From Tubulanus polymorphus (lineage: Eukaryota > Nemertea > Palaeonemertea > Tubulaniformes > Tubulanidae), in NCBI RefSeq assembly GCF_964204645.1, contig NC_134028.1, positions 4,562,501-4,626,500 of the forward strand: a DNA stretch of 64,000 nucleotides. Direction: 5' to 3'. This document shows, piece by piece, positions 1 to 64,000 of this stretch. The position numbers and the translations under genes are program-made. Within the stretch, counting starts at the first letter, position 1, and each line of letters begins with the position of its first letter. The notes below the pieces were generated by a model. That model ran no database searches. It saw nothing but the letters and a program-made list of their open reading frames with translations, and was not told the origin of the DNA.

Positions 1-2327
1 AATCTCAAGATTGTGATCCTCAAGTCAAATATGAATATTTTAATCATTTAAAGGTAAACATTTTCAACAAATGCGACTTAATGAAATAATATCTTCTAAA
101 TCTTCTGGGTTTAGACTTTCGAAACAAGTTACTTTCTATCTTACAGAAATAGGGGGAATGTTGTCAGGTGCGAGTAGTTGTCATACATGTATACAATACT
201 GTTTTTGTTAATAGTTTTGCTATAAAACAAGAATGTTGTGGTTATTTAGATACTTGTTATTGTGACACCGTTATATCAAGAAGTCGATCTAAAAAACGTG
301 TACCGGGAGAGATATAGAAAACGAAAGCGTGGCCTAAACTGTATGTAACAGTCAGTGCGACACACGCATTGAAAATGTTTTAATGATTTTATGTATTCTT
401 AAAGATATCATGAATAATATAGTGAAGTTCAGACACACGACTTACCATTGTCTAAAACTCGTCGAGAAAATTCTTTCGCATTTCATTCCATTATATTATT
501 TGCATTGAACAAAACATGCGGATCTCAATGAGGCCTAATAAACTTCCTAGCTGCCAGTAGAAATATATGGGATTCATGATATCCTAGTCCGGTGTAAATC
601 GATTTCTAATAGATTAACCGCTACGTAATATTCGCTTTCAACGGTACAACATTTGCCTAATCGTCTCAAAAAGAGCACTGATTGGATACGTTTCAGTTGG
701 ATGAGTGGTGCTTGACCGCAGTCATGGACACCGACAGCACTTTCAATCAATAAAACGTAAGGTAACATTGACACGAAACAACCTGACGATGGTCTCTAGA
801 GAGAGTCTGAGACGTCATACCGGAACTTAATTTGATTTGATTAATGAATTTTTCATTTCTAACATACTAAAGATTCATACAGAGTTGGTTTCAGTTGACT
901 TGAGCTATATTTTTGATGAATGAAATTCATGTGCGCAGAAGTATTCGATTAGTTTTTAAGGACAGGGTCGTTTTTCTTTATGATTTATATTTGAGCTATG
1001 GACCGTACCTAAATCACGCAGTTAATCACGATGGATTATTTCCTGTGTTTTATCGCCTACACGATACGGCGGTAGTAGTTTCACTAAACGACATTATATT
1101 TTACGTAACGCGATTTGTTATTTTACGTCGTATGCGATGTAGAGGACTGATGATACTCGAAACGAGAGGCTGGCTCTCTTCGTAAGTCGGCGGAGAGCGA
1201 GAAAGTCTTCATCATTTGTACGACAAGGGATGTCGGACGAGAGGGTGAAGATGTGTGTCTAGTCAAGTTTAGAGATGTCTGACTTATACCGAAGTATCTA
1301 TGAACGTCTGAGACCTTATCCACAGCGTCTTGTAAGTGGAAGAATGTACAAATCTATGAGAATTTAAGTGCATTTAGAGATTTTTTGTTCGCAAATTTAA
1401 AGTTGTCAGATAATCTAGGACGATACTCGTTTTGCGAGCGTTAACGGATAGGTCCCAAATGAAATGCGTCCTTTATCTATTCCTTTATTCTTTATTCACG
1501 AATTAAATTACATTAGAAAATTACAGGTGATAACACGATAATGTAAGTCGATGGATGTCAAGCATCCGAAGACAATGGTTGAAAAATAGTTAATTTGATG
1601 CAATACAACATTTGAGTGATGCAAAGTATAAGATATTTTCATATATCTCTCCATCCTAATAGTAATCTATATGAAATATCTCCTACGTTTCCAATACTGC
1701 GCCGATATACGTGACTTCACATATTCATGAGCAGCAAAACGATACATAAAGTATCTGCATATATCTATCGGTAAAACTTGTCGCCAAAATGTACAATTAG
1801 TTCTATATCATATTTCATTTGTCGTATTAGACTTTTTTTCGATACATTCCGTGTATGTTGTATGTAGTCCTCGTTCACATTGTCAGGGATCCGTACATAT
1901 AAACACTTTGCGTCGAGTGAAATATCTTTGGAAATCAACCAGATGAAGAGGCAATAACAGCGTAAATGAAACCTGGGATAAAACTTAGTTTAAATGCGTA
2001 TATTACTATTGATAATTTGGAGCTGGGAAGTTGCCATTGCTTTGAATATTGCAGCACAATTACTGGAAACATATCACAAAGATTATTCATACCTGATAAA
2101 GCCGCTTTGCACTAGTAGCGAAAGCTCGTACTTTTAAATGGAAAATCAAGTTAAACCGTTAAAGTACTAATTGTCTTCACGAACAATATATTCATGTTCA
2201 TCGATTTGTTTTTGTTTATTTTTTCAGATTTTGAGATTTGATAGATGTCGCTCATTTGTATTTTAACCATTGCGGCCGAGGATGAAATGCAATGATTAAA
2301 ATGTGCGTCTAAATTTGTGATACGACA
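1..2327. other. Intergenic / upstream region of the ankyrin gene
   Basis: I see no supportable coding exon here; the open frames are short and have no recognisable domain. Around 771-820 there is a degenerate copy of the CTGACGATG...GAGACGTC motif that recurs at about 21.97 kb and 30.12 kb (see findings). A pyrimidine-rich acceptor (tttttcag) ends near 2227, about 100 bases before the ankyrin start codon, so 2228-2327 may be 5' UTR of a spliced leader exon lying further upstream. Confidence 0.4.
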
Positions 2328-5300
2328 ATGAACGATAATAGAAGGAAACAAAAACAATGCGATGACGATTCGATCAGTATTCAACAAATAGATACGATTA
2401 ACTCACGGAATTACGATAATTATCTGAAAGATGCTGACATCCAGTCGATTTTTCACAGTAGTGATGGGTCGACAGGTAGGTCGACAATGCAGCGGAGTGT
2501 CGACTCGCATACATCAGGTCGACTCTCGGAGATATGTCGGATTTTAAGACGAGCATTGTTTGACGACGATATCAAAGCTCTGAAAGCTGTTTGCAGGAAT
2601 ACAGTGGAACCGGATTTGATTGATAATGAAGGCAATTCACCTTTACACATGGCAGCTCGGATGGGACGCCGAAAGTGTCTGAAGTAAGTATAAAAAATAA
2701 TAGCAAAATTCTATATAAAGTCCAGGTTAAGTCCAATCATCTTATTGCCGTATGGACTCTGTACCCCGTCATACCCTGTGCTCGTGACTTAATCATTTTT
2801 CTTACAATTTATGATCGTCTACACTTCGCGTATGTTCAAAACGTCGCCCGAGACATTTTTTATTGAAAATGAACCACACAGACGAAACATTAGACATCAG
2901 CACACTATTCAAAATTGGTCGTCCGGACATAACACTATAATAGTGCCTGGCTGAAGGGGGTGGATCCAGCATATGAATTTCTACTTATTTGAGAATGAAA
3001 CATCTTAGAAATAACAGTAATATATCGAATTCGCGCATCTCTGTTCAACGTGTATGTTTTATACGTATATGATATGATGAAACACGTATATAATACTGAA
3101 CTATTATAACATATGTTAGAGTTGTTTTATGGGGTGTAGTTCAAACGTGTCCGGTATCAATAATCAAAGTATTGGCGACGGTGATAAAAACAAGTCCGTA
3201 GTATTTAGAATATATGAAATCTTCTAATTTTCGTGGTACTTTTTAATCAAAGATTTATTATGGTACTTCTCGACAACTTCCCTTAGAAGAACTTATCTTC
3301 ACCTTTGTAAGACATTCATTTCATATATCATTTTACGAATATCTAAGAAGCTTCAGCTCAATTTGTGTACATTTCGTTAGACGATTATGTAGAATATGTG
3401 AGCATCCCTGCCGATTTTAAATTGCAGGATCCAGTTCCACAATTGTTAGTTGAAATCTGTCTCTTAGAATAAAAAATTGAAAATGAATCGAACTGAAACC
3501 AGGGTCAGATGTAAATTACAATTGAGTTTTATGTTTTCATTTTTTGTTGAAATTAAAGATGGCTGCTGGAAAACACCGACCTTCCCGTTATGGCTTTCAA
3601 CTCTAAAGGTCAAACATGCGCGCACGAAGCTGCGCAACAAGGTCACTATCGATGTTTGAAAGAAGCGATTAATCATGGAATGTCACATCCAGGGTTTATC
3701 ACGAAGAAAGATGACGACGGAATGACGGTTCTGCATGTAGCGGTTTGTAAAGGCGAGCACGAACCGATCCAATGGCTCGTTACTAAATACGGAGGTGTTC
3801 TCGTTCCCATGAAAAATAACGATGGCCAAAACGTTCTACACATCGCAGCAGCTATAGGTAAAAACCACACAATAACAAAGCAAAAATTTGTAGAAAACAT
3901 TTCCACAAATTGTACTTCGCAAATTAGATTTTGCTGATTTTTAGAAGGTGCCGAATTGTCCTTTCATTTTGCTTAATGCATGAACGTGAGGTCGAACAAG
4001 TCTTTTTCAAAATATTACAAAATATGACATACCACCCATTTATTGGACCTGGCTGTTCAAGTTCATTATTGAAAAATACCTTCTTAAAAAAAGTAGTACG
4101 TAAAAAATGTTACCTGACGATATTGATTTTTCTTATCAGCACACAGCAGACAACTTCAACTAGATATCAAAATAATCGCAATAACTCACTACTTAAGCCG
4201 TCGGTTCACTGAATGATAGTTCAATGAACTCCATATATAATGAACATAATGACTTATTAGATTGATTTTTGCAGGTAATGTCGAGTTGATCCGATTCTTG
4301 TACAGCGCTGATAGGAAAATACTCAACGACCAAGATAACTGTGGTAAGAGCGACAATTCCCTCTAGAAAAATATCGCCCGGGCTGTTTGTCTGAGCTACA
4401 AGTTAAAATTCTTGGGTGGTTCGTTTAAAATAACTGGAACTTTGGCCGGAGTCTTATACGTACGTGTAATTATTGAAATCAAAAGAAACGGTTTATTTAA
4501 GGCGGTATTCTTGACGTACTTGAAAACACATACAGTTCGCTCGTAATAAGAATCGATGCTAAGTTAAAGACACCTCCTTTTAGAATGCCCAACCACCAGC
4601 AAAAATATTTTCTGGAACCAACCTGCGTAGGAAGTCTTGTGATAGGCCAAGTAACAATATCTACACCATCTCGTCCAGACATATATGATGTTACGTTGTG
4701 GTACAATCAAAGTTCTATATAAATCTACGTTTTAGTTCTTCGGTTCGTTTTAGGAGCTACCGTGATTCATTACGCTGCTTATCATGGTCAACTTGACGCC
4801 ATAAAGTATCTAATCGACTCGGTGAAGGCTAACATCAGAATTCTCACTCACAGAAACGAGTCCTGTTTGCATATCGCAGCCTACGGGGGCTATTTGGATA
4901 TCGTTCGCTTTCTACTAAAACGTGTTGATGAAGTGTTGATTTGGTCTCTTACCACTCAGGGTGGAAACATCTTCCATTTTGCAGCAGGTAAAATAATCTT
5001 TTCGGATAAATAATGACAGTGCCGAGTTTGAGAAGGGGCAGATATTCAGAGAGAGAAAGGAAGTTCACTCCAACCCGCCTGGTTAAACAAATGAATAAAT
5101 CCTCGCCCTATGAATGTAGCTAGGACAGAATTAAACAGAATGGAAATAACAAACAATGATACTGATTAATATTGCGTTTGTTTCCTCGCGGTTTTCACTT
5201 TGGAACTGTCTCTTATAAAACCTGGATCTTTGTAAAGAGCTTATATTTCATAACGGATAAATGTCACTGAGCGTAAATTGAGCTAACCGTAAAACAAATA

Positions 5301-8300
5301 GAAAGCTTTCTATTTTTTATAAGCCTAATCCTTACGTATTGAATCTCCAAGGAAACTAATGGTGAGAGATTTAGGTATTTGAACTGCGGGGTGAAATTCG
5401 TGTCGTTGTATTACAGCTTGTGGAAGTGTTGAGGTTATAAAACACCTTATGAAAAGAAGTCCAGTGCGGGCGTCATGTGAATGTACAGTCGCTGATAAAA
5501 CCGGCAATACACCCGTACACGAGGCTGCTGCAGGCGGACATTCTAATACTATCAAATATTTCTGGGGAATCGGACTCGATATTTCAATGGAAAACAAGGT
5601 ATAATGAACATTGATATTATTAGATTATTCATGGACTCTAAAACCATGTATTATGAAGGAACGTTCTCGACTGTGTAATCGACAGCCAGGAGCCAAAATC
5701 TGTTAAAAACGGTTCATTTCTAAACTCAATTATAAATGGGGTCTTGGTCTTGTGAATATTTGATTATTATAGATTCCACGACTGTACACTTAAACCCGAA
5801 AATATTCCCATATTTTCTACAAACCTGTAAGCGCAATTTGAAATTTTGTTGTTAAGATAATACTTGACACAACGTACTATACAGAAGTGTCCTCTCTTGA
5901 AAATAGCATGTAATTTTTTGTTTATTCAAAAACCACCGTTAAAAACGATATAGTGAATCAGTTGACTATTGGGTCGAGGCATTATGTGTAATACCCAGTC
6001 AGCATTTGCTTGTCTCAAACTGAACTATTTGAATCTCGTTGTTTTCAGCTCGGAGAAACGCCGTATTCCATAGCCGTCATTTACGAGTATTTTTCGTGTG
6101 CTGAAATGATTAAAAGTCTTCTGCGAGCTCAGGGCAAAGAACCGCACGCGTTCAGCAGTAAAAATCGGCAGAAATTACTGGGCGACGATAAACGAAGGAG
6201 ATGGACTATCAACTCAACAGCTTCGAGTAAAAGGAGTCAGAAAATATATAATGTAAGTTACAAGAATCTGATACGTATTCAAATAAGCAATAATTTCATA
6301 ATATTCATAATTTCAATTAAATGGTAATAATTGATTCATAAATATAGTACAAAAATGAATCAATTACACTAATCAGGTATAAGAGTTATGTATAATTGTA
6401 AATTTGCCAACCTGTCCTATATAATGTTAAAGATGGTTGCTTCTACAAATTGCTTATGACGTGTTACCGATTACTAACAACTTGCTATTGACATAATGGA
6501 GTTTATAGAAGCAGTCATCTTTCTGAGGGTCTATTCTGAGGGTCTATACTGATCGGATTTTTGTTTCATACATTCAGAAATCTAAAGGGAAGAAATGGAA
6601 AACTGGCGGTCGTTCTGAGAACGACCGAGGCGAATTCAATCGGCGATTATCAGTTCCGGAAACTCCCGAACAGTCCGATTTCGATATTCTATCAGGTGAA
6701 TTGTATTTCCGACCGAACGATGAAGAAGTCGACGGCGCCACAAAATCATCGATCAAAGAATCCAAAAATGAAGCATACGGTATGCATCACTCAATAATAC
6801 TCATCGTTGTATCATTAAGGTGGCCACCTTTGATCATATGAGAATTGGGTTAGATAAATCAACACTTGACAAAAAAGCCAGTTGCTATGTAAACCATTTG
6901 CTCCAAGTCTTGTAGTACATCTCATTAAAATCGTGTTTGATTCAAGATGGCGGCTATCGTGTGAATCAAACCGCCATATTTTCACCCACGCACTTCTGAG
7001 TCGTTTCTCTGATCGTTCGGTTACAGGTCCATCGAAAACTCTGGCGCTGCAGCGTATCTTTCTACCTGTGAAGAACGGATCGTGAGTATGCAAATTACAT
7101 CCCTCATTATGTAAATTACAACGTCAGGTGACTGCATACGTCAGCCATGACGTCCAGAGAGACCCGCATTACCATTAGCAACCTTTCTATCTAAAAATAT
7201 CCTCATTATAATCTCCAATATCTACCATTTTTTAGATTTAGCCGATAGGTTTAATGGAATTGAAATCGTTTTGCAGGTTTTCATCGAAATCATTTGATTC
7301 GATACCCGAAGAGGACAATAAGGGTAGCGGTGGCGGGGGTGTCAGTGAGGATGAGAATGTCGGAGAATTCAAACTTCAAAGTTCGACCAGATTTTTAAGT
7401 AACGGGAACCGTAGCAAACTGAGCGACCCTTACAACGGAGAATCTCCGGTAGTTGAACGTATCCAAATCCATCAGAAATTTTCGTGTTCTCCATCGCCGG
7501 AATCAAAAGACGAATATCGTTCTAATGATACGACTTACGACTTTAGATCTCCGTTACTAGATCGAGCCAATTTCTTAGATATCGACTCTAATAAAGACTC
7601 GCGTCATTCGGACGTAAATCGAATATCTAATGTCGCACCATTTAGTAATTTATCAGACGATAGTTTGCATAATATACCGTCGACGGATTACGATGATTCC
7701 GACGGATCAAAAACTGCCAGTTACGATTTATTACCGGAAGAGAGTAGAAAAACTAATTCCGCCGAAAAGTTCGACCCGACCGCCGAGTTAGACGCGGTTC
7801 TAGAGCGAAGCGAAGCTGAATGCGTTCACAATAGTTTCTCTAGTAATCACATCGCTTCGAAAACCGTCCAGAGTAAATATTACTTCGAGGATTTCGACAT
7901 TTACGGTGGGAAAAGTAACAGTAAAAAGTATTATCAACAGCACGAACCGTCGGAACAGAACTACCCGCAAGAAAGAAGTAAAACAACTTTAGAAAAGGTG
8001 CCGCCTTCAAATGATCGTGGTAAACCGTCTGGTAAAGTGAGACTCCAAATATCTGACGATGGTTTGGATTTTTACGAACTCGTTCGGCGAAGCGACGATG
8101 ATAATCCAGTGTCTCGTCGTCACACGAAATCGGATATTCTAAATCGAAATGTTTCCGATCTTAGAGACAAGAAAACGAAAAAGTATCTATGGTCTGATCT
8201 TAGTGATAACGGATATGGATCTATATCGGAGTCGACAAAGATGGCCGCTTTACCATCGGTTTGTACCGTGTGCCGTGGTTCAGGAAAACCGGACTCAACG

Positions 8301-8750
8301 GTTTCAGTCGTTGATGACAATCATCACAACTCATCATTCGAATCTCAGTCGTCAGATGCAGACGGCAAGATTATCTCGTGTACGTTAGTAATAGACGGTC
8401 AGACGTACACTATGTCCGCCACTGATGACCCAAAAATAAAGAATCTCCACCCGGAAAATCGCTCTGCGAAAACGGGTGTTAGAAATAGTGTAAGTTTCAA
8501 TTTGGACAATGAGAACGTTTCGCGCAGATCGGTAGTTCCCTTGAAGCACGGGAACACTCGGACTCAACGACTTCGGTCAATAGATCGCGGAGATGCTCGT
8601 AAAATAGCGGCCTCAGATGAAGTCGATTCTGTTTTATCCTCCGCGGTGCAAACTCCCGATCTTTACATCCATTATACTATATACAAGCGAAATTCAGGTG
8701 CACGTGGCACTGGGGATAGTCAACCAGAGGTTGTTGAAGCAACTGTATGA
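2328..8750 (+). CDS. Ankyrin-repeat protein with long disordered C-terminal region
   Basis: Nine coding exons keep one frame and give 1024 aa: 2328-2683, 3559-3857, 4275-4343, 4754-4987, 5417-5598, 6049-6252, 6578-6779, 7027-7081, 7277-8750. After an acidic/polar N-terminus, roughly residues 75-430 form a run of ankyrin repeats, with repeated cores such as GNSPLHMAARMG, GQTCAHEAAQQGH, GMTVLHVAV, GQNVLHIAAA, TVIHYAAYHG, SCLHIAAYGG and NTPVHEAAAGGH. The last exon encodes about 490 Ser/Asp/Lys-rich residues of low predicted order, with one CxxC (TVCRGSG). Such proteins are usually cytoplasmic scaffolds. The N-terminal repeat order recalls synphilin-1, but I would not name it so. The stop lies 790 bp from the stop of the convergent dioxygenase gene A, and an AATAAA at about 9341 could end this transcript. 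The frame and splice signals are strong; function is unknown. Confidence 0.85.
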
Positions 8751-9542
8751 TTTGATTCGGAATATATTTGTACCAAAGACACTCGATCATAGACCCTTCC
8801 ACAGTCGGTCAGATTGTTGAGATGTATAGATTTCCGAATCGAGTCGTCCTGGAAACTAGTTTGGACCCGGATCACTGCAGGCAATGTTCAATGATCTGAC
8901 CAGAACCTGGTTTCCTGATAAATGAGTTATACTTTTGCACGCGTTAACTATCGATAAGAATATGTATAACTTTATCTCAACCTTGTCTCTAAAATTACCA
9001 GTATTCTTGAACCTTATACATGTAACTTATCGAACAGCTTTACATTGATTTGAGATCGATAAGTACAGTACTTAAAAAGAGGTTAGTACGGTTTTTGATA
9101 AATGCCGTGGACAGAATGGTTCCAGTGCAAATCGCTTAGCGTATGAAAAAAATAACCAAACAATATACAGCCCAAATAGAGCCCGATAATATGCCTGCAT
9201 TAATTACTGAATACTCCATTATAAACTGGAAACTGTAGTCGCCACCCCAAAACTCCGTGTTGCAGATATTGCCATGAAATCAAGCTCTGTTTTAAGTATT
9301 TGTTATTTTTGTCATATATTTTATTCTATGTTTTATCAAAATAAATTCGTCACATATTGTACGTATTACGTTCTGAATTTAATAAATACATCGTTCGTTT
9401 TTGTAAATGAATTTATTTGTAGACTTTTTTTAATGATAATTTCGAGAGACTTCACAAGGGGGCCTTATGTAGGCCTGATATTTGGTCGTTGGACGCTGCG
9501 GGTATCTGCCCTAATCAATTTTTCAGAAATTAAAATGTTTGA

Positions 9543-12500
9543 TTAAAGCAGACCGAGGTCTTCCTTCAGAACTCGAATGCGGGAACAGATCTCATCCCAG
9601 TCGATGAATATTCCTTCCAGATTGCGAACACCGGAACTACCGACGTCATACTGCTGTCGACCGTGTAGAACTCTGAGATTGTCGAACACTACTATCTCTC
9701 CTGCAATTACATTCAACATTACATTTATAACATATCAAGATGGTTCACTAGAAAGTTGTGATGGCAGATCGTCGAGTTTGTGATTTTCTAAACCTACATG
9801 AATGTATACAAATTTTCGATGTATTTTAGAAATGAAAATATTCTCGTTTTGTTTCTCTATATTATTGATTATCTTTCCTCTAGTAGCTATATCAAATCAG
9901 TTTGAAATAGAAAAACATGCAAAATTTAAGACGTAAGATGATAGCACATTGGACACCAAATTCATCCTCATGAACCAAGATATTGTATATTGTATCACCC
10001 CTTGATCACCAAGCGTAGCAAGGAGTCGATATTGCTATCCCATAAATGAAAAATTCATGCAGAAGGTAGTAGTTTATGCACAAAATTCGATCAGACAGAA
10101 TACTTTTTATGAGTAATAGTACGGATACCCGGTTTGAGTGTGTGGTTAACAATATTCTGCGGGTCATACATTATGTTTTCAAGCAGTTTTAAGGCGTCGT
10201 AAAGCGGTTGAACGTCTTCGATTGGTAAATTCAGATACGAGTCACGTGATTGGTTATTGAAGCAGACGCCTTTGACTTTGCCTTCGATATCCCGTCTGGA
10301 AATAATAACAAAAACAAAAACCAAACAAAACATTATCAAAATCGTTAGATTATTCGTGGTTCAGATTATTTGAAACTTGTTAGAAAAATGTTAGTTTAAC
10401 TTATCGTGACCCTGAAGTCATTTTATATCTTAATCTATATGATTGTTTAAACCCTAGCTGTACGTGTGTTTGATAACTGGCCTAGGTCGAGTTCTGATAC
10501 AATCCAAATACAATTTCCTGATACCAGGACACCCCAACAACACTTTAATGATACTCTGACTAATAATAACTTGATCCCAAAACGATCTATTCGTGTGACT
10601 TACACCTACGAGCAATTATCTAAACTAAATTATATTTAGATAATTGCTCGTAGCTTACACGAAAGTTGTCCATCGCGCTATATTGTGGAATCTGTACACG
10701 TCGCTGCCTTTATCGTAAAAATCCAATATCTTTGTGCTCAGAAGTTCGTTTGCTTCCGGGTAATTTTCTTCGATGATTTTAGCTGCGTACGAGGCATCTG
10801 CAAATTGACTACTGCCCCCTACTGACGTGTTGTTCACACAGTGTAGAAATTGTACCTGGAAAATTCAGACGGAAAGTTGTTTTTTAATGCTTGTATTCCC
10901 GTTTTATCACTCTCCATCGCCCCTCGCCTCTATATCTCCTTTTCCTTCCCTGCCTCTCCATAGATATTGAAATATTTGAACACTTTTTTAGATGGCCATG
11001 GAATTACCCCTGGCACGTAGCTGCAATCGGCCAGATCGCAATGCAGTCCTAATGTAACACTGGTGTATGCTAGATTGCTGGGATTCACTTTACTTTTGAC
11101 TCTGAACACATCACTGAAATATAAAACGACAATTCGCTTTAGATGTCAATTTTCTCTTCTGACAATAGATCAAAGGGCAATGACAATGTAAATTTCAGAT
11201 TCTGCAGGGTTTATATAGAATTTGGTGAAAATGCTCAAGTGTAAACAATGTAGAATGATAAATAAGAATGACCGAAATGAAGAATTTCAATTTGAAAACA
11301 AAAGCAATAAGAAGTCTAATGAAAAATTCTTTCACCGCAAGTATTAAAAGATTCTGAAAATCTTAAAGTGTTGGTATATCAGATAATAACATGGTCCATA
11401 CCCATAGTTAGTCCTTCTGCTGTAGCAAACTCTATCCGCTATTTTTTGCAAGTGTCCATAATCTTGTGGGGTATCTTTAATTAGTGTCAGACCGTATCGT
11501 TGCAGACCAGTTAACCAATTCAGAAAATAATTGTCGTCATCTATTATCTAAAAACACGAATATATTTCATACGAAAAAAATCGACTAGATTAATACACAT
11601 TCGAATCGTAGATATGCACGGTCAGTGGAACTCGTCATAGTTTGGACTTTCATCATGTTGACAACATTATAGCAAACTGCATTAGACAAACATACAAATT
11701 GGGACTCAATCATATGGAGGTGATTTCAGAGATGCGACGACTGATCCGTCGATGAATCTGACCGATTTTGAGCGTACTTGGTAAAAAGTTTTGTGAAATA
11801 AGGTCGACACCCACGAAATGACAAAAACAAATTCTGTAGTTAATAACCTATGAATTCCCGGTGCAATTTACTTGGGCCGAAATCAAATGGACCCGAAGTC
11901 AGGTCTATAAACTGGTGATTAGATTAAAATGATATGGATAAGAAGGTGAATAGGTACCTTTTTAAAATCATAAGTGGGAATGTTATCTTGTAGTTCGGCG
12001 TTCCAGAACTGGTGTTCTACTCCGTACATCGCGCGTCTCTTCTCTTTGGCTTCATCTGTGAATGCTCGCTGTAACAACCATTTAGTGTCGTAGATACTTC
12101 TGTGTCCGTCTGGCCAGGTTATCTCTAAACCACCGTCTTCTGATACCTAATTAACATAAACCAAACTGATTGATTTAGCCTTGTTGTTCATTCATTCAGG
12201 ATCCAGTTCCACAGCTGTAAAACACGACGTTGACTGCTGTGTGTAACTGAAATAAATACCGAAAATAATATGTCGAGAGTGGAATAACGTAAACAACCGG
12301 ACCCAATCCTGTAGTTGTGAGTTTGATTCGACTATTCGAATATAACACCGAAAAAATCATGTAGTTAATTAATGGGCGTACATGTTAGTCGACAATTCTG
12401 CGATAATAATGTGGTCAGGACATCTCTTAGAAATCATAATATTTTGAATTTCAATAATTCAAAATTATTTCATTTATACTGAGTAAACGTGTAACCTTCC

Positions 12501-13031
12501 TTCATCGTGGTTACTACGATTCTGTAATTAAAGATCACAGATCACAGATTTTCGGACCGTCAGACTTAACGAAAACTAATTTGATTATTTGAAGATGTTC
12601 AGATTAACCCTTTTCTTTCTTACCTCGACATCTTTCGGTTCAATTTTCGTATCCAAATTTGACATCAGAACCAACCTGGATTTCGTCGTCGGGTGAAAAC
12701 ATTTCAAACATTGACAGTTATCTCTGAGCCATACGTACGGGTAACTTGTCACTGAATCATCATTCCACGTCACATCCACCCATCTCTTACCATCGTTTCT
12801 ATGCACGTCCACAACTCCTAAAACATCTTCTTTAACTTCCATGGAATGCAGTAACCGGTGCTGCGACCCCTGATGTTGAGTCCCATGCTGTTTAAATGTT
12901 CGCGCGTTAATATTATTGGTGCAATAAGTACCAACTCGGCTAACAGCCAATGGAGCAAGTTCCTTTTTTAGTATTGAAAAAATTCTAGGAATTTTATTTT
13001 TTGAAACGTTCAATCGTTTCAGGGCAAACAT
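9543..13031 (-). CDS. Gamma-butyrobetaine dioxygenase-like enzyme, copy A
   Basis: Seven exons (12624-13031, 11958-12146, 11402-11547, 11008-11113, 10659-10855, 10129-10295, 9543-9700) give 456 aa in one phase. Family enzymes are Fe(II)/2-oxoglutarate oxygenases that hydroxylate gamma-butyrobetaine to carnitine. The N-terminal domain has the zinc-site pattern WLRDNCQCLKC (Cys about 106/108/111) and WPDGH; the catalytic domain has the iron ligands HCD (about 272/274) and the distal His of VLHGR (about 417), followed by an Arg (about 430, RNLEGIF) in the 2OG-binding position. The start MFALKRLNVSKNK is basic and free of acids, so a mitochondrial presequence is likely, unlike the cytosolic vertebrate BBOX1. 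Motifs such as DVQPLYDALK and DWDEICSRIRVL fit BBOX1 better than TMLHE. A minus-strand AATAAA lies at 9411-9416. Substrate is inferred. Confidence 0.88.
10606..10653. repeat. Perfect 19-bp intronic inverted repeat
   Basis: CTACGAGCAATTATCTAAA at the left pairs perfectly with its reverse complement at the right across a 10-nt AT loop. It sits just after the splice donor of exon 5 of dioxygenase gene A. The copy in gene B (about 17671-17716) has the same hairpin with two arm changes. Confidence 0.85.
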
Positions 13032-13164
13032 GGTCACGATGAGTGGAGCGCCTTTCTGGAAAATCTGTCTGTCGTTGGACGGATAACGCGAGACTGGTTG
13101 ACTGAGTGGCTGACTGACTGTCGATCCCCAGTAGACTTTGACCTACATACGCCTTCAAACTGAT

Positions 13165-13633
13165 ATTTGTTACAGATAATCCTACTGTCATATGTGTGCC
13201 TTATAAACCATTGTGTATTATTGTATTGTGACAAGCTGTACATTATCTAATGTCCTTTTCAGACCGGTTCCAGCTTTGAATAACTGTAATCACGTTTTTA
13301 TGCGGTCCTGGTCGCATTTCTGTACATTTAAATGGTCATAATACAGTCCTCTAGCTAACTTTAAATCTCAATTCATGCTCAAGTTCGTTTCAGTACATTT
13401 TATTGTAAATAATCTTATACCGGCACTATTTCTGTATAGCCTTATCGCAGGCATTTCCTAAGGTCCAATATAAATACTGCTCAGTTCAAAATAAACTCCA
13501 TATATTGCAGTTCTAGTCTTCAGTTCTTGCCTCAGGCCAGTTTTTGCGTTCACATTTTGGTCCCTCGAGCCGGATACATGGAGGGAGAGCTGGAGGCTAA
13601 ACTCAGAAAGCTACGTCGTGCCCGTGGGGCCAA
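13165..13633 (+). mobile_element. BEL/Pao-like LTR end plus gag start at the duplication junction
   Basis: The sequence absent from the duplicated unit carries LTR-like features: TATAAATA at 13469-13476, AATAAA at 13490-13495, then ...TTCACA followed by TTTTGGTCCCTCGAGCCGG, which looks like the primer-binding region of BEL/Pao elements. An ATG at 13578 opens a short frame with LRKLRRARGA, like the start of Pao-type Gag. The frame ends just past the breakpoint into copy 2 of the duplication. Only the end of an LTR and about 20 codons remain; the 5' LTR boundary is not clear. The family assignment comes from recalled pattern, not a search. Confidence 0.55.
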
Positions 13634-13641
13634 ACATTCAG

Positions 13642-15816
13642 AAATCTAAAGGGAAGAAATGGAAAACTGGCGGTCGTTCTGAGGCGAATTCAATCGGCGA
13701 TTATCAGTTCCGGAAACTCCCGAACAGTCCGATTTCGATATTCTATCAGGTGAATTTTATTTCCGACCGAACGATGAAGAAGTCGACGGCTCCACAAAAT
13801 CATCGATCAAAGAATCCAAAAATGAAGCATACGGTATGCATCACTCAATAGTACTCATCGTTGTATCATTAAGGTGGCCACCTTGGATCATATGAGAATT
13901 GGGTTAGATAAATCAACTCTTGACAAGAAAGCCAGTTGCTTTGTAAACCATTTGCTCCAAGTCTTGTAGTACATCTCATTAAAATCGTGTTTGATTCAAG
14001 ATGGCGGCTATCGTGTGAATCAAACCGCCATATTTTCACCCACGCACTTCTGAGTCGTTTCCCTGATCGTTCGGTTACAGGTCCATCGAAAACTCTGGCG
14101 CTGCAGCGTATCTTTCTACCTGTGAAGAACGGATCGTGAGTATGCAAATTACATCCCTCATTATGTAAATTACAACGTCAGGTGACTGCATACGTCAGCC
14201 ATGACGTCCAGAGAGACCCGCATTACCATTAGCAACCTTTCTATCTAAAAATATCCTCATTATAATCTCCAATTTCTACCATTTTTTAGATTTAGCCGAT
14301 AGGTTTAATGGAATTGAAATCGTTTTGCAGGTTTTCATCGAAATCATTTGATTCGATACCCGAAGAGGCGATAAGGGTGGCGGTGGCGGGGGTGTCAGTG
14401 AGGATGAGAATGTCGGAGAATTCAAACTTCAAAGTTCGACCAGATTTTTAAGTAACGGGAACCGTAGCAAACTGAACGACCCTTACAACGGAGAATCTCC
14501 GGTAGTTGAACGTATCCAAATCCATCAGAAATTTTCGTGTTCTCCATCGCCGGAATCAAAAGACGAATATCGTTCTAATGATACGACTTACGACTTTAGA
14601 TCTCCGTTACTAGATCGAGCCAATTTCTTAGATATCGTCTCTAAAAAAAAATAAAAACAAAGACTCGCGTCATTCGGACGTAAATCGAATATCTAATGTC
14701 GCACCATTTAGTGATTTATCAGACGATAGTTTGCATAATATACCGTCGACGGATTACGATGATTCCGACGGATCAAAAACTGCCAGTTACGATCTATTAC
14801 CGGAAGAGAGCAGAAAAACTAATTCCGCCGAAAAGTTCGACCCGACCGCCGAGTTAGACGCGGTTCTAGAGCGAAGCGAAGCTGAATGCGTTCACAATAG
14901 TTTCTCTAGTAACCACATCGCTTCGAAAACCGTCCAGAGTAAATATTACTTCGAGGATTTCGACATTTACGGTGGGAAAAGTAACAGTAAAAAGTATCAT
15001 CAACAGCACGAACCGTCGGAACAGACCTACCCGCAAGACAGAAGTAAAACAACTTTAGAAAAGGTGCTGCCTTCAAATGATCGTGGTAAACCGTCTGGTA
15101 AAGTGAGACTCCAAATATCTGACGATGGTTTGGATTTTTACGAACTCGTTCGGCGAAGCGACGATGATAATCCAGTGTCTCGTCGTCACACGAAATCGGA
15201 TATTCTAAATCGAAATGTTTCCGATCTTAGAGACAAGAAAACGAAAAAGTATCTATGGTCTGATCTTAGTGATAACGGATATGGATCTATATCGGAGTCG
15301 ACAAAGATGGCCGCTTTACCATCGGTTTGTACCGTGTGCCGTGGTTCAGGAAAACCGGACTCAACGGTTTCAGTCGTTGATGACAATCATCACAACTCAT
15401 CATTCGAATCTCAGTCGTCAGATGCAGACGGCAAGATTATCTCGTGTACGTTAGTAATAGACGGTCAGACGTACACTATGTCCGCCACTGATGACCCAAA
15501 AATAAAGAATCTCCACCCGGAAAATCGCTCTGCGAAAACGGGTGTTAGAAATAGTGTAAGTTTCAATTTGGACAATGAGAAAGTTTCGCGTAGATCGGTA
15601 GTTCCCTTGAAGCACGGGAACACTCGGACTCAACGACTTCGGTCAATAGATCGCGGAGATGCTCGTAAAATAGCGGCCTCAGATGAAGTCGATTCTGTTT
15701 TATCCTCCGCGGTGCAAACTCCCGATCTTTACATCCATTATACTATATACAAGCGAAATTCAGGTGCACGTGGCACTGGGGATAGTCAACCAGAGGTTGT
15801 TGAAGCAACTGTATGA
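13642..15816 (+). pseudogene. Truncated duplicate of the ankyrin gene (last three exons)
   Basis: Only the counterparts of exons 7-9 were copied, so all ankyrin repeats are missing. The first copied exon lacks 10 bases relative to the parent (after GGTCGTTCTGAG), which shifts the frame. The last exon has lost one base near 14368 and gained 13 bases in an A-rich patch near 14645; the net change restores the frame, but a TAA falls between the two. From 14731 to the stop at 15816 the 361 codons are open and nearly identical to the parent. Splice sites look intact. An LTR end lies directly upstream and could drive transcription. I call it a pseudogene fragment. Confidence 0.82.
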
Positions 15817-16614
15817 TTTGATTCGGAATATATTTGTACCAAAGACACTCAATCATCAAATATAGACCCTTCCACAGTCGGTCAAATTGTTGAGATGTAT
15901 AGATTTCCGAATCGAGTCGTCCTGGAAACTAGTTTGGACCCGGATCTCTGCAGGCAATGGTCAATGATCTGACCAGAACCTGGATCCTGATAAATGAGTT
16001 ATACTTTTGCACGCGTTAACTATCGATAAGAATATGTATAACTTTATCCCAACCTTGTCTCTAAAATTACCAGTATTCTTGAACCTTATACATGTAACTT
16101 ATCGAACAGCTTTACATTGATTTGAGATCGATAAGTACAGTACTTAAAAAGAGGTTAGTACGGTTTTTGATAAATGCCGTGGACAGAATGGTTCCAGTGC
16201 AAATCGCTTAGCGTATGAAAAAAATAACCAAACAATATACAGCCCAAATAGAGCCCGGTGATATGCCTGCATTAATTACTGAATACTCCATTATAAACTG
16301 GAAACTGTAGTCGCCACTCCAAAACTCCGTGTTGCAGATATTGCCATGAAATCAAGCTCTGTTTTAAGTATTTGTTATTTTTGTCATATATTTTATTCTA
16401 TGTTTTATTAAAATAAATTCGTCACATATTGTACGTATTACGTTCTGAATTTAATAAATACATCGTTCGTTTTTGTAAATGAATTTATTTGTAGACTTTT
16501 TTTAATGATAATTTCGAGAGACATCACAAGGGGGCCTTATGTAGGCCTGATATTTGGTCGTTGGACGCTGCGGGTATCTGCCCTAATCAATTTTTCAGAA
16601 ATTAAAATGTTTGA

Positions 16615-19600
16615 TTAAAGCAGACCGAGGTCTTCCTTCAGAACTCGAATGCGGGAACAGATCTCATCCCAGTCGATGAATATTCCTTCCAGATTGCGAA
16701 CACCGGAACTACCGACGTCATACTGCTGTCGACCGTGTAGAACTCTGAGATTGTCGAACACTATTATCTCTCCTGCAATTACATTCAACATTACATTTAT
16801 AACATATCAAGATGGTTCACTAGAAAGTTGTGATGGCAGATCGTCGAGTTTGTGATTTTCTAAACCTACATGAATGTATACAAATTTTCGATGTATTTTA
16901 GAAATGAAAATATTCTCGTTTTGTTTCTCTATATTATTGATTATCTTTCCTCTAGTAGCTATATCAAATCAGTTTGAAATTGAAAAACATGCAAAATTTA
17001 AGACGTAAGATGATAGCACATTGGACACCAAATTCATCCTCATGAACCAAGATATTGTATATTGTATCACCCCTTGATCACCAAGCGTAGCCAGGAGTCG
17101 ATATTGCTATCCCATAAATGAAAAATTCATGCAGAAGGTAGTAGTTTATGCACAAAATTCGATCAGACAGAATACTTTTTATGAGTAATAGTACGGATAC
17201 CTGGTTTGAGTGTGTGGTTAACAATATTCTGCGGGTCATACATTATGTTTTCGAGCAGTTTTAAGGCGTCGTAAAGCGGTTGAACGTCTTCGATTGGTAA
17301 ATTCAGATACGAGTCACGTGATTGGTTATTGAAGCAGACGCCTTTGACTTTGCCTTCGATATCCCGTCTGGAAATAATAACAAAAACCAAACTTACATTA
17401 TCAAAATCGTTAGATTATTCGTGGTTCAGATCATTTGAAACTTGTTAGAAAAATGTTAGTTTAACTTATCGTGACCCTGAAGTCATTTTATATCTTAATC
17501 TATATGATTGTTAAAACCTAGCTGTACATGTGTTTGATAACTGGCCTAGGTCGAGTTCTGGTACAATCCAAAAACAATGTCCTGATACCAGGACACCCCA
17601 ACAACACTTTAATGATACTCTGACTAATAATAACTTGATCCCAAAACGATCTATTCGTGTGACTTACACCTGCGAGCAATTATCTTAACTAAATTATATT
17701 TAGATAATTGCTCGTAGCTTACACGAAAGTTGTCCATCGCGCTATATTGTGGAATTTGTACACGTCGCTGCCTTTATCGTAAAAATCCAATATCTTTGTG
17801 CTCAGAAGTTCGTTTGCTTCCGGGTAATTTTCTTCGATGATTTTAGCTGCGTACGAGGCATCTGCAAATTGACTACTGCCCCCTACTGACGTGTTGTTCA
17901 CACAGTGTAGAAATTGTACCTGGAAAATTCAGACGGAAAGTTGTTTTTGAATGCTTGTATTCCCGTTTTATCACTCTCCATCGTCCCTCGCCTCTATATA
18001 TCCTCTTCCTTCCCTCCCTCTCCATAGATATTGAAATATTTGAACACTTTTTAGATGGCCATGGAATTACCCCTGGCACGTAGCTGCAATCGGCCAGATC
18101 GCAATGCAGTCCTAATGTAACACTGGTGTATGCTAGATTGCTGGGATTCACTTTACTTTTGACTCTGAACACATCACTGAAATATAAAACGACAATTCGC
18201 TTTAGATGTCAATTTTCTCTTCTGACAATAGATCAAAAGGACAATGACAATGTAAATTTCAGATTCTGCAGGGTTTATATAGAATTTGGTGAAAATGCTC
18301 AAGTGGAAACAATGTAGAATGATAAATAAGAATGACCGAAATGAAGAACTTCAATTTGAAAACAAAAGCAATAAGAAGTCTAATGAAAAATTCTTTCACC
18401 GCAAGTATTAAAAGATTCTGAAAATCTTAAAGTGTTGGTATATCAGATAATAACATGGTCCATACCCATAGTTAGTCCTTCTGCTGTAGCAAACTCTATC
18501 CGCTATTTTTTGCAAGTGTCCATAATCTTGTGGGGTATCTTTAATTAGTGTCAGACCGTATCGTTGCAGACCAGTTAACCAATTCAGAAAATGATTGTCG
18601 TCGTCTATAATCTAAAAACACGAATATATTTCATATGAAAAAAATCGACTAGGTTAATACACATTCGAATCGTAGGTATGAATGGTCAGTGGAACTCGTC
18701 ATAGTTTGGACTTTCATCATGTTGACAACATTATAGCAAACTGCATTAGACAAACATACAAATTGGGACTCAATCATATGGAGGTGATTTCAGAGATGCG
18801 ACGACTGATCCGTCGATGAATCTGACCGATTTTGAGCGTACTTGGTAAAAAGTTTTGTGAAATAAGGTCGACACCCACGAAATGACAAAAACAAATTCTG
18901 TAGTTAATAACCTATGAATTCCCGGTGCAATTTACTTGGGCCGAAATCAAATGGACCCGAAGTCAGGTCTATAAACTGGTGATTAGATTAAAATGATATG
19001 GATAAGAAGGTGAATAGGTACCTTTTTAAAATCATAAGTGGGAATGTTATCTTGTAGTTCGGCGTTCCAGAACTGGTGTTCTACTCCGTACATCGCGCGT
19101 CTCTTCTCTTTGGCTTCATCTGTGAATGCTCGCTGTAACAGCCATTTTGTGTCGTAGATACTCCTGTGTCCGTCTGGCCAGGTTATCTCTAAACCACCGT
19201 CTTCTGATACCTAATTAACATAAACCAAACTGATTGATTTAGCCTTGTTGTTCATTCATTCAGGATCCAGTTCCACAGCTGTAAAACACGACGTTGACTG
19301 CTGTGTGTAACTGAAATAAATACGGAAAATAATATGTCGAGAGTGGAATAACGTAAACAACCGGACCCAATCCTGTAGTTGTGAGTTTGATTCGACTATT
19401 CGTACATCGTTTGTTGCAAATCTGCTCAGTGTTACTATGTTTGGAAAGAATGTTTTAAGGCCTCCAGTTAGAGTACAGTTGAAATAAGTCAATTTTCATT
19501 CCTCAATTTCTAAATCGTCGCAGATTCGATCATCAAGAATCATAAACTTTTCATTTAAAGTTTCCTTTTAGTGGAATTAAGTATGAAATCAAACTAGGTT

Positions 19601-20690
19601 TACGTTCAATGTGTGAGTGAATAATAAAGGTGCGTGAGAAAACGGATACTCAAAGTATAACGGATAAGAGCCATATTGGACAAAGGTAAACGGTCAACGT
19701 GAGAGATTTTGAACACACGACGTGAGACACAAACACATGTCAAAGTCTAAAGTTTAGTTTGAGAAAACCCTTCACCAGAATTTCGACCGAACATAGAATG
19801 GTTTAATTACTGCATATATTATCAATCTAGATTACAAAATGTCGCGTTAGTTATTGATCTTAAAGCAGGGATAACTGTCCCTCTCATATTTGATTGGTAA
19901 ATTCAACTTGATTTGGTGTCCCTTATACGATGATGCATATCTCCCACATAGTAAACTGGTGGACGGAAACCTGTGGAATTACAGAATATATCACCGAAAA
20001 ATCATGTAGTTAATTAATGGGCGTACAATGTTAATCGACAATTCTGCGCCACTTGATTTTGAACATAATGTGGTCAGGACATCTCTTAGAAATCATAATA
20101 TTTTGAATTTCAATTATTCAAAATTATTTCATTTATACTGAGTAAACGTGTAACCTTCCTTCATCGTGGTTACTACGATTCTGTAATTACAGATCACAGA
20201 TCACAGATTTTCGGACCGTCAGACTTAACGAAAACTAATTTGATTATTTGAAGATGTTCAGATTAACCCTTTTCTTTCTTACCTCGACATCTTTCGGTTC
20301 AATTTTCGTATCCAAATTTGACATCAGAACCAACCTGGATTTCGTCGTCGGGTGAAAACATTTCAAACATTGACAGTTATCTCTGAGCCATACGTACGGG
20401 TAACTTGTCACTGAATCATCATTCCACGTCACATCCACCCATCTCTTACCATCGTTTCTATGCACGTCCACAACTCCTAAAACATCTTCTTTAACTTCCA
20501 TGGAATGCAGTAACCGGTGCTGCGACCCCTGATGTTGAGTCCCATGCTGTTTAAATGTTCGCGCGTTAATATTATTGGTGCAATAAGTTCCGACTCGACT
20601 AACAGCCAATGGAGCAAGTTCCTTTTTTAGTATTGAAAAAATTCTAGGAATTTTATTTTTTGAAACGTTCAATCGTTTCAGGGCAAACAT
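16615..20690 (-). CDS. Gamma-butyrobetaine dioxygenase-like enzyme, copy B
   Basis: This is the duplicate of gene A with all seven exons (20283-20690, 19022-19210, 18466-18611, 18071-18176, 17723-17919, 17201-17367, 16615-16772) and the same phases. The zinc-site cysteines, HCD, VLHGR and the 2OG-binding Arg are kept, and I see no frameshift. Differences are few and mostly conservative (for example Arg to Lys before FHNIARW), so it should encode a working paralogue of about 456 aa. The frame is also open upstream of the chosen ATG at 20690, back to an ATG at 20858. I prefer 20690 because it matches gene A and opens a basic mitochondrial-type presequence; the longer start exists only where sequence unique to copy B begins. 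Confidence 0.86.
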
Positions 20691-20827
20691 GGTCACGATG
20701 AGTGGAGCGCCTTTCTGGAAAATCTGTCCGTCGTAAGACGGATAACGCGAGACTGATTGACTGAGTGGCTGACTGACTGTCGCAGACCCCAGTAGACTTT
20801 GACCTACATACGCCTTCAAACTGATAT

Positions 20828-22939
20828 TCAAACGGAAAAATACTAAGGTATTTTCCAAATTATGGCTAGAAATTCACAAACGGGTAAGTTTTCGCTAAAT
20901 GATTATTTAATCTTTATTTGCTTTTGTTACTGGTTCAGTTTATGTCTCGGATTAATAAGAAATATTTTGGATTTAGTTTTCAAGACAATAGTAAAAGGGA
21001 TAAGTTGTTTGGAAACCGAGACGACTCCGGGCTTGTTTCTTAACCAGGTTGAAAGAACATTAATTCTTGGGGCCTGGTGGGCGAATCAGCTAGGTCCCGA
21101 GGTTGGTCGTCGGCCCTCCCCAAATGTGGTGGCGTTGGTCACGAGAATAGTTCCTTGGAAACCAACTTTTGATAGTATACCGGGAGAACAACGGGGAAGA
21201 ACACACTCAAGAAATTAGGTAACAAAGATTTGTAAAAGGTGTCGATACGTAGGAAACACAACTAATAGAATAGTTGTGAGTATCTAGATTTCGGAATATA
21301 TACACATGAGTTGTTTATTTATTTTTGGTCTCGGGTCAAAATTCAATTTGTGCCGTTGTGCGGAGCTGAGGAAGGATACGCTCTCCCACGATATTTCGGT
21401 TCCTTCTTTGGATCGCATAACATTACGATCACGTGTTTACGATGACGTATAATTCATTTCTGTTCGAATACTTTACAATGATCAGATACAAATTGAAAAC
21501 GATATCTTCATTTCTTTTAATCACATTTATTTAGTGTATTTTTATGAGAAGCAGATGTTGTAAGTTAGAACATTCGTCGCGCATCATCGACGCTTTTGAA
21601 TGAGTCGAGTAGGAACCAAGGATTACGAAAGGAAGAAGCTATGATAATATTGGAAATGTACAAAACAACTCATCGGCATTAAGTTATATTCAAATCATTC
21701 GACGATACTTGTCAGTTCAATCGATCCAAATTGTTTTCAACTTCATAATCCGCTAAGCCATAACGATAGGAATACTTCTACTAGCCAGCGTAAATATGCA
21801 CCTGTGCTATATGAAGATCCCGCCATGAAAAAGTAGCATTTTCTAAGACGAGACCTTTTTCTTAAATATCACGTTATATTCATGCATCAGTTGATATAAT
21901 ACGATGATAAAATACCCACTACATACAGATTAACAGTTTTAAAATCGAGAATTTTTTCAATCAAAAAGACACGCCGTTTCGAGCTCACCCTAGAGATCAG
22001 CGTCAGGTGTGAAAATCGAAAGTAATGTTTAAAAATTCATTAAACCTGTTTTGATCTTATTAACTGTTCTCCGCGTTTGAGTTTAGTTATTCTACTATAT
22101 AATAGGATTAATGCCCACAAAAGAAATAATGTTTTACTTAAAAAAGACGACTGTCATATAGTGACAAGTATACATTTTAATAAACGATAGATTGAATACG
22201 GAATTATTATTGATATAAAGACTGTACATTTTTATAACCAGCATCAGCAAATATAATACTCCTTGTACAATGCTATTTGTACATAGCTGTATTCTTCACA
22301 AGTAAAAACATTGCGCGATGCTTTTTTATTTTTGTACAATAGTTTTATTTGTATAAGAATGTATGTATTCAGTTTTAAAGAATGACACCATTTATGATAA
22401 TTCTTAATGCTAATCATTACACGCAGCTAGAATAAAATGATTTCGTAATATAACAATATCGTGAAGATCGACTAGGATCAGATTGACCTTCACGCGCTAG
22501 TGGTTCACTGAAGTTCACGCGTCGGTGGTAAGTATGAAGTATCTAAACAAGCATCACCCGTGGCGTCAGAGGATATCATCGGCGAATCTTAGGCCATTTT
22601 GGCCACATGATTAAGTTTTGAATAAAGCAATTTTGTGTGAAATGAAATAATCTCTTAAGACGAACAGAATCATTCTAAACGAAACGTCAGTTCAACTATT
22701 TTTTAAACCATGATCGAGCCAATAACTACTTGCTCGGCAGCTATAGATAAAAAAGATTAAATATTTGATTGCGATTTCCAAAACCACCCGGCCGATCAAA
22801 ACAAAGGTAACATTTTTAGCCTTATCTTCAACATTGTGGGACTTCCACATGCACTTCATAAACTGTGCCTTGTATCAATTGATTTCTACGGGTTGTATTT
22901 GTAGGTCTAGGTTTATTCGTGCAGTTATTGTGTTTATTT
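20828..22939. other. Intergenic region between dioxygenase genes B and C
   Basis: I find no convincing exon. A 118-codon open frame at 20862-21218 has no recognisable domain. At 21925-22030, on the minus strand, lies a copy of the CACCTGACG...CTCGAAACGGC repeat motif shared with 30118 and 790 (see findings). The rest is AT-rich single-copy-looking sequence. Confidence 0.4.
21930..22030 (-). repeat. PLE-type tail repeat with hammerhead-like core
   Basis: Minus strand: CACAC-CTGACGC-TGATCTCTAGGGTGAGCTC-GAAAC-GGC-GTGTC, then ATTGAAAAAATTCTCGA. ACAC/GTGT pairs where the 30.1-kb copy uses AGAAC/GTTCT, so the pairing is kept while the sequence differs. Confidence 0.5.
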
Positions 22940-25900
22940 TTACGATGAATTTGTACGATTCAATTCGCTTTTCAGAACCCTGATACGAGACTGAACCTCA
23001 TCCCAATCGATGTAGATTCCTTCAAGATGTCGATGTCCGTCTGATCCGATGTCATACTCCTCTCTGCCGTGTAACACGCGAATATTATCAAAACAGATGA
23101 TATCACCTACAAAACAAATAAATTGACGGTTTTTAAATAAACGAAACAATTTAGCCAGGAACTGGAAATTCATTTTAGGGCGGGTAAATAGAATTAGCTA
23201 ATGATCAAAACTAGAATAATCAAATCTTCGATATACGCAGTGTAGACTGTGTATGTTCGTTGACGATATGACGAAACTTGGAAATATTAAAACAATTTTT
23301 ACAACAGAACTAAAAGCTCGAAAAAAGTTCCGAAAATTATCGCCAAGCGAAATGAACCGCAATCACCGCGTCCTTTTTTCGATGTTTACGATAAGCCGGG
23401 TCTGTCCGTGACCTTAGTGCGTGACCATAGAATTTGACATTCCGATATAAGTTACATAAATGGTAACAAAACATCGACTTGAAACTCAAGTTTATCTTCA
23501 GGTCGATGCGATTAATAACTCTTATCCGTCGTAGCTTTGGGACAATTGAACAGATAAAAAGAAACTGAACTTCGATTTCTACGATTAAGAAATCTGTAAA
23601 TGTAAACAGCGTGACGCCTATATTTCATGTCAATGTACCTGCTTTAAGTGTATGTTTCACGTGGTTGTTCGGGTCGTACATGATGTCATCGAATTTCCGC
23701 AGAGCTTCGTAAAGAGGTTGAACATCTTCGATTGGCAAATTCATAAACGTATCACGAACCTGATTGTTATAGCAGACGCCTTTCACGTTGCCTTCATTAT
23801 CACGTCTGAAATAGATGGAGGTAACGTTATGCATTTTGTTTGTTCCTAGTTAGTGTTTTCTATTCGTGGACTGACCTAGGGTATATAGTAAAGGCACGCA
23901 CTCGGGAAATTCCCCATAAAACATTTCTTGATGCAAATAGAGTTCCAGCTGAATACAGAGTTCACAATTATGACGTCCAGCTAAAAAGTAGGCTCGACTC
24001 AATTCTACGAGCCGTTTTCATAGCTTCAGTTTCAGTTTTGTGACTGGCTCATAGAATTGAGTCTAACGTCATTGTTCTTAATTTTGAATATATTGAATAT
24101 ATATGGCTCACAAAATCATCAGGTAGGATGACAGCGGTTACTTACACGAAATTTGGCCATCGCGCAACTTTGTGAAATGTGTAGGCGTCAGTACCGATAT
24201 CATAGTAGTCAACCAATCGGGTGCTGAGTATTTCGTACATCTCCGGATATTCGGTTTCCATGATTTTAGCGGCGTAAGACGCATCGGCGAAAACGTTACT
24301 ACCTCCAGTTGAGGAATTCACGACACAATGCAGAAATTGAAGCTGAAATATCATGTATTGATACGATTTATTTTAGTTCGTTAGATAGAGCTAAATTGCT
24401 TCCCTCTGGAAACATTTCAATGATTAAGTTGTCGATGATAAAATTCGCATTCCCGAGGCAGATTTATTTAAAATGAAGTCAAAGGTATTTTCTTCCACGT
24501 TTGATACTGAGACATTATTTAAACTGTTACCAGGTTTCGTCCACTTCGCAGCCATCATTATTATTATCATCAAGTGTCGATAATAATGTTGCTGATTTAT
24601 TAATACATATGATAACTGGTAGTTAATTAATAGATTTGTTATTTTTACCCCTGGTACATAGTAGTAAAATGGTAAATCACAGTGAAGTCCTAATTTCACG
24701 TTTGTATACGCCAGATTACTCGGGTCTGTTTTACTTTCTACTTGAAATGATTCCCTGCGGATATATAGAAATAAACCGGTAAATTCAAATGTGCTCAAAC
24801 AGATAATGTCCTCAAAGGCGTCCTTAGGCAGGTGGGGAAATAGGGATTGTTTCTGAATGAAAATTCATCGAAATATTTAATTGCTAATTCCCAAAATCTA
24901 ATATTCAAATACGTAGGGTGACCTTCGCTTTTCCTGCCCAAAAGTCGAGTACGATACCAAGGCCAGAAAAGACTTACGAACTGTCCTAGAACTAATTCTA
25001 CCGTCTTAAGTTCCTCAATCTGCCGTATCGGCAGCACGGGTGCAATGCGAACGCCACGGTACTTCGTTATTTTTCCATGTATTTTAATTCGACCTTGATC
25101 TTTAGGTAATTTTTTCCCGTTTTTATTCAAGGACATTTCATATCTTAGTAGAGTACTTTGTTCCCCCAGATCATCGGGAAGACGTAGAAAACTTTCATTA
25201 CTGGACAAGAGAAATGAACTATCGGCTTGGAGCGATTCTTTATTTTACCCGTAGTTTGTTCGTCGAGTGAAGCAGATTTGTTGCGCTATTTTCTCAAGTT
25301 CTCCTGTTCGTTGCGGTGCATTTCGTATAAGAGCAATTCCATGAAGTTCCATACCGAGCAACCAATCCAACAAATGATTCTCATCGGAGCAAATCTTAAT
25401 ATCAGAAAAAAACTTCTATCAACAGTGATGATTATAATTTAAGAGAAAATACTGCTGTGAGAAAAAACGAAAGGGTATTTTTGAATGATTACACATCGGT
25501 AACTACACTACTTCAGCCTTTCGTGCAGCCTACCGGCTTGTTGGTTCCCTCATATCAAAATTGTACTTATAACGTATAATATTGCATGTAGACAGTGGTC
25601 TATGCGGCGTCCCGGGTTCGAATCCTTGGTGATGAAATTTCTAAGGGTTGACTATTTTCAAATCGATACAAAATATGAGTTTAACTCTTTCGTGAGCGCT
25701 GCGTACATTTTGTACGACAAAATGTTGTATCTTTACTGTACGTATAAAGTCTTGCCTCAAGGATGATGACTTAATTGACGAAAACGTCCCTTATGTTATT
25801 ACAACTAGAACTGCACTTAAAGATGCCTGGCTACCGGCCAGCTCTCTTCACTTACAAATATCAAATAGTAACGTACATGTGAAGAGTTATGAAATATTAA

Positions 25901-27532
25901 TAGTTCATAATGAGTCTCGTATTTCTAGTTATTGGATTACGAGTGTTATATTCACTACACATGCAGTATATACCTTACTGAAATCATACGTAGGTATTTT
26001 ATCTTGAAGTTCGGCTCCCCAGAATTTATGTTTTTGGCCATAAACTTCGTTTCTTTTTCTTCTAGCGGCGTCGGTGAAAGCTCTTTCGTGCAGCCATTCA
26101 CTAGGATACGGACTTTCGTGACCGTCGGGCCAGGTCACCTTCAAACTGCCATCATCTATCACCTGCAATTAAACAATTTTGACATCAGGGCGGATCTAGG
26201 AAAATTAGAAGGGGTCCAGAAGAAAAGGCACTTCTCGTATAGCAGCCATGTCAATTGCCACCGGCGGGTTCCATCTATCTAGGGTTAGGTATCATTGAAG
26301 AAATAAACCCGAAGAGATCCTATTTCAAAGAGGATGAGGTGACAAATTTATGGGATGGTAAGGGTCCAGACTCCCGAGAACACCCCCATAATCTGCCCCT
26401 GGAACCATGACACTGTGTAGCTGAATCTGTAGGTTAGGGTTTAGTTTTAGTTTTAGTCGCTTACCCCCGACGATTTGGTGAGAAACTATGCTTTCACGGG
26501 AGGTTGAAGCATCTTAGGTAATTTCTCTGTAATGTCTTGTATTATGGTAACATGCCTTGTTTTCGGGTATGACTGGTTTTTCTCACGATTTTGGTACATA
26601 CACTAATCACATACGCAAACACGCGTAATTATCATTTTGAAGGTTTCAGTTAATACGTGTGATTTTCCCCTACTAAATACATGCATAATTATATTGCCTA
26701 AGTGCGTAGTTTAGCTGATCATGTGCGAGGTCGCGATAAAATAAGGTAATAGTACATAATGATAACACAATCAACGACGATATAATATATAATATAATAC
26801 TATGCATCCGATAAACTCGGTATATGCATGGAAAATCACCACACAAGATTGTTCAGATTTCCTTATGAGCGATTTTCCATTTCTCTGTCGAACACAGAAC
26901 GATTCTCGACTCGACTCCAGCCAAGCCCTGGAGGCAGTTGTGGGCTTCCTTGATACACAAAATATTCAAGTGGTCACCTTTCTTCCTATCGTTTCTTATG
27001 TTAGTACATATTGACAAATCAGTCGATATATCTAAACTTATTTGTGCCTCTCATCCCTATGTATGTGATTGCTACAGTCTCTTCTTACCTGGACTTGTTT
27101 CGGTTCGATTTTCGGATCGAGATCCATCATCAGAACCTGTCTGGATTTCGTCGTCGGATGAAAACATTTCGAACATTGACAGTTATCTCTGAGCCATACG
27201 TACGGGTAACTTGTCACTGAATCATCATTCCACGTCACATCCACCCATCTCTTACCGACGTTCTTCTGCACGTCAGTTGCCCGTAACGGTTCAGCAGCGA
27301 GCTCCGGGTCATTCCTGGCTCGTGAATGCGTCAGACGCAATGATCCTCTCGGTTTCACTTCAGTTGATGATCGTAGAAAACCGTTTACGCAGCCAAGCGC
27401 TCGCGAACTGAGGGACGCAGGTTTCGCAGAACAGAAAGCCCGACTATGAAGCAGGGTGGGCCTCTCATAGCGGCAAATATTTGAACAAACACGAAATAGT
27501 AATTTCCGCGCAAAGAAATGCGAAGTACTCAT
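22940..27532 (-). CDS. Gamma-butyrobetaine dioxygenase-like enzyme, gene C
   Basis: The third, diverged member of the cluster. Coding exons are approximately 27089-27532, 25977-26164, 25249-25393, 24650-24755, 24147-24343, 23642-23808 and 22940-23107. Intron positions match genes A and B, so all three arose by tandem duplication. Zinc-site WLRDNCQCSKC, iron ligands HCD (in GLHCDLPFYY) and VLHGR, and RHLEGIYIDWD with the 2OG Arg are present. The N-terminus MSTSHFFARKLLFRVCS is again basic and mitochondrial-like but otherwise unlike A and B, while the first-exon core (KRWVDVTWNDDSVTSYPYVW) is almost identical, which hints at constraint or gene conversion. The product ends in NRTNSS. The role in carnitine synthesis is inferred from family membership. 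Confidence 0.86.
25568..25640 (+). repeat. tRNA-derived SINE-like fragment
   Basis: An intronic stretch of gene C has AGTGGTCTATGCGGC followed by GGGTTCGAATCC, a perfect pol III B box. No complete tRNA fold can be made, so a SINE remnant or tRNA pseudogene is the best reading. Confidence 0.4.
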
Positions 27533-30117
27533 TTTTTAACGTATGCAATGACTCCTGTGCACCTGAGAGTCACGATTACGTCTTATCAATGTAGTTTTAT
27601 ATGTATGCACCAAACGCCGCTCGCAACCGAGTTTTCGAGACGGTGAACTCATAGAAACGAATGAAAAACTGAAATACCTATAAGAGCAGAGATATTGACT
27701 CTTACAGTGTATGCATGTGCGTTGTTTTTATTCTGGAACTGCTACGATTATAACGCACGATATAGGCGGCTCTCTTCTCTACTGCGCAAATGGGAAATCG
27801 TTGTTCATAGCAATCCACGCGATTCCACGTCCCGGGAAACCATTCGCTATTCATTTAACTACTGTCGAACCTGGTTAGTACAGCTGTCCGTAGAAAAATG
27901 AAAAGTCATCGTACTAACCGACTTTCGTATATCAACCATTCAATAAAACCAATTTACGTAGTACCTTAACATAATAACATAACAGAAAACCCATAAGGAA
28001 GTTAATTTGGGTGTTGTCAGCACCACCACACAATAGATAGCTCTGACGACGCATAAATATTGCGGACGGGTTTAAAACTTTAAAAAAGTGGGAACTCATT
28101 AATTATGGACCATCGTACTACAAGCGAGTTTGTTTACTACAGAAATGAATGGGAGCTCGTAAATTTACATCGTACCGGGAATTTCGTACTGACGTGATCG
28201 TACTAAGCAAATATCTTTATCGGAAAATGTTATACGGCTAGCCGAGAATTCTTAAATTCAACGTATTACTGAGGTTTTCGTTGGAGCGCTAAAACGAAGT
28301 TCGACTGTATGATCATCAAGGCTACTTTAGTTATCAAACAAAAGAGGCAATCAACGAAATGGAGGCAAAAATGATCAAATAATCACACTTAGAGATTAAT
28401 TTGAATTCACTCAATTAGGCTGAAGACGGTGGTAGTAGAACTTCAATTACCACGCGTACGCCTCACCCGAGTGAATTCAAATGAGTGAATTGAAAATCAA
28501 TGTAGAATTTTTGAAATTATCAAAATGAAACTTTTGGTCGGCTCTGCTGATTCTTCAGGATGCAACGTGAAAGAGCGACGTCATTCCGAGATGCGTGGTA
28601 GCGACGGGGCTGAAAGTGAGTGAATTGATCTTACACCGCGTGGGGCATAAATATGAATGATTAATGAATGAAAAAAATAATTCAATAAATAGCATTTCGT
28701 ATTCATCTAAGGCAAGTCGCATTCCAGACAGTTATTATGTTTGCGGTGGCAACGGCTCCGTAATAGGGCTACAGTTCCGACGCGCTGTTTCATTGCACCC
28801 ACTTTACCGCAAATTGTGTGCTATTTAACGACAAATTCTAACCCAAAAGTGTGAATAAATACAACCTGTTCCAATTACAGAGATGGAAAAAAATCGGGTG
28901 TTTATTTTTTTTTCATCTTTTCTTAGTGTTTCTCGCGTTTAATCATGTTGGTTTTATTGAATCATAGCGATGCTAGTGGTGCTAATACATGGGCTTGAGT
29001 GGAATCTGTTGATAGGTCGCAGGGGTGGATCGCCCTCTCCCCTCTTTCATTTGAGAATCAAATTAAGCAATAATGATTTTTCAAATTTTTATGAAACGCT
29101 TTCAGCTAAAACTGTTGTATTTCAATTCTTGGTTATATCATATAAACACTGAACTCCGGTGATGAAATTACGACAAAAAATATTACAATACGAATTGAAG
29201 ATATTTAGGAGGAATCATTTTTTCAATTCACTTTTTTCTAAATTCCAATAACAGTTAGTTGTAATTATTCAACAGGTATATAATAGTCACTAAATTGACA
29301 GGTTACTCGGGCATTTGCTCGGCCGAGCATAATGAGGACTCTACGTTCGACTGTGGCAATAGAGGGTTCCACTTGTGGCAAGCGAGGATGCAGCGAGGAT
29401 CCACCACGTTCGCTAGTGTGCACTCAGACATCAACCTCTGGATTCTTCTCATATTCGATTAAAGTCTATCCATAATTTCTCAAATTCTTTGAATGTGATC
29501 AGTAAAAACCACCTTAAATATGAACCTTCAGATCATCTGAGTTTATCAAAATAAGTGATTTGCCTAATTTCTGACGAGGGAGGTTAAAAATCTAGATGAA
29601 AGTTCATTGAAAATGAACTAGATTTTGACGGGGTTGTCGCACTGTTACACACGCCATCTAGCGGGATAGCTGGTGGCACGAAGTCCTCATTGGAGAAGGT
29701 CGAAGGAGATATGGTCGGCCGAGTGAGGGGTTGAATTCACCCGTCCACTCGGCCGAGCTAACAGTATAGTACTTTTACTCGGCAATCATTCAACCTCGCT
29801 TAAAGTTCAGAAGGTCAATACAAACATTTTCATAGAATCGAGTCTCATTTTTAATCCGAGGTTTTCATGGGGCATATTGTTTCTTGCGCCCTTCCACGTG
29901 ACTACGCCATTATAGTTGACAAACACAATAACTGATTCACATAACACACAACAAGTTTGTAAATCCCCTCATTATATCTTTTTTTATGCATGGCACGTCA
30001 GCGGCACTGATGATCGGTAAAAAAACTACAAATACCGCTACAAGACTCCACAGGGAGGACCTCTGCTCAATAACACATTGTTCCAAATATCATTGTCCTA
30101 TATATCATACGCATTGA

Positions 30118-30245
30118 GAACCTGACGATGATCTCTAGTGTGAGATCGAAACGTCGTGTTCTTATATTTTAGATTGTTTCAATAAATAAATTCTCGATTT
30201 TAGATTTCTATTAATTTGTAAATAGTGGGTTTTCATCGTATCATC
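30118..30245 (+). repeat. PLE-type tail repeat with hammerhead-like core
   Basis: AGAAC-CTGACGA-TGATCTCTAGTGTGAGATC-GAAAC-GTC-GTGTTCT: GATCTC/GAGATC and AGAAC/GTTCT both pair. It is followed by TTTCAATAAATAAATTCTCGA-type sequence also seen near 21950 (minus). The core has CTGACGA in place of CTGATGA, so activity is doubtful. Confidence 0.5.
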
Positions 30246-30791
30246 TGTTCACCACGTTTGAGTGTGGTTATAGTACCATCATACGCATTGTTCACATGCG
30301 TCACAACGACCGTCAAAAGTGACTAGCCGCCAACCATTGACAGCCCGTATGACGTCATGCGCACAACCTATATAAACATGTCTCTAACAAACTATAGCTA
30401 TCATTCTGTTCTACCATGGACTCTAGAACGAGCGTTCGTTTCAAGAGTCCATGGTTCTACTTAAATACGTGATTACAAATATATCGATTATAACAAATAT
30501 TCATTTCTAAAAAAAAGCACCGTGCATGATGATGTAATGGGTTTCATTCGGTTCATTCGTACTCGGAACTGAATCAGAATACTCATCCGATTTAAATCTC
30601 TTGAGATCAAGTTGAAATAAACATCAATTTATCAACTCTGAAAGGTTTTAGATGTTGTAACATCATATAAAGCAACAAACTACAAAATCAACTGTCATAT
30701 CATATTTCTAAGTAACTGCATTTCATAAATAATATTAAATATCACGTAATATCAAATAACTAACTCCACACACTTAAAAAGGTGAAACGGA

Positions 30792-30895
30792 ACAGGATCC
30801 AGTTGCACAAAGAAAATCAGACTCTCTAGCGTTGAAACATTGAAATGAACTGATTTGAGCACGAAGAGTCTAACTAACATGCAGAACTGGATCCT
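30792..30895. repeat. Short inverted-repeat element of the GGATCCAGTT family
   Basis: CAGGATCCAGTTGCACA at the left faces GCAGAACTGGATCCTG at the right, with an internal CAGACTCT/AGAGTCT pairing. Single motif copies (GGATCCAGTTCCACA) also occur at 3427, 12199 and 19263, so this is a dispersed family, perhaps a MITE. Confidence 0.5.
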
Positions 30896-31025
30896 GAACT
30901 GTGGAACTGTATCCACAACTCAATAAACAATTCCATTGCACACTTAAAGTGAAATTGAACAACGACTACGAATGGCTTAAAACTATGGCTCGGTGGGAGA
31001 CGCTACAAAAATAAATGTAGAATAA

Positions 31026-34000
31026 TCAGGATGTATTTTTACGTCGTTTGGATAGTGATGCCCTGTAATACACCGAGTCCCCAAGTCGACCCATGTACGA
31101 CGTCCAAGGCTGTTGATCATACGGTAAAAATGTCACATGTGAAATATTCATTTCATTCAAACTGCGATCGCCTGAATTCAGTACAGTCGTTTCATTGAGA
31201 AACACAAACTGAGGTTCCCTCAGTAATTCCTCCAGGTTCAGTTTCACGATCTTTAATTCGTAACGCATTTTCACGTAACTTCCTTGAGCATCGCGCAATT
31301 GACCATTCATTCCAAATATCACGATTAGGTCGAGTTTTCCATCACCATCAACATCTCCTATAGCACCTATAACATACCAGTACATACAAATATATACACA
31401 ATGAATCCCACTATGAGAATAAAATAGAGTCCAAACAAGTTTTCTTGAGCTAGTAGCCCTAGTTTGTATCATATCTTTTACTTTTCATTGTTATGGACTG
31501 TAGATAACGCAATATTGGGAATTCAGTATATCAGAAGATGTCTTAAAACACAAGTTACCGGTGGTTCGTTCCTCTGGTTTCAGGACAGCACAAAACGGTC
31601 CGTAGTTAAAGTTTTGAGCAGTTAAAGCCGGATTCAGATTTTCACCATTGAAACGAATTTCCTCATCCACCAGTGACATTCTGTCAGAATCAGTCAAATC
31701 TGTGAATATTAATAGTAAACATCAAATGAAAATCGTTCGGGCTTAAATCAGTATGAAAATGATATTCTACAAATGGCCTAATATTAGATCAAACTTCAGC
31801 ACTCAGTAATCAGTATTGAATTGTCGAACTGGGTTAATAAAACCTGCATCTAAGTTTGACTGTTTACTTACTGTAGTAAATTTTCTCAGCTGGCATTTCA
31901 AATACTTTCACCGGATTCAACTGAGTTGTTCTATCGAAGATGAAAACTTCAGAATAGAAAGATCTTAAACTGAGATCACATTCTTGCACTTCGTCCTCAA
32001 CATCTCCAGCATCGACTTCAATATCATCTCCATCTGAATGAATTGATATAAACGGAATAACAACAGACTGATGATAAGTGGAAATTCAACCTTTATTTAT
32101 AAGTTAGAATTCTGTATCCAATTCCACTTTGCGCATTCAATTTGATTTACGTACAAAGAATAAAGAACGGATTAAAAATCTTCGTTTATTGAGGGATGAT
32201 TAAAAAAATTCCACTATGAATCCCTAAAATAGCGAAAAAGGGTTTAGCTTACCATCATCCGTAGTACCATCAGCACCATCGGGAGACAGTTCATCAGTAT
32301 CTTCATGATTACTATTCCTGTCAATTTCAGCAGTTCTTTTATGAATCTGTATCGAAACATCATCAAATTCAGCTACACAAACTTTAGGGGTCAAAGAATT
32401 GAATATTTGGAACTGGAACTTACAACTCTCTGCGGATGAATTCCATGAACGACACCGGTTTCTTCGATTATCCACTCCTCGCGTCCTTGAGTCCGGAATA
32501 CGAACAAATCGCGTTTCGGCAAGGTCGTGCGGAGAATGAGATCGGAACTCATTTCGTACTGAGAAGAATTCATCATCCAAATTGCACGACCGTCGAAGCC
32601 ATCTATAATCATAGATGAGGAATATTGATATTTCGGCCACTTTCCCGGACTCCAGTGGACCATAAAATCAATAACATCATCATCAGAGAAATAGCCAGGA
32701 GCAGGAGAACTATAGAGATATAAATACATGGAAAAATATACTTAAAACACACATATTTCATACTAAGATGGCCATGTTGGATCACACTCAATATGGCCGT
32801 CATAAAATACACAGTTTTTTCACATACCTGTAAGACTCGTGACCCGGAAACTTTTTCATCCACATGATTTTCAAATCTCTTCCATTATAGAGTGCGAGAG
32901 TACCGTCATACGCCGACATCAGAATATCATCACAACCATCACTGTTCATATCTATTACAACTGGACTGACCATTACTCCTTTCGTTTCACTCCTTAAAAC
33001 ACATACATTCAAACCTGTTTATTCATAACTGAAGTGCTAAATCAAACGCTTTAGAGGATATTCACATCCCAGCATGTCATATTGGACATCAAGCACCGGC
33101 TAACAGGAGTTTAAGGACAGCCATTTGATGGAAATATGAGCAATACATGTTACATTCATGTATAGCCTCTATTAGGGGTCTTTGCATTTGTTAACATTAC
33201 ACCGTCGTTATCAACACCATGAGTGAATTCTCGATATTTCAGTATTTCATAACAACTGCAGCTGTCCTACAAGTTAATGAATCCATCTCAGATTTCCATG
33301 TCTTTCTACTTACCTATAAATTTCGATGATTCCTATATGATTCATTGGTTTATGATTCCAGGTATGGTACGCACCATGCGTACCATTCACAGTTTCATTG
33401 CGTTGTAAGTTCATTGCATAACGATAGAAATCTGGTACTGATATACCCATAAAACTACCTACAAATTTAAAATACATTTTTTTACTAACATATTCTATTC
33501 TATGATACGTTTAGTACTTTGTTGACATTTTAGCCAGAGGTAAGTTATAATATGCCATATAAAGCAAACAAGAAATTGTTGAGTCAAACATCATCTTAAT
33601 ATGCCTATATGAGTTAGACTAACTGGGCCATCGCAATAACAAGATTTCATCCTTTAAAAATAAGAATCTAGTTGCACAGTTGTTGATTAAGAAAGATTTG
33701 ACACTATTAAGTTTGAAATATTGGAAATAAACTAATCTTAGCTCTAGAATCAAATCTAACCAACAGCCGTGGAATTGAGACTAATAGATAATCATCACAT
33801 ACCGGATATAGTTTCACCTCCACTTCCAAATAATATATACTCAGATTGATCAGGATGAGTGAATAGAATAGGTGACATGTAAGTCTCACGACTTCCCGGC
33901 ATCTCTAGATATCTCCCAACAGGTCGACCATGAGCCCCATCTAACATTAACAACCGACCTGCGGTTCTATTATGTTCCTAGTACAGAAATATGATTCAGA

Positions 34001-36371
34001 GAGTCAGAAGAAGTTTCAATGAATAGCAAGAATTCAGGAATTGGAAAAGGTCCTAGCTACCTCAGGCGGAAGCCTAGGTTCCCCACCATGTGGTATAATG
34101 ATTTCTGGAACTCCATCCTCAGTGAAATCTTGCCTCAAAACTAAAGGGTTGTAAACATTCCACTGCATATTGACGATCTGAGGATTAATTCTCCAATAAA
34201 CAGAACCTAAAAACCGAAGATTGGCAATCTGTAAATGGCTACCTTTCCTCTAGTGACATCATCATCAGCATACAAACCGTTATATGGATTGAATGCCACG
34301 AATGTACCCAGACGACCAGCGCCGAGACAATCGAAGCGGCCATCTTTGTTGATATCGATGTTACAATTAATTTCGAATACTTCGTTATTCGTGTAAAAAC
34401 TCCATAAAATTTTGCTATCATTTCCTCTTAAAGCTAACAAGGTTCCTAAACAAGGCGGTTCCATTCCTGAAAGAGGTAAAATGATGAACTACTCTCGAAT
34501 GTACAATAATTTCAGGACTGATGATATAGTATTCATTAGAGGAGGATCCCAGGAGGTTTTCAAGGTTTCGGAAAAATGCAAGCTAATAAAGCTTATGGCT
34601 TTATCAATTATTCGACTCTCTAAAGTGCACAAGTACCTCGTTTATGACAGGTTTCATTGATAAGATCAGGTGTCAGTTCTCCTGTAACGTCTACTCCCGA
34701 TGCTAAACCCAGGATTACATCTAAAGCACCATCTTCATCAACATCAAACAACCGTATACAAGATTCTGTATCTACAATACACAGTTTGATATCTTTGATC
34801 ACCTTAAAATGTCACCGGTGAGTAGTAAATTTAGAATAGAAATAAAGTGAATTTTGTTGAAATGAGGTTCCAATGTAAATGCGTGATATTTAGCACAGTA
34901 GAGTTTGCATATGGATGCTGTTTTCTTCTATTACAAAAGAGCTGCAAGTGATTTAAGATGCACTTTTCAGATCTGTGGGAACTACATTTAGAGGTTATGT
35001 ACCAGTAACTTAACACATTAAGTAGAAACAAAATGATTCACACACAGCTAAAAGAACATTTCCAAACACAAGGAAAGGTTTTAGTTTTCATAGTTGATGC
35101 TCTACAAGTAGTTTATGAGAAATTAAGCAACCACAACTTCTAATATATCCAACACTTTCAACCAATTCCATGTTTCTCAATGTTGAATCATTTCACTGCC
35201 ACAGCTTCTTTTGAACAGTGAACGACAACATCAGAGAAATGAAATGAATTTTTTTGCGAGATGAAAGGTGAAATAAGGTCTACATGCTATGAAATTAGAC
35301 ATCAAGAATGTGCATTAAACTATTCTATCAGTGTTAGAGGACAGCGAGTCAGACAATCTTACCTCTTAAATTACTTTCTGAGACTTAGAAATTGAAGAAC
35401 AAAAAGCATAGCTTTATCATATGTTTATAAGTGGATAAAGCTTTGATGATAAACTGACTATTGGAAGAGTACATACCTGTGTGATTGAAATATTTAGTCC
35501 ATGGAGCTGTGCGACGAGACCTTCCAGTAGAATTCAATAGAGTTGAATTATTTTCAGCAGTAAAAAGTTTACCAGTAGGAGAGGATTGGTTACCAGTAGA
35601 AGTAGAGGATGGTTTACCAGTAGAATTAGAGGATGGTCTACCAGTAGAAGTAGAGGATGGTTTACCAGAAGAAGTAGATGGTTTACCAGTAGAAGTAGAT
35701 GGTTTACTAGTAGAATTAGAGGATGGTTTACCAGTAGAAGAAGAAGATGGTTTACTAGTGGAAATAGAGGATATGATTGGAGCAGCGATAGAATTCACAA
35801 TAGATGTAGAGGTAATGTCTTTCGAGTGGTCAGTAAAAAGTTCTTGAGAATCAGTAGTAGGTTTGTTAGCAGATATTTCACCATGATTGCGCGAAGTTGT
35901 CGACACCGGAGTGGTATCCAGGTTGTGCGATTGTTGCGTTACTAAGGAAGTATAAACATCCGTTGTAATGTTGAAACGTGACAGCAACAATGGAGTTGTA
36001 GAACGTGACGGTATCGAATAGAGAATAACACCGGTAAAAACTGCTCCGACGATTAAAACTAACGCGAAGACCGTTCTCTTAAAACATGTGCTACATGTTG
36101 CTGAACATGCGTCACATGTTCGTTTTGGCATCGGCCGTCTTAGATCTAAATCCTCAACATCTTTACTCAAGTTTTGCATGCTAATATTCTCAAACACAGA
36201 ACCATCGTTAATATCAATTTTAGTAAATCCGTTGTTTCGCCTCGAAGACGACTTCTTCGATTTGATTTTCGGTTTAACGTAAAGAAGGTTTTCATTGTCA
36301 TCTCCATCGCTTTTTTCATCATCATCATCACTATCTTCACTCAACTGATCTAATTTCGAATATCGAGCCAT
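31026..36371 (-). CDS. FAM234-like type II membrane protein with FG-GAP-type repeats
   Basis: Twelve exons in consistent phase give 962 aa: 35477-36371, 34637-34792, 34278-34466, 34061-34206, 33803-33977, 33314-33458, 32828-32992, 32456-32709, 32253-32372, 31872-32033, 31559-31699, 31026-31366. The acidic cytoplasmic N-terminus is followed by one membrane span (TVFALVLIVGAVFTGVILY), then a Ser/Thr/Gly/Lys/Pro stalk with repeats of the type STGKPSS. The extracellular part has Ca-binding-like beta-propeller motifs: DVDEDGALDVILG, DINKDGRFDCLG, DFTEDGVPEII, DMNSDGCDDILMS, DVDGDGKLDLIV. Order and spacing match the FAM234 (ITFG3) family, whose function is poorly known. Start is the first ATG after acceptor cttccag at about 36382, so a non-coding first exon is likely. 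The exon 8/9 junction uses a weaker donor (ACCG|GTGTCG) chosen to keep phase. Confidence 0.85.
35586..35770 (-). repeat. Coding minisatellite in the stalk of the FAM234-like protein
   Basis: Irregular tandem units of about 18-27 bp encode variants of SSTSTGKP on the minus strand. The product is a low-complexity stalk likely to be O-glycosylated. Reverse frames through the repeat are also open, which is a by-product of the repeat and not a gene. Confidence 0.8.
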
Positions 36372-37965
36372 TCTCGTCTGGAAGAAAACACAACAAACAC
36401 CTAATTCAAATACAAACATGGTACAACTCTAATCATTGTTGAAAATAAATTCAAATTCCTTTTCCTATATCCAATCACAACAAATAAACAACTATTTCAC
36501 TACAGCAGACTACATTCTTGCCATGGAGCTGACTGCTTAGGATCCATCTTCACTCGGACTGCCTCGGAATTAACATACTGCCTTATAGAAAATTGATTGG
36601 TCCCATGAGATTGGTAGCATGTGCAGTCTACTGTAATACAGAAGTGTTTAGTTACAGGGAGGCCAGCAGTTCTCCGTTAGAGTACTATCCCAGAACCTTG
36701 TTGTCTGTTACTACCACAACCTTATACGTCCTACCTTCATACCCGCATCCTATCCCAAACCCTTATCCTTACTACAGCGATATTTACCTGGTCTCTAATG
36801 ATAACTTACAAGATGGACTGTGTTTGAGGTAATGAGAGCAAAGACAGCTGTATGCCTATATTAGTTATTATCTATCACGTACACTAAACATTAGACATCT
36901 GATTTCATTCCCACAATGATAATTCTGCCCTACACCGTGAAATAGAGAATTCTGCAGCCTATTTGTTTTTAACCTACTCTTTGATCTTTTTGATATCATA
37001 AAGTCTTTGAGGGTCAACTTGACCCTAAGGAGCCTTTGCATCAGGCAAGGATACCGGTCAAGGAAGTTAACATTATGCTTTCTATGTCATAATGACGTCA
37101 ATTGGATTCAATACAGTCCGGTTCAATACAATAACCATAGTGAAACTATTTGAATATTAACCATTTTCCTTTGAATGCAAAATATTGAGAAATTTAATAC
37201 ATGTAAAACATGAAAATACATTAGAGAAATGAATTTAGGATTCACCCAGTCCTGTATTGTGGATGTCTCCACAGTGATCTCCATCGCTCTATGATCCTAG
37301 CGTACCCACCCACCCAGACACGTTCATTCAAATTCGCGTGACTTTTGCCGACACAACTACTGTCCGCATTTTTGCCTGTGTTCAAACTGCCATATATCAG
37401 CAAATAAACAACCGATTTTGATAAATAAACTATCTACACTAGGCCTAAGCTTATGACGTCTTACGTTTGTTCATTATATCATTTTGACGATAAATCTGGT
37501 TTTGGTACAATTAAATTTAAGATACAAAAATGATGCGCTTTTTAGCGATGAGACACGCTCAAGTGTCTTGTTGTTAACGAACTACAGTGTTACAATGCCT
37601 AGTTTCAAAGTGAAAAAATGGTGTCAATTTTGCTATTTCTGTATTTATATTGCATCAAGCATGGACTATGATGAAGGTACCTCCGAATGAATATAATAAT
37701 AAGAAAACTGAATGTTTGAGGTTTGTAAAGAGAGTTTATTTTTCGAAGTGGATATTTAACCGTATACAGCAAAGTATTTACTTCCACTATTTTATAAAAG
37801 TTACAATGAAATCATTATATTGGGTTTAGGGTTAGGTTTGGATAGGGTTAGTGTCGAGAGGGTGAGAAGAGGGTCGAGAGGGTTCCGTTTTACCCCTAGG
37901 GATAGGATTAGGGTAAGGTGAGGTATTAAGATAGTTAAAACATTCAGTCAGTTTTCAGCGAGCTT

Positions 37966-38035
37966 GGTGGTCTAGTGGTATGACGCTGTGCTAGCAATTT
38001 ACTGGTCCGGGTTCGAGTCTTGCTCTATTTTCTCT
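37966..38035 (+). repeat. tRNA-derived SINE head
   Basis: A-box-like TGGTCTAGTGG and B-box GGTTCGAGTC are spaced about 33 nt apart, with short complementary ends GAGC/GCTC. At roughly 66 nt, with no convincing anticodon stem, it is more likely a SINE head or tRNA pseudogene than a working tRNA. Confidence 0.55.
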
Positions 38036-38284
38036 AGGCCCTAACTCTGTTATCTCCACACTTTCCTTGAATTTTCTAAGTCGCGCACCTCTGTGCGCAT
38101 GCGCGACGTAAATCAGCCAATCAGCGACGATGTACGGTAAAATAGCGGAAATAAATACTCAGCCGTATACGGTAAAAAATATCCACTGCCTTTATTTTTC
38201 ACAATCGATTTAAATAGTGAAACTGAATTTCTGGTGGTTTAAAGTCACAGTGATTTAAGAGTATTGAGAAAATGTCGATCGTCT

Positions 38285-38311
38285 CTTAGTGTCTGTGGTA
38301 CAGACACTAAG
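38285..38311. repeat. Perfect 12-bp hairpin
   Basis: CTTAGTGTCTGT, loop GGT, ACAGACACTAAG. No gene association is visible. Confidence 0.8.
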
Positions 38312-39357
38312 GTTCTTGGTGAACTCAGGAGTTGTTTGAATTGATTGAGGAACTCTACTCAGTAAGTAAGTAGATACTAAAATCAATCAATTCCAACCAA
38401 AGCCCATAGCATACGGCTTATTACTACCATTAATATATACGCTATGAAACTGTAACTGTCAACGGATCTCTATAACTCGCGATTCCCGATCAAGCTCACC
38501 TGCTTATCTGACCAATAATCAAACCAAATCACCAAATCCTACTACCACAGCGATTCAAAAATTATTTTACAGGGCGCCGCCATTTTGAATATTTCGGTCA
38601 TGTGACTTTAATAAGGGCTATTCTGGTATACTATTCATATATTTTTGGACCGATTTTCACCGATTCTCGTTCAACTCGAAGTAGGGTCACTCCACGTTCA
38701 AACTGTATCGTTAAATAGAAAGCAAGTTTAGGTATATGCGATAGGTCAATTGACCTGTGTACGGCAGAAATTTGAAAATGAACATTTCATGATTCTCTGG
38801 TTGGTACAACAGAGTGAGTTACTTTGCTCCTCTACGATTGAGGAATGGCTCCGATAAATATTCAACCGCAGCATTCCCTCGCAGCTAATACCCAGGGTTG
38901 GGAGAAAGTCCATCGGCGCTATCACAAATACTTAATTAATGTTTGTAAGCGGCTTCGTGTGGAAGATGAGCTGCATTTCATAGATCTCATAGATCACCTA
39001 ATTCTACCTCTCTTCGAGATCTTGGCCAATTTCCCATACTCATTGAAATAATTTTATCTTCTTTGAAATAATTGGTTAAATTGCATGAAAAATTACCATT
39101 AGTACCATCCATGAAACATTACGAAACATGTCCGATTTACTTCGTCACTTGGGACGATGTTTCAGAGATACGGTACCCACAGAAATAAAACTCTGAAAAC
39201 ACTGATGCCGTTGTCGGAGCCATTTTTATTTCAATCATAAACGTAATCTTGACTAGAAAGTGAATATTGAATATTCATTTGGGATATTTTAGTCTAAGCA
39301 TATGCACATATGAGAATATGTTGAAACAAATTTCTGGGCTTCCAGGTTCGAAAAGAA

Positions 39358-42300
39358 TTAATTTCTCATACAAGCTGGAGATATGGAATCAGTTGTTGAA
39401 CGTGTGACGCGAGTCGAACCAGACTCATTCTTATCACATTGTTTCGTATTTGACGAGTAGGTAAGAAACTTCAGCTCAACGTGTGTGACTTGACTCAAAT
39501 CAACCGAGGAATCATCAGATATTTGTAGTGTCCAGGTTGTGAAGGGAGGTAAAGCAGATAGTTCGTCTTGGTTCTCATTATACATGCAGCCTAATTCCGT
39601 AATTTCATCTGCAAAATGATGAAAATAAAATAATTTAGGCTACAAGTAGGCTTCCTATGCGCAATACTTTGCGAAGACTTCCTGCTAAAAAAACCAAATA
39701 CATGTACCATTGTAAATTATGAAAGCGATATTCAAGAACGCAAAATACCTTAAAAGGCGCAACTTGCATGATTTTAATGTCTCGTGTCAGTCGGGTCCAG
39801 TTGCACAAAATATGTGTGATGTAAACCAGTGTATGAGATCTAATGACATTGGTATTTATCCAAACTTAAACGAGCCTTCGAGCCTAGATGTTTTATCAGT
39901 AATAATGATAATTACCTGTTGAAAGTATATATTTGTAGCCTATCGTTTTACCATCGCCGAAGAAACTATAAACCTTGCCGCGGTACCTGTCTGAGAATTC
40001 ACCAGCCCTCGACAGCAAAATACCTAATTCATCATCGGTCGATTTAGCTCCGTGAACGACGATTCTCATTTCAACGATGCGAATTCTTTCGTAATCTGCA
40101 AACGACGGCTCATCGATATCAATGACGAAATTTACGCTTCGATCCTTTTTCAAAAGCGTAATCGGGCATTCAGATTCGGTTAGCGCATCACCCGTGCAAT
40201 TTTCGTTATCCCTCAGATTCAAGTAGATATTCAACGGTTTGCTGCTGCATTTGAGGTCGGGTTCCAGCTTGAACAGAGTGGTCGCTTGGATTTTCGTTAG
40301 GACAGTCGACAGATCGTCTTTCAATAACGGTATGTTCTCTTTCGAACATTCGGTAAATTCGTTGTAGAATTTCGATTGGCAATACAAACGGATGACGTCA
40401 TGAACCAGTTCCCGATAATAAAACGACTGTCTATAAACTTTGCTCAGTAATTTCTTCGTCACCTCATTTTGTTTCAAGGATTTTTCATATTCTTTTTCCA
40501 GTTCAGATTTGTAAATCTCAGATAGTTGTAAACTTTGTCTTAAACGCGCAGCACTCTGCGCTTTGACGCCGATGTTGATGGCTTCTTTAGTCAAAGCTTC
40601 GCCCCAAACAGTCATCTCAATAAGCGAAGCCTTCACTGTGTCGATATAAGCTGCGAGAAGTGGGATAATCATCGCGTCCAGTCGCTGTTCTATCAATGTC
40701 TTCAAGGCTTGCCACTTTCCGATTTGTACTTTAAGTCGAGCTGTATCACTGACTGTACGCTTGTCGTAGATACTTTCTATTGTGTTGCCTTGGATTCCAG
40801 TTCTGTAACTATTACTGGCTTGAATCACGCGTTTTATTATCTCTTCCATTTGTAGGATATCTCTAACAACCTTAGCCAAATCCAGGTACCCGTTAACTAT
40901 AACCGCAGGTCCTTCAGCGTTTGCAAATATCCCGGAAATTACGCTCAAAATATCCAAATTATCCATATCAGCCATTTGAGTTCGAAGTCTCTTCATGTCT
41001 TCAGCGGATTTGTCTCGAGCCTTTTTAAACTCTAATTCTAACATACCTATAGTACTAGAAGCGACACTGAACGCGGTCTCCGCGTCTGTCTTCAGACTCT
41101 TTATGTGCTCCATCGGTTGTTGCATTTTGCTTATCGATAACTTAACTCGTGAAAGCGACTCAGCCGTATTTTGACCGCTACTTTCTAGATATTGTATGTT
41201 GTCGACGTGATCTCGAAGCATCGTCGCTAGTACCTTCGCGTATCCTTTGTAAGTTTCCATAGATAGCGGAGGTACGTTGCGTACATCAGAATTTTTGTGT
41301 AAAATCACATCCATCACATTCTGTCGCGCCAAATACGACATCTGCTGAAGATCGTCATCCTTCGGGTGCCCGGAGTTTCTCAGCGCTTCAGCAGATGCGA
41401 CCGCGGCGACCTCTTGTAGCAGATCGACGGCGATATCGATATTATCCTGGTCGCCATTTTCTATGAGACTCTTTGCGCAAAACAGGGCTGTTTGTAAGAA
41501 GTCGAGGCGCTGAACGGGAATTGCGAAACTTTCCTTCGAAGCGACCGTGCATTGAAACGGGGCTATTATTTCTGACGCGATAAGCAAAAACGAACCATCG
41601 TTATTCGTTTCGTCATTGTATGAAATTGCTACTCGAGTTTTTGATGCGTCGGATGTTCTGATGAATTGGGTCGTACACCCAAGCAATTCTATATTCGTCG
41701 ATGGCTTGAAGTTGAATTTCAAATACGAGCCTTCTTCCATGTAGAATGTCTTAGTGACGATTTTTAGACGGTATATTACGCTAGCCCCGCCGCTGAACGA
41801 AACGGAAAACGCGAAGATTCGCAACTCCTTCAGATCCGCCCGATCTTTGACTTCGGACAAAATCTCGTTCAAATCGACGTGAGTTTCGTAGATAGTGATG
41901 ATCCCATCTTCGTCGTCACGTCTCAGGAATTCGGGTGAACCGCATTGAGAATAACAGTTCCTACGCCCACAAGGTGCAACGTCAGTGGACTGCAGTTTAA
42001 TTTCTCTAAATTCTATCAAAGCGTTTATACTGAAACGAAGGGTTTAACAACTAATAAGTTCTCATTTCTACCTATGAGATGAATAAAGTAAATGAAGATA
42101 CTCATTCTTTCTTGTAACTGGTCACAGATACATATATGCTTAAAATCTGTTATTCAATTGGACACAAAAGTATTCCAAAACTGAATATTTTTACGAACCA
42201 GAGGGCTAGATTTTTATTAGCTCTGAGTCTATTATTGTATATCATTGTCAGACCCCTTTAAAAATAAGTTCAAGAAATCTTACTCTAATTCCAAGATAGG

Positions 42301-42904
42301 AGAAGTTGAAATTAGTCTGTAGTGGATCAAAGATGACGAGTCAAAATTACTACAAAATAGAAAAATATGATTTTGTCAATATAATTATTCTTATAATTAT
42401 TCTTATGTTTATAATCGTAATAACATTATAAACCATTTCAATGCAGTCATTCCGAAGGAAGTTGATTTTTTCAAATTAACCATCTACTCATTACACATAA
42501 ACGATTATACAATGATTACTCACATTTTTATTTTCTTTAGATGTTTAAGGTTACCAAACACATCCGGGGCTATAGTCACGATCTCTGAACTCGATAAATC
42601 TCTAAAATACAATACCATATATGGTGTGATACAAGTAAATTGATAAACATAACGTAATTATGGTTCACTCACAGCTCCTCCAAATTTTGTAGTCCATCAA
42701 AAAATCCCTTCGGTATATTGCTGATCTTAGCCATTTTTCTGGAATTGGAAATTGATAAAATGAAAACCCATTTTTTAAAACTAAACGGTTGAAAATGTTT
42801 TTAGATAATGATAATCAATAACGTACATTTTGGTGACGTATTTGGCACCTTCGAATAAATTAGTGGGAAGCCTCACCCCGGTAATATCAATCGCAGAAAA
42901 ATCG
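39358..42904 (-). other. LRR section and large helical C-terminal region of the mosaic protein
   Basis: Three exons of 66-78 nt (42827-42904, 42673-42738, 42524-42601), all in phase 2, each encode one leucine-rich repeat (for example [43 protein letters not shown]), closed by a Cys-containing cap ([10 protein letters not shown]). The remaining 780 or so residues fall in three parts. First is a beta-rich part of about 150 residues ([17 protein letters not shown]). Then come about 400 residues of long amphipathic helices interrupted by a hydrophobic, Gly/Ala-rich segment ([20 protein letters not shown]). Last is a beta-rich tail ([40 protein letters not shown]). I do not recognise the family. 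The helix-hydrophobic head-helix outline resembles alpha-helical pore-forming proteins, and the tail slightly recalls the end of Tc-toxin A subunits; both are inference. Confidence 0.6.
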
Positions 42905-45900
42905 CTGAGAAAAAAGATACAGATGATTATTTTTTTCTGGAACTTTTCTACTCGACAGTGTAACCGCTAGAACCTTTACAACATTCCAGCCGAATTGAAA
43001 CTTCATTTTGCAACGTTCAAACTTGCCGAATGTCATGTACAGACACGCTATCTGAGACTGAGTTTTAAACAAAATAAACTCAGATTTCTATCTCATCAAA
43101 TGTAAGACTATAATTAATTTTGATTCATCTTGTGTTTATGATGTATTTTAATGGAGGCTCAGCTGTTTTGATAGATATACCTACATTTCTGTCTGGCCGG
43201 CTAATAGACTACTATAAATAGTACGCCACATTTCTGAAAAAAACACAAGAAAACAACCAGTCACTTTGTCCTGTATTGCAATGCTCTATATTACGATGTA
43301 CTGACCGGTCGGTTTTGGTCCTTGGCACGTTCGAATGTAAGTGTCACTTTTGGCATTGTTGTCCAAATCGGGCTGCACTGCGAATAGTGCGCACAGGCCT
43401 AACTTAGACGCGTAAAAAGTGCACTTGAAATCTCGAGCGTCGTAACATTTCGCTTGGCACAATTCGCGAGAAATGTTTAAATCCGACGGATAACTCTCAA
43501 TGGCTTTGAATCCAGGTGGCGCTATGACGTCCTTAATTCCGTAGAATTTATCTGAAATTCATATTAGATTATAATATTTTAACTCAAATGTCTCTTTGAC
43601 ACAGCGGGATGGTACTTTGACATAGTAATGATAGTATAACCCTCAATTCAACTTAAGAGTTTTGTTGAAATTGATCCCAAAGACCGGTTATTGATTGACC
43701 CGGGTTGGGCAACCCAATAGTTAACCCGATAGACGCCGTTCAGTCTATATAACATCTACTGGTTCACTTTTGGTTCATCATTTCATTGGATTAAGAACCC
43801 ATTTTACTCTTTACATGTGATTAACGCGGTACTCACCGTCTCCCTCTCTGATGTAAATTGAAGTTTCATTTTCGGAAGTTGGAAACATGCGTGATGTGAA
43901 GCATAGAAACGAATGCGGCTGATAATAAGCAGCGAAACAATATTTTGTACTCTCCATACAATAAGCCAAACATTCTTCAGCCGTTTGGAGTCCTTGCAGA
44001 TAGGTGATAACTGAATTCATAATCGTATTCGCCCTCTTCAGGAAACAACCATTGTATTCATCCGCCATGTTTGCTGAAACAAAATCACCGAGTTTAGAAT
44101 CAAGGAACTCGTTAGGACTATAACAGAGTCAGATCAGAAATCATCAACACCAGAGCTAAAACCCAACACAATCTCACAACAGCAGAACATACATTGCCAT
44201 AGTCGTGTTTGTGGCGGTCGTTTCTTGTGGCAAATTCTTTTATAAAGAGTCGCGTCTTCGACGGGAGAAGTCAACTCATCAAGCGGGAATCTATATATTT
44301 TACAGTCGTTATTTCCATTGAATTCGTAACCGACGCATCCATGTGTACTGTATTTTGAACAGATCTTCCGGCAACCCTCCGAACTAGCGACTTGATTTTC
44401 AATTTCTCCAGCTCCAGTGTAATCAGGCATTTCCTTATAATAATCTAAAGTTTTTGAAAAGATACTTCACGAAAAGAAATATTCTGTTAGGTGATATGTA
44501 TTGCATTAGGGTCTTTATTGTAATCATTGTATTGTTTATTTAGATATGTCTTTATCTTCTTTTCCAGTGCAGCCCCCTTGATTGGTTTAGCGAGACGCTA
44601 ATACATAACTGTTAGATCAATAAATCATTATGTACACTATATTACTCAGTTTTAATATGAAGTAAAAATTTATTTGTTGATGACCAATCAAAGACGAGCG
44701 CGCTTCCACTAAACAGATCGGATTCTTCCGATCAAGGACATTACTTACCACTTCCCAATTTCAAATTGAACTTGGATGTAGTCGCTGATTTTAGATGTAC
44801 AAATCCACAAGTTGGTACATTTCCATAAGTACCATTAGTAAACTGTACCCCGATGCAGTAATGGGGAACTTCGAGGCAGCGGAACAAACATTGGTCAAGA
44901 GTTAGATTTCTCAGCGTGTATACTATTTCTTCCGCTTTCGCCATTTGGTATCGGTTTTGTATGAAGCACCCGTGATAAAAATTATTAGGATGATCTTAAA
45001 ATATGGAATAGAATTTTTTTGAATTTTACCATGAACATTCTACCATCGTTCGTTCATTATTTGGATATAATTGGAATAATAATCATAAATACATACGTGG
45101 ATTCGGATTGACATAGCATCCGGCAATATTGACGCAATCTTCAACTTCAGTAGAATTACCCACACAGTCGGAACCGCCTCCACTTTCAGGGGGGTTGTCA
45201 CACTCTCTCCACCGCTCGCGTGTTCCTTGGCCGCATTTTTTAGAGCACTGTGACCATCCACCCCAAGAACTCCAGTAGCCGTCAACTTTAAGTTAAGCAA
45301 TAAAACAAAGTGGCGCTTTGATGAAACCCAAATATCAAGATCTTATTCAATTCCTGCGTTTGATTTTAGAACATTTTGTATTTCAAGAAAATGAATTGGA
45401 ATAACTATGATTGGTATGACGCTAGAGCAAAATCCGTTATTTTGCGAATAATAACCTAATTTCTATCCGAAATGCTTCTGATGTGTAATCTTTGTTTCAA
45501 TACCTGGACAATCTTTCAGCGTACATTCGACTTTATCCGACGCAGATCCTTCACATTGTTTACCTCGATGACGCGGTGTCGGGTTGTTACATATTCGGCT
45601 GCGAATCTGCGATCCCTTTCCGCAGCTTGCCGAACACGGAGTGTATTTCGCCCATTCGGCCCATCCTCCGTCAACTGAAGAATAAGACGAATTTTTGAGA
45701 CTTGCAGAAGTATTCTGAGCTTTCTAACGCGGTGCGGCGACCTGGTTTTTATCACCATTTTCATAGCATAGGAAAAAATGCCTGTAATATTTATGCTAGA
45801 ATAGGAGATCGTGATCATGCGAATGGTACCTATAAAACATTGGTAAAATCTAAACCTACCTGCACAGCCTAGAATCTCGGTACGTAGGCAGCCCAGGTGT

Positions 45901-48900
45901 TTACTAATTCCCAGCACATTCAGCCGTACATATTTTGCTTTCAACACCCGCGAGAAATATGACGTGACAAGTTTTGAATTTTCGCTGTTCCCAGGAAATA
46001 TCTGCAATGGTAACAGGAAATAGTGCTGTTTTTCTACGTCTCAAAAACTGGGAATTTAAAGCTCTCAACTATAAATCTGAAAGTCAGGGCCCAGTTTCGG
46101 TGGTGACATGGCTTAGATTTATGACCGGTAGTAATAGGGGTAATGGGCTTTCATACCAAAGGTCGAAAGGTCGAGCCCGAGAAATTTTCCAAAATGTTAA
46201 AATAACAACAATTTCTACTTGAATTAGTCGTGAAACTCATGAAAATGAAAAATAAATTCTCACACGCTCGAATTTATTTTCCATTTTCTACTCACTAGAA
46301 GAAAGTGTGAGTAAAGTGTGAGTGAAATAGTTTATATTTTAAACATATTTCGAGTAAAAATATTTGTATGAGTTAGATTTTTAAACATTAAAAGTGTGAG
46401 TAAAGTGTGAGTGAAATAATTCATATTTAAAACAGTGAATATTTATATTTGAATGAGTTTTAATAAAAATTTTGTTATAAAAATGAAGAAAGAAGAAGAA
46501 GAACCCAACTTTAAAATCGAAATCAATGAAACCAATAAATCATTTTCACAGTTTTACATTAAAAATTATATTTCAGCAACAAATTTAGTGTCCGCAAGAC
46601 ATTATAAAATCGATAATATTACTATGATTAATCAAATATTATCAAATGAAACATATTTACTTACTGAACTAGTAGATACTTTTGATACTGGCGTTAAAAA
46701 TCCTAAAATATTCAATACAGTTTTAAATTTTAAAGGAACTTTAGATGAAAACATAATTAATATTCTTAAAACTCCTTTCAATGAAAGAAATGATGATTTA
46801 ATACTTTCTAAAGATTACAATGATTTGATTAACTTAAGAATTGAAAAAAGACAATTATATTATTTCAATTTTGATAATAAACAAATTATCTATAATGAAA
46901 ATTCATCAAATATTGGAATTCAATGTGAATTAGATAATGAAAAATCATTTAAAGATATTGCAGTTCAATGTAAATTAGATGATGAATTTAGAAAATTCAA
47001 TCCTAATGAAAAAGTGCATTGTTATTGCGGAGGTAAATATTTAAAATCACATAAATCAAAGCATTATGAAACAATTAAACATAAAAACTGGCGTAAAGAG
47101 TAACAATTCTACATTATAATTATTGAATTGAGTTAAATGATTTAAATATCTAATAGACTGTTAAAATGATAAATATTTTGACAGTTGAAATGATAAATTG
47201 TTTGACAGTTAAAATGATAAATTGTTTGACAGTTGAAATGATAAATATTTTGATAGTTAAAATGATAAATTGTTTGACAGTTGAAATGATAAATATTTTG
47301 ACAGTTGAAATGATAAATTGTTTGACAGTTAAAATGATAAATTGTTTAACAGTTAAAATGATAAATTGTTTGACAGTTGAAATGATAAATTGTTCGACTG
47401 TTGAAATGATAAGACAGTTGAAATGATAAATTGTTTAACAGTTGAAATGTTAAATTGTTTGACAGTTGAAATGATAAATTGTTTGACAGTTGAAATGATA
47501 AATTGTTCGACTGTTGAAATGATAAATTGTTTGACAGTTGAAATGATAAGACAGTTGAAAAGATAAATTGTTTGACAGTTGAAATGATAAATTATTCGAC
47601 AGTTGAAATGTTAAATTGTTTGACAGTTGAAAAGATAAATTGTTTGACAGTTGAAATGATAAATTATTCGACAGTTGAAATGATAAATTGTTCGACTGTT
47701 GAAATGATAAATTGTTTGGCCGTAAATTTAATTGTTATTTGATTTAATCATTTAAAAGTTTAATATTTTTAAAATGATTATAAAATATTTAATTAAAAAC
47801 TAGCAAATATTTTATAAACTGTTTAATTTTTCTCTTAAATAAATGGATGGTTTCATTCCAACTGGGAAAAGTGATTTGAAACATTATTTAGTTGCTGGAG
47901 GTTTAATATTGGCGGCATTATACTTTTACTATGAAAATATTTCAAAAGATTTGATGAATGAAAATAATAAATTGAGTAAAAAATTAAAGAAGTTAAATGG
48001 AAACAATCACAGAAATAGAAAGAATAAAAAAGTTAATTTAGAAAATGATTTAGAGGATTAAAACAGCATCTTTTAATTTCATATATTTTGACTATAAAAA
48101 TGAGTGAAAATATATTAAACTTATTACATCTAATATATAAAAATCAACAGAATATTAAATCAATTATTATGCTTACAGGTTTATTTTCATTCTCAGTTTA
48201 TACTATAAAACAGTTGTTAGAATTCTATGATTGCTGTAAAATTAGATACACTGAATTAATAGAAAATATGAATTATATTTCAGATAGATTGAATAATATT
48301 AAATGCTGTGAAATTTGTAATAAAAGATATAAAAATTTAAAGAGTTTAAAAACTCATAAATATATTCATGAACTTGATGAAAAATTATATGAATCAAAAT
48401 AAGAAATCGACTGTTAAATTAGCTGAAAATATAAAATATATTAGTTGAATTTTAGTAATCCTAAAATAAACGTTAATAAAAAAAAGGGGGTTGAGGTATC
48501 AATGTATTAGATACCCATACTAATGGATGAGTGGATGAATTGGATGAATTGGATGAATTGGATGAGTGGATGAATGGATGAGTGTAATAATATATAATTT
48601 ACATATGTTTTTTATTTTTAAAACAGTAAGAGTTTGATTTGAAGTTATTTTATCAATTTTATACTATATTTAAATATTATTTTGATAATATATATATATA
48701 TATTGTGTTAAATTTAATAAAGAATGAAAATATTATATTTATACTCGTACTATTCTTCCAATTTATGTGTTAAAAAGTAAAATATATATATTATTATACT
48801 CATCCACTCTTCCACTCATCCAATTCTTCCAACTCTTCCAACTCATCCACTCATCCATCAATATACAGTGAATTCTACCCTATTAGATACCCTAATACCA

Positions 48901-51900
48901 TGTATTAAATATGTATTAAATACGTATTGATGGTATTAAATACGTATTAATGGTATTGAATACATATTATGCTTTATTTCTGAAAATGAAGTAACAGAAG
49001 TAATTTATGTTTTAATTCATTCAAGTATGATATTGTAAATTCTTTACATTTGACTAGGATAATACAAGAGTGATATTAGTTAGTTGGCTTATTCAATAAG
49101 AGAAACAATGAAATAATACAAGAGTGATACTAACAGTTAAAGTTATTGAATTTCTTGTTAAATCTATTTGAATTCTAGTCAATTCTTGTTAACCAATAGC
49201 GCGAATAGAAATCGAATAGATTTGAATAAAAAAACAATAAGTTACATCAGTTAGAACCTTTATTATTTTTTAATTACTTCTGAGACTACAATTTCCCTAT
49301 GAATATAAATTTATAAAATAAAATCCTAATTCAAAATATTATAGAATTCACTGTATATTGATGGATGAGTGGATGAGTTGGATGAATTGGATGAATTGGA
49401 AGAGTGGATGAATGGATGAGTGTAATAATATATAATTTATATATGTTTTTTATTTTTAAAACAGTAAGAGTATAAATTTAATAAAGAATATAAATATTAT
49501 ATTTATACTCATACTATTCTTCCAATTTATGTGTTAAAAAGTATAATATATATATTATTACACTCATCCATTCATCCACTCTTCCAATTCATCCAATTCA
49601 TCCAACTCATCCACTCATCCATCAATATACAGTGAATTCTATAATATTTTGAATTAGGATTTTATTTTATAAATTTATATTCATAGGGAAATTGTAGTCT
49701 CAGAAGTAATTAAAAAATAATAAAGGTTCTAACTGATGTAACTTATTGTTTTTTTATTCAAATCTATTCGATTTCTATTCGCGCTATTGGTTAACAAGAA
49801 TTGACTAGAATTCAAATAGATTTAACAAGAAATTCAATAACTTTAACTGTTAGTATCACTCTTGTATTATTTCATTGTTTCTCTTATTGAATAAGCCAAC
49901 TAACTAATATCACTCTTGTATTATCCTAGTCAAATGTAAAGAATTTACAATATCATACTTGAATGAATTAAAACATAAATTACTTCTGTTACTTCATTTT
50001 CAGAAATAAAGCATAATATGTATTCAATACCATTAATACGTATTTAATACCATCAATACGTATTTAATACATATTTAATACATGGTATTAGGGTATCTAA
50101 TAGGGTAGAATTCACTGTATATTGATGGATGAGTGGATGAGTTGGAAGAGTTGGAAGAATTGGATGAGTGGAAGAGTGGATGAGTATAATAATATATATA
50201 TTTTACTTTTTAACACATAAATTGGAAGAATAGTATGAGTATAAATATAATATTTTCATTCTTTATTAAATTTAACACAATATATATATATATATATTAT
50301 CAAAATAATATTTAAATATAGTATAAAATTGATAAAATAACTTCAAATCAAACTCTTACTGTTTTAAAAATAAAAAAACATATGTAAATTATATATTATT
50401 ACACTCATCCATTCATCCACTCATCCAATTCATCCAATTCATCCACTCATCCATTAGTATGGGTATCTAATACATTGATACCTCAACCCCCTTTTTTTTA
50501 TTAACTTTTATTTTAGGATTACTAAAATTCAACTAATATATTTTATATTTTCAGCTAATTTAACAGTCGATTTCTTATTTTGATTCATATAATTTTTCAT
50601 CAAGTTCATGAATATATTTATGAGTTTTTAAACTCTTTAAATTTTTATATCTTTTATTACAAATTTCACAGCATTTAATATTATTCAATCTATCTGAAAT
50701 ATAATTCATATTTTCTATTAATTCAGTGTATCTAATTTTACAGCAATCATAGAATTCTAACAACTGTTTTATAGTATAAACTGAGAATGAAAATAAACCT
50801 GTAAGCATAATAATTGATTTAATATTCTGTTGATTTTTATATATTAGATGTAATAAGTTTAATATATTTTCACTCATTTTTATAGTCAAAATATATGAAA
50901 TTAAAAGATGCTGTTTTAATCCTCTAAATCATTTTCTAAATTAACTTTTTTATTCTTTCTATTTCTGTGATTGTTTCCATTTAACTTCTTTAATTTTTTA
51001 CTCAATTTATTATTTTCATTCATCAAATCTTTTGAAATATTTTCATAGTAAAAGTATAATGCCGCCAATATTAAACCTCCAGCAACTAAATAATGTTTCA
51101 AATCACTTTTCCCAGTTGGAATGAAACCATCCATTTATTTAAGAGAAAAATTAAACAGTTTATAAAATATTTGCTAGTTTTTAATTAAATATTTTATAAT
51201 CATTTTAAAAATATTAAACTTTTAAATGATTAAATCAAATAAAAATTAAATTTACGGCCACACAATTTATCATTTCAACAGTCGAACAATTTATCATTTC
51301 AACTGTCGAATAATTTATCATTTCAACTGTCAAACAATTTATCTTTTCAACTGTCAAACAATTTAACATTTCAACTGTCGAATAATTTATCATTTCAACT
51401 GTCAAACAATTTATCTTTTCAACTGTCTTATCATTTCAACTGTCAAACAATTTATCATTTCAACAGTCGAACAATTTATCATTTCAACTGTCAAACAATT
51501 TATCATTTCAACTGTCAAACAATTTAACATTTCAACTGTTAAACAATTTATCATTTCAACTGTCTTATCATTTCAACAGTCGAACAATTTATCATTTCAA
51601 CTGTCAAACAATTTATCATTTTAACTGTCAAACAATTTATCATTTTAACTGTCAAACAATTTATCATTTCAACTGTCAAAATATTTATCATTTCAACTGT
51701 CAAACAATTTATCATTTTAACTATCAAAATATTTATCATTTCAACTGTCAAACAATTTATCATTTTAACTGTCAAACAATTTATCATTTTAACTGTCAAA
51801 CAATTTATCATTTCAACTGTCAAAATATTTATCATTTTAACAGTCTATTAGATATTTAAATCATTTAACTCAATTCAATAATTATAATGTAGAATTGTTA

Positions 51901-54900
51901 CTCTTTACGCCAGTTTTTATGTTTAATTGTTTCATAATGCTCTGATTTATGTGATTTTAAATATTTACCTCCGCAATAACAATGCACTTTTTCATTAGGA
52001 TTGAATTTTCTAAATTCATCATCTAATTTACATTGAACTGCAATATCTTTAAATGATTTTTCATTATCTAATTCACATTGAATTCCAATATTTGATGAAT
52101 TTTCATTATAGATAATTTGTTTATTATCAAAATTGAAATAATATAATTGTCTTTTTTCAATTCTTAAGTTAATCAAATCATTGTAATCTTTAGAAAGTAT
52201 TAAATCATCATTTCTTTCATTGAAAGGAGTTTTAAGAATATTAATTATGTTTTCATCTAAAGTTCCTTTAAAATTTAAAACTGTATTGAATATTTTAGGA
52301 TTTTTAACGCCAGTATCAAAAGTATCTACTAGTTCAGTAAGTAAATATGTTTCATTTGATAATATTTGATTAATCATAGTAATATTATCGATTTTATAAT
52401 GTCTTGCGGACACTAAATTTGTTGCTGAAATATAATTTTTAATGTAAAACTGTGAAAATGATTTATTGGTTTCATTGATTTCGATTTTAAAGTTGGGTTC
52501 TTCTTCTTCTTTCTTCATTTTTATAACAAAATTTTTATTAAAACTCATTCAAATATAAATATTCACTGTTTTAAATATGAATTATTTCACTCACACTTTA
52601 CTCACACTTTTAATGTTTAAAAATCTAACTCATACAAATATTTTTACTCGAAATATGTTTAAAATATAAACTATTTCACTCACACTTTACTCACACTTTC
52701 TTCTAGTGAGTAGAAAATGGAAAATAAATTCGAGCGTGTGAGAATTTATTTTTCATTTTCATGAGTTTCACGACTAATTCAAGTAGAAATTGTTGTTATT
52801 TTAACATTTTGGAAAATTTCTCGGGCTCGACCTTTCGACCTTTGGTATGAAAGCCCATTACCCCTATTACTACCGGTCTAAAATCGACTTAGTTATATAG
52901 CCAATCTAAGAACTAATGACTATCAAGAAACTTAAAACTTAGGTCCCAAGATCCAAAACAAGTTCTGGACTTAATTCCCGACTGAGCGACTTGGTCCAGA
53001 GGTTATTTTCACCAAGAAAATTATGATAAGTTGATAATGTGGCAGCCCTCTCATTTTGTTTAAGGCAAATTGAATTCGAGCAAGACCGCAACTCACATCA
53101 TTCCCGTCGGCGAGATAGACTTGAGACCACGTGTCTCGATTTTTACTGACGGTAATATTCAATTTCGTTACAAATTTGTAGCCGTTATCGGTATTAAAGC
53201 CTTGAATCTGGAGACCTGTAAGGAATGAGGAATCATATCACTACAGCTGCATAGAACAATACCAAGTAACATGAAAAAATGCTATGTTATTTTCGTCTTC
53301 CTCAGCAGGGCTTTCCAACATCTACTCCCTGGAAGTTATGCTTCCATAAAGTAGTCTTGTTATTTCATGAAGTCTAGCATCATATTCAAATAAAAATGTG
53401 TAAGAATATTCATGCAATTAAAGTTTAACCAATTTATGAATATAGCTATGCATGAATAAAAACAAAATTCTGCGATCACCTACCGAAAACCTTCTCCTCA
53501 TTAGGAAACTGTATTTCTAGAAACGATGGAAGTTGATCAGAGTTTACGCACCAAGCACCCGCGTTATTTCCAAGTCTAGCCTTATGTGGCATCGAATTGG
53601 AATCATAGTTATCTGCAGTGATTAGGATATCTTCAATTCTACCATCTTCTACACCGAGAGGTCGAGAACATTCTAAAGAAATAATGAGAGAAGATATAAC
53701 TGAACTGAAATAAATCGCCATCATCGCCAATAATTTCTTGATTAATGGGCACAGATAATAGTTTTTGCCAGTCACAGCAACGAATCGAGATGAACTTGCT
53801 CGATTTTAAGGTTTTTCACTTACCTGTGTTTGGAACTTTACAGACAAAAGAAAGATCCGCAAAACACGATGTCGCTACGTAACCTTGCGTCACACTAAAT
53901 TTGATGCAGTCGTTATCAGATGGGGTCGTAGTCAATTGTGTAGCTGGGTGACCGTCTGAATTGTACCATTTCCTAACACCTCTGTCATATCGAAATCCTC
54001 CAACGAATTGGGCACCTTCCATACTGAAAATATTCAACGACAAAACCGTTTCTATCATGTCTACTACACCATATGTTCATTCAGAGAGTCTTATCCAAGA
54101 AACACGTCCCGCAGACGCACAACTTAATCGTATCCACATTCATTTACCCCAGATTCTTAACAATTTTAGTGGAAACTACACGACTGAAGTTGGAACTCAT
54201 CGAGACCTGCTGGATTCAATTAAAATGACGTCAATCCTTCAGTTTAGAAAGATGAGAAGAAATAGTATAAGGAAAAAATTTTTTTTTACAAAATCCTATT
54301 TTTTGTCGTCCAGTAAAAGAAAAAAACACGTGAAAACGCGTAAAATGTTCGAAGGATTTTTATAATTTAACTTACACCTTTTCCGTAAACATGATGTCAA
54401 TCTCGTAGTTCGAATGGGGATAGAATATGTGCGAATACGTCGAATATTCTTGACATAACCTTTCAGCGTCCGGGAAATTATTTCTCGCTTTGTGGTGTCC
54501 ATAACACATTCCATTTTGAGTTAACCAATATCTATCTCTTCCACTATATGATTTGATGTACGTCAGAGCACTAGTATAAGCTGGGCATTCTGTGTTGAAG
54601 TAGTTAGAGATTCAAGATTAGTTTTCACGCACTTTGTTATATGCGTTCTCTGTATAGGTGACGATATGTTTGAAACAAACTACTACAGTAACTTAATGCG
54701 ATCAAACTACGAAAAGGAGAATTTTCATATCCACGAGATTCCTCCTAAATTGCTCTAAACTACCCAGAGATGCATTGTGTTAGTGGGCCGTGATGCAGCT
54801 GCGCCTGTAACGGGTAATGCAGCTGCAACGAGTAATACAGCTGCAACGGGATGATGCAGCTGTAACGGGTGATACTCACTGATTGGATCGACGCATGCGT

Positions 54901-56979
54901 AGACTACATGCGACTTTTCGTATTTGCAACGATGTTCGGTATAAACTTCAAAAGTTATTTTGCATTCATTTCTTGATTCACAAGTTTTTCTTGCTTTTTC
55001 CCACGTCTTGCTTGGATAGGTGTGGAACACATCCGGCCAAGCCTATTGTAAAAAATGAGACAAATGTATATTGTAGTGAAATGTATTGTCTAGCGATAAA
55101 CAACATATAGCTACCATTGCTTTCATATCACAATTATCAGGACTCGAGCTGGTCGGTTCGGCCAGCCACTGTATCATATCAATCTGTAAGTCATCCGGGC
55201 AGGAGAGGGTTAACTCGAAATTCGGTGAGGTCAACACTTCATACTTATCTGAAAGAATTGACAATTTGACAATTGAACCTATATTTCACTACCCGAGGCC
55301 ACTTTCACACACATATTCCCTGGTAATAAATTCCATATCCCAAATTGGATCACGGTGCCCCAGATAACGGACCAAATTATTGCATGTCTATAAGATCTAT
55401 GAAACATTTTAGGTTCATATCAATCTTTTTGACAATTCAATAAAGATATACATGTATTGACAAGCCGTATTTTAACCGTTTTATCAACGAATTAGAAAAT
55501 GATATCTCAAGCGTTACTAAGCTACGAATGAGAGATTCCAACAACAATGTTTAATTCATGACAATAACCTACCTAAACCTCTGACTGTGGATTAATTATT
55601 AGTAACATAATCATAAAACAATACTCACAATTTAAACGTTTTTCACAAATGTATTTGTATTTGTCAACACAGCTAACACTTTTATCTTTACTTGTCAAGC
55701 ATTTTCCCGCCGATTGAGCATGCTTGTTTAAAAAAAGAAGGTGTATTCCATTATCTCTGACTAAAAATTCAAATAGAAATGAAATGTTGCAATTGTGTAG
55801 AGAGGGGGTGGGAATTTTCAATGAATTTATACGTACTGAACTTTCTTTTATAATGAACACCAAACCAATATTCATCACCAGAATTTAATTGAGATTTTAT
55901 GAATTTTAATTCAGCCGGATTTTGTTCCGAAAACAACATTGCGCCGTTTCGCCAGCATTCTTTTCGGGCCCCATACCAACTGGCTTGTGCCTCCGAGATC
56001 TTATAGCAAATATCGTCACGATACTGTAGCCACCCATTGGGACACTCAGACACTAAATTTCCTGCAATGAAATAAATCGTACCGAGATGGGGTCCGAATT
56101 GTTGAATCTTTTCTCCCTGTTTTTTACAACTTAATTTTCTTTTTTCGTTCATATTTCTATGACCAATATACCAATCAAACCAGCTGATGATTACCTTTTC
56201 TTTAATATCGCTCATTTGAATATCAAATGTAACAATGCGCGCTGATAAGGATATTTAAACATTGATACTATACTGTATACTCTCGATAATTCTCTTCTCC
56301 TTCAATAGATCATAATTCTAACGGAATTTTAGTGACATTTTTGAACTTTTCAGGATCAATAGACTTCAAGATGTCGTTTTAATTGTTTTTACAATTCGGT
56401 TACGGTACCCAAAAACATGGGGTCTGGGAATTGTACCGGCTTCTTAGGCTAGGAGCGATTCATTCAAATTATACGAAATTTAGAGGCTACCGATACTATA
56501 TGAATGACGTGTTGATATTGACAAACATATGATCTTGATTTTCCAAATACTGAGTCATTAACTAAGGCAGCAAAATCAGTCACTGGCCAGTTCATGCTGG
56601 ATGGAAGATTGTTTATATGAACGGGAACCAAAATCTACTTCGATTGAAAAATTAATCTTTGAACAATGTGAATTCTCGACCATTGTCCAGATCCAATTCC
56701 AGAAAATCAAACCACCGTTTTGTTCCGGCAGGTGTGGATCGTTTGTAATAAACGTCAAATCAAATCGATCAAATACAGAAGAAAGTGAATCATCCCTATT
56801 TCAAGATCAAGATATATGTTCAAACAATTCTTTTTTAGGGCGACGGACCAGCTGCCACCACCTCGTCTTTCAGGACAGCTGCAAAAATAGTTTTCACTGA
56901 GTTTCTTACCTGCAACTAGTTGTATGTAAATGTTTAGAAAAGCCAGCAGAAACTTCACCCAATGTTCTTCATTCTCCAT
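39358..56979 (-). CDS. Secreted mosaic protein: CTLD-SUEL-CTLD-F5/8C-TSP1x2-PANx4-LRR-helical C-terminus
   Basis: Twenty-two coding exons keep one phase and give 1826 aa: 56910-56979, 55861-56061, 55629-55760, 55115-55248, 54880-55042, 54376-54589, 53824-54023, 53484-53672, 53097-53215, 45860-46001, 45504-45674, 45097-45285, 44749-44934, 44193-44444, 43837-44073, 43306-43551, 43185-43233, 42827-42904, 42673-42738, 42524-42601, 39916-42029, 39358-39608. The protein starts with a signal peptide (hydrophobic core [17 protein letters not shown]) and has no later obvious membrane anchor, so it should be extracellular. A 5' UTR exon probably ends at 57313 (CTG|GTAAGG) and splices to about 57019. 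Intron 9 is 7.1 kb because it holds the palindrome. The combination of glycan-binding and protein-binding domains suggests recognition at a surface, perhaps immunity; that is inference. Least certain are the exon 2/3 junction and the acceptor of exon 13. Confidence 0.85.
43306..45674 (-). other. TSP1 pair and four PAN/apple-like modules of the mosaic protein
   Basis: Two thrombospondin type 1 repeats, one exon each: 45504-45674 ([19 protein letters not shown]...R, CEGSA) and 45097-45285 ([18 protein letters not shown]...[11 protein letters not shown]), with the WxxW, CSxxCG and terminal cysteines. Next come four one-exon PAN/apple-like modules (44749-44934, 44193-44444, 43837-44073, 43306-43551), seen from paired cysteines such as [30 protein letters not shown]...[17 protein letters not shown]...CFAAYY and [10 protein letters not shown]. 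These bind proteins or glycans in other proteins. A 49-nt exon (43185-43233) links them to the LRR section. Confidence 0.78.
46123..46190 (+). repeat. tRNA-like outer end of the palindrome (left)
   Basis: GGTAGTAATAGGGGTAATGG resembles an A-box region and AAGGTCGAGCCCG a degenerate B box. The same sequence, inverted, ends the right arm at 52811-52878. It could be a SINE fragment captured in the inverted duplication, or the element's own terminus. Confidence 0.45.
46304..46418 (+). promoter_or_regulatory. Iteron-like direct repeat upstream of ORF1 (left arm)
   Basis: AGTGTGAGTAAAGTGTGAG followed by TGAAATA occurs at 46304-46329 and again at 46393-46418, each itself a double AGTGTGAGT, both followed by TTtATATTTaAAAC-type sequence. 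They end 35 bases before the 216-aa ORF. The right arm carries the mirror copy (about 52583-52697). They could be promoter or replication-initiator sites. Confidence 0.4.
46453..47103 (+). CDS. Palindrome ORF1, left arm: 216-aa protein with C-terminal Cys/His knuckle
   Basis: I do not recognise the protein as a whole. It is Asn/Lys/Ile-rich, in line with the AT-rich DNA. After a basic/acidic start (KMKKEEEE) there are about 150 residues without motifs, a repeated ...[10 protein letters not shown]...[10 protein letters not shown] pair, and a C-terminal [21 protein letters not shown], a CxCGG-x(9-10)-H-x(4-5)-H arrangement likely to bind zinc. I recall similar CxCGG...H...H tails on proteins of large DNA viruses and related elements, but this needs a search. 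No intron is apparent and the ATG follows the iteron-like repeats. Confidence 0.65.
   Translation: MSFNKNFVIKMKKEEEEPNFKIEINETNKSFSQFYIKNYISATNLVSARHYKIDNITMINQILSNETYLLTELVDTFDTGVKNPKIFNTVLNFKGTLDENIINILKTPFNERNDDLILSKDYNDLINLRIEKRQLYYFNFDNKQIIYNENSSNIGIQCELDNEKSFKDIAVQCKLDDEFRKFNPNEKVHCYCGGKYLKSHKSKHYETIKHKNWRKE
47166..47722 (+). repeat. 24-bp minisatellite, left arm
   Basis: About 23 units of ATGATAAATTGTTTGACAGT-TGAA with variants (TATT, TTCG, GTTAAA), some shortened to a ATGATAAGACAGTTGAA form. Full units are 24 bp and stop-free in one frame (M-I-N-C-L-T-V-E), so 86 codons stay open from 47166 before shortened units break the frame. I see no sign that it is translated. Confidence 0.88.
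47843..48061 (+). CDS. Palindrome ORF2, left arm: 72-aa single-TM protein
   Basis: Short N-terminus ([14 protein letters not shown]), one hydrophobic span ([16 protein letters not shown]), then a very basic, Asn/Lys-rich tail ending in an acidic NDLED. The family is unknown. It lies 26-39 bases before ORF3 on the same strand. The identical protein is encoded in the other arm at 50916-51134. Confidence 0.6.
   Translation: MDGFIPTGKSDLKHYLVAGGLILAALYFYYENISKDLMNENNKLSKKLKKLNGNNHRNRKNKKVNLENDLED
48100..48402 (+). CDS. Palindrome ORF3, left arm: 100-aa TM protein with C2H2 zinc finger
   Basis: The first ATG is at 48100. A hydrophobic segment ([20 protein letters not shown]) is followed by a C-terminal classic C2H2 finger, [22 protein letters not shown] membrane span plus a zinc finger is unusual. 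The family is unknown. The other arm encodes the same protein at 50575-50877. Confidence 0.6.
   Translation: MSENILNLLHLIYKNQQNIKSIIMLTGLFSFSVYTIKQLLEFYDCCKIRYTELIENMNYISDRLNNIKCCEICNKRYKNLKSLKTHKYIHELDEKLYESK
48503..48890. repeat. Hairpin module A (left arm)
   Basis: Forward GGATGAGTGGATGAATT-type minisatellite (about 48522-48583) faces its reverse complement (about 48799-48858) across an AT-rich core with AAAACAGTAAGAGT. The 12-bp word TATTAGATACCC lies on both sides as a direct repeat, like a target-site duplication. An inverted copy is at about 50090-50480. Confidence 0.6.
49350..49630. repeat. Central hairpin module B of the palindrome
   Basis: Inverted ends (TAGAATTCACTGTATATTGA and complement) and GGATGAG-type minisatellites surround a core that matches module A but lacks about 80 bases of it. 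It marks the symmetry centre; about 114 bp at 49435-49548 are unpaired. Confidence 0.65.
50575..50877 (-). CDS. Palindrome ORF3, right arm: TM plus C2H2 zinc finger
   Basis: Mirror copy of the left-arm ORF3, with the same 100-residue product. It is transcribed toward the centre, convergent with its twin. Confidence 0.6.
   Translation of the reverse strand: MSENILNLLHLIYKNQQNIKSIIMLTGLFSFSVYTIKQLLEFYDCCKIRYTELIENMNYISDRLNNIKCCEICNKRYKNLKSLKTHKYIHELDEKLYESK
50916..51134 (-). CDS. Palindrome ORF2, right arm: 72-aa single-TM protein
   Basis: Mirror copy of the left-arm ORF2 with an identical product. Confidence 0.6.
   Translation of the reverse strand: MDGFIPTGKSDLKHYLVAGGLILAALYFYYENISKDLMNENNKLSKKLKKLNGNNHRNRKNKKVNLENDLED
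51255..51835 (-). repeat. 24-bp minisatellite, right arm
   Basis: Mirror of the left array but one 24-bp unit longer in its first open stretch (94 codons against 86). This explains the shift of the symmetry sum from 99001 to 98977. Confidence 0.88.
51898..52548 (-). CDS. Palindrome ORF1, right arm: 216-aa Cys/His-knuckle protein
   Basis: Mirror copy of the left-arm ORF1. The product differs by one residue near the end of the knuckle (SEHYET in place of SKHYET); the Cys and His positions are unchanged. Confidence 0.65.
   Translation of the reverse strand: MSFNKNFVIKMKKEEEEPNFKIEINETNKSFSQFYIKNYISATNLVSARHYKIDNITMINQILSNETYLLTELVDTFDTGVKNPKIFNTVLNFKGTLDENIINILKTPFNERNDDLILSKDYNDLINLRIEKRQLYYFNFDNKQIIYNENSSNIGIQCELDNEKSFKDIAVQCKLDDEFRKFNPNEKVHCYCGGKYLKSHKSEHYETIKHKNWRKE
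53824..56979 (-). other. Lectin section of the mosaic protein: CTLD1, SUEL-like domain, CTLD2
   Basis: Residues about 24-134 are a C-type lectin domain (CPNGW, DICYK, GARKEC start; [12 protein letters not shown] end), shortened in its middle and without a clear EPN or WND calcium motif. Residues about 135-233 carry a cysteine pattern like SUEL/rhamnose-binding lectins (LSCPD...[32 protein letters not shown]). Residues about 234-371 are a second C-type lectin domain ([26 protein letters not shown], then DNDCIKFS and LSFVCKVP); again no classic QPD/EPN site is visible. Sugar binding by the CTLDs is therefore doubtful. Exon borders fall inside each domain as is common for this family. Confidence 0.75.
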
Positions 56980-57849
56980 ATTATAAGTTGTCAATTTGTA
57001 GATGAATAATGAATGCGAAACTGCAAAATAAGTAAATGTTCTAAAGTTTTAATTCAAATCAAAATCTGGTAATTTTTACAGAATAATTTTGTTTTTGATA
57101 TCGATTCATTTTCAATTTTTCGTGATGAAAATCTAAAGAAGATATTTCTTAAAATCGTTTATCTCATTCAACAGAAGTGTTCACTCAAATAAAATCGAAC
57201 AACTGTTGAGTTATTAATTCATATTGATATTTCTTGAAATTCTGATCCCTGTTTTTTATCTCAGTCGAACTTTCACTAAAATATGTAAAATAAATGTAAT
57301 GATACTCCTTACCAGCGTGCGTTCCGCGACCTGTAAAATCATTCGTAGAAATGACGTTGAATGCACAAAACGTTCGCCAGATATTGAGATTGAAAATTGC
57401 TGAGCGTGCAAACATTAACTCTTGACTCGCAGCAATGTGTGTCAATTGCGCAGGTTTTTGGGAAATGTGAAAAGTATAATATACTGGTTGTGGTACACTG
57501 AGTTCGATTTTCTATCCAAAAATAATTCTATCTACCGATGAACGTAAATCAAACCCCGACAAACCACCCACATCGGTGCAGAATGATTTTGGCGAGGCAT
57601 AATATCGGGGGTATGTATGTATTTGTACATTGAGTAAACATGGCCGGGGGGTTGACTGTATTCTATTTTTGTGAACCACTGGTTCCACGTGTTAGGTTAC
57701 AGATTCTGAAACCGAGTTCTTCCCCTTTTAACCAAGTTCTACCCAACGAAGTTCCACTCGCAGATTGAACCCGATCCAAACCATCCAAGGTTTATCTTAG
57801 GAAGAGAGTTCAAGTATCCGAATAACCATAGAAGCGATAACACTGAAAA
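56980..57849. other. 5' region of the mosaic-protein gene
   Basis: An acceptor (tattttgcag, minus strand) at about 57020 and a donor (GCTG|GTAAGGAG) at 57313 suggest that a non-coding first exon ends at 57313 and the second exon begins at 57019. No TATA box is obvious. At about 57690-57780 is a sequence similar to 58875-58950, so the Penelope-like element is flanked by a directly repeated block. Confidence 0.45.
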
Positions 57850-58855
57850 CCTCATTATCTAATGAGTAAAGACAGTTTATTGACACGAACGTTTTCGGGA
57901 TCATATCCCCTCATCAGGTGAAATACAAGTGAATCAAATGATTAAACTGCAGGTTTATATACAACATAAGTTACAAAATTACAAGTGCTAAATTCTAAGA
58001 CAAGTATTTAATTACAAACTAATTATTTGAATACATTTAGGATAGAGGATGAGCCGTTTTGGAATAATTGTTGATTTAAAGAGGGTCGTTGCGCTTTAAT
58101 AAACAGGGCCTCCCTAATTTTACAGTCGAGATCAGATGAACCTTGGTCTAGAATTTTGAATTTGTTTTCACTGAATTCCTGATCGTCCAATCGCAGAAGT
58201 CTTTGATCTGTGTTCTTTAATCCTGATGGCCAAATGTCGTTTAGTTTTCCCAATATAGGAAGTGTTTATATCACATAAACAATTAATTTTATATATGACT
58301 TTAGCCTTCAGCGATTTAGGGGTAGCACATTTCAAAGAGAAAAACTTCTTAATTTTGGTCGTAGTGAATGCGCATTTCGAGTTGATTTCAAAATTCCTTT
58401 TAAATAGATATTTTAATTTTGGGGCAAATAGGATTGACGGATTACCAATACACGGTAATGAAATGAATAGATCAATTCCATCTTCATCAACAGGTTTCGG
58501 TTTAGGTTCGGAGTTCTGTTTTGATTTCAAAAATCATCTATTGATACATTGATCGATGACATGAATGGGAAACGCATTAGATTTAAACAGATTTTTCAAG
58601 AAATTGGTTTCTTCTGAAAAGATGGTCCAGTCACTGCAAATATTGTAGACACGAAAAAGCATGGTATTGATGAGTCCTATTTTCCATTTGTACGGGCACA
58701 TGGCGTTGAAATTCAAAAGTAGGCCTGTGTTGGAAGCTTTCCTGTACACTCGAGATATAAAGTCACTACCGGTTTCTAACGGAATTTGTATTTCGGTATC
58801 GAGGAAAAGTAATAGATTAGGACCCAGTTCAAAAGTGAATTTTAGGCTGGTCGTA
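57850..58855 (-). mobile_element. 5'-truncated Penelope-like retroelement (RT thumb, GIY-YIG, hammerhead-like tail)
   Basis: Read on the minus strand, the remnant runs from the end of reverse transcriptase to the 3' tail. At 58534-58850 are thumb-region motifs (FLDTEI, YRKASNTG, LINTMLFRVYNICSD, HVIDQCINR). A frameshift near 58531 leads to the GIY-YIG endonuclease at 58023-58500 (VIYKINC, SYIGKTKRHLAIRIKEH, KILDQGSSDLDCKIREAL, PSLNQQL), which has a second frameshift near 58250. The catalytic palm of the RT is missing. Downstream (57880-57945) lies a hammerhead-like motif typical of the pseudo-LTRs of these elements. It is dead as an autonomous element. Confidence 0.85.
57885..57945 (-). ncRNA. 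Hammerhead-like ribozyme motif in the PLE tail
   Basis: Minus strand: CAC-CTGATGA-GGGGATATGATCCC-GAAA-ACGTTCGT-GTC. The catalytic core words CTGATGA and GAAA are present, stem II pairs GGG(G)AT with ATCCC, ACG/CGT forms a short stem III, GTC fits the cleavage triplet, and CAC/GTG can start stem I. Very short stem III hammerheads are known from Penelope-like elements. Self-cleavage is not shown. Confidence 0.55.
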
Positions 58856-59474
58856 ACCGACATAAGCAGGGAGCGGTTTAGGTTGTAGATTCTGAACCTA
58901 GTTTTACCCAACGGGCTCCACGCGTAGGCGCCGCAGATTGTACATTTGCTGAGTGAAATCAGATTATACTGATCAGATTATACTTATGAAAAGAGAGAAT
59001 GAACATCTGTACTTCTTCAACCCGCTGTTCAAATCAGCTGTCTGATACTTAGTTTTCAATTATCGACCTCACGCATGACGAAAGAGCCAAGAGACTGCAG
59101 CGGGAGAGGCTGGGAGAGGGAGAGTGAGAGGACGGGTGGAGAGGGAGAGGCCGGAAGAGGGAGGGAGTGTCCCACGGCGTCACAGTTGCTCCAGATTAGC
59201 CGGAGGCACCCCAAATCAAACCATAAAAATTTCACGGCAGCGCGGCGGATAGGTACGGTCTCGCTCCTGAGCAGCAACATCGCGGGCGGCAAAAACATTA
59301 AGCCTGGCTTATGTCGACGAGTGACGCGACGCCTACCGAATCCTACCGACGCAACTGAGGGCAACCGCGATCGCGGCCCAGCCTATGTCGTATGCGCTCC
59401 GATTCCCAGCAACTGAGGCCGACTAGCGGATATGACACCCCACCTAGTTGCTCCCTGCTTATGTCGGTTACGAT
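58851..59474. mobile_element. Short TIR element (24-bp perfect inverted ends)
   Basis: TCGTAACCGACATAAGCAGG followed by GAGC at 58851-58874 is the exact reverse complement of 59451-59474. The inside is GC-rich compared with its surroundings, with a purine-rich AGAGGGAGAG block (59100-59165) and internal echoes of the end sequence (TTATGTCG at 59307 and 59384). No transposase is encoded. A further partial end copy lies at 59748. The left end abuts the truncated Penelope-like element, so one probably inserted into or recombined with the other. Confidence 0.6.
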
Positions 59475-59864
59475 TACTGATCTGGCAACTGCAACGGCTC
59501 AGATGGTCACGTGATAAGCATTTTCAGAATGAATTTAAATTATTCTTATTTCGTTTCTAGATATTCGGTCCAGTCATCTGCCGCGCTGAATGAAGGCTTG
59601 GTTTGCGTTTGAAAATTGAATTTGAAAGTTTGTGTCAAGATACGAATAACGTTAACTATCGGTCAAAATTTGCACTACGTAGGCCTATATTCGGTCTCTG
59701 ATTGGCTGTAATTCCTGCGCTCAGTTCCATCGCGTAACAAATGCGCTTATGTCGGTTGCGATCGAAAGCAACTGTCCGCCTACCGTAGGCCGGAGTACAA
59801 CATGGGCAACTAGCCGGAAATAGAGTGATGCGTACGCGGGCACAGGTCTACGTGCTATCGAACT
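59475..59864. other. Unassigned intergenic stretch
   Basis: I see no gene; only a partial copy of the TIR sequence (CGCTTATGTCGGTTGCGAT) near 59745-59765. Confidence 0.4.
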
Positions 59865-61912
59865 ACACAACTTCAAAACATACAGAAACAAACTTAACTC
59901 AATCATTAGACTTTCCAAAAAACTTCACTACCAAAAATCCTTAAAAATGGCAAACGGCAACATAAAAGACACCTGGAAAATCCTGAGGGAAGTAATCGGG
60001 AAAACTAATAATAAACAAGACATTACACACTCATTCAAAATTAACAACATTAAGACTACCGACCCAATAAAAATTGCCAACTCTTTTAACAATCACTTCA
60101 ATCAAATTGGTGAACATCTAGCAAATGAACTTCCCTTGTCTCAAATGCCATCTCAACACTACCTGAACAATTTACCTAGATCCGACTCTAACTTCTTCCT
60201 CATGCCAGTGTGCGAAAAAGAAGTCATAGAAACTATAAATAATCTCAAAACAAAACACTCAAGTGGTCATGACAACATTTCCACATACACCCTACAGAGA
60301 ATCATCAACCACATATCATACCCTCTAACTTGCCTTTTAAATCAATCCTTCTAAATTCATTGACAAACACCTTTTTCCTAACCAATATGGTTTCCGACAC
60401 AGCCATTCAACCGAACATGCAATACTCGAACTCATAGACAGAATTTCTAACTCACTAAATAACCATGAAAGGACAATAGGCATTTTCCTGGACCTTTCGA
60501 AGGCTTTTGACACTCTTAACCACGATAAACTACTAGATAAACTTGAACATTACGGCATCCGAGGAATAGCAAGAGATTGGTTTTCCTCATATCTTTCTAA
60601 TCGTCAACAATACGTTTCGTACAAATCCTACAACACCTCTACACTATCCTCAAACATCGGTGTACCCCAGGGTTCCATCCTAGGTCCACTTCTCTTTCTA
60701 ATTTACATCAATGATATCTATGCCTCCACGGTAAACATGAAGTACATATTATTCGCTGACGATACAAATTGCATTGCTTCTCATACACACCTCAACACAC
60801 TCATACAGTATATTAATTATGACCTAAACATATTGAATGACTGGCTTATCGCTAATAAACTAACCCCTAATCTGAACAAAACTAAATATATCATATTTCA
60901 TAATTATCAGAGAAGACCATTCATAAACCACATACAACAAAGCAAAATAGGCAACTTTGAACTTGAAAGAGTAAAACAAATAGATTTCCTCGGCTTGACA
61001 ATACATGAAAATCTGAACTGGAAACACATATCGACAAAATACACAAGAAAATTTCACAAATTACTGGTATCATAAACAAAACTAAAAACATCCTAGACAC
61101 ACAAAATTTACTTTCTCTTTACTACACCTAGTCTATCCTCATTTGAACTATGGCTTGTTGGCTTGGGGCCACTCGCCTTATAATAAAAAATGCCTCCTAA
61201 TCCAAAAGAAGATTGTTCGAATAATCACCAACTCTAAGTACACTGCACACACAGACCCACCTTTTAAAAATCTTGAAATCCTCAAAATCAATGAAGTCCT
61301 CATCCTTAAAACTGCATTTTTTATTCAAAACGCCATCAAATCTTCACCTCATTACTTTTCTAATTACTTCACCGCGGAAAACTTATCTCCTTTAGTCAAC
61401 ATCAGAAAAAGCATATATTTAGACCACGCATATTCTTTATTTTCAAAACAAACACCGCCAACCCCGCATCAAAATTCACCTCAAAACATTCTTTCAAACA
61501 TCTGGCAAAAACTACCTTTTTCCAATGAAATCCTACAAACAAGCAAACAAAATTTAAAACGTAAACTCAGACCATATCTCACCTCCGCCTACAATGATAT
61601 CCATCAATGTAATAACCCTAATTGTTATAATTGCTCATTCTCCTGAACCCTCTAGCTTACTCATATAAACTCTCCTGAAATTATCAAAAATCATCAACTT
61701 TCATTTCCTTCCCCTTTATTTCTTCATTTCCCTTTCGTTTTTTTTTTCCCTGGGTGCTTGCGACAGCGGCCTAAAGGCTTTGCTTGGCCCACACTGAAAG
61801 CCACTGTTCTCTCTCGCTCTTTTTATAATTGTGCTTTGTTTAAAAAAATTGTAAATTTTATTGTTTGTTTTCTCTCAACCTGTGTACATAACTTGAACTT
61901 GAACTTGAACTA
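59865..61912 (+). mobile_element. Dead non-LTR retrotransposon (LINE, Jockey/CR1-type), 5' truncated
   Basis: The frame begins in the linker before the RT (YRNKLNSIIRLSKKLHY), continues through 59947-60354, and then breaks: the expected segment between LLNQSF and KFIDKHLF is missing (roughly 60 residues by comparison with the family), with a stop and frame change at 60354. The RT continues with GFRHSHSTEHA, FLDLSKAFDTLNH, GVPQGSILGPLLF and the catalytic FADD (about 60749). Frameshifts near 61060 and 61125 follow before the last part (NYGLLAWG ... CNNPNCYNCSFS, stop 61646). The 3' end has three ACTTGA units at 61892-61909, a tail style of Jockey/CR1-group elements. Inactive. Confidence 0.88.
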
Positions 61913-64000
61913 CACTACAGTGACACAGTAATCTCGGCGGTGTTCAGCGATTCCAAGTGCATTTGTTTACAAATACAGCAGAGCATGCGCACTGCGAACA
62001 AAATGGTGGAAACTCTCTTGTGAAAAAAAAAACGATGGGTACTGATTATTTTGAACCGTGTATTCCCGTTACTCGATATTCCCGGAGGACTAGAAACAAA
62101 TGAATATTTTCCGCAAGAGAAATCAATTTTTGAACTGACATCTGTATTAGGCTATACCTGCCAATTCGATTTTTTTATGGCAGATCCGATTGATGAGTTC
62201 AACGCGTATTCCATTTTTTTCTCTTAGAAGGTAATTAAGAAATTCATTGTAATCTTCTCGTTTTCCTTTTATTTTCAAATGGAGCTAATTTCTAAATTAA
62301 CCACCAAGTCAAAATTCTTCAATCTTGCAAAAAATCCTCTCCGTTTCACCGACCTACGTATGTCACAGATTATGATTTCACAAAGAGGTTTATACCGTTA
62401 GAAAATTCTTGATACACTTAAGCTAAATCGAAATAGTAATCTTATTAGCGGACAGTGGTAAAGAAATTTTTCAAGTTTTTTTTTGTCGCAGAAAATTCAG
62501 AATTTCATTTGATCTGTTTCTAATAATTTTCTAATCTTATAAGCCCAAATTTCAGAAATGAATCAAACCTTAGTTACAGTTTCATCTTCTTTTCACCCAT
62601 CCTTTAAACTTTAGCATTAGTTTTCAATTTTCTAAGTTTCAACTAAGAATTGATTTAATATCTTCCTTTAATGCTTTGGGCCCAAATCTACAGTTCAATT
62701 TCTATATGAAATAAAGCTGATTTTCTGATTTTCTTTTCAGTTTCATTGACATCATTTAGCGTTTCTTACTAAGTCACTGACAATATTTTGAGTGTTTTCG
62801 TTACACTCCGTACGTGCTGAATGAGGTTGTTTTCGAATCGCTATGATTTCTATGAAAAATTCGATCAAACTGACGAGGCGTCCGTCACTTAGATTTCATC
62901 ATTTACATATTACCATGACAACTCCTAGTATGGTCACTCTGCAATCAAACTATATGTAACCAGTAGTTACTATGTTTATTATAGCATCAGACCACAGGTT
63001 AGTAGCTCGAAGATGCGTAGGGCCGGACCCCAAAAATAGTACCTAGAGTGAAGAAGAGGTCCCCCATAAATGTTGCCATAATTTCTGCAAATGGGATAGG
63101 TAACGAATTGCGGTTATATGTATGAAATCCATCGATCCTGAGAGACAGATTTATGATGAAATAAGGGATTCCCTGGCCTTTTTCTGCTTGGAGTATGGGT
63201 ACCAAACACGGTGGGGGATTCCCTTAGATATTGGGCTCGGATGTACTGGCATACCTGTACTGGGATACCCCTCCTTTCTAAAGGTTTGATTATTTCAAAA
63301 GTTAGGTTGGGTATGTGGGGCGAAAACCACTTCAATGCGTAGCTAAGATGCTGGCCTATGAGCCATAAGCAGGATTTCCCCTGAATTTACGCGCTTATAT
63401 ATGAACTGAACTCTCGAATTTCTTGTTTTTACTATAGGCAAAAATACAAGTATTTTTGCTATAGGATATAGATTTTGGAATAGTGGTCTGAGCTCTGACT
63501 TAAGGGGTCACACAGTCAGGGTGTCTTAGAGTAGGTCTGCAACCGCAGTTTGCACTGAAGTTCCGGTAAACTTTCACCGAAAAGGAAATACTTGCAGGAC
63601 TCAGTGATCCATCATTTTCATGTGACACTTTCCTAGAAAATTCAAAATTTTACGTGGGCTGTATGGGGGTAAACTTGAGTGATCAGCAGTGAATTGGAAT
63701 TATTTAATCATTTCATTTAATTTTCGAGTTAAGTCTTTTGAGTTATTTCATGGGAATCTTTCTAAAATTCTAATTATAATTTATACCATAATTTTGAGCC
63801 ATTTTTCACTGCTGAGACATCTCAAATTAGGTTTTACTTATTATTTTGTGGTTAGTCATGTGACGTCCTGCAGGGGATCCCTGTAGGAGTGCATGGGCGC
63901 AACCAGGACTTGCTTTAGAGATTTTGAGAGAGAAGGATCTTAGCCAAAGACCTTCTGGAATCCCTTTCTATAATTTCCGTCTAAGTTCCACGACTTGTGG
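61913..64000. other. Intergenic region
   Basis: No gene is supportable; short open frames on both strands have no domains. A near-perfect hairpin lies at 63432-63464 (CTATAGGCAAAAATAC against GTATTTTTGCTATAG, loop AA, one bulged base). Confidence 0.4.

Follow-up and report, generated by a model that had tools for sequence, protein, structure and literature searches.

Foldback transposons such as FB and Galileo have very long inverted repeats and no transposase, and adenoviruses give rise to inverted-duplication defective genomes in which one genome end is duplicated in inverted orientation. The replication mode of Polintons has mostly been inferred from their polymerase. Polintons are described as carrying a DNA polymerase B (PolB) and an RVE integrase within 15-20 kb (PMC4028283), while vertebrate Mavericks have 6-bp duplications and AGT/ACT end motifs, the commonest being (AGT)2//(ACT)2 (PMC8097293). 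AAV snapback genomes occur as symmetric and asymmetric products, for which end joining has been proposed (PMC8235507). Palindromic Polintons were not found described in the open literature, among the listed titles and opening parts of abstracts and in passages of PMC8097293, PMC4028283, PMC6431247 (where the passages mention foldback in a different context only) and PMC8235507.

Structure of the palindromic element and its genes

The window, which is the whole 64-kb stretch of DNA analysed here, contains a palindromic element of 6,742 bp at 46130-52871. ACCGGT (6 bp) is found on either side and constitutes the target-site duplication (Table 1). Because the flanks are themselves near-palindromic around this target (GATTTATG-ACCGGT-CTAAAATC), the mirror appears to extend a few bases past the element. 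The arms, of 3.36 and 3.38 kb, match in inverted orientation over 46116-47412/51589-52885, 47156-48556/50421-51821 and 48688-49441/49542-50295 around a symmetry axis at about 49,491, and outside a 24-bp minisatellite their complementarity is 98-100%, far above chance expectation. They differ by 22 substitutions and 6 gap runs; 16 of the substitutions lie no more than about 190 nt from the centre, four in bin 47051-47800 (one of them in the tail of ORF1) and two elsewhere, with about three lying outside both the 24-bp array and the centre. A sequence-only reading had described a near-perfect, very AT-rich palindrome of about 6.76 kb at 46123..52878, with six inward-facing genes encoding the same three proteins in each arm and nothing resembling a transposase. 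The inverted arms are there, although the ends given for them take in the duplication, and the GC content of the element is 22.8% against 38.0% in the remaining window. The mirror itself needs qualifying, since the centre is an imperfect hairpin and the minisatellite is of unequal length in the two arms.

Table 1. Features of the palindromic element, in window coordinates.
Feature	Position	Strand	Basis
Left target-site duplication ACCGGT	46124..46129	.	flank comparison
Left arm, starts AGTAATAGGGGTAATGGGCTTTCA	46130..49491	+	arm alignment, terminus
ORF1, 216 aa, C-terminal CxC...H...H zinc-finger-like motif (by eye)	46453..47103	+	
24-bp minisatellite, left arm, ~24 copies	47156..47718	+	
ORF2, 72 aa, single hydrophobic stretch (by eye)	47843..48061	+	
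ORF3, 100 aa, weak sub-cut-off Pfam C2H2 zinc-finger match	48100..48402	+	
MITE-like insert, 361 bp; site empty in L009, L010, L037	48517..48877	+	
Palindrome centre, made up of a shorter copy of this MITE-like hairpin	49355..49641	.	ends approximate
Right arm, mirror of left arm, inverse terminus at its end	49492..52871	-	arm alignment, terminus
Mirror copy of MITE-like insert, right arm	50106..50460	-	ends derived from arm coordinates
ORF3, second copy	50575..50877	-	
ORF2, second copy	50916..51134	-	
24-bp minisatellite, right arm, ~25 copies	51262..51845	-	
ORF1, second copy	51898..52548	-	
Right target-site duplication ACCGGT	52872..52877	.	flank comparison

Each arm does encode the same three inward-pointing ORFs, and a Pfam scan found no transposase domain among them. 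Against Pfam and PHROGs, all three ORFs gave weak matches only. Phage records contained no match to ORF1, which also had no relative in the protein database at E<=1e-3 and no solved structure found by sequence at E<=1; ORF3 had no match among viral contigs, and the single relative found for it lies on a 1,030-base contig.

All-pair dN/dS was 0.31 for ORF1 (24 loci), 0.18 for ORF2 (19 loci) and 0.36 for ORF3 (20 loci), values affected by local indels that shift the frame in several copies, ORF2 being the worst affected, and to which selection on parent Polintons may contribute. Plain nucleotide divergence was 3.7%, 8.6% and 5.9% for ORF1, ORF2 and ORF3, respectively, versus 2.8% for a non-coding stretch, a figure that comes from 9 loci only and from locus sets that differ from those of the ORFs. 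We read ORF1-3 as probably being under constraint on the basis of dN/dS and not of nucleotide divergence, which in the ORFs is not below that of the non-coding stretch. Open copies of ORF1 are common, with more than half of the best 150 of 161 matches free of internal stops. In the copy L037, the frame at 3466-4038 (-) is a variant of ORF1 in which the N-terminal part differs strongly and the C-terminal zinc-finger-like end is similar, which suggests that modules may have been exchanged.

Elsewhere in the window, host genes appear to be present as local duplicates, in two sets of frames that are very similar by eye (7242-8750 and 14632-15816; 12585-13142, 20244-20873 and 27038-27535). Frames at 59824-61646 resemble, again by eye, a LINE-type reverse transcriptase. 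Rfam gave no match anywhere in the 64-kb window.

A multicopy family with Polinton-type ends

The element belongs to a multicopy family with dozens of mirror-image copies in the genome. Searches of the 268-Mb genome returned at least 240 matches to the DNA of a single arm and at least 161 matches to ORF1, both being lower bounds with scoring limited to the best candidates. Among the best 150 of the 161 ORF1 matches, neighbours within 10 kb formed 29 inward, no outward and one same-strand pair, such that 58/150 copies lie in inward pairs. Arm sequence was read in both orientations at 19 of 20 loci other than the window copy, and these 19 are either symmetric or have one arm partly deleted; L026 has one arm only. 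The right arm of L017 has diverged (92% over 1.35 kb).

Copies end in AGTAAT...ATTACT, the terminus being AGTAATAGGG with minor variants. An exact 6-bp target-site duplication flanks 15 of the 17 copies with both ends located (L012 and L019 have none; the scoring left out L023, L024, L026 and L028), whereas left and right flanks taken from different loci as a control matched over 6 bp in 0/272 pairs. A 24-base terminus pattern was found 718 + 720 times genome-wide and a control pattern 0 times. Many termini also have a second, inverted terminus copy about 165, 245, 355 or 385 bp inside (e.g., C1:14237008-14237413), and each such end could potentially fold into a hairpin.

One copy (L033/L034; C3:18761173-18777846, duplication GACGTT) is a 16.7-kb palindrome that contains two near-identical DIRS-like retroelements, one per arm and in mirrored orientation, the label being our own reading of a reverse transcriptase match. 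These inserts were considered as proof of arm copying and rejected, as their different arm positions indicate two independent insertions.

Terminus pairs about 13-22 kb apart number at least seven by eye among the matches listed, all on C1. The only one examined further, C1:14063817-14085649, delimits a 21.8-kb element with the same terminus as the palindromes, the 6-bp duplication TGCGGA, a PF03175 DNA polymerase B match and a 1687-aa polymerase frame. ORF1, ORF2 and ORF3 sit 0.6 kb inside its right end (79, 97 and 87% aa identity), and its order is ORF3, then inverted ORF3-ORF2 with a partial ORF1, then the polymerase. The piece L036 (C1:14080800-14085800) reads as a PolB-bearing Polinton with an internal inverted ORF2-ORF3 duplication between ORF1 and the polymerase. 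In L037, which has no terminus within the piece examined, the order is ORF1 (variant)-minisatellite-ORF2-ORF3-short hairpin-polymerase and the inverted copy is absent; either of these two arrangements could be the ancestral gene order. L043, a candidate link from ORF1 to PolB, has a terminus between the two and hence is probably two elements. The N-terminal part of the polymerase has at least 149 genome matches, with several open frames of 1686-1690 aa, and judging from such matches the Polinton load of the genome is rich.

The window copy has no polymerase, and it is classed as a derivative and not as a full Polinton because its 6,742 bp fall short of the 15-20 kb Polinton range. Since its termini and ORF1-3, as read directly, also occur in the PolB-bearing 21.8-kb element, the comparison supports a non-autonomous Polinton/Maverick derivative in which one Polinton end would have been duplicated in inverted orientation; its integrase is assumed to be that of Polintons, supplied in trans. 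An inverted duplication of one Polinton-like end had been among the proposals of the sequence-only reading, and it agrees with the termini, 6-bp duplications and ORF1-3 that the palindromes have in common with this element, which is also the kind of longer element sharing one arm that the reading had advised searching for. Ordinary host sequence duplicated in place, the outcome that it had set against its own proposals, is excluded by target duplications at scattered sites.

Fold points, arm similarity and the origin of the palindromes

Comparison of the copies indicates that there are at least three fold points, recurring at hairpins. One hairpin loop is common to the centres of L012, L016, L017, L019, L021 and L024; in the window copy, L009 and L010 the centre is occupied by a MITE-like hairpin that has inverted minisatellite ends; and L022 turns at another place, at a junction with a 3-nt overlap. 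Of five additional copies that have a short hairpin stem, four are palindromes with the second arm partly deleted (L038 is not), three of the four having a terminus within the examined piece and L042 running close to one. The short hairpin of L037 had been considered proof that a fold site was present ancestrally, a case weakened by these four similar copies, and this natural hairpin could itself be what is left of a palindrome.

Divergence between arms within a locus was 0-2.15% (16 loci with two ORF1 arms) and divergence between loci had a median of 3.7% and a minimum of 0.6% (802 pairs), such that the largest within-locus and the smallest between-locus values overlap. As computed by script, the nearest relative of an arm was its own partner in 14/16 loci; L021 is not mutual-nearest solely through a third ORF1 from a neighbouring element in the stretch, L028 is truly not mutual-nearest and L027 is a near tie. 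The MITE-like insert lies at mirrored positions in both arms of the window copy, its site is empty in the copies named in Table 1 and related pieces are found nearby in L011. L012 has about 390 bp of extra DNA, likewise at mirrored places, in an ungapped palindrome of 99.7%. Barring double insertion, the mirrored inserts are therefore older than the last arm-to-arm copying, and our reading is that the arms were probably copied one from the other. In L009, arm differences number 0 in nine 300-nt bins and then 21/283 and 14/43 at the centre. The four symmetric copies that were profiled (L009, L010, L012 and L016) all have differences that are sparse along the arms and piled up beside the centre, with no evident patchwork.

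We propose, with a probability of about 0.7, that snap-back copying during extrachromosomal linear replication of a Polinton, followed by integration, best explains the palindromes. While a linear Polinton replicates outside the chromosome, a nascent or displaced strand would turn back on itself, in many cases where a hairpin or a short inverted repeat lies internally beyond ORF3, and would be copied back to its own end, leaving the ORF1-ORF2-ORF3 end on both sides with identical termini. The Polinton integrase, acting in trans, would then insert the palindromic molecule and generate the 6-bp duplication. The arms could stay nearly identical because the palindromes would re-replicate via snap-back intermediates. 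Snap-back synthesis, the integrase with mobilisation in trans, and replication as palindromes are the parts that we infer; the many palindromes, their like arms and more than one fold point are seen directly in the genome. A snap-back form of a linear element had also been suggested by the sequence-only reading, and this conjectural mechanism, judged from integrated copies only, is the one that best fits the near-identical arms, the presence of more than one fold point and the occurrence of asymmetric copies alongside symmetric ones. By analogy with the AAV genomes, end joining is a further route to consider.

The main rival to snap-back copying holds that the palindromes formed rarely or once and spread as palindromes, with gene conversion in the chromosome keeping the arms alike. 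Copies with shared centres do look related, and a within-locus divergence of 0-2.2% against a between-locus median of 3.7% would be expected likewise. At least three fold points speak against a rare or single origin, and the four profiled copies, with differences by the centre and no evident patchwork, argue slightly against conversion; we consider this explanation unlikely. Clearly less probable still is an ancestral Polinton with 3.3-kb terminal inverted repeats and ORF1-3 at both ends, from which the palindromes would be simple internal deletions. Such repeats would, by reasoning, yield the same end product, but in the 21.8-kb PolB element (one element) ORF1 is found at the right end only, among the best 150 of 161 matches, and shared hairpin-loop centres are not expected from random deletion. 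A foldback/MITE family that depends for its movement on an unrelated cut-and-paste transposase, or a hitherto undescribed non-Polinton virus, would suit three ORFs without a transposase domain and an ORF1 without protein-database relatives at E<=1e-3, and is rendered highly improbable by the termini, 6-bp duplications and genes common to the PolB-bearing element. Inverted chimeric reads are an existing type of assembly artefact, yet the many copies, the end duplications matching in differing flanks and the incomplete identity of the arms leave such an origin almost no likelihood.

If snap-back copying is the origin, a more tentative extension, to which we give somewhat less than even odds, is that the palindromes form a self-perpetuating Polinton satellite lineage. 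Such a lineage would spread through snap-back linear forms, with three selected genes (needed in cis or exploiting the parent) and arms homogenised in every replication round. If this is true, its members would correspond, in endogenised form, to defective interfering genomes.

Comparison with known systems

The mirror-image copies may be a record of virus-like element copying. Snap-back products present as dozens of integrated, datable copies would record linear self-priming replication intermediates, as well as the formation of defective genomes and their ability to integrate and multiply. As in foldback elements, long inverted repeats fill most of the element and there is no transposase, but unlike FB and Galileo it has termini of Polinton type and three conserved ORFs in each arm. 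It differs from the inverted-duplication defective genomes of adenoviruses in being chromosomally fixed with target duplications. AAV snapback genomes resemble it in the inverted duplication of one end and in their symmetric and asymmetric forms (PMC8235507), whereas dozens of copies of the element, here read as integrated copies only, have become fixed in a host genome, with target duplications and a Polinton parent. Compared with Polintons/Mavericks, the element is 6.7 kb instead of 15-20 kb, lacks a polymerase and has one end doubled into a palindrome, and its end motif AGTAAT is similar but not identical to the commonest motif given for vertebrate Mavericks (PMC8097293). Its 6-bp duplications, AGT...ACT termini and inverted repeats are nevertheless those of Polintons/Mavericks, and its ORF1-3 and ends are common to a PolB element of the same genome.
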